The translations under genes were made by a program, and so were the position numbers. A stretch of 37,477 nt of DNA from an uncultured Opitutia bacterium. GTDB lineage: Bacteria > Verrucomicrobiota > Verrucomicrobiia > Opitutales > UBA953. Below are positions 1 through 37,477 of this stretch, piece by piece. The notes under the pieces were generated by a model. It made no database searches. It had not been told where the DNA came from and saw only the letters and a program-made list of their open reading frames with translations. Location of the stretch: contig CAIKWA010000085.1 in NCBI GenBank assembly GCA_903831005.1, positions 1 through 37,477 of the forward strand, in the 5' to 3' direction. Each line of letters opens with the position of its first letter. The stretch's first letter is position 1.

Positions 1-3000
1 GGTGGCAATTAAGACAGAGGGCCTCGTAGATGGCTTGCCCGGGCGAGACAACGGCCGGCCCAGTGCTGGCGATCTTCTTGAGATAGGCGGCCTGCGGGGC
101 GGAGAGTTCGGCGGCCAGCTTACCAGCGGTCGAAGCCAAATGCCGTACGGTCTGCTTCAGGGCATAGTCGAGGAACTTATCTGAGGGCTGCTCGACCGCT
201 CCTAAGACGGTGCGCAGCGAAGTCTGACCACCAACATGACTGAGGGCCACGACGGCCTCCAGGCGGACGCGAGGGTGCTTATCGGCGATGGCCTTGGCCA
301 GGCGCGCTTGGACATCAGGTAGTAGGGATGACCATTCCCCGACGACGCGGGCGGCATAGGCCCGAATCCGGAAGTCGGCCGAGGACTGCAGGCTATCCAG
401 CAAGGCAGTGCGGACGAGTCCATGCGACTGCAGTACGCCCATAGCTTCGAGATATTGAGACTCCGAGCGGTCCTTAGCGATAAAGGCATCCACGGCGGCG
501 GCGACCTTATCAGTCGGGCGAGTGAAGAGCAGACGGCGAGCCTGATAACGCGTCCAACGTTCGGGCGAGCCGAGCTGGGTGAATAGCTCACTCTCAGACA
601 TCGACACGAGATCAGGCTGCTTCACGGTCAGCAGGCCCTTGGCAGTGATGCGCCAGATACGGCCATGCGAACGATCGCGGCGCGGGTCGGCGTAGCTGGC
701 CTGATAATGACCGATGACGGCATTGAACCAATCGCAGGCATAGAGTGCACCATCCGGACCCACAGAGACGTCCACCGGACGGAAGGCTTTGCTGGTCGAG
801 ATGATGGGGCTGACGATGCGCTCGGTCTTGAAACCGGAGCCATCGTCGATGAAGCGATGCAAGTCGACGGTGTTGCCGTAATACCCGCCGATAAAAGCGG
901 CGCCTTGGAGGTTTGCCGGCATGGCCTTGGTGCCGACGATATCCACGGAGTTAGACTTCAGCGGCGAATCGAAGAGCGAGTGCGTCCCGGCATATTCATC
1001 GGGGGTCTCGATGGCGCCGAGACCTGGGAGGCTGTAATACCCCGCGATGCGGTCGCCGCTCTTATGGAAGGGCTGGAAATAGTCGTCGAAGGCGACGCCC
1101 CAGCAATTGTGTCCGGCCTTGCCGTACTGGAAGAACGGCTGGAGGCGCTGGTTCTTGAGGTCGTAACGCATGAGGCCCGACTTAGGCAGGCTCACGATAC
1201 CACGCGGCGTCTCGACCCGTGTGATCGCGTGCAAGCCCTGGCTCATCCAAAGCGTGCCATCAGGTCCGTGGCTGATCGAATTCACCAGCTGGTGGGTATC
1301 GCCGACGCCAAAGCCTGACATCAGGACCTCGGTCTTGTCCGCCTTCCCGTCGCCATCGGTGTCGGTCAGTTTGATTAGGCGATCGAAATCACAGACGAGG
1401 ATCGACGTATTGCCGGCTTCATCATTCAGCGGCTCGACGCCCTGGACCATGGTGAGGCCTTCGGCGAAGCGGACGGCCTTGTCAGCCTTACCATCGCCGT
1501 CGGTATCTTCGAGACGGAGGATGTAGTCGCGCGGCTTCACGCCGGGCACCGCCTGCGGATAGGTCGGAGAGCAGCAGACGTAGAGGCGGCCCTTGGCGTC
1601 CCAGGACATCTGGGTGGGCTTGGCCACACCGAGCAACTCATCGGCGAAGAGATTCACCTCGAAACCTTCAGCGACCTTGAAAGTGGCCTGCTCTTCGGCG
1701 GCAGACATCACCTTCTCGGTGCCGATAGCCGGTGCGGACTGCGGAGCAGGTGCGACGGAAGCTTCGCCACGGGCTAAGGACTGGATGTGTTTATCCCATG
1801 ACGAGACCAAGGGCTTATAGGCTTCGAAGTTTTCCTTCAACGAAGGCACCGGACCGAAGCCTTTACCGTAGTTCTGCGAGATACGGTCGCCGTAGACGAA
1901 CGACCAGTTGGCTGGGCGCCAGCAATCCGCCCAGAGGCGATTCTTCTCGATGATAGACGGACGGAGCTTAGCGGAGAGCTCCACGTTATCTTGCAGTCCT
2001 AAGGAGCGCGTAACTTCACGTCCAACGACTTCCAGACCCTTGGAGGAAAGATGCAGTCCATCGGTTGAAGATTCTTTCATCGTGACCTCGGTCAGGTTCA
2101 CGTAGGGAAGCCCGCGTTGCCGGGCAATCTCGGCAACGGCGGCGGCGTAGTCAGCCAAATCCTTCCGATGTTCAGCAGTCGTAAGGTCCGGCAGACGCTC
2201 GGAGCGCATGAAGCCAGCCGGCGACAATAGTACGATGCGAGGCGTATGACGACTCAGGTCATCGAGCAGCTTGTGATAGTCGGCTTTGAACTTGGCCAGT
2301 CCGCCCTGCCCCTTGAGGGCTTCCGCTTGACCAAATTGGACGATCAAGGTCGTGGCGCCGGCGGCCTCGAGCTGACCCTTCCACGGACCGAAATTGAGGT
2401 CACGCCATTGCTCCTGGACGGTATCCGCCTCCCAAGACATGGAGCGGAAGACGGGGTTCTTGGTCGGAAATGCGGCGGCCAACCGTGATTCGATCTCACC
2501 GGACTTAGCTTCGCGGACGAGGTTCTCCTGGCCGACGAAGACGATTACCTCGTCTTGGCCGAGGTCGAACTTCCGATCCTTGAAGGGGGCTGGTGGCGTC
2601 CAAGCGGACTTAGCTTCGCCGAACCGGTTCATGACCGCTTCCTTGGTCGTGACTGGCAGGTCGTTCAACGGATCGAGTACGATGTTCCGGTAGTGGATCT
2701 CGGCCTTGTTATTGCCGTGGATCTGCAAGCCGATGAGGCCATAGGCATCGTCGATAGACGGATTGGTCTCAGTGTAGTCCAGCGTCTGTTTACCGTTGAG
2801 ACGAATCGTGATACGCGGACCTTCGGCCCTGATTTCATATTTGTTCCACTCGCCCTTCTTCTCGAGTTCGGCGATTTCCGACTCGTCCTTGACACCGATG
2901 CCGCCGAAGCCACTGCCGGCACGGGCCAGGAATTTGTTGCGACGGGATTCATCGTAAAGTGAACCGGTGTGCCCGGCACCGATGTCCGCCTGATAGCCAA

Positions 3001-3310
3001 TCATCTCGTTGGGCGGATTGGTCGCTCGGAGGCTACGGAACTGCACGCCGGCATTCACGAAGCCTTCCGTGCCGATGAGCTTATACTCGAGCGTCAGGCG
3101 GAAGTTATAGTAAGTGCGCTTGGTCGTCAGGAACTCGTTGCGGGGGTTGCCGGCCATCGAACCACCCACAATCTCACCGTTCTCCACCCGCCAGACCTTG
3201 GTATCGCCCTCCCAACCCGTGAGCGTCTTACCGTCGAACAACGGTGCCGGCACGGCGAAGAGTCCGAGGACTCCGGCGAACAGAGAGATGATGAGTACGA
3301 AACGCTTCAT
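1..3310 (-). CDS. DUF1080 / SGNH-like / PVC propeller dehydrogenase / HEAT / cytochrome c fusion (3' end cut by window edge)
   Basis: I read this frame from the ATG at 3310 (MKRFVLIISLFAGVLGLFAV, a Sec signal peptide) to the window edge without a stop: 1103 codons. The ORF track omits it because the stop lies outside. Domains in order: DUF1080 (LFDGKTLTGW, about 24-213); an SGNH-hydrolase-like domain (about 252-438); an Ala/Pro linker near 520-530; a propeller of the PVC membrane-bound dehydrogenase type (about 545-830, with calcium-like EDTDGDGKADK); HEAT-like helices; and CLNCH at 1099-1103, a c-heme site right at the edge. It is probably a periplasmic or surface protein that binds or cleaves a glycan and passes electrons to heme c. 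It is the last visible gene of the operon starting at 7970. In the SGNH part the usual GDS nucleophile block reads GQE, so that domain may be non-catalytic. The family assignment is firm; the substrate is unknown. Confidence 0.9.
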   Translation of the reverse strand, partial: MKRFVLIISLFAGVLGLFAVPAPLFDGKTLTGWEGDTKVWRVENGEIVGGSMAGNPRNEFLTTKRTYYNFRLTLEYKLIGTEGFVNAGVQFRSLRATNPPNEMIGYQADIGAGHTGSLYDESRRNKFLARAGSGFGGIGVKDESEIAELEKKGEWNKYEIRAEGPRITIRLNGKQTLDYTETNPSIDDAYGLIGLQIHGNNKAEIHYRNIVLDPLNDLPVTTKEAVMNRFGEAKSAWTPPAPFKDRKFDLGQDEVIVFVGQENLVREAKSGEIESRLAAAFPTKNPVFRSMSWEADTVQEQWRDLNFGPWKGQLEAAGATTLIVQFGQAEALKGQGGLAKFKADYHKLLDDLSRHTPRIVLLSPAGFMRSERLPDLTTAEHRKDLADYAAAVAEIARQRGLPYVNLTEVTMKESSTDGLHLSSKGLEVVGREVTRSLGLQDNVELSAKLRPSIIEKNRLWADCWRPANWSFVYGDRISQNYGKGFGPVPSLKENFEAYKPLVSSWDKHIQSLARGEASVAPAPQSAPAIGTEKVMSAAEEQATFKVAEGFEVNLFADELLGVAKPTQMSWDAKGRLYVCCSPTYPQAVPGVKPRDYILRLEDTDGDGKADKAVRFAEGLTMVQGVEPLNDEAGNTSILVCDFDRLIKLTDTDGDGKADKTEVLMSGFGVGDTHQLVNSISHGPDGTLWMSQGLHAITRVETPRGIVSLPKSGLMRYDLKNQRLQPFFQYGKAGHNCWGVAFDDYFQPFHKSGDRIAGYYSLPGLGAIETPDEYAGTHSLFDSPLKSNSVDIVGTKAMPANLQGAAFIGGYYGNTVDLHRFIDDGSGFKTERIVSPIISTSKAFRPVDVSVGPDGALYACDWFNAVIGHYQASYADPRRDRSHGRIWRITAKGLLTVKQPDLVSMSESELFTQLGSPERWTRYQARRLLFTRPTDKVAAAVDAFIAKDRSESQYLEAMGVLQSHGLVRTALLDSLQSSADFRIRAYAARVVGEWSSLLPDVQARLAKAIADKHPRVRLEAVVALSHVGGQTSLRTVLGAVEQPSDKFLDYALKQTVRHLASTAGKLAAELSAPQAAYLKKIASTGPAVVSPGQAIYEALCLNCH

Positions 3311-3365
3311 GGGGTATCTGAGTTAGGCAATCCGCCAGCGGGATTGTTCCAAGAGTTTAAATGGG

Positions 3366-3441
3366 AAGGTAGGGACGGCACCACGTGCCGTCCTAAGCGT
3401 TGGGCGCAAAAAAGGACAGCACGTGGTGCTGTCCCTACCTT
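3366..3441. repeat. Double-hairpin inverted repeat (REP/BIME-like) inside the operon
   Basis: There are two 28-bp arms in inverted orientation. Arm 1 (3366-3393) contains GGACGGCAC-CAC-GTGCCGTCC and arm 2 (3414-3441) contains GGACAGCAC-GTG-GTGCTGTCC. Each arm is itself a perfect 9-bp stem with a 3-nt loop, and the arms differ at only two positions, which compensate each other inside each stem. The outer AAGGTAGGGAC / GTCCCTACCTT also pair. The element lies in the 161-bp gap between the GMC small-subunit gene and the large fusion gene, so both orientations of the transcript would fold. It resembles interspersed REP/BIME elements; no second copy was seen in this window. Confidence 0.75.
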
Positions 3442-3471
3442 TGACGACCTCAGGCCCGCCCATCCTTGATC

Positions 3472-4143
3472 TCAGGCCAGTCCCAGATGCTTCAATGCCT
3501 CAGGGGTCGGTCCGTCGAAGTTGACGGTCGGAACGTTGCCCACGTATCCGATATCCTTCCAGCCCTGCGGAGTGGTATAGTACCCGCTGGCGGCGAGATA
3601 ACGGAAGCGTCCGAAGAAGTTCTGGGCGGACTTGAACTCCTTCTTGACCGCGGTCTTGCCGCAGATGTCGTCCGCGATCTGGCACTTCTGGGGCTCGGCG
3701 AGGTCGGCGAAATCCTTCTGAAAGCGACGCAGGGCTTCGGCATCGAGCCAATCCAGGCCTGCGGTGATGATTGGGCGATCCTTGTTAGTCTCGTCGTAAG
3801 GGGAGCTGATCCACTCGTCGATGAACTCCTGGACTCCGAGTTGCGAAGGCATTTTGTCGCCGGGATTGTCGGGCGGCAGGATGAGGTCGGTCAGCGAGGC
3901 GGCCGCCTTGCGCTGCTTGGGCGTCAGGGTCAGCGGCCAAAGGTCGCCCGGAGTGTAGTTCTTATTAAGGACCGGGTCTGTGCCGATCCGCTGTCCGCCG
4001 GCGGCGGCGGCGGCAGGAGGCTGAAGCTTATCCTGGGCGGAGGCGTGCGGGAAGATGGCGGCGGCGGCCGCGGCGGCACCGATCCACTTGAGCGCCATGC
4101 GGCGATCGATCTGGCCGGAATTGTCTGCGGGAATATTTTCCAT
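3472..4143 (-). CDS. GMC dehydrogenase small subunit (gluconate 2-dehydrogenase subunit 3 family)
   Basis: The protein is 223 aa. Its N-terminus carries a twin-arginine signal (DRRMALKWIGAAAAAAAIF, about residues 13-31), as expected for a small subunit that escorts a folded FAD partner through the Tat system. The body matches the gluconate 2-dehydrogenase subunit 3 / LacC-type family: LTPKQRKAAASLTDLILP near the start of the mature protein, then EFIDEW and a C-terminal GYYTTPQGWKDIGY. It starts 11 bp downstream of the GMC large-subunit stop, so the two are almost certainly co-transcribed and form a complex. By analogy with LacABC-type glucoside 3-dehydrogenases it may stabilise or export the large subunit. 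The gene does not itself show the substrate. Confidence 0.85.
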   Translation of the reverse strand: MENIPADNSGQIDRRMALKWIGAAAAAAAIFPHASAQDKLQPPAAAAAGGQRIGTDPVLNKNYTPGDLWPLTLTPKQRKAAASLTDLILPPDNPGDKMPSQLGVQEFIDEWISSPYDETNKDRPIITAGLDWLDAEALRRFQKDFADLAEPQKCQIADDICGKTAVKKEFKSAQNFFGRFRYLAASGYYTTPQGWKDIGYVGNVPTVNFDGPTPEALKHLGLA

Positions 4144-4154
4144 GTTCGTAAGTA

Positions 4155-5930
4155 TTAGAGGTTACCCTTGCGCATCTCTTCGACGAGATGATCGGAGGCG
4201 CGCCACGCAAGCGCCATGATGGTGAGCGTGGGGTTCTTGTCGGCGTTGCTGCAGAAGGCTGAGCCGTCATTGAGCAGCAGGTTGGGGATTTCCCAACACT
4301 GGTTCCACCGGTTAGTGACAGACTTCTTGGCGTCGGCGCCCATGATGGCACCACCGACTTCATGGATGATTCGTCCGCCAGCCTCGATGGCCTTAGAGCC
4401 GTCAGCCTGAGGCTTACGGGCCTTGCCGCCAATTGCATCGATGACCATCGCGAAAGTAGCCTCCATGTGGGCGGCCTGCTTGGTCTCGTGCTCTGACCAC
4501 TTCCAGTGGAAGCGCAGGACAGGGATGCCCCACTTATCCTTCACGGTCGGGTCGAGTTCGCAGAAAGAGTTTTCGTTCGGGATCATCTCGCCACGACCGG
4601 CGAAGCCGATGCCCGCGCCATATTTCTGGCGGACTTCTTCCTTGTAGCTCTTGCCGTAGCCGGGGCTGGCGCCGCCGGCACCCAGTCCGGGCATCCGACG
4701 TCCGGTGCCAAACTCAATATGGTAGCCACGCGCGAAGCCGAGCTTGCTGGCATCCTTATAAAGCCACCATGGAATGTAGACATGAGTACCAGCGCCTTCT
4801 TCATTGTGGACCGGTAGATTTTCGAAAGCCGGAACGCTGCCACCGAGGCTCGCGCCGACGGTGTCCATGATGTACTTGCCGACGAGGCCGGAGCCGTTGG
4901 CGAGGCCGTTCGGGAAGCGCTTGGACTTGGAGTTGAGCAGGATGCGGGCAGTCTCGCCCGAGCTGGCGGCGAGGATCACCGCGCGGGCCTTCACGGCGCG
5001 CTCTTGGCCGGTGACCTTGTCAATGTAGATGACGCCGTTGGCCTTACCGTCGGTGCCGACCGTGACCTCACGGGCATGGGCGTTGCAAAGGATGTCCAAG
5101 TTGCCCGTCGCGAGGGCCGGCGGGAGGTGCACAGTCGTCGACTGGTAGTTGGCCTTAATGGAACAGCCACGACCACAATCGGTGGCCCAGAAGCACGCGG
5201 CCCGTTCCTGCATGGCCTTGGCGATGATCTTCTGCGCCTTGGGGTTGTTGGGGTGCAGACGTGCGGGGAAGTTCACGTGATCCTGGCGCGTCGAAAGGAC
5301 GGCACGGTGAATCGGGATCACAGGCAAACCATGCTTAGCAATGTGCTTCTTGACGTACAGTTCTCCGGCACGGGCTTTCGGCGCAGGCAGTAGCGTGCCG
5401 TTCGGTGAGTCCGGCGTATTCTCTAGTCCTTCGTTAGAACCGTAGACCCCGACGAGCATCTCGACCTTGTCGTAATAAGGGGCGACATCTTCGTAACTGA
5501 TCGGCCAGTCAAAACCGAGTCCGTCACGGGAGTAGGGCTTGAAGTCGTAAGGACCGTTACGGAGCGAGATACGTCCCCAGTGATTGGTACGTCCGCCCAG
5601 CATGCGGGAGCGCCACCAGTCGAAGCGCTGCTTCGGGTCGGTCGACGCCTGGGTGTAAGGTTCACCCGGGACTTCCCAGCCACCGTCGACGGTCGCGTCA
5701 TGGAAGCCGAACGGCTTCTCCTTGGTGCTCATCGCACGTAAGGGCGCCTCGGCCTTGGACTGGAACATCGGGGTCTCCGTGACCGGATCGTAATTACGGC
5801 CGGCCTCGAGCATGAGGACCTTTACGCCGTTCATGGTGAGCGTGTAGGCGGACTGTCCGCCACCCGCGCCGGAACCGACGACGATGACGTCGTAGGTGGC
5901 CTGCAGTTCTTTTTCGGTGATGATGGCCAT
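4155..5930 (-). CDS. GMC family FAD-dependent oxidoreductase (sugar/glycoside dehydrogenase large subunit)
   Basis: The protein is 591 aa, full length for the gluconate/glucoside dehydrogenase branch of the GMC family. Residues about 13-45 hold the Rossmann dinucleotide fold (DVIVVGSGAGGGQSAYTL ... LEAG). GGRTNHWGRI follows in the FAD domain, and an extra Cys pair (CGRGCSIKAN) lies mid-protein. The C-terminal catalytic pair is visible as His523 (IIHEVGGAIMG) and Asn566 (NPTLTI). There is no signal peptide, which fits export as a passenger on the Tat-bearing small subunit just downstream. The gene follows the esterase gene by 18 bp. The likely reaction is oxidation of a sugar or glycoside hydroxyl, with electrons going to a c-type cytochrome. 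With DUF1080 domains in the operon, C3 oxidation to a 3-keto sugar is my preferred inference; gluconate- or sorbitol-type oxidation is the alternative. Confidence 0.9.
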   Translation of the reverse strand: MAIITEKELQATYDVIVVGSGAGGGQSAYTLTMNGVKVLMLEAGRNYDPVTETPMFQSKAEAPLRAMSTKEKPFGFHDATVDGGWEVPGEPYTQASTDPKQRFDWWRSRMLGGRTNHWGRISLRNGPYDFKPYSRDGLGFDWPISYEDVAPYYDKVEMLVGVYGSNEGLENTPDSPNGTLLPAPKARAGELYVKKHIAKHGLPVIPIHRAVLSTRQDHVNFPARLHPNNPKAQKIIAKAMQERAACFWATDCGRGCSIKANYQSTTVHLPPALATGNLDILCNAHAREVTVGTDGKANGVIYIDKVTGQERAVKARAVILAASSGETARILLNSKSKRFPNGLANGSGLVGKYIMDTVGASLGGSVPAFENLPVHNEEGAGTHVYIPWWLYKDASKLGFARGYHIEFGTGRRMPGLGAGGASPGYGKSYKEEVRQKYGAGIGFAGRGEMIPNENSFCELDPTVKDKWGIPVLRFHWKWSEHETKQAAHMEATFAMVIDAIGGKARKPQADGSKAIEAGGRIIHEVGGAIMGADAKKSVTNRWNQCWEIPNLLLNDGSAFCSNADKNPTLTIMALAWRASDHLVEEMRKGNL

Positions 5931-5948
5931 GGGTATGGTGGAGTTGTG

Positions 5949-7970
5949 TTACTTGGAAGTGCGGAACTGCCAGGCTTCATTGAAGAAGCCGGCTGCGGGA
6001 ATAGCACCCGGTGCGACGGCGTCGGGGGCCACCTTGAGGTCGACGACGGCCCAATCCGGCAGCTTGGCGACCTGGCGGGCGTTATTCAGGTAGTCGTACT
6101 CGCGGTAGGTGAAGCTGCTATTGATCACGATGTACTTCTGAGGATTCAGAGGGTTCGGGTAGACGAGAATCGGCGCATGGTCGGCAGCCGAGTAGGTCTT
6201 GGCGTCAACGACGAGTTTCTCGGCGGTCCACTGGATCGGTAGCTTAGCGACGATCTTCGCGAGCACGGCATTAGAAGAAGGATCACCCCAGAGGATGAGG
6301 TTATTCTTGGCGATGTCGTCGTCCTTGACCTGCACGTCGGTCTTCGTCGGCGCATCGCCGCGGAACTGACGGCGCCATTCAAAGGAGGCACGCCCCATCT
6401 CGGCTTTGACCCAGCCGCCGACCTTGGCGTTGAACGGCTGGCCGGTCGGGGCGACATAAAGGAAGGAATCCATGAAAGCATCGTCGATCGGGCCGGACAG
6501 GCCATGGTGCTTGAGCGCACCCTTATCGGCGTACTCCAACACCTGCGTCCACTCACCATTCTTTGGATCGCGGGCGAAGGTGGCTTTCCAAGAGCGATCC
6601 GAAGCGGCCTTGACCGAAGTCAGAACCTTGTGGCCGTCGATGGTGACGGCTGTCGGGGCGAACTGGGATTGCACGGAATCTCCGGAGACGAAGTCGAGCG
6701 TGAGACCAGCGACATTCGAGGTCTTTACTTCAATGGAGCGGTCGTCGACCAGCTTGGCGTCGACCTGGGCCTTCTGCCAATGCGTGACCATACGGTCGAC
6801 CTGGACCCAGTGCATGCGATCATAACGGAGGAAGTAGGTGGCGAAGGAGACTTCCCTGGGCGTACGTACGCGGCCGTTGGCGGCGATGGCGGAGAGGCGG
6901 CGCTCGACCTCGACCATGGAGTCGGGATGGATCTTGTGGGCGGTCTGCGGTCCGATGATGTGCGTCAGCTCCATGCCGAGCTTACCCATCTCGCGGGCCA
7001 TCACGTCGGCGGCCTGCTTCTGCTTATCAATCTCGCCGCTGTAGGCGACCGTCGGGGCGTTGCGGAAGTTGATGGCGGTGTCGGTGGCGTTATACCAAGC
7101 CCAGAGGGTCTTCTGCCAGGACGGAATCTTGGAGACGTCTTCGTTCTGGAAGACGTTCAGGAACTCCGGGGTCTCGGAGAAACCAGCGCCAGGATTGATG
7201 CCACACCAGCGATCAGTGTAGTGAGCGCCGAACTGCCAGACAGCCGCGCCACCCATGGAGACTCCGCGGATGAAAAGGCGATCGTCGTCGATGTTGTAGC
7301 TCTTGCGGGCGTGGGCGTAGGCCTCCCAGAGGTCGACTTCACCGGCCATCTTATTGGCGCAGCAATAACGCCCATAAAGATGGAGAACTAGCCGGTTGGT
7401 GGCTGGGAGCTGACCGACGTTCTTCCGGCGATCGCTGAGGAACGCGAGTTCGCTCAGGGTCTCGCCGCGGCCGTGGCACCAGAAATCCAGACGGATCAGC
7501 GAGCCGGCATAGTTATCCGGGATCACCATGCCGTAAGGCTGGACGGAGCCGTCGATCTTCGACTTATAGCCGCGAACGACCAAGCCAGTCTGGCGGGTCC
7601 AAGGAGTCTCTCCCTTGAGGAACGAGGTGGCACGGAGCTTGCCTTCGGTGACCAGGTCATGAGCGGACTTGAATTCGCCCTTGTTGAAATACTCGTTGTA
7701 CTTGCCGGCCCAATCGACTGCTTTGTGGAAGATCTCGATGTCGGCCAAGAATTCCTCGAGGCGCGGGTTCTTCGCCTGAGCTTTGGCGGCGGCGTCGATG
7801 GCCGTACGCAGTTCGGCAAGCTCCTTGGCGAGGGAGACCTTGTCGGCCTCCGGCAAGGCCACAGCCTTATCGGTCGGCGGAATCGGCCGGACGACGGCAG
7901 GGATATTATCCTTCGGGCCATCGGCCAAAGCCACGGCGGCAAAAAGGGAAAGGAGCAGGAGAGAACGCAT
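5949..7970 (-). CDS. Secreted alpha/beta hydrolase (prolyl oligopeptidase/esterase-like)
   Basis: The protein is 673 aa with a Sec signal (MRSLLLLSLFAAVALADG). A helical N-terminal region (about 40-120) precedes a hydrolase domain whose nucleophile elbow is GVSMGG with Ser238; YSGEIDK and TAHKIHPD supply a plausible Asp and His. About 300 further residues include beta-rich and Trp-rich segments (FLRYDRMHWVQVDRM) and a last part (VYPNPLNPQKYIVINSSFTYREYDY) reminiscent of peptidase-associated C-terminal domains in Planctomycetota/Verrucomicrobiota hydrolases. It is the first gene of the minus-strand operon with the GMC dehydrogenase, so removal of acyl groups from a glycan or release of a substrate is a reasonable guess. 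A peptidase role cannot be excluded. Confidence 0.75.
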   Translation of the reverse strand: MRSLLLLSLFAAVALADGPKDNIPAVVRPIPPTDKAVALPEADKVSLAKELAELRTAIDAAAKAQAKNPRLEEFLADIEIFHKAVDWAGKYNEYFNKGEFKSAHDLVTEGKLRATSFLKGETPWTRQTGLVVRGYKSKIDGSVQPYGMVIPDNYAGSLIRLDFWCHGRGETLSELAFLSDRRKNVGQLPATNRLVLHLYGRYCCANKMAGEVDLWEAYAHARKSYNIDDDRLFIRGVSMGGAAVWQFGAHYTDRWCGINPGAGFSETPEFLNVFQNEDVSKIPSWQKTLWAWYNATDTAINFRNAPTVAYSGEIDKQKQAADVMAREMGKLGMELTHIIGPQTAHKIHPDSMVEVERRLSAIAANGRVRTPREVSFATYFLRYDRMHWVQVDRMVTHWQKAQVDAKLVDDRSIEVKTSNVAGLTLDFVSGDSVQSQFAPTAVTIDGHKVLTSVKAASDRSWKATFARDPKNGEWTQVLEYADKGALKHHGLSGPIDDAFMDSFLYVAPTGQPFNAKVGGWVKAEMGRASFEWRRQFRGDAPTKTDVQVKDDDIAKNNLILWGDPSSNAVLAKIVAKLPIQWTAEKLVVDAKTYSAADHAPILVYPNPLNPQKYIVINSSFTYREYDYLNNARQVAKLPDWAVVDLKVAPDAVAPGAIPAAGFFNEAWQFRTSK

Positions 7971-8140
7971 GTCGGGTAAAATAATGAGATGGCCTTGGGC
8001 GGGCTAATCAGGGGTGCTCAAGGTCTAGACTACGACCCACCAGACCGACAAGTGTTCCTTCTAGCCAGATAACGACACGAATGGGTTGCGGCGGCCATTT
8101 TCCTCGCCTCCGCCCTTCCCCTTCCTCACATCTGCGGGCA
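7971..8140. other. Divergent intergenic region (hydrolase operon / uup)
   Basis: This 170-bp stretch separates the start of the minus-strand hydrolase operon from uup on the plus strand, so it should hold both promoters. I see no convincing -35/-10 pair, no strong Shine-Dalgarno and no clear palindrome in it. Confidence 0.4.
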
Positions 8141-9952
8141 ATGGCCCTTCTCAGTCTCCTCGACGTCTATGTCAGTTTCGGCGGCCCGCCCGTCCTGGAC
8201 CATCTTAACCTCCAGATCGAGGAAGGTGAGCGGGTCTGTCTGCTCGGCCGAAATGGCGCCGGCAAGACTACCCTCATGCGCATCGCCGCGGGCGAATCCG
8301 CCCCCGACACAGGTTCGGTCACAATTCCTGACGGCGTCTGCATTGCCCGCCTGACCCAAGAGATTCCTGAGAGCCTCCCGGGCAACGTGCGCGACATCGT
8401 GACCTCCGGTCTCCGCACCGACGACCATTCTGAAGATTGGGAAAAAGACCTCCGGGTCGACGACCTGATCGCCCGCCTCGGCCTCCCTGAGGACCGTGAG
8501 TTCAACGACCTCTCTGGCGGCCTCAAGCGCCGCTGCCTCCTCGCCAAGGCGTTGGCCGCCAAGCCGGGACTGTTGCTGCTCGACGAGCCAACCAATCACA
8601 TGGACCTCGATTCGATCCTGTGGATGGAAGAGTTCCTTCTCGAGCAGAAGATCCCACTCCTCTTCGTCACGCACGACCGCGCCTTCCTGCGCCGCATGGC
8701 CAACCGCATCATCGAACTCGACCGCGGTAAGCTCGCCAGCTGGTCCTGTGACTACGACACCTACCTCGTCCGCAAGGAGGAGCTCTTCGTCGCCGAAGAA
8801 CGCCAGCGTGCCGCCTTCGACAAGAAGCTGGGACAGGAAGAAGCCTGGTCTCGCCGTAGTCCGGGCGCCCGCCGCACCAAATCCAATGCCCGCATGGAAG
8901 CCCTCGTGAAGATGCGCGCCCAGCGCGGTGCGTTGCGCTCCGTCGCCGGCTCAGCCAAGATGGAAATCAGCGAAGCCGAACGCTCCGGCGTCCGTGTCGT
9001 CGAAGCCGAAGAAATCGCCTTCGCCTACCCGGGTGGCACGCCGCTCATCCGCAACTTCAGCCTCGTCCTCAACCGTGGCGACAAGGTCGGCCTCATCGGA
9101 CCGAACGGAGCTGGCAAGACCACGCTGGTTAAGATGCTCCTCGGCCAACTGGCGCCCACCTCCGGCGTCCTGAAGTTCGGCACGAAGATGGAAGTGATTT
9201 ACTTCGATCAGATGCGCGAACAGATCGACGACGATAAAACCGTCGCCGAGAACCTCGCCGGAGACAGCGATACGGTCACGGTGCAGGGCCGCTCACGCCA
9301 CGTGATCAGCTACCTACAGGACTTTCTCTTCGACCCCTCGCGCGCCCGCTCCAAGGCCAAGGTGCTCTCGGGCGGCGAACGTAACCGTCTCCTCCTCGCC
9401 CGTCTCTTCACCAAGCCCGCCAACGTGCTAGTGCTCGACGAACCGACCAACGACCTTGACGCCGAGACCCTCGACGTCCTGGAGGACATCCTCGTGGATT
9501 ACGCCGGCACGCTGATCATGGTCTCCCACGACCGTGCCTTCCTCGATAACGTCGTCACAAGCACGCTGGTCTTCGAGGGCAACGGTGTCGTCACCGAACA
9601 CGCCGGCGGCTACACCGACTGGCGTAACGAACTCGCCCGCGTCGCCGTGGCCAAGCGCACCGCCGCCATCGGCACTATCGCCAAGACTGCCGTCGCTAAG
9701 TCAGCCGCCTCGGCTCAACCTGGCGCCAAGCTCAACAACAAGGAGCGCAAGGAACTGGAGACCCTTCCCGGCAAGATCGAGCAGCTCGAAGCCGAACAGG
9801 CCCAGATCACCGTGCAGCTGGGCGACCCGGAGATTTATAAGGATGGTGGCACCAAGGCCGCGGCATTGCAGAAGCGCCTCCACGCCGCCGAAGCCGAGCA
9901 CTCCGAAGCCTTGGCTCGCTGGATGGACCTCGACGCCCGCAAGGACGCCTAA
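8141..9952 (+). CDS. uup: ABC-F family ATPase Uup
   Basis: The ORF track begins at 8081, but the family N-terminus is MALLSLLDVYVSFGG. The ATG at 8141 is therefore the better start, giving 603 aa. Two ABC modules are complete: Walker A GRNGAGKTT, signature LSGGLKRR and Walker B LLLLDEPTNHMD in the first; GPNGAGKTT, LSGGERNR and LVLDEPTNDLD in the second. No membrane segment is present, as expected for soluble ABC-F proteins. The C-terminal 70 or so residues (NNKERKELETLPGKIEQLEAEQ ... LHAAEAEHSEALARWMDLD) form the coiled-coil domain typical of Uup. ABC-F proteins act on the ribosome or on branched DNA; Uup is linked to limiting precise transposon excision and to ribosome function. It looks like a housekeeping gene with no obvious link to its neighbours. 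Confidence 0.92.
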   Translation: MALLSLLDVYVSFGGPPVLDHLNLQIEEGERVCLLGRNGAGKTTLMRIAAGESAPDTGSVTIPDGVCIARLTQEIPESLPGNVRDIVTSGLRTDDHSEDWEKDLRVDDLIARLGLPEDREFNDLSGGLKRRCLLAKALAAKPGLLLLDEPTNHMDLDSILWMEEFLLEQKIPLLFVTHDRAFLRRMANRIIELDRGKLASWSCDYDTYLVRKEELFVAEERQRAAFDKKLGQEEAWSRRSPGARRTKSNARMEALVKMRAQRGALRSVAGSAKMEISEAERSGVRVVEAEEIAFAYPGGTPLIRNFSLVLNRGDKVGLIGPNGAGKTTLVKMLLGQLAPTSGVLKFGTKMEVIYFDQMREQIDDDKTVAENLAGDSDTVTVQGRSRHVISYLQDFLFDPSRARSKAKVLSGGERNRLLLARLFTKPANVLVLDEPTNDLDAETLDVLEDILVDYAGTLIMVSHDRAFLDNVVTSTLVFEGNGVVTEHAGGYTDWRNELARVAVAKRTAAIGTIAKTAVAKSAASAQPGAKLNNKERKELETLPGKIEQLEAEQAQITVQLGDPEIYKDGGTKAAALQKRLHAAEAEHSEALARWMDLDARKDA

Positions 9953-9995
9953 GCCCCAGGTCGTTCTGCGGCTGGCTTGGGCCCTTTGCCGACCC

Positions 9996-10017
9996 AACGG
10001 CCTTTTGTGCCGTTTTC
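9996..10017 (+). terminator. Possible weak terminator after uup
   Basis: A 6-bp stem AACGGC / GCCGTT with a 7-nt loop is followed by TTC, 44 bp after the uup stop codon. The stem is short and the T run poor, so this is a tentative call. Confidence 0.35.
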
Positions 10018-10069
10018 AGGATAGAACATGCAGTTAACGGCGATTGCTCACGGCCGCCTGACGCGCATG

Positions 10070-10112
10070 ATAGTCGATACTTACCCAATAAATATAGGTT
10101 AATATCGACTAT
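10070..10112. promoter_or_regulatory. Inverted repeat, candidate operator of the XylR-type regulator
   Basis: There is a perfect 10-bp inverted repeat, ATAGTCGATA at 10070-10079 and TATCGACTAT at 10103-10112, separated by 23 bp. The spacer carries roughly symmetric TTACCC / GGTTAA, and the whole spacer is AT-rich against a GC-rich background. It lies just upstream of a TATAAA box (10137-10142) and about 100 bp before the regulator start codon, which suits autoregulation or an activator-dependent promoter. The binding protein is inferred from proximity only. Confidence 0.5.
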
Positions 10113-10136
10113 GACGACTCACGCTCCGACCGACCT

Positions 10137-10142
10137 TATAAA
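10137..10142 (+). promoter_or_regulatory. Candidate -10 box of the regulator gene
   Basis: TATAAA matches the sigma-70 -10 consensus at five of six positions and lies in an otherwise GC-rich spacer, 68 bp before the start codon at 10211. There is no good -35 at 17 bp upstream (ACGACT), which would fit a promoter needing an activator bound to the inverted repeat at 10070-10112. Confidence 0.4.
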
Positions 10143-10210
10143 GCCATCGGTCTATGCCGTTTTTTGTCAATCGGCCTAGCTCCGTTAACTGACCCTTTCC
10201 TGTCCCCTGA

Positions 10211-11362
10211 ATGAAAAGCCCTCGTAATGTCCTGCTCGCGCTGGGTTGGTATGATCATCGCCTGCTCCAAGGCATCGCCACCTATGCCTCCGAGCATCGC
10301 TGGCACCTAGCCTCTCATAGCATCATCCACGAGAAGGTCATCCCGTGGGGCTGGGATGGCGACGGCATCCTAGCTTGGCTCGGCGCCGGCGACGACCTGG
10401 CCGACTTCGTCCGCAAGGCCGACAAGCCGACGGTCGACTTCTCCCTGCGCCGTCGGGACACGCCTTTCGCCCACGTCGTCCAGGATCACGCGAAGACCGG
10501 CGAACTGGTCGCCGAACATTTCATCGAGCGTGGCATGAGCCGCTTCTGCTTCTTCAGCGACACCGAGAACTGGTCGCAGGTCGAGCGAGGCGAAGCCTTC
10601 ACAGAAGCCCTTCGTCGTCGCGGACTGGCCTGCGAGCATCTCCGCTGGCAGCCCAAGGGCAAACGAGGCGCCGCTCAGGATGAATGGCAGCGCCGCCGAG
10701 ACTGGTTGATGACCTGCCTCAAGGATGCACCTAAGCCGCTGGCGATTTTCGCCGCCAACGGAACCCTAGCCGTCGAGCTTCGCGAACTCTGCGAAGAAAC
10801 CGGCCTACATGTTCCCACCCAGATTGCGATTGTCGGGATCGACGACTACCTGCTGTCGGTCGGGGCGATTAAGAAATACGTGTCCGGCGTCGATACGAAC
10901 CTCGAAGAACAAGGCTATCGCGGCGCGGAACTACTCGACCGCCTGATGCGCGGCGAAAAGGCGCCGATCGAGCCGATCCGCATCCAGCCGGCCGGCGTGA
11001 TCACCCGTATGAGCAGCGATATCCTCGCCACTGGCCATGAAGGCGTCATCCGGGCCCTGCATCATATTACGGACCACTTCGCTGAATCGCTAGGCGTGAA
11101 GCAACTCGCCACCATCGCCCACATGTCCGAACGCGGCTTACGCCAAGCCTTCGTGAAGCACGTCGGGTGTACGCCGGGCGACCGCCTGCGTACGGTCCGC
11201 ATCGATTCCGCCAAACGGCTGCTCGCCGGCTCCACCGAGAAGATCGAGTCGATCTCCCATCGCTGCGGTTACCCGAACTTGAACTCGTTCTTCGCGGCCT
11301 TCCGTCGCACGGAAAACATGACTCCGGCTGAATACCGCCGGATCATGCGCTTCCGTAGCTGA
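10211..11362 (+). CDS. XylR-type transcriptional regulator (LacI-like sugar-binding domain + AraC HTH)
   Basis: The protein is 383 aa. Residues about 6-275 form a periplasmic-binding-protein-like sensor of the LacI/XylR kind (NVLLALGWYDHRLLQGIATYA at the start; VPTQIAIVGIDDYLLS near 220). It has no LacI helix-turn-helix at the front. Residues about 285-383 are an AraC-type double HTH (LGVKQLATIAHMSERGLRQAF ... IESISHRCGYPNLNSFFAAFRRTENMTPAEYRR). This architecture is that of E. coli XylR and is common in Verrucomicrobiota near carbohydrate genes. It probably senses a sugar and activates a catabolic operon. The 3' end is convergent with the propeller gene, only 9 bp away. Candidate targets are its own promoter (palindrome upstream) and the glycan-related operons on either side; none is proven. 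Confidence 0.88.
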   Translation: MKSPRNVLLALGWYDHRLLQGIATYASEHRWHLASHSIIHEKVIPWGWDGDGILAWLGAGDDLADFVRKADKPTVDFSLRRRDTPFAHVVQDHAKTGELVAEHFIERGMSRFCFFSDTENWSQVERGEAFTEALRRRGLACEHLRWQPKGKRGAAQDEWQRRRDWLMTCLKDAPKPLAIFAANGTLAVELRELCEETGLHVPTQIAIVGIDDYLLSVGAIKKYVSGVDTNLEEQGYRGAELLDRLMRGEKAPIEPIRIQPAGVITRMSSDILATGHEGVIRALHHITDHFAESLGVKQLATIAHMSERGLRQAFVKHVGCTPGDRLRTVRIDSAKRLLAGSTEKIESISHRCGYPNLNSFFAAFRRTENMTPAEYRRIMRFRS

Positions 11363-11371
11363 GACGTCGGA

Positions 11372-13651
11372 TTAATCCGCCAAGGCGTGGATGGTGTTGA
11401 TCACCTGGCCGCGTAGTTCGACGCCGTCCGCGGCCTTAATATCGTACTTAAGCTGCATCTGCATGGCGGGACGAAGGTCGGGAATCTCGAGGAAGACGGA
11501 ACGGCGGTCAGCGGAGACAGTGGCCGACTTGACGGTCAAGGGGTCATGCTTGCGCTCGGACATCTGGGACTTGCTGAACTGAAGTTTGCCGTCGTTGCCG
11601 AGCTCGGTGGCTGCGACCTTGGTCTCCGTGGTGGAGATCTCCGGAGAGCCATAGGCCGAGGACCAGATGTAGTTCCAGACTTCGATATTCCAATTAGCGG
11701 CATCGGCGGCGGCCTTGGCGTCGACCTCGCAGGTAAAGTCGAGTTTGATACCCTTCTTGGTGGCAGCGAGGGCGAGCGGCATACGGGTCGCGGCTCCAGT
11801 ATAGCGCACGCGCTGGAAGCAGCCGTTCTGCGTCGCCGTGGTCTGCCAACCACGTAGGCCGGTCACGTAGAGTTGTCCGTCCTTAGGATTGAAGCGGGCA
11901 CGCATGGCGCCGCTCGCAAAGTCGACGTTGAAACGCGCCACCCCGCCCTGCATCTGCGGCTGGCCGTTGAAGGTCACTTCCTGAGGCAGGACGCCGTACA
12001 TCGAACACATTCCGTAGCTGAGATGGAGCAGGCGATCCTTCCACGGACCAAACTTGTCGGAGGTGACCCAGACCTGGCCGCCGCTGGAGTTGTCGACATT
12101 CTTGGGGAACCAGCAGAGCGGACGATCGTAGTCCGTCGGGGGCTTCGCCTGATGGGCGAGATCGACCACGCCGTAGAAGCCACCCTGCTTCACCCAGTTG
12201 AGTCGGCACATGGGCGTCCAGGTGCCTTCGTTGTCGCCGGTGGTGAGCTGGCCGGTCGGGCTGATGCCGATACCGTTGGGAGCTCGGAAGCCCGAAGCGA
12301 AGAGCTCGCTCTTCTTCCCGTCAGGGGAAATCTTCAGGAGCGCCCCGTGGTGGTCGCAGATCTCGTCGAAACCCCGACCACCCTTACGGACGGGACCAGC
12401 CTTGATGACGTAGAAATTGCCGGCGGGGTCCGTCTGGAGGTCGAAAGTGAACTCGTGGAAATTCATGGTGACCATCAAATCGAAGTTGAAGGCTTCGTAG
12501 GTGTCGCATTCGCCGTCGCCATTCGTGTCGCGCAACTTCCAGAGGCCATCGCGGCAGGTGACATAGATCTCGCCGTTCACGATCTTGAGGCCGAGCGCGT
12601 GATAGAGTCCGGAAGCAAAACGACGCCAAGTGACCTTCTCCAGTTTATCATCGATACCCGACGCGATGAAGACGTCGCCATGGAAGGTACTGATGACCGC
12701 GCGCCCATCCGGCAGAAAGTCGAAGGCCGACGTGAACATCGGCGCCTTCCAGGGATTGGTCACGGGTAGACCAACGTCGTCGACGACGTAAGGCTCGCCG
12801 ACCTTCTCCGAGAGCTTACCGGCGGTCTCGACGATTTCCGGCCAGAGGGTCTTGGTGACCTTGAGCAGCTTGGACGGCAGGTCGGTGTCGAAAGCCTGCG
12901 GGAGTGGCACTCCCGGCGGCAGATAAGCGATACGGACGGTCGTGACATCCTGGGAGCCATCGATACGGGCGACAGCATGCCCATCGAGCTGGTCGACCTT
13001 GCTGGCGCCCAACGTTACGGTACGGGCGGCATCCGCCGACTTACCGAGCATAACGGTGACCCCCTTGGCGGAAGGCGCGATCTCCAAGGTGCGCACGACG
13101 AACTGCACCTCGTTGGCGGTGACGACCTCGGCGGTCTCGTCGATAGCGACACCGGCGAGTTCCCAGCGAACGACGACGGAGCGACCAGCGTTATGGAAAC
13201 CTTTGAAACGTACTTCGCTAGACGGCAGCGGACCGAAGCCCTTACGGGGAGACAGTGCCGAAGCATCAGCACCTGGCATGTAACCGGAAAAGTCGCCCGT
13301 GACGAAAATTGTTTCACCCATCGCCGTCGGATAATCCCCGCGAGACATCAGGTTCATCTCGGTGGTGAAACGGCCGGACCACGCGCCGATGGGACGGCAA
13401 AGATCGAGATCGTAGGCGATGCCCTTCTTGCCATCGTCGCCGAGGCGGATGGCCAAGCCCTTCAGTCCCGTGGAATCAATCGAGCCGTCCTTCTGCTTGC
13501 CAACGCCGATTGTGCCGAGGATCCACTGGCCGGGTGCCTCGACGACCGGAGCGGCGACAGTCGTCTTCTTGGCGGGCTTTTTCGCCTGACCGAAGAGCAG
13601 ACCGACCGAAAGGAACAGAGCGACGAGGGGCGAGCGCATAAGGAGAGTCAT
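11372..13651 (-). CDS. Secreted propeller protein, glucose/sorbosone dehydrogenase-like
   Basis: The protein is 759 aa. The signal peptide probably begins at Met5 (MRSPLVALFLSVGLLFGQ) and is followed by a Lys-rich segment. Residues about 40-290 are a beta-rich domain (WILGTIGVGKQKDGSIDSTGLKGLAIRL) that I recognise from Verrucomicrobiota propeller proteins but cannot name with certainty. From about 300 to 640 is a propeller like glucose/sorbosone dehydrogenases (FLPDGRAVISTFHGDVF, DTNGDGECDTYE, GFRAPNGIGISPTGQLTTGDNEG). A C-terminal beta domain (FTCEVDAKAAADAANWNIEVWNY) finishes it. There is no CxxCH, unlike the adjacent gene at 16879, so electrons would have to go elsewhere, possibly to that cytochrome. 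A terminator separates the two genes, so they may be transcribed separately. The substrate is unknown. Confidence 0.75.
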   Translation of the reverse strand: MTLLMRSPLVALFLSVGLLFGQAKKPAKKTTVAAPVVEAPGQWILGTIGVGKQKDGSIDSTGLKGLAIRLGDDGKKGIAYDLDLCRPIGAWSGRFTTEMNLMSRGDYPTAMGETIFVTGDFSGYMPGADASALSPRKGFGPLPSSEVRFKGFHNAGRSVVVRWELAGVAIDETAEVVTANEVQFVVRTLEIAPSAKGVTVMLGKSADAARTVTLGASKVDQLDGHAVARIDGSQDVTTVRIAYLPPGVPLPQAFDTDLPSKLLKVTKTLWPEIVETAGKLSEKVGEPYVVDDVGLPVTNPWKAPMFTSAFDFLPDGRAVISTFHGDVFIASGIDDKLEKVTWRRFASGLYHALGLKIVNGEIYVTCRDGLWKLRDTNGDGECDTYEAFNFDLMVTMNFHEFTFDLQTDPAGNFYVIKAGPVRKGGRGFDEICDHHGALLKISPDGKKSELFASGFRAPNGIGISPTGQLTTGDNEGTWTPMCRLNWVKQGGFYGVVDLAHQAKPPTDYDRPLCWFPKNVDNSSGGQVWVTSDKFGPWKDRLLHLSYGMCSMYGVLPQEVTFNGQPQMQGGVARFNVDFASGAMRARFNPKDGQLYVTGLRGWQTTATQNGCFQRVRYTGAATRMPLALAATKKGIKLDFTCEVDAKAAADAANWNIEVWNYIWSSAYGSPEISTTETKVAATELGNDGKLQFSKSQMSERKHDPLTVKSATVSADRRSVFLEIPDLRPAMQMQLKYDIKAADGVELRGQVINTIHALAD

Positions 13652-13677
13652 AGCGTCAGAGACAGGGGCAGGGACAG

Positions 13678-13712
13678 AAAAAAGAAAGGGCCGGAGTCCG
13701 CAGACCCCGACC
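13678..13712 (-). terminator. Rho-independent terminator after the NPCBM-cytochrome gene
   Basis: Read on the minus strand, a 10-bp stem (GGTCGGGGTC / GACTCCGGCC, two G-U wobbles in RNA) closes a TGCG loop and is followed by CTTTCTTTTTT. It lies 45 bp after the stop of the gene ending at 13757 and upstream of the propeller gene starting at 13651. Confidence 0.65.
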
Positions 13713-13724
13713 CTGTTTTCCGGG

Positions 13725-13751
13725 CCCTAGCCCTGACCCTAACCTCAGCCC
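13725..13751 (-). other. Four G-tract motif (possible G-quadruplex) downstream of the cytochrome gene
   Basis: On the minus strand the transcript reads GGG-CTGAGGTTA-GGG-TCA-GGG-CTA-GGG, four G3 tracts with loops of 9, 3 and 3 nt, six bases after the stop codon and just before the terminator hairpin. The pattern is seen directly; folding is inferred. Confidence 0.4.
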
Positions 13752-13756
13752 TGTTA

Positions 13757-16700
13757 TCAGAGGCTGCGCAGATAGGCAGCCAAGTCAGCGACGCCCTGCT
13801 CCGTCAGGCCCATCTGAGCCGGCGTGAACATGAGCGAACGGTCGAGCGCCTTCTCTTCTTTGACGCGATTGCGCGGAATGGACTGCACGAGACCGCCCAT
13901 GGACTTGATCATCAGAGGATCGCCGGAAGACAGGACCATCCCAGTGATCACCATGCCGTCATCGAGCACGACGCGCGTACCTTCAAAGCCGTGCGAGATG
14001 TTGCTGGACGGTTGGGCAATGTTGAGAACAAGGGTCTCGAGCGACTGCTGCTTGGCGTAGGTCGTCAGGTCCGGGCCGAAGTCGATGCCCTTACCGTCGA
14101 ACTTGTGGCAGGCGTAGCAGACCGCGGCGCCGGCCTTACCCTTGGCGACGTCACCCTTGAGCGCGGCGATGACCTCGACGGAGGCGAGGCCCTTGGCACC
14201 AGGCATCTCCGGGGGTAGGTCGCTGGCGACGAGTTTGGCGGCGGAGGCATTACCGCCACGGGCCTTGACGATGCCATCGACATCGAAGGGCTTCCAGAGG
14301 TTGCCCTTACGATTACCGACCCACCATTTAGCAAGCTCGACCTGGGCGAAGGCCTTGTTCAGGGACAGTTCTACCATCGTGCCGGCGGCCTCGGCGCTAC
14401 GCGTAAAGGCCACGGCGGTGAGATCGCGCTTGAGCTCTTCTTCGTTCAGTTTGCCCGAAAGGATGCGGGTGCGGAGGTCGCGCACGGCGCTGGCTGGGTG
14501 CAGGCGCCAGGTCAGACTGGCGTAAGCCTGGGTCCAAGCAAGAGCAGGCGAAGCCATCTCCTTCGCGATGGCGGCATGGACGGCGGCCTCGCGGTCGATC
14601 GCTCCGAGACCAATCGCCTCGAGATAGGCGCGATCCTGACCGTCATAGAGTTTAGCCACCTTCACGAGTAAGGCGACCGCTTCAGGCGTCTTGAAATCGC
14701 GCAGGGTCAGGGCGACTTCGCGACGGATGGCCGGCGAAGCGTCTTCGGCATGGGCGCTGGCGAGGGCGAAGACGTCACGTCCGGCGGCGCGCAAGGCGCG
14801 ATAGGCCACTAGACGGCGCGTATCATCCTTGGCCTTCAACTGTTCGCGGACGAGTGCTTCCCCCTTCGGACCAAGCTGCGCAAGCAACCACACGGCGCGG
14901 GATGCGACATAGGGATTAGCATCGGACAAGAGGGCAGAGACATCATCAACGACCTTGTCACCCGCGGCCTTGAGGCGATTGAAGCCACCAGCCCGGACGT
15001 TCGGGGAAGGACTGCGTAGCGCGGCGATCTGGCCCGCGACCGAGGCGAGATCAACCTTCGGGATGACCGACTTAAAGCCCTTCGGGGCAATGCGGTAGAT
15101 GGTGCCGGAGGCGCCGTTATCACGCGTCGCGTGTCCACCCACGCCGGGGTCGAACCAGTCAGCGACATAGATGGCACCATCCGGACCGACGCAGACGTCC
15201 GAAGGACGGAACTTCGTCTTCAGGACACCCGTCGGCTTGCCACCGAGGAAGTCGGAACCGGCCCACTCCTTCTCCTTATTGGAGGTCAGGAAGTCAAAAC
15301 GCTCGAGCTTCATGCCGGCGCCATCGGGCTTCGGCAGGTAGCCGAAGACGACATTCTTGCCGGCTTCGCAGGCGAGAAGCAGACCGTTCCACTTTTCGCC
15401 CATCGCACCATTCTCGTAGAAGGCCACGCCGGTGGGAGAGCCACCGCCGTAGACATCACCCGCTGGCATGGTGTCCGGATCTTCCTGTCGCCATTCCGCG
15501 ACGGGGGTGCTCTGGCCGGGGCGCTTATCGGCACCCCAAGAGCGCTTGCCATCCAGCGAGGCGAAACCTGCGTTGCCGCCTTCCATAATCAGGGAAACAC
15601 GGCAGGCGGGCGGATCGTCGTTGTCGCTCTGGTACATGTCGCCGAACGAGTTGATGGATTGCTCGTAGCTGTTGCGGTAGTTGTGGCCGACGATCTTCAG
15701 GTCGGAGCCGTCGCTGTTCATGCGCACGGAGAAGCCGCCAATCCAGACGTTGCCGTCATCGCTGCGACGGCCGGCGATGTTCTGCAGCATATAAGGGCTG
15801 CCCATGTAGAAATGGCGGCCGGCCTTGTCGATGAAGTCCGCCCCCATGTTGCCTTGATTGAAGTTCCACTTGCCGTCCGGACCAAAGGTCACGCTGTGGA
15901 GGCTGTGGTCATGCTGACGTCCGTTGAAGCCGGTGAGCAGAACTTCCTTCTTGTCGACAGACAGGTCGATCACGCCGTCGCCGTTTACGTCAGTATAGAC
16001 GAGGAGGTCCGGCGGCTGGGAGACGACGACCTTGCCGTCGATATGGGCCACGCCCAGGGGAGATTCTAGATTGGTATCCTGAGTGAAGACCGTGACCTTG
16101 TCGGCCTTACCCGCGCCGACGGTGTCCTCGAGAATCACGATACGGTCGCCTTCCTTACGACGGCCCTTCTTGCCGCGGTAGTTGATACCTTCGGCGACGT
16201 ACATGCGACCGCGCTCATCGAAATCGATGTTGGTAGGATTGGAGATCTGCGGTGAAGTCGCCCAGATGGTGACCTCAAAACCTTCCGGCACCGTGAAGAG
16301 TTCGGCCGGCACGACCGTTGGGCCGGCCTCGAAATCAACTGGTTTATATTTGTCGGGACGCGCGGCGAAGACGGCGAACTTCACGTCGGCCGAACTGGCC
16401 TTCCCGCCGCGGATGGCGCCGCCGTCATCGATGCCGACCTTGGCGCGGAAGGACTTCGCCGGTCCGGGCAAGTCGAAGGCGATGAAGGAGGGGGAATGGG
16501 TACCGATACCGCGGGTGTATTCCTTGCCGGCAATCTTCAGCGGCTTTCCGTCGTAGTTCTTACCGACGCGGGTCTGTCCCAGCGACTCGGCGTCTCGCCA
16601 CTTCAATTGGGTGAGGTCGACCACCGTGCCGTCCGCCAGGACGACCTCCGGCTCGATCCAGTCGGACCAGTCGCAGGCGTTGCCATCCAACTCGGCGACA

Positions 16701-16879
16701 ATAAGAAAGAGCTGACTGGAGCCATTGAGGTCAGCCGTGAGTTCGACCAAGCGATTCTTGTCCTTGGCGAACATACTGGGCGACTCAACGACGGGTTTCG
16801 GCGCGGCGGCCGAAGCCAGCGCGAAGAAACCAAGAAGGGACAACAGGGAGGCGTTGGCCTTGCGTAATACGGAGGGCAT
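13757..16879 (-). CDS. NPCBM / PVC propeller dehydrogenase / HEAT / cytochrome c protein
   Basis: The protein is 1040 aa with a Sec signal (LLSLLGFFALASAAA). Residues about 38-180 look like an NPCBM sugar-binding module (IAGKEYTRGIGTHSPSFIAFDLPG, FRAKVGIDD). From about 200 to 620 is the PVC-type membrane-bound dehydrogenase propeller (VPEGFEVTIWATSPQISNPTNIDFDERGRMYVAEG; DVNGDGVIDL; VCVGPDGAIYVADWFDPGVGGH). Roughly 630-890 are HEAT-like repeats. The C-terminus is a putative heme-binding domain with CYACH at 921-925 and candidate axial Met residues in SLMFTPAQM. It probably oxidises a bound sugar or polyol outside the cytoplasm and stores the electron on heme c. It is divergent from the PSD1 operon across a 169-bp spacer. 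The architecture call is firm; the substrate is not visible. Confidence 0.88.
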   Translation of the reverse strand: MPSVLRKANASLLSLLGFFALASAAAPKPVVESPSMFAKDKNRLVELTADLNGSSQLFLIVAELDGNACDWSDWIEPEVVLADGTVVDLTQLKWRDAESLGQTRVGKNYDGKPLKIAGKEYTRGIGTHSPSFIAFDLPGPAKSFRAKVGIDDGGAIRGGKASSADVKFAVFAARPDKYKPVDFEAGPTVVPAELFTVPEGFEVTIWATSPQISNPTNIDFDERGRMYVAEGINYRGKKGRRKEGDRIVILEDTVGAGKADKVTVFTQDTNLESPLGVAHIDGKVVVSQPPDLLVYTDVNGDGVIDLSVDKKEVLLTGFNGRQHDHSLHSVTFGPDGKWNFNQGNMGADFIDKAGRHFYMGSPYMLQNIAGRRSDDGNVWIGGFSVRMNSDGSDLKIVGHNYRNSYEQSINSFGDMYQSDNDDPPACRVSLIMEGGNAGFASLDGKRSWGADKRPGQSTPVAEWRQEDPDTMPAGDVYGGGSPTGVAFYENGAMGEKWNGLLLACEAGKNVVFGYLPKPDGAGMKLERFDFLTSNKEKEWAGSDFLGGKPTGVLKTKFRPSDVCVGPDGAIYVADWFDPGVGGHATRDNGASGTIYRIAPKGFKSVIPKVDLASVAGQIAALRSPSPNVRAGGFNRLKAAGDKVVDDVSALLSDANPYVASRAVWLLAQLGPKGEALVREQLKAKDDTRRLVAYRALRAAGRDVFALASAHAEDASPAIRREVALTLRDFKTPEAVALLVKVAKLYDGQDRAYLEAIGLGAIDREAAVHAAIAKEMASPALAWTQAYASLTWRLHPASAVRDLRTRILSGKLNEEELKRDLTAVAFTRSAEAAGTMVELSLNKAFAQVELAKWWVGNRKGNLWKPFDVDGIVKARGGNASAAKLVASDLPPEMPGAKGLASVEVIAALKGDVAKGKAGAAVCYACHKFDGKGIDFGPDLTTYAKQQSLETLVLNIAQPSSNISHGFEGTRVVLDDGMVITGMVLSSGDPLMIKSMGGLVQSIPRNRVKEEKALDRSLMFTPAQMGLTEQGVADLAAYLRSL

Positions 16880-17048
16880 AGGTTTTTTGGGGGTTACTCC
16901 ATAGACACCCCTTTATGCAGACGGTTCAACCCAATCCTTGGGGTATTACCACCATTCCTCAAAAAACGGCAGCAACGGCTTTACATCCCGATGACAGCCA
17001 ACAGGTTTTAGGAACTAAGGGCACCCCGCCCTGTCCTATCCTTTTCCG
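16880..17048. other. Divergent intergenic region (cytochrome fusion / PSD1-1 operon)
   Basis: This 169-bp spacer holds the start regions of two divergent secreted-protein transcription units. I see a short imperfect hairpin close to the minus-strand start (GGGGT / ACCCC around 16890-16912), an A/T run with CAAAAAACGGCA near 16959-16970 whose reverse complement also occurs upstream of the XylR-type regulator, and TTTACA at about 16980 as a possible plus-strand -35 without a well-spaced -10. No confident promoter call is possible. Confidence 0.4.
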
Positions 17049-20000
17049 ATGTCATTCCGGTCTCTCTTTGGCCCTATTTTAATAGCCCTGTCGGCGTCCG
17101 CCGCCGACCAGGCACCCGCCCCTACGGCTGCTCAGCTGGAGTTCTTTGAAAAGGAGGTCCGACCAGTCCTTGCCGACCATTGCTACAAGTGCCACGGACC
17201 AAAGAAACAGAAGTCCAGCCTGCGCCTTGATTCCCGCGAACTCATCCTCAAGGGCGGTGAACTCGGACCGGTTGTAGTTCTGGGCAATCCCGATATCAGC
17301 CGCCTGATTCTTTCCATCAACCACGCCAAAGGAAAAGATGTCTACGCCATGCCGGGCGAAGACGAGAAGCTTCCGCCCAAGGCGATTGCCGCGCTGACCG
17401 AATGGGTGCGTCAAGGTTTACCTTGGCCGTCCGAGTCTTCGCCCGTCGCCCATGACCCGAGCAAGCACTGGGCGTTCAAGAACGTTCAGACTCCTTCGTC
17501 ACCCGTCATCAATCCATCCGATGAAGCCAAGATCCGTCAGCCCCTAGATCGTTTCGTACTCGCGAAGCTGAAAGCTGCCGGCCTCGACTTCAATCCAGAG
17601 GCTCCGCGCGAAGTCGTCATCCGCCGCCTCACGCTCGCGCTCTGGGGATTCAATCCTTCTGCGGAAGAAATCTCCGCCTATGTCTCTGACCAAGATCCGC
17701 AGGCGACCGAGAAACTTGTCGACCGTCTGCTCGCGGCACCGGCCTTCGGCGAACGCTGGGCCCGCCACTGGCTCGATGTCGCCCGCTACTCCGACACAAA
17801 GGGCTACGTCTTCTTGGAAGAACGCCGCTACCCTTACGCTTACACTTATCGCGACTGGGTGGTGAACGCCTTCAACCAGGACCTCCCTTACGACCAATTC
17901 CTGCGCCTACAGATCGCCGCCGACCAGATCTCCAAGGACCCCGAGAATAATCGCGACCTCGCCGCCCTCGGCTTCCTGACGCTCGGCCGCCGCTTCCTCA
18001 ATAGCACCCCGGACATCATCGACGACCGCATCGACGTCGTCATGCGCGGCACCCAGGGCCTCACGATGGCCTGCGCTCGTTGCCACGACCACAAGTTCGA
18101 CCCTCTTCCGACGACGGAGTATTACTCGCTCTACGCGATCTTCAACTCCAGCGAGGAACCGAAGGAACTGCCTCCGCTCAAGCCCTTCGCCCGGACGAAG
18201 GAGACCGACGAATTCGACGCCGAGCTCGCCGTGCGGCAAAAGAAACTCAATGACTTCATTCAGAGTCGTTACGAACTTTCGTATTCGCCGGAGAAGACCG
18301 CGGCTTACCTCAACCTCGCCCAAGAGTCCTTTAAGGACACCAAGGTCGACGCCAATCAGAAGGCCAAGGCCTCAAACCTCTACGCGGCCGTGCTCGGCGG
18401 CTGGAAGAATACGCTGAAGTCGAAGCTGACCCCGACGGACCCCATCTGGGGAGCCTGGCTGACCCTGCAGGGTGTGGCCGACGCGGACTTCCCGAAGCGC
18501 TTCGCCGCCCTGCACAACCAGCCGGCCCAATTTGCTGACCCGCTTCTGCGCACCCGCCTCCAGTCCAAGGTTCCGACAAAGCTCGTCGAACTCACCGCCA
18601 CGTACGCCGCCCTCCTTTCCGAAGCCCGCAAGGCCGACAACGCCACTCGAGCTGAGTGGAAGCCCTGGCGTGACCTAATCCTTCATCCCACTGGGCCGAC
18701 AGTGATGACGCCGGCCTCGCTCATCAGCACCTATAACATCGCCGACCGTAACACGCGTACCAATCTCGAGATCCAAGTCGCCAGCTTCAAGGCCACCAGC
18801 CCGAAGAGCCCGCCCCACGCGATGGTGTTACTCGACAAACCGAAGTCGGTCAAAGGCGTCGTCTTTGTCCGTGGCAGCGCCTCCCGCCCGGGTAAAAGCG
18901 TCCCCCGCCAATTCCCCGCCATCCTCACCGACGGCAAGGTGAAGGAATTCACCGAAGGCAGCGGACGTCTCGACATGGCCAACGCCATCGCGAGCAAGTC
19001 GAACCCGCTCACCGCCCGCGTGATGGCCAATCGTATCTGGACCGAACTCGTCGGACGCAGCTTGGTCGAAACTCCCAGCGACTACGGCGTCCGCACCCCT
19101 CTGCCAAAGAACCCTGAGCTACTTGAATACCTCGCCTCGACCTTCATGAAGGACGAATGGTCGATGAAGAAACTCATCCGATCAATCGTCCTCTCCCGCA
19201 CTTTCCTGCAGACGGTCGATGTACGACCCGAAGCCTTGGCGAAGGACCCCGACAATGAGCTCAGCTGGCGCGCCCAACGCCGCCGACTCGATTTTGAAGC
19301 CATGCGCGACAGCATGCTGCGGGTCGCTGGCCGCCTGGACGCCGCCAAGATTGGAGGCCAACCGTTTAATCTCGAAGCGAACTTCTCCGAACCTCGGCGC
19401 ACGCTCTACGGCAGCATCGACCGCCAGAACCTCCCCGCGTTCTTCCGCACGTTCGACTTCGCCAATCCGGACTATCACGTCCCGAAGCGGAACCAGACCA
19501 CCACTCCGCAGCAGGCGCTCTGGATGATGAATCATCCGTTTGCCCGCACCCAGGCCGAAGCCCTCGTCGCCAAGGTCGCCACCCTCTCGACAACGGAAGC
19601 TAAGGTGAACGGTCTTTACCTTTCAGTACTCGGTCGCGCGCCGAAGAAGGATGAAGTCACTCTCGCCCTCGATTACCTCCGGGAAGCCGAACAGGCGCCG
19701 GCGCCGGCTAGCTGGCGCAATGGTTACGGTGGCTGGAACCCGACCACCAAGGTCGTCGCCTTCACTGAGATGAAGGTCCAGACCAAGGATCGCATCGCGC
19801 CAACCGACAAGATGCCGGACAAGGAGTTCTCGCACACCTTTCTCACCGCCAAAGGCGGACACCCTGGCGACAAGTCTGATGCCACCGCCGTCATCCGACG
19901 CTGGACCGCTGGCAGCGCGGGCAATTATCGCATCGAGGGTACACTCGCGGTGACCAGTAAGTCTAGCGACGGCGTCCGCGCGCGCATCATCACCGCCCGC

Positions 20001-20285
20001 AAAGGCATCCTCGCCGAAGTTGTCACCAAGGGAGCATCCTCCGCCCCCGTCAACCTGGCCGAGGTCGAGCTCGCCGCGGGCGAGAGTATCGACTTCATCG
20101 CCGACAACTTCATCGGCTCGAACAGCGACACCTTCGCTTGGTCGCCGGTGATTAAGGACGCCAAGACTGGCGAGATCCTCACCTCCGCCGCCGGCGAGTT
20201 CGGCAAGAAGCCCGATCGACAGTCAGCCCTTTCTTCGTTCGCCCAGGTCCTGCTGACCAGTAACGAATTCATCTTCGCCGACTAA
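17049..20285 (+). CDS. PSD1 protein 1: planctomycete cytochrome c + DUF1549 + DUF1553, with an inserted beta domain
   Basis: The protein is 1078 aa with a Sec signal (about residues 1-19). The N-terminal planctomycete cytochrome c domain has CYKCH at 45-49 (CYKCHGPKKQKSSLRLDS). DUF1549 follows (FGERWARHWLDVARYSDTKGY) and carries a second heme-type motif, CARCHDHKFDPL, at 342-346. A helical linker of about 270 residues leads to DUF1553 (NPLTARVMANRIWTELVGRSLVETPSDYG; RRRLDFEAMRDSMLRVAGRLD; NQTTTPQQALWMMN). Near residue 883 the domain is interrupted by about 170 residues of predicted beta-sandwich sequence, after which the normal DUF1553 ending resumes (SFAQVLLTSNEF). The biochemical function of PSD1 proteins is not established; I infer a secreted diheme protein in glycan breakdown. 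The stop overlaps the next start as TAATG. Confidence 0.9.
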   Translation: MSFRSLFGPILIALSASAADQAPAPTAAQLEFFEKEVRPVLADHCYKCHGPKKQKSSLRLDSRELILKGGELGPVVVLGNPDISRLILSINHAKGKDVYAMPGEDEKLPPKAIAALTEWVRQGLPWPSESSPVAHDPSKHWAFKNVQTPSSPVINPSDEAKIRQPLDRFVLAKLKAAGLDFNPEAPREVVIRRLTLALWGFNPSAEEISAYVSDQDPQATEKLVDRLLAAPAFGERWARHWLDVARYSDTKGYVFLEERRYPYAYTYRDWVVNAFNQDLPYDQFLRLQIAADQISKDPENNRDLAALGFLTLGRRFLNSTPDIIDDRIDVVMRGTQGLTMACARCHDHKFDPLPTTEYYSLYAIFNSSEEPKELPPLKPFARTKETDEFDAELAVRQKKLNDFIQSRYELSYSPEKTAAYLNLAQESFKDTKVDANQKAKASNLYAAVLGGWKNTLKSKLTPTDPIWGAWLTLQGVADADFPKRFAALHNQPAQFADPLLRTRLQSKVPTKLVELTATYAALLSEARKADNATRAEWKPWRDLILHPTGPTVMTPASLISTYNIADRNTRTNLEIQVASFKATSPKSPPHAMVLLDKPKSVKGVVFVRGSASRPGKSVPRQFPAILTDGKVKEFTEGSGRLDMANAIASKSNPLTARVMANRIWTELVGRSLVETPSDYGVRTPLPKNPELLEYLASTFMKDEWSMKKLIRSIVLSRTFLQTVDVRPEALAKDPDNELSWRAQRRRLDFEAMRDSMLRVAGRLDAAKIGGQPFNLEANFSEPRRTLYGSIDRQNLPAFFRTFDFANPDYHVPKRNQTTTPQQALWMMNHPFARTQAEALVAKVATLSTTEAKVNGLYLSVLGRAPKKDEVTLALDYLREAEQAPAPASWRNGYGGWNPTTKVVAFTEMKVQTKDRIAPTDKMPDKEFSHTFLTAKGGHPGDKSDATAVIRRWTAGSAGNYRIEGTLAVTSKSSDGVRARIITARKGILAEVVTKGASSAPVNLAEVELAAGESIDFIADNFIGSNSDTFAWSPVIKDAKTGEILTSAAGEFGKKPDRQSALSSFAQVLLTSNEFIFAD

Positions 20286-21724
20286 TGCAACACATCGACC
20301 CGCTCTCCCTCGGCTCACGCCGCGAGTTCCTCCGACGCGTCGGCATGGGCCTCGGTGGCGTCGCCATGGCCTCACTGCTCCAGCAGGAACTTCGCGGCGC
20401 TGAGATCAAGGTGAATCCGCTCCACCCTCTCGCCGCCCGCAAGGCGCCGTTGCCCTGCAAGGCGAAGCGTGTCATCCATATCTTCGCTAACGGCGGTGCC
20501 TCGCAGGTCGACACGTTTGACCGCAAAATCGCTCTCGATAAATACCACGGTAAGACACTTCCGGGCGACTACATCGCCACCGAACGCAAAACGGGCGCGG
20601 CCTTCCGCTCTCCCTTCACTTGGAAACGCTACGGCAAGAGCGGCCTCGAGGTCAGCGAGCTCTTCGCAAAGACGGCCGAACATGCCGATGACCTCTGCGT
20701 CATCCGCTCAATGAAGGCGGATGTGCCTAACCACGAGCCATCGCTCCTGCTCATGAACTGCGGCGAAGCCCGCCAGGTCCGTCCCTCGATGGGCTCGTGG
20801 GTCACCTATGGCCTCGGTACTGAGAACGAGAACCTTCCCGGCTTCATGACGCTATGCCCCGGCGGCTTCCCCATCCAGGAGACCCAGAACTGGCAATGCG
20901 GCTTCCTCCCCGGAGTCTACCAAGGTAACTACGTCGACACCTCCAAGCGGAGCGTCGAGGAACTCATCGAGAATATCCGTAACTTCGGACTCTCACGCCC
21001 TGCCCAACGTAAGCAACTCGACCTACTCGGTAAACTCAACGCTGCCCACCAGTCCGTCCGCCCGCAGGACGCTGCCCTGGAAGCCCGCGCCCAATCCTTC
21101 GAGATGGCCTACCGTATGCAGCTCGAGGCCACGGACGCCTTCGACATCGGCCGCGAATCCGAAAAGACCCGCGAGATGTACGGCGACACTACGCTCGGCC
21201 GACAGTTCCTTATCGCTCGCCGCCTCGCCGAACGTGGCGTGCGCTTCATCCAGCTCTGGCACGGCGCTGGTCAGCCTTGGGATAGCCATGACGACCTTGA
21301 GAAAAACCATAAGCGTCTCGCGATGGAGGCCGATCAGCCGATTGCGGCCCTCCTCGCCGACCTCAAGCGACTCGGCATGCTCGACGAAACCCTGGTCATC
21401 TGGGGTGGTGAATTCGGCCGCACCCCAACCGTCGAACTCCCGACCCCAGGCTCTAATGCCGGCAAGATCAATGGGCGCGACCACAATAGCCATGGCTTTA
21501 CAATGTGGATGGCCGGCGGCGGCGTGAAGGCCGGCACAGTCTACGGCGAGTCCGACGAGTTCGGCTTCAAATCCGTCAAGGATGTCGTCCACGTGCACGA
21601 CCTCCATGCGACCATTTTGCGTCTCCTTGGCTTCAATCACGAAGAGTTCACCTTCCGTAGTTCCGGCCGCGACTTCCGCCTCACGGACGTCCACGGTAAG
21701 ATTGTCCAGCAAATCATTGCCTGA
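20285..21724 (+). CDS. DUF1501 protein 1 (Tat-exported)
   Basis: The protein is 479 aa. A twin-arginine signal is visible (SRREFLRRVGMGLGGVAMASLL, about 12-33). The body is DUF1501, a family placed with the alkaline phosphatase/sulfatase-like fold. Conserved stretches are IFANGGASQVDTFDRK, VPNHEPSLLLMNCGE, SMGSWVTYGLG, WGGEFGRTP, GRDHNSHGFTMWMAGGGVKAGTVYGESDEFG and HVHDLHATILRLLG. The Asp/His residues in GRDH and HDLH look like metal ligands. The ATG overlaps the PSD1 stop by one base, and its own TGA overlaps the next ATG the same way, so the three genes are translationally coupled. The catalytic role of DUF1501 is unknown; constant pairing with PSD1 suggests they act together outside the cytoplasm. 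Confidence 0.88.
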   Translation: MQHIDPLSLGSRREFLRRVGMGLGGVAMASLLQQELRGAEIKVNPLHPLAARKAPLPCKAKRVIHIFANGGASQVDTFDRKIALDKYHGKTLPGDYIATERKTGAAFRSPFTWKRYGKSGLEVSELFAKTAEHADDLCVIRSMKADVPNHEPSLLLMNCGEARQVRPSMGSWVTYGLGTENENLPGFMTLCPGGFPIQETQNWQCGFLPGVYQGNYVDTSKRSVEELIENIRNFGLSRPAQRKQLDLLGKLNAAHQSVRPQDAALEARAQSFEMAYRMQLEATDAFDIGRESEKTREMYGDTTLGRQFLIARRLAERGVRFIQLWHGAGQPWDSHDDLEKNHKRLAMEADQPIAALLADLKRLGMLDETLVIWGGEFGRTPTVELPTPGSNAGKINGRDHNSHGFTMWMAGGGVKAGTVYGESDEFGFKSVKDVVHVHDLHATILRLLGFNHEEFTFRSSGRDFRLTDVHGKIVQQIIA

Positions 21725-22569
21725 TGCGCGTCCTCGCCCTGCTGCTCTGCTTCGCCGCCACCACGGCTTCGGCGGTCGAGACTAAGGTGTTCAAGGACAT
21801 CAGCTACAAGGATGACGTCATCTCCCAGACACCCTACGAGCAGGAACGCTGTAAACTCGATCTGACGATTCCCGCCGGTGCTAAGGGTTTCGCCACCTAT
21901 GTCTGGTTCTACGGCGGCGGCCTAAAGAACGGGGCCAAGGACCTACGCTCACAATATTGCACGGAGATCCGCGAGAGCCTCGCCCAATCCGGCGTCGCCG
22001 TGGTCACCCCGAACTACCGCCTCAGCCCCAAGGTCAAGTACCCCGCCTACGTCGATGATGCCGCCGCCGCCTTCGCTTGGACGGTCAAGCATATCGCCGA
22101 ACATGGCGGCGACCCGCGCAAGGTTTTCATCGGTGGCCACTCCGCTGGCGCCACCCTCGCCCTCCTCGTGGGCATGGACCCGAACCGACTAAAGCCCCAC
22201 GGTCTTACCTTGGGCTCCGTCGCCGGCATTGCTCAGGTCAGCGCCCAGGTGCTCACCCACTTCACCATCCGCGAAGAGCGCGGGCAGCCCCGCTACGCCA
22301 TCACGTGCGACGAAGCTGCGCCGGCGTTCTATATCCGAAAGGCCTTGCCCCCGATACTCTCGATCTACGCTCAGCACGACATGCTCAGCAGAGCCGAGGA
22401 AAACCAGTTCTTCGTGTCGACCTTGAAGGCCGCCGGTCACGTCGAGACCTATTCGCTGCGCGTCGACGATCGCGATCATGGCACGGTCGGCCATAACATC
22501 CGCCATCACGACGACCCAGCCCGCCTCGCGATTCTCAACTTCATCGCGAAACAGTCCGCCGGCCGCTAG
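21724..22569 (+). CDS. Secreted alpha/beta hydrolase, carboxylesterase-like
   Basis: The protein is 281 aa with a Sec signal (MRVLALLLCFAATTASA). The fold is that of hormone-sensitive-lipase/carboxylesterase-type enzymes: oxyanion-loop segment YVWFYGGGLKNG (usually HGGG, here YGGG), PNYRLSP, nucleophile elbow GGHSAG with Ser140, and a late Asp/His region (DRDHGTVGHNIRHHD). The start overlaps the DUF1501 stop by one base (TGATG), making it the third gene of a coupled trio. Deacylation of an oligosaccharide is the simplest guess given the company; a general esterase remains possible. Confidence 0.82.
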   Translation: MRVLALLLCFAATTASAVETKVFKDISYKDDVISQTPYEQERCKLDLTIPAGAKGFATYVWFYGGGLKNGAKDLRSQYCTEIRESLAQSGVAVVTPNYRLSPKVKYPAYVDDAAAAFAWTVKHIAEHGGDPRKVFIGGHSAGATLALLVGMDPNRLKPHGLTLGSVAGIAQVSAQVLTHFTIREERGQPRYAITCDEAAPAFYIRKALPPILSIYAQHDMLSRAEENQFFVSTLKAAGHVETYSLRVDDRDHGTVGHNIRHHDDPARLAILNFIAKQSAGR

Positions 22570-22593
22570 TCGGCTTTAAATCGAGAAATCCGT

Positions 22594-22625
22594 TGAAACC
22601 TTTAAAGTGCAGGATTGTCATAATC
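22594..22625 (+). promoter_or_regulatory. Possible promoter before PSD1 protein 2
   Basis: The 64-bp gap between the esterase and the second PSD1 gene is AT-rich and contains TTGAAA and, about 20 bp on, CATAAT preceded by TTGT. Spacing is longer than ideal, so this may only be a minor internal promoter. Confidence 0.3.
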
Positions 22626-22633
22626 ATCACCCC

Positions 22634-25600
22634 ATGCGCGTCCTGCCCTTAGTCGCCCTCTTGCTCGTTGCTCCGCACCTCGGTGCCGCCGAAACCGCCG
22701 ATAGCGTCGGCTTCAACCGCGACATCCGACCGATCATGTCGGACACCTGCTTCCATTGCCACGGCTTCGACCCGAAGTCGCGCAAGGGCGGCCTACGCCT
22801 GGACATCCGCGAAGAAGCCCTGAAAGCCGGCAAGAGCGACGAAATCGCTATCGTGCCAGGCAAGCCAGAGAAAAGCGAAATCATCAAACGCATCTTCTCA
22901 ACCGATGCCGCAGAAGTCATGCCCGAAAAGGAGGCGCACAAGAGCCTCACTGCCGCCCAGAAGGAACTCTTCCGCCGCTGGGTCGCCGAGGGCGCCGTCT
23001 ACGAACCGCACTGGGCCTATAAGCCACTGGAGATGCCGTCAATCCCAGCCATCCCCAACGACGGCAAAAATCCGATCGACGCCTTCATCGCCGCTAAGCT
23101 TGCCGCCAAAAAGATCACCCCTTCCGCCGAAGCCTCCAAGGAGCGCCTGCTGCGACGCGCCTCGCTTGACCTGACCGGCCTGCCGCCCACGCCGAACGAA
23201 ACCGCTGCCTTCCTCGCCGACCAGTCACCTGACGCCTACGAGAAACAGGTTGATCGCCTGCTGGCTTCTTCCCATTTCGGCGAGCGCATGGCGGTCTGGT
23301 GGCTCGATGTCGCCCGCTTCGCGGACACGGTCGGCTATCACGGCGACCAGAACCAGCGGATCTTCCCCTATCGCGATTACGTCATCAAGGCGTTCAACGA
23401 TAATAAACCGTTCGACGCCTTCACGCGCGAGCAGCTCGCGGGCGACCTTTTACCTAATCCGTCGGAAGAACAACTCGTCGCCAGCGGCTATAACCGACTG
23501 AACATGATGACCCGCGAAGGTGGGGCCCAAGTGAAGGAATACCTCTCGAAGTACGGCGCCGAGCGCGTGCGCTCGGTCTCCAACGCCTGGTTGGGCAGCA
23601 CGTTCGGTTGCGCGGAATGCCACGACCATAAGTTCGACCCCATCAAATCCGCCGACTTCTACTCCCTGCAGGCATTCTTCGCCGACGTGAAGCAGTGGGG
23701 AGTCTACGCGGACTATGGTTATACCCCGGAACCGGAACTGAGGGGTGTCGGCAACGAACATCCCTTCTATCCGGAGATCCGGAGCAAGAACGCCTATCTC
23801 ACCAAGAAGGATGCCCAACTCCGGGTCGAGCTGGCTACCCACTACGCCGAAGTCGGCGCCATGATCTCGACAGACCAAAAGGCGCTCGCTGATTACGCCG
23901 CCTGGCAGAAAAACCTGACCGCGTTCGTCTCGACTCATCCGACCGGCCTGATCTCGCCGTCCGGCACTTTCTTATTCAAGCCCGCACCGCCGGCCGCACC
24001 GGCCAAGATGGCCGCCAAGACTCCCGCCAAGAAAACCGATGCCGCGGCCGCCAAGAAGCCAGCCGTCCCCGCCCCGGCCCCTGTCGACTTCGCCGCCGGT
24101 GCCGCCTTCAAGATGCCGAAGGGTGTCTCCAAGGGCGATGACTTCGCGATCACACTTGCCGCCGTCGCCTCCACGATTGCGTCGGTTCGCATCGACATCC
24201 CTAAGGGCTCCCTGCCTGTCGGCTCCTCCGCCAACATCACGGCCCGCTTCGGCATCATCGACGCTAAGGGCAAGGAACGTTCGGCCGCGGTTTACTTGGC
24301 CGATGCCACCCATCGCGAACCCCGCTACAACAGCACCGTCGAACAGACCGACATCAACGCAGGGTGGACCTTGAAGATGCCCGACGCCGATGTCCATGCG
24401 GTCTGGCTGCTCGACACCCCCGTCAGCTTGAAGGCCGATGAGAAGTTCGTGGTCCACTTCGAGAGCAACGCCGCGCTGACGCTCAAGGTCGCCATCTCGC
24501 CTCTCTCCCATGACGAGCCCTTAAAGGTGGCCAGCCCAGCTTCCCTCACGGCCCTCACGGAAACACGCCTCACCGCGGATGCCGTCGCCCTCTACCTGAA
24601 CTCCCGCGGCTCCGATCGCGCCCCTCTCGCCAAATCCCGGGCCATCGTCGCCAATCTCCGCCGGCAATACGATGGCTATGCTTGGTCGATGGTCACCCTG
24701 GCCGCCAAGCCGCTCACGGTACGCATCCTCCCGCGCGGTAACTTCCTCGACGAGACCGGCCCCGTCGTCCTGCCCTCGACGCCGTCGTTCCTACCTGGCC
24801 TGCGCACCAGCACGGAGCAGAAGCGGCTGACCCGCCTTGATCTGGCGAATTGGATCACTTCTAAAGATAATCCAATCACCGCCCGTACGGTGATGAATCG
24901 GCTCTGGCAAATCTTCCATGGCTCCGGCCTCAGCGCCGGTCTCGACGACTTGGGCTCGCAAGGCGAATTACCCTCGCATCCAGAACTCCTCGAGTGGCTC
25001 GCGCTTGAGTTCCGCGATAAAGGATGGGACCTGAAGAAGATGGTTCGACTGATGGTTACGAGCCGCACCTACCGCCAGAGCAGCAGCCTCCGCCCAGAAC
25101 TCAAGGAGCTCGACCCCAACAATCGCCTCCTTGCTTCGCAGAACCCGCGCCGCCTCGATGCCGAGTTCGTCCGCGATAACGCCCTTTTCATCGCCGGTCT
25201 CCTCAATGTCGCGGATGTCGGTGGCCCCAGCGTAAAGCCCTACCAGCCCGAAGGCTATTACGAGCCCATGCAGTTCCCGAACCGTACCTATGTCGCGAGC
25301 AAGGACTCCGACCAATGGCGCCGAGGGCTCTACATGCATTGGCAACGCATGTTCCTACACCCGATGTTAATCAACTTCGATGCGCCTTCGCGCGACGAGT
25401 GCACCGCGCTCCGCAGTTACAGCAACACGCCGCAGCAAGCCCTGACCCTCCTCAACGACCCGACGTTCGTCGAGGCTGCGCGCGCCCTGGCCGCCCGCCT
25501 GCTGGCGCTGCCGGCCGGCGGCGACCGGCTCGACCAAGGCTTCCGCCTCGCCATGGGCCGGGACATCAAGCCGGCCGAGCGCCCGTCACTAGAAAAGCTG

Positions 25601-25765
25601 ATCAGCGAACAGACGGCTTATTATAAATCCAATCCAGCCGAAGCCGCCAAGCTGATCAAGGTCGGCTTCAGCCCGCCCTCCGCCAGCGATCCAGCCGAAC
25701 TCGCTGCCTGGACGCAAGCCTGCCGCGTCCTCCTTAATTCCCACGAAGCGATCACCCGCTACTAA
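22634..25765 (+). CDS. PSD1 protein 2: planctomycete cytochrome c + DUF1549 + beta domain + DUF1553
   Basis: The ORF track opens at 22607, but MRVLPLVALLLVAPHLGAAE from 22634 is a clean Sec signal, giving 1043 aa. CFHCH lies at 39-43 and CAECHDHKFDPI at 326-330, so two c-heme sites are present. Between DUF1549 and DUF1553 is an Ala/Lys/Pro-rich linker (KMAAKTPAKKTDAAAAKKP, about 458-476) followed by a beta-rich module (DFAITLAAVASTIASVRIDIPKGSLP ... VWLLDTPVSLKADEKFVVHF). DUF1553 follows with NPITARTVMNRLWQIFHGSGL, RRLDAEFVRDNALFIAGLL and YSNTPQQALTLLND. Its closest relative in the window is the PSD1 at 29364. A 4-bp gap separates it from the following DUF1501 gene. The catalytic role is unknown. 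Confidence 0.9.
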   Translation: MRVLPLVALLLVAPHLGAAETADSVGFNRDIRPIMSDTCFHCHGFDPKSRKGGLRLDIREEALKAGKSDEIAIVPGKPEKSEIIKRIFSTDAAEVMPEKEAHKSLTAAQKELFRRWVAEGAVYEPHWAYKPLEMPSIPAIPNDGKNPIDAFIAAKLAAKKITPSAEASKERLLRRASLDLTGLPPTPNETAAFLADQSPDAYEKQVDRLLASSHFGERMAVWWLDVARFADTVGYHGDQNQRIFPYRDYVIKAFNDNKPFDAFTREQLAGDLLPNPSEEQLVASGYNRLNMMTREGGAQVKEYLSKYGAERVRSVSNAWLGSTFGCAECHDHKFDPIKSADFYSLQAFFADVKQWGVYADYGYTPEPELRGVGNEHPFYPEIRSKNAYLTKKDAQLRVELATHYAEVGAMISTDQKALADYAAWQKNLTAFVSTHPTGLISPSGTFLFKPAPPAAPAKMAAKTPAKKTDAAAAKKPAVPAPAPVDFAAGAAFKMPKGVSKGDDFAITLAAVASTIASVRIDIPKGSLPVGSSANITARFGIIDAKGKERSAAVYLADATHREPRYNSTVEQTDINAGWTLKMPDADVHAVWLLDTPVSLKADEKFVVHFESNAALTLKVAISPLSHDEPLKVASPASLTALTETRLTADAVALYLNSRGSDRAPLAKSRAIVANLRRQYDGYAWSMVTLAAKPLTVRILPRGNFLDETGPVVLPSTPSFLPGLRTSTEQKRLTRLDLANWITSKDNPITARTVMNRLWQIFHGSGLSAGLDDLGSQGELPSHPELLEWLALEFRDKGWDLKKMVRLMVTSRTYRQSSSLRPELKELDPNNRLLASQNPRRLDAEFVRDNALFIAGLLNVADVGGPSVKPYQPEGYYEPMQFPNRTYVASKDSDQWRRGLYMHWQRMFLHPMLINFDAPSRDECTALRSYSNTPQQALTLLNDPTFVEAARALAARLLALPAGGDRLDQGFRLAMGRDIKPAERPSLEKLISEQTAYYKSNPAEAAKLIKVGFSPPSASDPAELAAWTQACRVLLNSHEAITRY

Positions 25766-25769
25766 GACC

Positions 25770-27206
25770 ATGCGCCCTTACGACCCCGTCGCCCACACTC
25801 TGTCGATCAACCGACGGAGTTTCCTCACCAAGAGCGCCTACGGCCTCGGTAGCGCGGCCTTCGCCATGCTCGCCGCCCAGCACGGCTTCGGCGGACTCCA
25901 AGCCGCCTCGTTCTCCAAGGGCGTACTGCAGAAGCCACACCTTCCCGTGAAGGCCAAGCGCGTCATCTTTCTCTGCATGGCCGGCGGCCCGCCGCACCTC
26001 GAACTCTTCGACAATAAGCCGGTGCTGAAAAAACTCGACGGTCAGGCCTTTCCGGAATCCTTCACCAAAGGAAAACAAATCGCCCAACTGCAGGGCGCTG
26101 TCCTGAAGGCCCGTGGAGGCTCCTTTGAATTCAAGAAGTGGGGCAAGTCAGGCATGGAGCTCACCGATATCTTCCCGCACATCGGCTCCGTCGCCGACGA
26201 CCTTTGCGTCGTGCGTTCGCTGAAGACGGAACAAATCAACCACGACACGGCTCACGCCTTCATTAACACGGGCTCGATCATTAAGGGCCGCCCAAGCATG
26301 GGCTCGTGGCTACTTTACGGCTTGGGTGCCGAATCCGAAAACCTCCCAGGCTACATTGTGCTTAATTCCTCCGGCCGCACGGGCCAGCAGCCGATCTCCT
26401 CACGTCAGTGGTCGAGCGGCGTGCTGCCGAGCAAGTACCAAGGCATCCAGTTCCAGTCCAAAGGAGAAGCCGTCCACTACATCGGTAACCCCGAAGGCGT
26501 GTGCCAGAGCACCCAACGTCAGGTCATCGACGAAATCCGCCGCCTCAACGGGCAGCTGGCCGAAGAGACGGTCGATCCGGAGATCGCTACGCGTGTCGCC
26601 CAATACGAGATGGCCTTCAAAATGCAGTCGAGCGTGCCCGAACTGCTCGATTTTAAGAGCGAGTCCGCGAAGACGATTGAATCCTACGGCATCAAAGAAG
26701 TCGGTGACGGCTCCTTTGCCTCCAACTGCCTCATGGCCCGACGTCTCGCAGAGCGCGGTGTGCGCATGATCCAGCTCTATCACCGCGCCTGGGATCTCCA
26801 CGGCGGCCTCGACAACGGCATGAAGATGGGCGCCGAAGATGTCGACAAGGCCACCGGCGCCCTCATCCGCGATCTCAAGGAACGCGGCATGCTCGACGAC
26901 ACGCTCATCCTGTGGGGTGGTGAATTCGGTCGCACCCCGATGGGTCAAGGCACCGGCCGCGACCACCACATCGCCGGCTACTCGGTCTTCCTGGCCGGCG
27001 GCGGCATCAAGGCCGGCACAACTTACGGCGCCACCGACGAGCTCGGTTACAACGCCGTCGAGAACGTCGTCGATGTCCATGACCTGCACGCCACAATGCT
27101 CGCCTTGATGGGCATCGACCACCATCGCTTGAATGTGAAATACCAAGGCCTCGACGTCCGCCTCACCGGCGTCGCGGGCAAGGTGGTGAAGGGCATCATG
27201 GCCTAA
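25770..27206 (+). CDS. DUF1501 protein 2 (Tat-exported)
   Basis: The protein is 478 aa with a twin-arginine-type signal NRRSFLTKSAYGLGSAAFAML (about 13-33). It shares the DUF1501 landmarks: FLCMAGGPPHLELFDNKP, INHDTAHAFINTGS, SMGSWLLYGLG, QYEMAFKMQSSVPELLDF, WGGEFGRTPMGQGTGRDHHIAGYSVFLAGGG and DVHDLHATMLALMG. Paired His residues in GRDHH and VHDLH are likely metal ligands by analogy with alkaline-phosphatase-like enzymes. It begins 4 bp after the PSD1 protein 2 stop and is surely expressed with it. It is clearly paralogous to the proteins at 20285 and 32495, and closer in layout to the latter. The function is unknown. Confidence 0.88.
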   Translation: MRPYDPVAHTLSINRRSFLTKSAYGLGSAAFAMLAAQHGFGGLQAASFSKGVLQKPHLPVKAKRVIFLCMAGGPPHLELFDNKPVLKKLDGQAFPESFTKGKQIAQLQGAVLKARGGSFEFKKWGKSGMELTDIFPHIGSVADDLCVVRSLKTEQINHDTAHAFINTGSIIKGRPSMGSWLLYGLGAESENLPGYIVLNSSGRTGQQPISSRQWSSGVLPSKYQGIQFQSKGEAVHYIGNPEGVCQSTQRQVIDEIRRLNGQLAEETVDPEIATRVAQYEMAFKMQSSVPELLDFKSESAKTIESYGIKEVGDGSFASNCLMARRLAERGVRMIQLYHRAWDLHGGLDNGMKMGAEDVDKATGALIRDLKERGMLDDTLILWGGEFGRTPMGQGTGRDHHIAGYSVFLAGGGIKAGTTYGATDELGYNAVENVVDVHDLHATMLALMGIDHHRLNVKYQGLDVRLTGVAGKVVKGIMA

Positions 27207-27223
27207 GCGGTAAACGACACTTT

Positions 27224-27245
27224 AACGCCGTTTAAATTCGGCGTT
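27224..27245. promoter_or_regulatory. Palindrome between DUF1501 protein 2 and DUF1080 (terminator or operator)
   Basis: AACGCCG at 27224-27230 and CGGCGTT at 27239-27245 form a perfect 7-bp inverted repeat around TTTAAATT. The hairpin is followed by TTTAGACTT rather than a solid T run, so a weak terminator or a protein-binding operator are both possible. It lies in the 78-bp gap, where the operon could be split. Confidence 0.4.
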
Positions 27246-27273
27246 TAGACTTCAACGGACGAGGCAGAATCAT

Positions 27274-27280
27274 AAGGTGA
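27274..27280 (+). promoter_or_regulatory. Shine-Dalgarno of the single DUF1080 gene
   Basis: AAGGTGA lies 4 bp before the ATG at 27285. It is notable because most starts in this window lack an obvious Shine-Dalgarno sequence, and it fixes this start codon. Confidence 0.55.
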
Positions 27281-27284
27281 TGCC

Positions 27285-27935
27285 ATGCCCCTCCACCGCC
27301 TCACCCTGACGGCCGCCCTCCTGGCGTCTGCCTTCGTCAACGCCTTCGCCGCCGACGCAATCACTCCGACCGCGAAAACCGAACTCTTCAACGGCAAGGA
27401 CACCGTCGGTTGGTTGGTCTACCCGGCCGAAACCTCCAAGGACACCTGGTCCATCAAGGATGGCATCCTCGCTTGCGTCGGTAAGCCCAGCGGCTTCCTG
27501 CGCACGGAGAAGAGCTACAAGCAGTATCGCTTCACGGTCGAGTGGCGCTTCACCAAGACCGGCAACACTGGCGTGGTCGTGCACATGACGCCTCCCGACG
27601 CGGTCTGGCCGAAGAGCATCGAGTGCCAGGGGATGCATAAGAACCAAGGCGACTTCTACTTCTGGAACGGTGCCACGCTCACGGGCGGCACCGAGCTGAA
27701 GAACAAGGCCGGCAAGATCCGCGGCTACCGCCTCGGCAAACAGTCCGACGCCGAGAAGCCCGCCGGCGAATGGAATACTTTCACCACAATCTGCGACGGC
27801 AATACCGTCACAATTCTCGTCAACGGCAAGGAAGTGAACAAGGCCACCGGAACCAATCTCGCTGAAGGCTTCATCGGTCTGCAGGTCGAAGGCGGCGCCT
27901 TCGAAGTCAAACGCTGCACCCTCGAACCCCTGTAA
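27285..27935 (+). CDS. Secreted DUF1080 protein (3-keto-disaccharide hydrolase family)
   Basis: The protein is 216 aa with a Sec signal (LTLTAALLASAFVNAFA). The rest is one DUF1080 domain, a concanavalin-like jelly roll: TELFNGKDTVGW at the front, WSIKDGILACVGKPSGFLRTEKSYKQYRFTVEWRF, GNTGVVVHM, GEWNTFTTICDGNTVTILVNGKEVNKATG, and GFIGLQVEGGAFEVKRCTLEPL at the end. The Pfam family is named for hydrolysis of 3-keto-disaccharides. That activity fits the GMC dehydrogenase operon about 20 kb to the left, but many family members are untested. It is followed after 27 bp by a gene with two copies of the same domain. Confidence 0.88.
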   Translation: MPLHRLTLTAALLASAFVNAFAADAITPTAKTELFNGKDTVGWLVYPAETSKDTWSIKDGILACVGKPSGFLRTEKSYKQYRFTVEWRFTKTGNTGVVVHMTPPDAVWPKSIECQGMHKNQGDFYFWNGATLTGGTELKNKAGKIRGYRLGKQSDAEKPAGEWNTFTTICDGNTVTILVNGKEVNKATGTNLAEGFIGLQVEGGAFEVKRCTLEPL

Positions 27936-27962
27936 TCCCCCTACCCCTACCCCTTTTAAGCC

Positions 27963-29258
27963 ATGCGTCTCCTCACCACCCTCCTCGCCGTCGCGGCTTC
28001 CGCTCTCTTTGCGGATTCCCCGCCCGCCGGCTTCACCCCGCTCTTCAACGGCAAGGACCTTGCCGGCTGGCATGGCTACAATCCGCACGCTGTCACCAAG
28101 CTCTCCGGCGAAAAGAAAGAAGCCGCCCTCAAGAAGATGCGCGATGAATTCCCGCAGCATTGGTCCGTCAAGGACGGCGAAATCGTGAACCCTGGTACGG
28201 GCGCTTACGCCACGACCGACAAGGACTACGGCGACATCGAACTGGTGCTGGAATACAACATGGCCCCTAAAGGTGACTCGGGCGTCTACCTCCGCGCCTG
28301 CCCTCAGGTTCAGATCTGGGACCCGACCGATGAAAAGGCCTTCAAGCATAACGCACAGCTCGGCTCCGGCGCCCTATGGAATAATTCCCCCGGCAAACCC
28401 GGTAAAGACCCGCTAGTCCTGGCCGATAAGCCTGCTGGTGAATGGAATACGATGCGCATCCTGATGGTAGGCTCTCGCGTCAGCATCTGGCTCAACGGCA
28501 AGCAGACCGTCGACCACGCCATCCTTGAGAACTACTACGACCGCAAGTCGGCCATCCCGGCCAAGGGCCCGATCTGCCTCCAGACCCACGGCGCCCAGAT
28601 CAAGTGGCGCAATATCGCCATCCGCGAAATCGGCGGTGCCGAAGCTAACCAAATCCTAGCTTCTCACGGCAAGACTGGCTTTAAGTCCATCTTCGATGGT
28701 AAGGACCTATCCGATTGGCGCGGTGCCCTCGATGAATACGAGATCATCGACGGCGCGATCTTCTGCAAACCGAAGAAGGGCGGCAACCTCTACTACAAGG
28801 AAGACCTGACGGACTTCTCCGTCCGCTCCGAGATCAAGATTCCCGTCGGCGGTAATAATGGCTTCTGCATCCGCTTCCCCGGTAAAGGCAATACGGCCTA
28901 CGTCGGCATGTGCGAACTTCAGGTGCTCGACGACAACTACGACAAGGTGAAGGGCAAACTCGACCCCCGACAGGTCCACGGCTCGGCTTACGGCATGGTC
29001 GCCGCCCAGCGCGGCTACCAACGCGAAATCGGCGAATGGAACTTCCAGGAAACCACCGTCGTCGGTTCGACCATCAAGGTCGAACTCAATGGTTATGTCA
29101 TTCTCGACGCTGATCTTTCAAAAGTCGATATGACCACGGTGATGGGTAAGAGCGCCCACCCGGGTAAGAACAACACCCATGGCTACTTCGGCTTTGCCGG
29201 ACACAGCGATCCGGTCGGTTTCCGGAATCTCTCGCTCAAGGTCATTGAGTCGAAATAA
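27963..29258 (+). CDS. Secreted protein with two tandem DUF1080 domains
   Basis: The protein is 431 aa with a Sec signal (MRLLTTLLAVAASALFADS). Two DUF1080 units follow each other. The first (about 24-222) opens with TPLFNGKDLAGWHGY and has WSVKDGEIVNPGTGAYATTDKDYGDIELVLEY and GEWNTMRILMVGSRVSIWLNGKQTVDHA. The second (about 236-428) opens with KSIFDGKDLSDWRGAL and has IDGAIFCKPKKGGNLYYKEDLTDFSVRSEIKIP, GNNGFCIRFPGKG and GEWNFQETTVVGSTIKVELNGYVILDADL. The units are diverged, so this is an old duplication rather than a recent one. It is probably co-transcribed with the single-domain gene 27 bp upstream and is ended by a strong terminator. One unit may bind and the other cleave the sugar; this is inference. 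Confidence 0.88.
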   Translation: MRLLTTLLAVAASALFADSPPAGFTPLFNGKDLAGWHGYNPHAVTKLSGEKKEAALKKMRDEFPQHWSVKDGEIVNPGTGAYATTDKDYGDIELVLEYNMAPKGDSGVYLRACPQVQIWDPTDEKAFKHNAQLGSGALWNNSPGKPGKDPLVLADKPAGEWNTMRILMVGSRVSIWLNGKQTVDHAILENYYDRKSAIPAKGPICLQTHGAQIKWRNIAIREIGGAEANQILASHGKTGFKSIFDGKDLSDWRGALDEYEIIDGAIFCKPKKGGNLYYKEDLTDFSVRSEIKIPVGGNNGFCIRFPGKGNTAYVGMCELQVLDDNYDKVKGKLDPRQVHGSAYGMVAAQRGYQREIGEWNFQETTVVGSTIKVELNGYVILDADLSKVDMTTVMGKSAHPGKNNTHGYFGFAGHSDPVGFRNLSLKVIESK

Positions 29259-29278
29259 GCGGCCACCGGACGGCTTTC

Positions 29279-29304
29279 AAAACCCCTCATTCGAGGGGTT
29301 TTTT
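29279..29304 (+). terminator. Strong rho-independent terminator after the DUF1080 pair
   Basis: AAAACCCCTC-ATTC-GAGGGGTTTT is a perfect 10-bp stem with a 4-nt loop, and six Ts occupy 29299-29304. It lies 20 bp after the DUF1080 stop and separates that operon from the PSD1-3/DUF1501-3 operon. Confidence 0.9.
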
Positions 29305-29363
29305 ATTAACTGCCCATTGCTATGCCCCAGCGAGGCACTTAATTGTTCTCAATCGCAAGCCCC

Positions 29364-32300
29364 ATGCGCCCTTCCCGCCCCCTTCTCGCCGTCGCCAGCG
29401 CTCTCCTCTTTGCTTCATCGGCTTCGGCCGAACGCATCCAGTTCAACCGCGACATCCGGCCAATCTTCTCCGACACCTGCTACGCCTGCCACGGTCCCGA
29501 TGAGAACAAGGTGAAGGGCAAGCTGCGCCTGGACTCCCTCGATGCCGCGCGCAAAGGCGGCAAGTCTGGCGAACCAGCCATCACGCCCGGGCATCCAGAA
29601 AAGAGCGAAGTGATGAAGCGTTTGCTGACGACCGACGCTGACGACCACATGCCGCCGGCGGAGTTCCATAAGGTGCTCACCAAGGCCCAGATCGCCCTCG
29701 TCGAACAGTGGATCAAAGAAGGCGCCGAATACCAAGGTCACTGGGCCTTCCAGACACCGGTCAAACCAGCCGTCCCAACGATTCCGGCTGGCGGCAACGC
29801 GATCGATGCCTTCCTCGCCCAAGGCCTCGCCGCCAAGGGACTCAAGCCCAACGGCGATGCCCCCAAGGCCACCCTACTCCGCCGCGCCGCCCTCGACTTG
29901 ACCGGCCTGCCCCCTTCCGATGCCGACCTACAGGCCTATCTCGCCGACTCGTCGTCTAACGCCTGGTCCAAGGCCCTCGATCGTCTCATGGCTTCGCCCC
30001 ACTACGGCGAGAACATGGCGATGCAGTGGCTCGACTTCGCCCGCTACGCCGATTCCAACGGCTTCCAGAGCGATACGCAGCGCACAATGTGGCCCTACCG
30101 CGACTGGGTAATCAAGGCCTTCAACGACAACAAGCCTTTCGACGCCTTCACGGTCGAACAGCTCGCCGGCGACCTTCTCCCACACGCCACCCGCGACCAA
30201 ATCGTCGCCACGGCCTTCCATCGTAACCATCGTCTCAACGGCGAGGGAGGTCGCATCGTAGAGGAATGGTTCGCTGAAAACGTCATCGATCGCATTGAGA
30301 CCACGGGTTCGACCTGGATGGGCCTGACGATGAACTGCTGCCGCTGCCACGACCATAAGTACGACCCGATTTCGCAGAAGGAATTCTATCAGTTCTTCGC
30401 TTACTTCAACTCTAACGAAGAATCGGGCGTACTCGGCGAATTCGGAGGAGCCGGCACGACCCGCCGCGGTGGCAATACCTATCCGACTCTTTCACTGCCG
30501 ACGGACGAACAACAACGGAAGATTGACGAGACGATGGCCGCCCTCACGGCCGCGGAAGCCGCACTCAAGGCGATTCCGACTTCCCAGCCTGAACGCTTCG
30601 CAAAGTGGCTCGAACGCCAGCGCGCCGCTTTCTCCAAGGAAGGCGTCGCTTGGCAGGCCTTGTCCGGCGAGAAAGTTTCCGCCAAGGAGAACGCCGAATT
30701 CAAGCGACTCGATGACGGCTCATGGCTCGTCTCCGGCGGCACCGCCGCGAAAGAAAGCTACACCGTCGAGGCCAACCTCGCCCCCGGGCTTCTCACCGCC
30801 GTGCGCCTCGAGGCTCTACCCGACGACTCGCTCCCGAACAAGAGCCTCGGTCGTGCCTTCAATGGGAACTTCGTGCTCAGCGCCTTTGAAGTCCAATTGA
30901 AGACCGCCGACGGCAAGTCGACCGCTCTCCCGCTGGTGAAGGCCGAAGCGGATTACGACCAGCCGGGTTGGAGCATCGCCAAGCTCGCCCCCACCCCGAT
31001 GACCAAGGGCAATGCGAAGAAGGCCGACACCGGCAAGTCAGGCTGGGCCATTGGCGGCAACCTTTCCGAGAATCGTGTTCCGCGTAAGGCAATCTTCACG
31101 ATCGCCCCTACCTCAATCCCCACTGGCGCCAAGCTGGTGTTGGTGATGCGACATGAGTCATTTGCCAACCATAGTATCGGTCGCTTCCGACTAAACGTCT
31201 CCGGCCAGGATCCTAAGCTGCTCTCACTGAAGACCGACCCCGCCGCCGAAGCCGCTCGGCGACTCCTCGCCAAGCCCGCTGACCAGCTAACCAAGGCCGA
31301 CAACCAAGCCCTCGTAAAACTCTTCGCCGACAGCCCCGAACACCCGCGCGCCCAGGCCATTGCTAAGGTCGCCGCCGCCAAGATGGCGTCCGAAGCTGCT
31401 CAAGGCGAACCTGTGAACGTGATGGTGATGAAGGAACTCCCGAAGCCTCGTGACGCATTCGTGCTCCTCCGCGGGGAATACGACAAAATCGGCCCGAAGG
31501 TCGAGCGTGCCCTCTTCCGGGCCTTGCCCCCCATGCCCGCCGGCGAACCCAATAACCGCCTCGGTTTCGCCCGCTGGCTCGTCAGTGGCACGCACCCTCT
31601 TACCGGTCGAATCTGGGTCAATCGCTCCTGGGAACGCTTCTTTGGGATCGGCCTGGTCAAGACGTCCGAGAACTTCGGGTCGCAGGCTGAATGGCCGAGC
31701 AACCCCGAGCTACTCGACTGGCTCGCTATCGAGTTCGTCGAACGTAAATGGGATATGAAGGCGATGCAGAAACTCATCATGTCCAGCTCTGCCTATCGTC
31801 GCAGCGCGGCGGTCACGGCGGAGATGCTCGAGAAAGATCCCGACAATCGCCTGCTCGCCCGTGGCCCCCGCTTTCGCCTGCCGGCCGAAGTCATCCGCGA
31901 CCAAGCCCTCTGGACGGCTGGCCTGCTCGTCGATAAACAAGGCGGCCCCAGCGTGAAACCCTACATGCCCGAAGCGGTCTGGGATGAGACCAGCGTCTAC
32001 GGCGACATGCGCAACTATAAGGCCGACACGGGCGAGGGCCTCTGGCGCCGCTCGCTCTACACAATCTGGAAACGCACCGCCGCTCCGCCCACGATGCTCC
32101 TATTCGACTCCGCGGGCCGCGAGGTCTGCACAGTGAAGCGTTCCCGCTCCAATACGCCGATGCAGGCGCTCTCGCTCCTCAACGAGGTCACTTTTGTCGA
32201 AGCCGCCCGCAAGCTTGCCGAACAATCCCTCCGTCAGCCCGGCGACAACGACGCTAAGTTGGCTTGGACCTTCCGCAAGGTCGTCCGGCGTGACGCCACG

Positions 32301-32498
32301 CCCGCGGAGCTCGCGGTGCTGCGCAAGGGTCTCGATAAGCGTCTAGCGACTTATGCCGCCGACGCCACCCTGGCACCGAAGCTCCTCGCCACGGGCCTGA
32401 GCCCCGCTGCGCCCAACCTTGATCGTAACCAGTTGGCCGCCTGGACCGCCACCGCGAATATCCTTCTCAACCTCGACGAAACCGTCACCCGCGAATGA
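29364..32498 (+). CDS. PSD1 protein 3: planctomycete cytochrome c + DUF1549 + beta domain + DUF1553
   Basis: The ORF track starts at a TTG (29343); the ATG at 29364 gives a proper Sec signal (MRPSRPLLAVASALLFASSASA) and 1044 aa. CYACH is at 39-43 and CCRCHDHKYDPI at 325-329, again two c-heme motifs. DUF1549 has YGENMAMQWLDFARYADSNGFQSD. A beta-rich module (about 470-620; VEANLAPGLLTAVRLEALPDDSLPN, NFVLSAFEVQLKT) resembles a carbohydrate-binding jelly roll and sits between DUF1549 and DUF1553. DUF1553 has HPLTGRIWVNRSWERFFGIGLVKTSENFG, RFRLPAEVIRDQALWTAGLL and RSNTPMQALSLLNE. The stop overlaps the following ATG by 4 bp (ATGA). The function of the family is unproven. Confidence 0.9.
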   Translation: MRPSRPLLAVASALLFASSASAERIQFNRDIRPIFSDTCYACHGPDENKVKGKLRLDSLDAARKGGKSGEPAITPGHPEKSEVMKRLLTTDADDHMPPAEFHKVLTKAQIALVEQWIKEGAEYQGHWAFQTPVKPAVPTIPAGGNAIDAFLAQGLAAKGLKPNGDAPKATLLRRAALDLTGLPPSDADLQAYLADSSSNAWSKALDRLMASPHYGENMAMQWLDFARYADSNGFQSDTQRTMWPYRDWVIKAFNDNKPFDAFTVEQLAGDLLPHATRDQIVATAFHRNHRLNGEGGRIVEEWFAENVIDRIETTGSTWMGLTMNCCRCHDHKYDPISQKEFYQFFAYFNSNEESGVLGEFGGAGTTRRGGNTYPTLSLPTDEQQRKIDETMAALTAAEAALKAIPTSQPERFAKWLERQRAAFSKEGVAWQALSGEKVSAKENAEFKRLDDGSWLVSGGTAAKESYTVEANLAPGLLTAVRLEALPDDSLPNKSLGRAFNGNFVLSAFEVQLKTADGKSTALPLVKAEADYDQPGWSIAKLAPTPMTKGNAKKADTGKSGWAIGGNLSENRVPRKAIFTIAPTSIPTGAKLVLVMRHESFANHSIGRFRLNVSGQDPKLLSLKTDPAAEAARRLLAKPADQLTKADNQALVKLFADSPEHPRAQAIAKVAAAKMASEAAQGEPVNVMVMKELPKPRDAFVLLRGEYDKIGPKVERALFRALPPMPAGEPNNRLGFARWLVSGTHPLTGRIWVNRSWERFFGIGLVKTSENFGSQAEWPSNPELLDWLAIEFVERKWDMKAMQKLIMSSSAYRRSAAVTAEMLEKDPDNRLLARGPRFRLPAEVIRDQALWTAGLLVDKQGGPSVKPYMPEAVWDETSVYGDMRNYKADTGEGLWRRSLYTIWKRTAAPPTMLLFDSAGREVCTVKRSRSNTPMQALSLLNEVTFVEAARKLAEQSLRQPGDNDAKLAWTFRKVVRRDATPAELAVLRKGLDKRLATYAADATLAPKLLATGLSPAAPNLDRNQLAAWTATANILLNLDETVTRE

Positions 32499-33958
32499 AC
32501 TGCAACGACCGTCAATTCCTCGGACTGGATCAGGCCACGAAAATGGCCCTGTCCCGCCGCACCTTCATCAAGGGTTCCGCCGGCGGCATCGGCCTAGCCG
32601 CACTGGGCTCACTCATAGGCACGCCCGCTTTTGCCGCTAACCCCGGGCTCGGTTTCCCTAACTTCAAACCGAAGGCGAAACGGATCATCTACCTCTTCCA
32701 GTCTGGCGCTCCGTCGCAGATGGACCTTTTCGACCCGAAGCCACAACTGGAAGCGATGCGCGGCAAGGACCTCCCGGAATCTATCCGCAAGGGCCAGCGC
32801 CTGACCACGATGACCTCGGGCCAGAAGAACTTCCCCGTCGCGCCGTCGATCTTCAAATTCAAGCAGTACGGCCAGTCCGGTAACTGGTTCAGCGAACTGA
32901 TGCCCCACATGTCTACCAAGGCTGACGAATGGTGCATCGTCCGCGCAATGCACACGGAAGCTATCAACCACGACCCAGCGATTACGTTCATGCAGACCGG
33001 CAGTCAGCTGGCCGGCCGCCCAAGCATCGGCTCCTGGTCCGCCTACGGTCTCGGCAGCGAAAACGCCGATCTCCCCGCCTACGTGGTGATGTCCTCCTTC
33101 GGCAGCGGTCGACCCGACGACCAACCGCTCTACGACCGTCTTTGGGGTGCCGGCTTCCTGCCGTCCAAACTCCAAGGGGTGAAGCTCCGCAATAAAGGCG
33201 AACGTGTGCTCTTTCTGAAAGATCCCGAAGGCATCCCCCGCGAAGTGCGCCGCGAACAGCTCGATGAACTCGCCGCCCTCAACAACCAGCGCCACGGCAT
33301 CCTGGGCGACCCAGAGATTCAAACCCGCATCTCGCAATACGAGATGGCCTTCCGCATGCAGACGAGCGTCCCTGACCTACTCGATCTCTCCAAGGAACCG
33401 CAACACGTGCTCGACCTCTACGGACCCGACGTGAAGCGCCCAGGCTCGTACGCCTCCAATTGCCTACTCGCCCGTCGTCTCTGCGAACGTGATGTCCGTT
33501 TCGTCCAACTCTTCCACATGGGTTGGGATCACCACGGCGGCCTCCCCAAGGCCATCAAAGGCCAGTGCAATGATACCGACCAAGCCACGGCCGGCTTGCT
33601 CACCGACCTCAAGCAACGCGGCCTGCTCGACGATACGCTCGTCGTCTGGGGCGGCGAATTCGGTCGCACGACCTACTCGCAAGGCTCGCTCACGGAGACC
33701 AACTACGGCCGTGATCACCACCCTCGCTGCTTCACGGTCCTGATGGCCGGCGCCGGCGTCAACAAGGGCACGACCTACGGCGAATCCGACGACTTCAGCT
33801 ACAACATCGTCAAGGATGGCGTCCACGTGCACGACCTCAACGCGACGATTCTACACCTGATGGGCGTCGAGCATACCCGCCTGACCTACCGTCACCAAGG
33901 CCGCGACTTCCGCCTCACCGACATCCACGGTGAAGTGGTTAAGAAGCTGCTGGCCTAA
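32495..33958 (+). CDS. DUF1501 protein 3 (Tat-exported)
   Basis: The protein is 487 aa. After a 24-residue lead comes a Tat signal (SRRTFIKGSAGGIGLAALGSLIGTPAFA), so a start further in (ATG at 32543, MALSRRTF) is also possible; I keep the overlap start, which shares ATGA with the PSD1 stop. DUF1501 landmarks are LFQSGAPSQMDLFDPKP, INHDPAITFMQTGS, SIGSWSAYGLG, QYEMAFRMQTSVPDLLDL, WGGEFGRTTYSQGSL, YGRDHHPRCFTVLMAGAGV and HVHDLNATILHLMGVEH. The C-terminus (GRDFRLTDIHGEVVKKLLA) matches that of the first DUF1501. It is the last gene of the plus-strand run and is followed directly by the inverted-repeat element. The enzymatic role is unknown. Confidence 0.88.
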   Translation: MNCNDRQFLGLDQATKMALSRRTFIKGSAGGIGLAALGSLIGTPAFAANPGLGFPNFKPKAKRIIYLFQSGAPSQMDLFDPKPQLEAMRGKDLPESIRKGQRLTTMTSGQKNFPVAPSIFKFKQYGQSGNWFSELMPHMSTKADEWCIVRAMHTEAINHDPAITFMQTGSQLAGRPSIGSWSAYGLGSENADLPAYVVMSSFGSGRPDDQPLYDRLWGAGFLPSKLQGVKLRNKGERVLFLKDPEGIPREVRREQLDELAALNNQRHGILGDPEIQTRISQYEMAFRMQTSVPDLLDLSKEPQHVLDLYGPDVKRPGSYASNCLLARRLCERDVRFVQLFHMGWDHHGGLPKAIKGQCNDTDQATAGLLTDLKQRGLLDDTLVVWGGEFGRTTYSQGSLTETNYGRDHHPRCFTVLMAGAGVNKGTTYGESDDFSYNIVKDGVHVHDLNATILHLMGVEHTRLTYRHQGRDFRLTDIHGEVVKKLLA

Positions 33959-34145
33959 TTGAATAGTTGATCTGTTGAACGGTTGAACCGTTGGCCAGAC
34001 CTAGGCCAATTGCGGCTCGGCATTAATCAGTCCATTAGCCCTCTCCGGGGCACTAAACTTTCCTCCAAGTAAGCGATCAGCAATGAGAAGCAGCAGTCAG
34101 CCTGTCTGGCCAACTTTTCAACTGATCAACGTTTCAACTGATATA
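33959..34145. repeat. Intergenic element with about 42-bp terminal inverted repeats built of 8-bp units
   Basis: The left arm (33959-34000) is a run of diverged 8-mers: TTGAATAG, TTGATCTG, TTGAACGG, TTGAACCG, then TTGGCCAGAC. The right arm (34104-34145) is its imperfect reverse complement: GTCTGGCCAAC, TTTTCAAC, TGATCAAC, GTTTCAAC, TGATAT. The outer 11 bp of the inner ends (GTTGGCCAGAC) match perfectly. About 100 bp lies between the arms, with no ORF. It fills the whole gap between two convergent genes, beginning immediately after one stop codon and ending 2 bp before the other, so it may also act as a two-way terminator. It looks like a small non-coding mobile or REP-like element. Confidence 0.65.
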
Positions 34146-34147
34146 GG

Positions 34148-35659
34148 TCACTTCCCCGTCTGCTCCCGGTACATCACCTTGAAGGGGTTCTCGGCCGGGC
34201 CGGCGACGTTCTCGTTGACCATCATCGGGCGGCATTCCTTCCACCAAGCATCGTGTTTGGCGATCAGGTCGGCGACGACTTCCGGGTGCTGCGCGGCGAC
34301 ATCGGTGGTCTCACCGTAATCGGCGCTGAGATCGAAGAGCTGCCAATTGGCAGGTGTCGGCTCGAAATCGGCCGGCGACTGCTGGGCCTTCTTGCCTGCC
34401 TTGGCCTTCGTCTTCTTGGCCACCCCCTTGGAGGCCAGCTTAGCGAACGAAGCCGATGATACCAGATGCCAACGGGCGGTGCGCACGCTGGTCTCAGCAT
34501 ACTTACCGACCTCGGGATCGACACCTTTAACCATGTTGCCCCAGCGGCCGAGGTGCGTGACGAGCACGCGGTCCGGCCAGGCGATATTCTCGCCGACCTT
34601 GGCCCGCAGCAGCGGCACAAGGCTACGCCCTTCAATTTGGGCCTTCATCTGGCCGGAGGCGGCGGAGCCGGTGAGTTCGAGAATCGTCGGAGCGAAGTCG
34701 ACGTGCGCGGCAAGGGCCTTGACGTCCGCCGGATTGAACTGTCCCGGTAGTCGCCAAAAGGACATGGCGCGGATGCCGCCCATGAAGGCCGTGCCCTTGG
34801 AGGCACGCATGCCAGCGTTGAAGACCTTAGTGCCAGCGGTGCCGCCGTTGTCGTTCATGAAGATCACGAGGGTATCCTTGGCGATACCCAGGGACTCGAC
34901 CTTAGCCATGAGCTGGCCGACGTTCTGGTCGATGTTGTGTAACATGCCGAAGAAGTTTTCGGTGTCCTTACCGAGCCCCTTACCCTCGTAGAGGGCCGCG
35001 TCTTCTGGCCTGGCGTGATAAGGACCGTGGGGCGCGTTCGTGGCGATATAAGCGTAGAAGGGGCGCTTGGCGGCAGCCTCGCCTTCGATCCACTTAGTCG
35101 CCTGTTTGAAGAATTCGTCGGTGCAATAGCCGGCGGTCTTCACAAACTTACCGTTATGCAGAAGTGTGGGGCCGTAGTACGAGTTGCTAGGGACGTCGCC
35201 ACAGCTGCCAGGATAGCTCTGGCCGATACCACCGGCGCCATGGATATAGACTTCGTCAAACCCACGCTTGTTCGGCTGATACTCAGCCTCGTCGCCCAGG
35301 TGCCACTTACCAAAGATACCCGTTCGGTAACCCGCCTTTTGTAACTGCTGGGTCAGCGTCACGGCACCAAGCGCCAGTCGTTCGCGTTCGAGGATGGTAT
35401 GGGTGATGCCGTTCTTGAATTCATGCCGGCCAGTCAGCAAGGCACTGCGCGTCGGCGAACAGGTCGGTGAAACCTGGAAATCGGTGAAGCGGACGCTCTC
35501 TGCGTGCAGCTTGTCGAGGTTCGGTGTCTTCAGGACGGGATTACCGTGAGCGCTTAGATCGCCGTAGCCCTGGTCATCCGTGAGGATGAAGATGATATTG
35601 GGACGCTCGGCAGCCAGCGACAGCAGTGAGCAAAGAAAAAATCCGGCAAGCAGTCTCAT
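34148..35659 (-). CDS. Secreted arylsulfatase-type sulfatase
   Basis: Taking the start at MRLLAGFFLCSLLSLAAERP (35659; the track opens 18 bp earlier at 35677) gives 503 aa with a Sec signal. The sulfatase core is complete: metal-binding ILTDDQGYGD (Asp28/Asp29), the formylglycine site CSPTRSALLTGR with Cys67 and Arg71, GIFGKWHLGDE, and VIFMNDNGG for the second metal pair. The C-terminal subdomain includes FAPTILELTG and NWQLFDLSADYGETTDVAAQHPEVV. The Cys in CxPxR would need formylglycine-type maturation, and no maturase gene is in the window. The expected reaction is removal of sulfate from a sulfated glycan or related ester, consistent with the neighbouring glycan-directed genes. It is convergent with DUF1501 protein 3. 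Confidence 0.9.
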   Translation of the reverse strand: MRLLAGFFLCSLLSLAAERPNIIFILTDDQGYGDLSAHGNPVLKTPNLDKLHAESVRFTDFQVSPTCSPTRSALLTGRHEFKNGITHTILERERLALGAVTLTQQLQKAGYRTGIFGKWHLGDEAEYQPNKRGFDEVYIHGAGGIGQSYPGSCGDVPSNSYYGPTLLHNGKFVKTAGYCTDEFFKQATKWIEGEAAAKRPFYAYIATNAPHGPYHARPEDAALYEGKGLGKDTENFFGMLHNIDQNVGQLMAKVESLGIAKDTLVIFMNDNGGTAGTKVFNAGMRASKGTAFMGGIRAMSFWRLPGQFNPADVKALAAHVDFAPTILELTGSAASGQMKAQIEGRSLVPLLRAKVGENIAWPDRVLVTHLGRWGNMVKGVDPEVGKYAETSVRTARWHLVSSASFAKLASKGVAKKTKAKAGKKAQQSPADFEPTPANWQLFDLSADYGETTDVAAQHPEVVADLIAKHDAWWKECRPMMVNENVAGPAENPFKVMYREQTGK

Positions 35660-35710
35660 GGGGGATAGGCTCAACATGAGTCCGCCCCCGCGGAACGCAA
35701 CCCCTCAGCC

Positions 35711-36511
35711 CTAGCGTCTGGTCAGCTTGAACGACCGGTAACTCATCTCACCGCTCAGGGCGTCGCGGTATAATCTCGAGCCTTTGACGCCGGCGAAATC
35801 CAAGGCTAGCCGGTGCAGGATGCGCGGCAAGGCCTGCTTCACCATGGCGACGTAACGCGGGGTATTCAGCTCCATCCCGCGGATCACCTCAGGATTGATC
35901 AGGCGCATCTCGTCGAGCCGGAGCTTCGGATGCTTGGCCAAGGCGGCCACCCACTCGTCCACGCCGTTGCGATAACGGAGGTCCGCATGGCAGAACCGTC
36001 CGCCCGGCTTCAGGACGCGGGAGACCTCCACCACAAAACCAGGGAAGTCTGGGTAGCAATGCGAGGCCTCCACGTTGATGACGACGTCGAAGGTGGCGTC
36101 CGGGAAAGGCAGCTTCTGCGCATCACCGACCTGAAAGCGGAGTCCATGAGCCTGATGTCGGGCCTCGGCATGCCGGATCGCCTCCGGATTGAGATCCATG
36201 CCGACATACTCCGCGGGCTGATAAGTACGGGTGAAATACGAAGTACCACCGCCATGGCCGCAACTGACTTCAAGGACGCGCAAACCCCTTAAATCGACCC
36301 CACCGCGGACATGCTCATACAACTGGATGTTCGGACGATTGGGTTCATCTTCCGACTTCAAGCTTAGCGGCACCGTACCCTCCTCCTGGAAGGCGTAATT
36401 CAGGAAATCGATGCCTTGCGCCCGGACCCGGCGCGTAAAGAAAGGGTACCACCAAGCCCAGAGCTTTTGGCGGAGCTTTGGGCGGACGAGAATTTCTTCG
36501 ATGAGTCCCAT
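35711..36511 (-). CDS. SAM-dependent methyltransferase (phthiotriol/sterol methyltransferase-like)
   Basis: The track's 369-aa version begins inside the neighbouring gene. The family-like start is MGLIEEILVRPKLRQKLWAWWYP at 36511, giving 266 aa and a TAATG overlap with the upstream stop. SAM motif I is VLEVSCGHGGG (79-89), followed by VGMDLNPEAI, the acidic loop GDAQKLPFPDATFDVVINVEASHCYPDFP and RVLKPGGRFCHADLR. This pattern, with VEASHCYP and HADLR, resembles the mycobacterial phthiotriol dimycocerosate methyltransferase group and related lipid or polyketide O-methyltransferases. The substrate is not predictable here; a lipid or quinone-like hydroxyl is plausible. Overlap with the glycosylase gene implies co-expression, not necessarily shared function. 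Confidence 0.82.
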   Translation of the reverse strand: MGLIEEILVRPKLRQKLWAWWYPFFTRRVRAQGIDFLNYAFQEEGTVPLSLKSEDEPNRPNIQLYEHVRGGVDLRGLRVLEVSCGHGGGTSYFTRTYQPAEYVGMDLNPEAIRHAEARHQAHGLRFQVGDAQKLPFPDATFDVVINVEASHCYPDFPGFVVEVSRVLKPGGRFCHADLRYRNGVDEWVAALAKHPKLRLDEMRLINPEVIRGMELNTPRYVAMVKQALPRILHRLALDFAGVKGSRLYRDALSGEMSYRSFKLTRR

Positions 36512-37239
36512 TAGGCCCAGACCCCCTGCTCGACCAAGGCTTTCGTCGCCGCCGCCGACCAGCCGCGGTTCGCGACTGGATTCGCCGGACTCGGGTGCGG
36601 CACCTTCGCATACTTGACCTGCAAACCATCCAAAGCCTCGCGCGCCCGCGTCTCGGCGTACCCGCCCACGCCGACGACCGTACTGACGCCCAGTGTCTCT
36701 ACCATCACGCGTAGGAGCTTGTCGCATTCCTTGTTCACGGGCGCCATGACTTCGTTGGGCAATTCCTCGGGAATCACGTTCCGTCCTTGCTTGGTATTTT
36801 CGAGGAACAGCAACGGGCAATAGTTATGGACGAGATGATTCGCGAAGAAGGCGTCTGCCTTGCCGAAGCGCTCCTGGAAAAGACCCCAGAGACGGCGACC
36901 GCTTACCTCCGAACGATGACAGGCGAACCCGGCGACTTTCTTGCCAGGATGCTCTTTGTCCGGACGTCCGACCGGCATCTCCAATCCCATCCAGTCTCGG
37001 ACGGCGGCAATCTCGCCGAAAGGCACGCCGTTCTGAGCCATGCCGAAAGGTCCCGGATTCATGCCTAAGAAAAGCACCTTCTTCGGTCCACTAGCCGCGT
37101 AACGACGTAGGTAGGCTTCATGCGAGGCCCAGGCATAGTCCAATGGCTGGTAGACGAAATCAGCTGGCGCAGGAAAACAACGCCCCGCCAGGGCCTTCCG
37201 TAACGCGATCGTCGCTCGGATGACTGGTTCGGCGGACAT
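36511..37239 (-). CDS. SMUG1-type uracil-DNA glycosylase
   Basis: The track's 321-aa ORF is open to the edge; the likely start is MSAEPVIRATIALRKALAG at 37239, giving 242 aa. Active-site signatures of SMUG1 are clear: LFLGMNPGPFGMAQNGVPFG (motif 1 GMNPGP), then FFANHLVHNYCPLLFL, and the late HPSPANP loop (motif 2). The enzyme would remove uracil and oxidised pyrimidines from DNA in base excision repair, in the cytoplasm. It is common in Verrucomicrobiota and Planctomycetota. The stop overlaps the methyltransferase ATG by one base (TAATG on the minus strand). It is divergent from speA across about 110 bp. Confidence 0.9.
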   Translation of the reverse strand: MSAEPVIRATIALRKALAGRCFPAPADFVYQPLDYAWASHEAYLRRYAASGPKKVLFLGMNPGPFGMAQNGVPFGEIAAVRDWMGLEMPVGRPDKEHPGKKVAGFACHRSEVSGRRLWGLFQERFGKADAFFANHLVHNYCPLLFLENTKQGRNVIPEELPNEVMAPVNKECDKLLRVMVETLGVSTVVGVGGYAETRAREALDGLQVKYAKVPHPSPANPVANRGWSAAATKALVEQGVWA

Positions 37240-37350
37240 GCCGTCAGACAATCGCCCGCCGCCGCCGGGTCGAGCCGTAAGCCGCCCGCCCAGGCGAGAT
37301 TTCCCCTTGCGCTTCCCCCCGCACGATAAAAAGTCCACCTTCCTACCGAC

Positions 37351-37477
37351 GTGAGCAAACCGCAGCCCTGGACTACCAAAGACGCCGAAGAATATTACGG
37401 CTTCAAACGATGGGGAGGTAACAACTTCTCCGTGGACCCGCAAGGTCACCTCTGCGTGCACCCGAAAGGCGACCACC
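37351..37477 (+). CDS. speA: Biosynthetic arginine decarboxylase, N-terminal 42 codons (cut by window edge)
   Basis: The ORF track misses this. From GTG at 37351 the frame reads VSKPQPWTTKDAEEYYGFKRWGGNNFSVDPQGHLCVHPKGDH and stays open to the edge. The pattern W(S/T)..DA.E.Y....WG...F.V...G...V.P matches the start of SpeA-type arginine decarboxylases. An in-frame TAA at 37327-37329 and no ATG between it and this point make GTG the only reasonable start. The enzyme is PLP-dependent and converts arginine to agmatine for polyamine synthesis; the PLP site lies outside the window. No Shine-Dalgarno is obvious. Confidence 0.8.
   Translation, partial: MSKPQPWTTKDAEEYYGFKRWGGNNFSVDPQGHLCVHPKGDH

Follow-up and report, generated by a model that had tools for sequence, protein, structure and literature searches.

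A 37,477-bp contig from a freshwater Verrucomicrobia bacterium (the window, which spans the contig entirely) appears to encode, on the minus strand between positions 7970 and 3472, a secreted LacA-type system for glycoside oxidation. The neighboring gene, which is probably terminated separately, would encode a Sec-exported PVC-type cytochrome with a sugar-binding-like head, serving as a non-dedicated electron acceptor. We regard this joint reading as the best explanation, with a probability of about 0.55. The four genes of a first-pass annotation of this DNA are all present on the minus strand, and their order agrees with the one claimed there: a hydrolase (HYD), a GMC oxidoreductase (GMC), a Tat small subunit (SMALL) and a DUF1080 fusion gene, with 18 bp between HYD and GMC and 11 bp between GMC and SMALL. 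This layout is far beyond chance, since it is kept in species of the same genus. In the loci examined from the genus, HYD lies upstream of GMC with the exception of one (L041), where it was not detected, nor was it detected at loci from outside the genus.

Table 1. Features of the locus in window coordinates
Feature	Position	Strand	Description
HYD	5949..7970	(-)	673-aa secreted alpha/beta hydrolase with a GVSMG nucleophile elbow; weak similarity to Peptidase_S9 / PHB depolymerases
GMC	4155..5930	(-)	LacA-like flavoprotein dehydrogenase, 591 aa
SMALL	3472..4143	(-)	Gluconate_2-dh3 family small subunit, twin-arginine signal, 223 aa
Intergenic palindromes	3369..3438	(-)	terminator-like, between SMALL and fusion gene
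Fusion gene	2..3310	(-)	Sec-type signal, DUF1080, SGNH-like, propeller, HEAT, start of cytochrome c
Fused DUF1080 domain	2678..3244	(-)	GYQxD / YDESRR subfamily
SGNH-like domain	1961..2572	(-)	catalytic Ser and Asn replaced
CLNCH heme-binding motif	2..16	(-)	at contig edge

The flavoprotein matches the GMC_oxred_N and GMC_oxred_C Pfam families, and the His523/Asn566 pair reported in the first-pass annotation is present and invariant in an alignment of eight sequences, one gluconate dehydrogenase included. Three cysteines, Cys246, Cys252 and Cys256, are likewise invariant in this alignment and form a [3Fe-4S]-type site. No signal peptide was evident in the GMC sequence. The assignment of SMALL as a Tat-dependent subunit held, with a match to PF13618 (Gluconate_2-dh3, E 3e-21) and an N-terminal twin-arginine signal (..DRRMALKW..), the RR motif being present in 88 of 89 SMALL open reading frames; a search of SMALL against the PDB gave no match. 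The small subunit would carry the folded FAD/Fe-S flavoprotein into the periplasm, where, judging by family membership, GMC-SMALL most likely oxidizes C3 of a glycoside; a c-type heme would then receive the electrons by way of the [3Fe-4S]-type site. HYD probably prepares or trims the substrate, although this is a guess.

In the GMC phylogeny, which had been proposed as a check, the window protein belongs to a clade (SH-aLRT 99) that pairs as sister group with a LacA-like clade and lies apart from BcGDH and the fructose and gluconate dehydrogenases. The LacA-like clade, which includes an X. sacchari cluster of GMC, small subunit, DUF1080 and cytochrome c genes, was named from gene neighborhood because the tree contains no characterized LacA; choline oxidase was also not among its sequences. 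The GMC subunits of BcGDH and fructose dehydrogenase have a multiheme cytochrome subunit as their partner. These subunits (6A2U, 7W2J) share full-length similarity, the His/Asn pair and the three-Cys Fe-S site with the window GMC but belong to a separate clade. Among GMC relatives of approximately 60–70% identity from Gammaproteobacteria and Gemmatimonadota, a stand-alone DUF1080 gene usually adjoins. In 24 of 37 non-PVC loci, a DUF1080 gene lies on the same strand and at most three genes from GMC; examples of such neighborhoods come from Pseudoalteromonas, Rheinheimera, Microbulbifer, Gemmatimonadota and, within the PVC group, Opitutales. Therefore, glycoside 3-oxidation is the best reading of the GMC function. 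Genes for Gfo/Idh/MocA proteins and sugar isomerases/epimerases are often also present at these loci. An apparent DUF1080-GMC gene fusion on a Steroidobacter contig (L101) was ruled out, as the reading frame passes through masked Ns.

Between SMALL and the fusion gene we identified a terminator-like hairpin, GGACAGCACCACGTGCTGTCC, followed by six T residues (z = -10.9), which alignment and folding revealed. It sits within a near-perfect inverted repeat of ~74 nt that belongs to a genome-wide palindrome family; in the majority of orthologues the gap holds an equivalent hairpin and T-run of another sequence. A promoter scan of positions 3200–8200 found no sigma-70-like site, nor did it pick up the intergenic hairpin. 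The hairpin suits separate termination of a three-gene operon; an intrinsic terminator may still permit read-through. The operon proposed in the first-pass annotation stands for HYD, GMC and SMALL and not for the fusion gene, which the conserved terminator-like hairpin sets apart. A small cytochrome gene (LacC) is absent from the GMC operon, and the nearest c-type heme is that of the PVC-type fusion beyond the hairpin.

The fusion protein consists of a DUF1080 domain (residues 23–211), an SGNH-like domain (247–450), a TIGR02604/DUF7133 propeller (~538–900) and HEAT repeats (~969–1048), with profile matches to PF06439, Lipase_GDSL_2, DUF7133/TIGR02604 (PVC-type heme protein; TIGR02604 above cut-off) and HEAT_2. 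The window copy stops at ..LCLNCH and, because the window is the whole contig, is truncated by the assembly. Its heme domain was read from full-length same-genus orthologues of 1208 aa, which continue past the edge into a C-terminal CxxCH cytochrome c domain that has one heme site and, for its methionine segment, PMPPMG.

The fused DUF1080 domain matches PF06439 with 132 bits (cut-off 26.8). It lacks the E-x-Q-[VIL]-x-D signature and has GYQADI and YDESRR in place, the latter invariant across the fused subfamily. E-x-Q is common to the solved 3-keto-glycoside eliminase/hydratases and the stand-alone DUF1080 partners, a conservation that suggests a catalytic role; its loss does not prove that the fused domain is inactive. 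BT2157 and relatives (3OSD, 8RR2, 8TDA, 9FBE, 8V31) share PF06439 and a concanavalin-like fold with the fused domain but differ in having the signature, and the sequence match to them is partial and weak; 9FBE has 2-hydroxy-3-keto-glucal bound in its cleft. The best match in both sequence (109 bits) and fold (TM 0.72) is domain 1 of BT3469 (4JQT), with its corresponding GYQxE and YDEARR motifs, which places the fused domain in a BT3469-domain-1-like branch (GYQxD/YDESRR); BT3469 differs in having two DUF1080 domains and neither heme nor propeller. Our literature search found no function for BT3469 domain 1. The structure model of the fused domain also resembles CBM66. The first-pass annotation had taken this domain for the enzyme acting on the 3-keto product and had named missing active-site residues as evidence against it; as E-x-Q is lacking and the domain falls in the BT3469-domain-1 branch, that objection partly applies. 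In the SGNH-like domain the catalytic Ser (GDS) and Asn (GxND) are replaced by GQEN and FGQAE, while DGLH is kept, and both residues are lost in every DUF1080-fused example aligned. The DUF1080/SGNH head most likely binds sugar or has an uncharacterized activity, and the fusion heme is a plausible putative acceptor for GMC and other periplasmic sugar dehydrogenases, dedicated to none.

The fusion gene lies next to GMC in 20 or more species of the genus, and the two co-occur above expectation in the class sample (18 of 30 fusion-carrying genomes against 57 of 384; Fisher p = 2e-9, calculated without phylogenetic correction), which together favor some functional link. An obligate partnership, suggested by 8 of 8 cases in a phylum sample, was rejected because of the 18/30 in the class sample and because no clear association was seen within either of two families (f112 and f122). 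Elsewhere in Verrucomicrobiota, other families supply six full fusions that have no linkage to GMC, and GMC is missing from 12 of the 30 fusion-carrying genomes. If the fusion were nevertheless the dedicated partner of GMC-SMALL, its heme would accept the electrons from C3 oxidation and its DUF1080 domain would cleave the 3-keto product. The genus-level adjacency, the uncorrected co-occurrence, the pairing of GMC relatives with DUF1080 elsewhere and an operon in a sister species (G041) that opens with a PVC-heme-ThuA fusion 7 bp ahead of HYD all point this way. We consider it unlikely given the missing E-x-Q and nearest matches to BT3469 domain 1 and CBM66, the preceding hairpin, the unlinked or GMC-free fusions, and the PVC cytochromes, which are not enriched beside GMC (7 of 143 near genes versus 11 of 202 far genes at the same loci). 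The coupling of oxidation and cleavage in one polypeptide, proposed initially, is thus possible and unsupported by the key residues, the hairpin and the distribution of the fusion; cleavage by the fused DUF1080 domain is not our default reading.

An autonomous dehydrogenase, in which the TIGR02604 propeller oxidizes a sugar bound by the DUF1080/SGNH head, the heme accepts the electrons and the GMC operon is functionally separate, would have a layout like that of the fungal AA12 pyranose dehydrogenase, in which a binding module, a PQQ propeller and a cytochrome are combined. The propeller model best fits the PQQ domain of that enzyme and soluble PQQ glucose dehydrogenase, and the unlinked fusions and GMC-free genomes are in keeping with autonomy; however, the model is poor (pLDDT 67), the propeller sequence has no meaningful PDB match and none to a solved PQQ enzyme, and the genus-level adjacency would be left unexplained, making this quite unlikely. 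PVC-type heme-binding CxxCH proteins (TIGR02604/TIGR02603), including Lac161_ORF7, share the propeller, HEAT and single-heme cytochrome c with the window fusion, which differs by its additional DUF1080 and degenerate SGNH head. Purified Lac161_ORF7, from a Chthoniobacter-like soil bacterium, released glucose from lactose with a Km of 1.8 mM (PMC5342196); compared by layout, it has the same Piru_Ver_Nterm-HEAT_2-cytochrome c order. A glycosidase whose propeller/HEAT/heme part cleaves beta-galactosides is a slight prospect for the fusion, as this is one report from E. coli expression, in which the catalytic residues are not known and no DUF1080/SGNH part was reported. Verrucomicrobiota DUF1080-propeller-heme proteins might instead be self-contained oxidize-and-cleave glycan enzymes, in which the propeller or a docked GMC enzyme would make the 3-keto sugar, a YDESRR-type DUF1080 head would eliminate the aglycone, and the tethered heme would conduct the electrons away. 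We hold this very unlikely; if true, it could also account for the beta-galactosidase activity scored for a PVC-heme protein.

The combination of LacABC and DUF1080 has been published, and in Caulobacter both sets of genes are important for lactose utilization (PMC9007349). Our preferred reading of a LacA-type system beside a separately terminated cytochrome shares the GMC flavoprotein, small subunit, DUF1080 protein and cytochrome c with it; the difference is that DUF1080, here from another subfamily, and the cytochrome are separate there and joined here in one PVC-type protein of ~1200 aa behind a hairpin. The cytochrome-fused DUF1080 is new. The Pfam name "3-keto-disaccharide hydrolase" calls for caution, as it spans at least two branches differing in conserved residues. 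In freshwater Verrucomicrobia, the planctomycete-specific cytochromes related to PVC-type heme proteins have been described as of unknown function (PMC5615132). These genomes encode many PVC-type heme proteins, with 26 TIGR02604 match stretches counted in the present one, which is incomplete. They constitute a large orphan family, for which a DUF1080-headed member beside a LacA-like dehydrogenase offers a concrete, testable substrate class, the 3-keto-glycosides.

The locus was found as described in the first-pass annotation, with the four-gene order and the domain layout of the fusion (a PVC-type heme protein) confirmed on the minus strand and successive gaps of 18, 11 and 161 bp. Contig C85 (37477 bp, all of it covered by the window) belongs to a 62%-complete assembly, and the host is a Verrucomicrobiota bacterium of Opitutae type, probably a freshwater organism. 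Reading past the window edge, a check proposed in the annotation, was possible with full-length fusion orthologs of the same genus (1208 aa), whose C-terminal cytochrome c domain is of the single-heme kind and contains both CLNCH and PMPPMG. A few genes away lies a XylR-like regulator (periplasmic-binding-type sensor domain and AraC helix-turn-helix), a possible sugar sensor. Three consecutive PSCyt2-PSD1/DUF1501 gene pairs are also present. The second pair is separated from the third by two stand-alone DUF1080 genes, one of 216 aa and the other, with a double domain, of 431 aa; a sulfatase gene lies past all three pairs.

Window coordinates of the locus and of neighboring features
Feature	Coordinates	Strand	Remark
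HYD, secreted alpha/beta hydrolase	7970-5949	minus	
GMC flavoprotein	5930-4155	minus	
SMALL, Gluconate_2-dh3 small subunit	4143-3472	minus	
Fusion, DUF1080-SGNH-propeller-HEAT-CxxCH	3310-2	minus	cut by contig end
XylR-like regulator	10211-11362	opposite	
Three PSCyt2-PSD1/DUF1501 pairs with DUF1080 and sulfatase genes	17049-33958		

The closest solved structures to GMC were BcGDH (138 bits) and fructose dehydrogenase (131 bits). The annotated His523 and Asn566 are correct and invariant in an alignment of eight GMC proteins, as are Cys246, Cys252 and Cys256 (8/8). Since these cysteines align with the [3Fe-4S] cluster ligands of BcGDH, a one-electron route out of GMC is expected. The window protein fell, in a tree of 54 rows, inside a clade with 99% support, whose sister clade (support 95) includes a Xanthomonas sacchari gene from a cluster of GMC, small subunit, DUF1080, cytochrome c, Gfo/Idh and epimerase; BcGDH/FDH and one gluconate dehydrogenase were placed apart. 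Named matches to GMC at 94-96% identity were MAGs labelled Opitutae, Opitutus or Akkermansia, the nearest named record not marked MAG was Opitutae bacterium BS10, and homologs with ~60-70% identity came from Gammaproteobacteria, Gemmatimonadota and Planctomycetota. A twin-arginine motif precedes the domain in 88/89 SMALL ORFs. At the homologous loci L078 (10800-14108) and L089 (10505-12709) a PSCyt2-type cytochrome gene directly 3' of GMC replaces the small subunit, and in L183 (11198-13387) such a gene directly follows GMC-SMALL.

Outside the PVC group, 24 of 37 GMC loci carry a DUF1080 gene on the same strand within three genes. Pseudoalteromonas has consecutive genes for Gfo/Idh, epimerase, MFS, DUF1080, GMC and small subunit, and one Opitutales genome (G230) combines small subunit, GMC, Gfo/Idh and epimerase with a stand-alone DUF1080 of canonical motif. 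Price et al. (2022; PMC9007349) showed with fitness data that lactose use by Caulobacter involves both LacABC and a DUF1080 gene. Based on the GMC tree position, these neighbors and the Caulobacter data, the function best supported for these three genes as an operon is glycoside 3-oxidation, with substrate and regiochemistry inferred. The interpretation of the locus as an oxidation and cleavage operon held in part: its oxidation half is likely, given the GMC tree and the DUF1080-bearing neighborhoods.

The cleavage half depends on the DUF1080 domain of the fusion. Among 81 DUF1080 domains from the gathered loci, 35 have E-x-Q alone, including nearly all stand-alone genes beside GMC, and 34 have GYQxD and YDESRR, including nearly all PVC-heme fusion heads; L158 and L161, which fit neither set, are among the exceptions. 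The E-x-Q..LD pattern, read on 3OSD and close relatives, is that of the solved 3-keto-glycoside eliminase/hydratases 3OSD/8RR2/8TDA/9FBE (BT2157 type). The best profile match of the fused domain was domain 1 of 4JQT (BT3469; 109 bits), also the top match of its AlphaFold model (pLDDT 88; TM 0.72), compared with TM ~0.5-0.6 for the eliminase/hydratases and 0.73-0.77, normalised by target, for CBM66. The conserved Q/D/YDESRR residues imply a working site, which may serve binding or catalysis. The SGNH Ser and Asn are lost in the window and in all aligned DUF1080-fused examples; a Runella protein whose annotation shows no DUF1080 head retains GNS.

In the orthologs, the coding strand of the SMALL-fusion gap holds a hairpin followed by a T-run (GACCGGAGG-loop-CCTTCGGTC-TTTTT), with a compensatory change in L039 (GGCCGGAGG-loop-CCTCCGGCC), and the window has GGACAGCACCACGTGCTGTCC-TTTTTT at the same place, within a ~74-nt near-perfect palindrome (z = -10.9). 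A second conserved block, TTGGAACAATC...GCGGATTGCCTAAC, lies immediately 5' of the fusion start. The simplest reading of these sequences is that the fusion would be its own transcription unit, with read-through possible. In the window, an inverted pair (3369-3393 and 3414-3438) of the palindrome family GTAGGGACRGCACSNYGTGCYGTCC makes up this terminator-like structure. The family looks like a REP-type repeat and occurs, with at most 3 mismatches, at 32 places in the window's genome and at 0 in a backwards control.

HYD-GMC-SMALL and the fusion are neighbors in at least 20 species of the genus, and several others (G001, G041, G051 and G033 among them) have the GMC operon without it. Two of these species encode PVC-heme proteins that carry ThuA (trehalose utilisation) at the C-terminus: the gene in G041 (L162, 4836-9947), where the fusion is absent, stops 7 bp short of HYD-GMC-SMALL, and the one in G001 (L163, 12531-17711) lies ~4 kb downstream. 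Six genomes of other families encode the full DUF1080-SGNH-propeller-HEAT-heme protein away from GMC (57-59% identical across the N-terminal 456 aa). Sister species (G021, G039 and G032; L158, L159 and L160) have a longer DUF1080-SGNH-propeller-heme protein off the GMC operon (~1500-1700 aa, ~42% identical), with two DUF1080 domains in L159 and L160. In G040 (L034, 9195-9198), a frameshift or an assembly error breaks the fusion gene within its DUF1080 domain, giving two frames that overlap. All fusion genomes of the phylum sample had GMC (8/8), a rule that fell to 18/30 in the class sample, against 57/384 overall (Fisher p = 2e-9, uncorrected for the tree), and no clear association was seen within families f112 and f122. 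PVC-type cytochromes were no commoner near GMC (7/143 genes beside, 11/202 away, same loci), and the window's 62%-complete genome has 26 TIGR02604 match stretches. Because of this distribution, the equal PVC frequency and the number of TIGR02604 stretches, adjacency alone is weak evidence of a fusion-GMC partnership. The proposal that a putative electron acceptor and the cleaving enzyme share one polypeptide is weakened by the DUF1080 subfamily, the terminator-like hairpin and the distribution.

The propeller model was poor (pLDDT 67), and its top fold matches were PQQ sugar dehydrogenases, including AA12. Lac161_ORF7, a Chthoniobacter-like soil protein reported as a lactose-cleaving enzyme (PMC5342196), shares the propeller-HEAT-cytochrome layout. 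Both leave room for sugar chemistry of the fusion's own. LacABC and DUF1080 systems are already known; what the window adds to them, and what is new, is an adjoining PVC cytochrome with a DUF1080-type head.

Follow-up and report, generated by a model that had tools for sequence, protein, structure and literature searches.

A genus-specific family of phased GTTGA combs as a candidate bidirectional gene-end signal in an uncultured Opitutia bacterium

The gap between a convergent DUF1501 gene and sulfatase gene of an uncultured Opitutia bacterium holds an element that consists of two phased combs in opposed orientation, both of a genus-specific type in which (GTTGANNN)n leads into GTTGGCCAGA. Its most likely function, with a probability of about 0.4 as judged from sequence comparison, would be to mark gene ends in both directions, as a signal that the host maintains and that is recognised by its sequence. 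Combs of this family are dispersed, intergenic and polar, face inward where they are paired and are enriched in convergent gaps, and their cores are fixed while spacers and interior drift.

The window, which is the whole stretch of 37,477 nucleotides that was analysed, belongs, as contig C85, to a draft genome (G000) that is incomplete at 1.55 Mb. The complete space between the DUF1501 gene (+ strand) and the sulfatase gene (- strand) is 189 bp long (33959-34147) and is delimited by a TAA at 33956-33958 and a TCA (reverse of TGA) at 34148-34150. The first-pass annotation had described paired inverted arms of 8-bp units that share an inner end, and both features are confirmed: the octamers and cap at 33966-33999 have an inverted counterpart at 34105-34138, and the cap GTTGGCCAGA on the left returns as TCTGGCCAAC on the right (Table 1). 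It had also described an element that fills the gap exactly, from the base after one stop codon to 2 bp before the next. The interval 33959-34145 is indeed essentially the whole gap, but no sharply bounded element is present, and 7 bp on the left and 9 bp on the right lie between the arms proper and the stop codons.

Table 1 Features of the convergent gap and its flanking genes (window positions).
Feature	Positions	Strand	Description
Left flanking gene	32495-33958	+	DUF1501 protein; 3' end toward element; PF07394, E 7.7e-159
Degenerate outer unit	33959-33965		TTGAATA; outer end of left arm
Left comb	33966-33989	+	Three GTTGANNN octamers; spacers TCT, ACG, ACC
Left cap	33990-33999	+	GTTGGCCAGA; inner end of left comb
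Interior	34000-34104	none	105 bp
Right cap	34105-34114	-	TCTGGCCAAC (reverse of GTTGGCCAGA)
Right comb	34115-34138	-	NNNTCAAC x3 (reverse of GTTGANNN); spacers TTT, TGA, GTT
Right flanking gene	34148-35677	-	Sulfatase; 3' end toward element; PF00884, E 1.7e-52

The units of the left arm are, in order, TTGAATA (degenerate), GTTGATCT, GTTGAACG, GTTGAACC, and GTTGGCCAGA; those of the right arm, read reversed, are GTTGAAAC, GTTGATCA, GTTGAAAA, and GTTGGCCAGA. The cap GTTGGCCAGA is itself an octamer-like inner unit, and GTTGGCCN is frequently repeated elsewhere. The best inverted repeat joins 33965-34000 to 34104-34139 (36 nt, 81% complementary), with 103 nt separating the arms. All seven matches to GTTGAANNGTTGA with one mismatch in the window lie in this gap, against 0.54 expected, and the element matches no Rfam family model up to E 1. 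Several PSD1/DUF1553-type and DUF1501 gene pairs, as well as sulfatases, are also present in the window between 3472 and 34147, as is typical of polysaccharide-degrading Verrucomicrobiota; among these DUF1501/sulfatase-type genes, the profile check covered the pair adjoining the element.

Octamer arrays of this kind, for which the first-pass annotation had suggested a genome-wide search, form a dispersed family and are not unique to the gap. The exact pattern CTGGCCAACNNNTCAACNNNTCAAC is matched 251 times, with a maximum of 28 per genome, and the matches are spread over 31 of the 55 congeners; the reversed control pattern is matched 19 times. A looser search finds arm-like matches in 23 of 41 congeners. 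Since 31 of the 55 congeners carry the exact comb and none of about 170 genomes from other genera of the order does, the comb family is genus-specific. The nearest relatives of the window among public genomes are metagenome assemblies of freshwater Opitutae (Verrucomicrobiota). Published work describes freshwater Opitutae that are small and GC-rich and whose gaps are very short (PMC5673642), and these may belong to the same genus as the window.

The comb pair is present in the same convergent gap of six further congeners (G011, G012, G027, G001, G029, and G025), and in G022, where the contig ends, the left arm alone is visible. Between congeners, the cores at this locus are 93-100% identical and the caps 95-100%, whereas the spacers are only 39-72% identical and the third codon positions of the flanking DUF1501 gene 60-77%. 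The interior is 44-86% identical, and its length is constant at 104-105 bp. These figures, which come mainly from one orthologous locus, argue that the five-base GTTGA cores are under selection in place across at least six species. In a second orthologous gap (G039, G011, G001, and G044), the length is kept at 175-176 bp and the interior is divergent. Conservation in place and a gap sequence unique in the genome had together been named as signs of a plain bidirectional terminator; the locus is conserved among relatives, but the sequence family is not unique.

In the DUF1501 protein tree, the carriers of the element form one clade, which includes one locus without the element (L047; support 88/91). 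The sister of the carrier clade (L053) has a gap of 3 bp at the locus, so that an empty site of the kind sought in a relative exists, and in a more distant clade (L050-L052) the same gap is occupied by 7-bp TACTC arrays. The simplest history, as read from the tree, would be one gain and at least one loss of the element. Because the dispersed paired element is absent from the sister lineage, where the gap is 3 bp, it was probably gained or grew in a minimal gap, as the first-pass annotation had proposed.

Filled and empty sites, together with dispersed copies that have inward arms, could also be produced by a MITE- or REP-like mobile element, with the comb arms as terminal inverted repeats and a transposase acting in trans, and some flanking modules are shared within one genome (G039, L206/L207; G001, L229). 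We consider this origin unlikely; the annotation, too, had called the 8-bp periodicity unusual for a MITE. Target duplications were sought at the edges of the locus and against the empty site L053, and none is seen. The copies have no common interior: interiors are unrelated between loci and as low as 44% identical even between orthologs. Many arms are solitary, with the terminal inverted arms paired in 27 gaps and one orientation only in 62, and the cores are conserved in place under apparent selection. In addition, the Y1 transposase (TnpA_REP, PF01797) occurs in 28 of 55 congeners, and its counts are weakly correlated with those of combs (Spearman rho 0.28, p 0.04, in 55 genomes; rho 0.33, p 0.06, when the more complete ones are taken). 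Four comb-rich genomes (G039, G041, G025, and G012) are without Y1.

The survey of the family's placement covered 169 arrays, from 60 loci and from long stretches totalling 0.83 Mb, with genes called by a codon-usage script. All but 3 of the 169 arrays are intergenic. Arrays are present in 32 of 90 convergent gaps and in 56 of 510 other gaps (odds ratio 4.5, p 4e-8) over all loci, and in 7 of 33 and 6 of 175, respectively (odds ratio 7.6, p 0.001), in the long stretches. Because the loci were fetched for their arrays, the long-stretch comparison alone is near unbiased; the long stretches were mostly fetched regardless of arrays, the window contig and a few others having been chosen in the knowledge that an array was present. 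Of the combs in co-directional gaps that start from a gene at most 60 nt away, 19 are at its 3' end and 6 at its 5' end. The occurrence of some combs at 5' ends or in divergent gaps counts against a gene-end signal.

Opposed combs face inward, with octamers outside and GGCC caps inside, in all 27 gaps that have both orientations, and this order holds in convergent, co-directional, and divergent gaps alike. In gaps with one orientation, the start of the comb is nearer to a gene than its cap is in 53 of 62 (p 1e-8). The spacers carry 0.3-1.0 bit of information, versus 1.7-1.9 for the next core, which lay outside the search pattern.

A plain bidirectional RNA hairpin, serving as a terminator or a 3'-end protector, would make the arms matter through pairing alone. 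The gap strand does fold with an energy far under that of its shuffles (z -6.4 as RNA, -5.5 as DNA), and the caps form an 11-bp helix. Inverted repeats of at least 9 bp are also commoner in convergent than in divergent gaps (84% versus 12% in G011, for example), and the constant interior length at the orthologous locus is of the kind expected. However, the pairing of spacers with their own partner arm does not exceed that with unrelated arms (66 of 162, versus 67.4 expected by chance; p 0.64, n = 27), and solitary combs have no degenerate or weak partner (p 0.13). The inward order in 27 of 27 gaps is not accounted for by pairing alone, because an outward order folds equally well. The consensus fold of seven orthologs has no covariation in the arms, the cores being fixed as sequence, and no convincing conserved stem in the interior; since the arms are invariant, this fold says nothing on pairing. 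A scan for promoters and terminators finds nothing: no intrinsic terminator, with a short GC-rich hairpin and a T tract, is present on either strand between 33700 and 34400, so that the plain terminator that the annotation had offered as the alternative has no terminator-like site in the gap. Pairing alone is thus improbable as the explanation. Because spacers pair at chance level and solitary combs are without a partner, comparison of the arrays argues that what is conserved is the word and its phase, and hence that recognition is of the sequence and not of a paired hairpin.

The comb is part of a wider gap architecture. A motif-free search finds phased pentamers in gaps of the genus that have nearly all a period of 7 or 8: GAGTA and GCGGT every 7, and GTTGA, GAGGC, and GTGCA every 8. 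The G-rich strand runs from the nearest gene into the gap for GAGTA (24 of 25), GTTGA (20 of 23), and GAGGC (17 of 20), and GCGGT is the exception to this common polarity. GTTGA combs lie outside GGTAGGG hairpins, by 38 to 3. At mid-gap, the GC skew of G011, G039, and G040 turns from positive to negative in most gap types, divergent gaps included. This flip is also seen in comb-free gaps of comb-rich genomes, most clearly in G011; comb-poor congeners and two Rho-bearing relatives, G091 and G106, show it less strongly. The gaps look like nested mirror images. Nested inverted modules (CTCAAAGGGAGACCGGAAACCGG ... mirrored) lie inside the comb pairs at L227, L257, and L210, which are the orthologous convergent gap in G001, G044, and G039, with interiors of 303, 254, and 109 bp, respectively. 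G106 has a different comb, GAATA every 7 bp, which is common in its gaps, and 10-bp periodic arrays are seen in G091.

That unrelated 7- and 8-bp combs (GAGTA, GAGGC, GTGCA, and GTTGA) sit in the same places, that comb-free gaps also have the left-right skew flip and that 7-bp arrays occupy the DUF1501-sulfatase gap of relatives would all suit neutral growth of simple repeats by slippage or gene conversion, without function and with a polarity that comes from strand-biased mutation. Slippage, however, does not fix five positions and free three, as the cores (93-100%) and spacers (39-72%) of the orthologs require, and we regard neutral growth as decidedly unlikely.

The whole genus is without the termination factor Rho: PF07497 finds it in none of 8 genomes of the genus, and TIGR00767 in none of 55 (G000 included), among them 22 nearly complete ones. 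One or two copies are present in nearly every other genome of the order, and the sister genus has a match at 1e-159. Canonical Rho-dependent ends are therefore unavailable in the genus, and a Rho-independent end signal is plausible, if unproven. In a cyanobacterium that lacks Rho, the majority of transcript ends match none of the known pathways (PMC13289151). Three related ideas did not hold. A confinement of combs to Rho-less genomes is ruled out by the Rho-bearing G106 with its 7-bp GAATA comb; a rise in the number of gap hairpins after the loss of Rho is not supported, Rho-bearing relatives being equally rich; and a reading of UCAAC combs as Rho rut sites was dropped, as the sense strand of combs next to 3' ends has GTTGA and Rho is absent from the genus.

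Each comb begins about 15 nt past a stop codon and reads into the gap. A putative sequence-specific factor may recognise the 8-nt-phased GTTGA words, either in DNA or in the RNA of the polymerase leaving the gene. This would set a boundary both ways between the DUF1501 and sulfatase genes, by transcript end formation, termination or insulation, perhaps aided by a hairpin from the folding of the two arms. Combs are also numerous upstream of genes, where they are on the non-coding strand, which suggests a more general rule: whichever transcript runs out of a gene into a gap would contain the comb in sense orientation. A bolder version, in which GTTGA combs and their sister combs (GAGTA every 7 bp) mark entry into the gap for a putative sequence-specific factor that ends transcripts leaving genes, sense or antisense, and so would replace Rho termination and suppress pervasive transcription, is a long shot. 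Against the gene-end signal, the site has no T-tract terminator, hairpins in gaps are not commoner than in Rho-bearing relatives, the Rho-bearing G106 has its own 7-bp combs, and the exact comb is absent from 24 of the 55 congeners, which are likewise without Rho. A conserved, polar, phased sequence family at the gene ends of a Rho-less genus bears on how transcripts end without Rho.

Among known systems, intrinsic bidirectional terminators at convergent genes resemble the GTTGA element in place and foldback, but the element has no T tract, and sequence rather than pairing is conserved. REP/BIME extragenic palindromes and MITEs are likewise dispersed extragenic inverted repeats at gene ends; GTTGA arms differ in being phased combs with free spacers, many of them solitary, with no target duplication and a weak correlation with Y1. 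A looser parallel is provided by the TAACTGA direct repeats of Beggiatoaceae, Cyanobacteria, and Bacteroidetes, the function of which is unexplained and for which an RNA-binding factor has been proposed (PMC4679880). These are also lineage-restricted, intergenic, phased short repeats, but their heptamers are perfect, most of them lie immediately before a start codon, and there is one inverted pair only.

The closest known repeats are the intergenic heptamers GGGAATC/(GGGANTN)n in Xanthomonas and GGGGA(Y)T in Nostoc (PMC4692102), which follow the polarity rule of the GTTGA combs. The comb shares with them heterogeneous 7-8-bp tandem units, an intergenic location, a polarity toward the nearest ORF, and convergent pairs, and by these features the comb family is a variant of a known but unexplained class of intergenic phased short repeats. 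It differs in its 8-bp period, GTTGA core, and inner GGCC cap, in not forming G-quadruplexes, in a stronger convergent enrichment, and in a core conservation that is seen across species at one orthologous locus. The Xanthomonas and Nostoc repeats would then be one case of a wider class with a common polarity rule, and the GTTGA locus provides, for units of this class, a five-base core that appears to be under selection.
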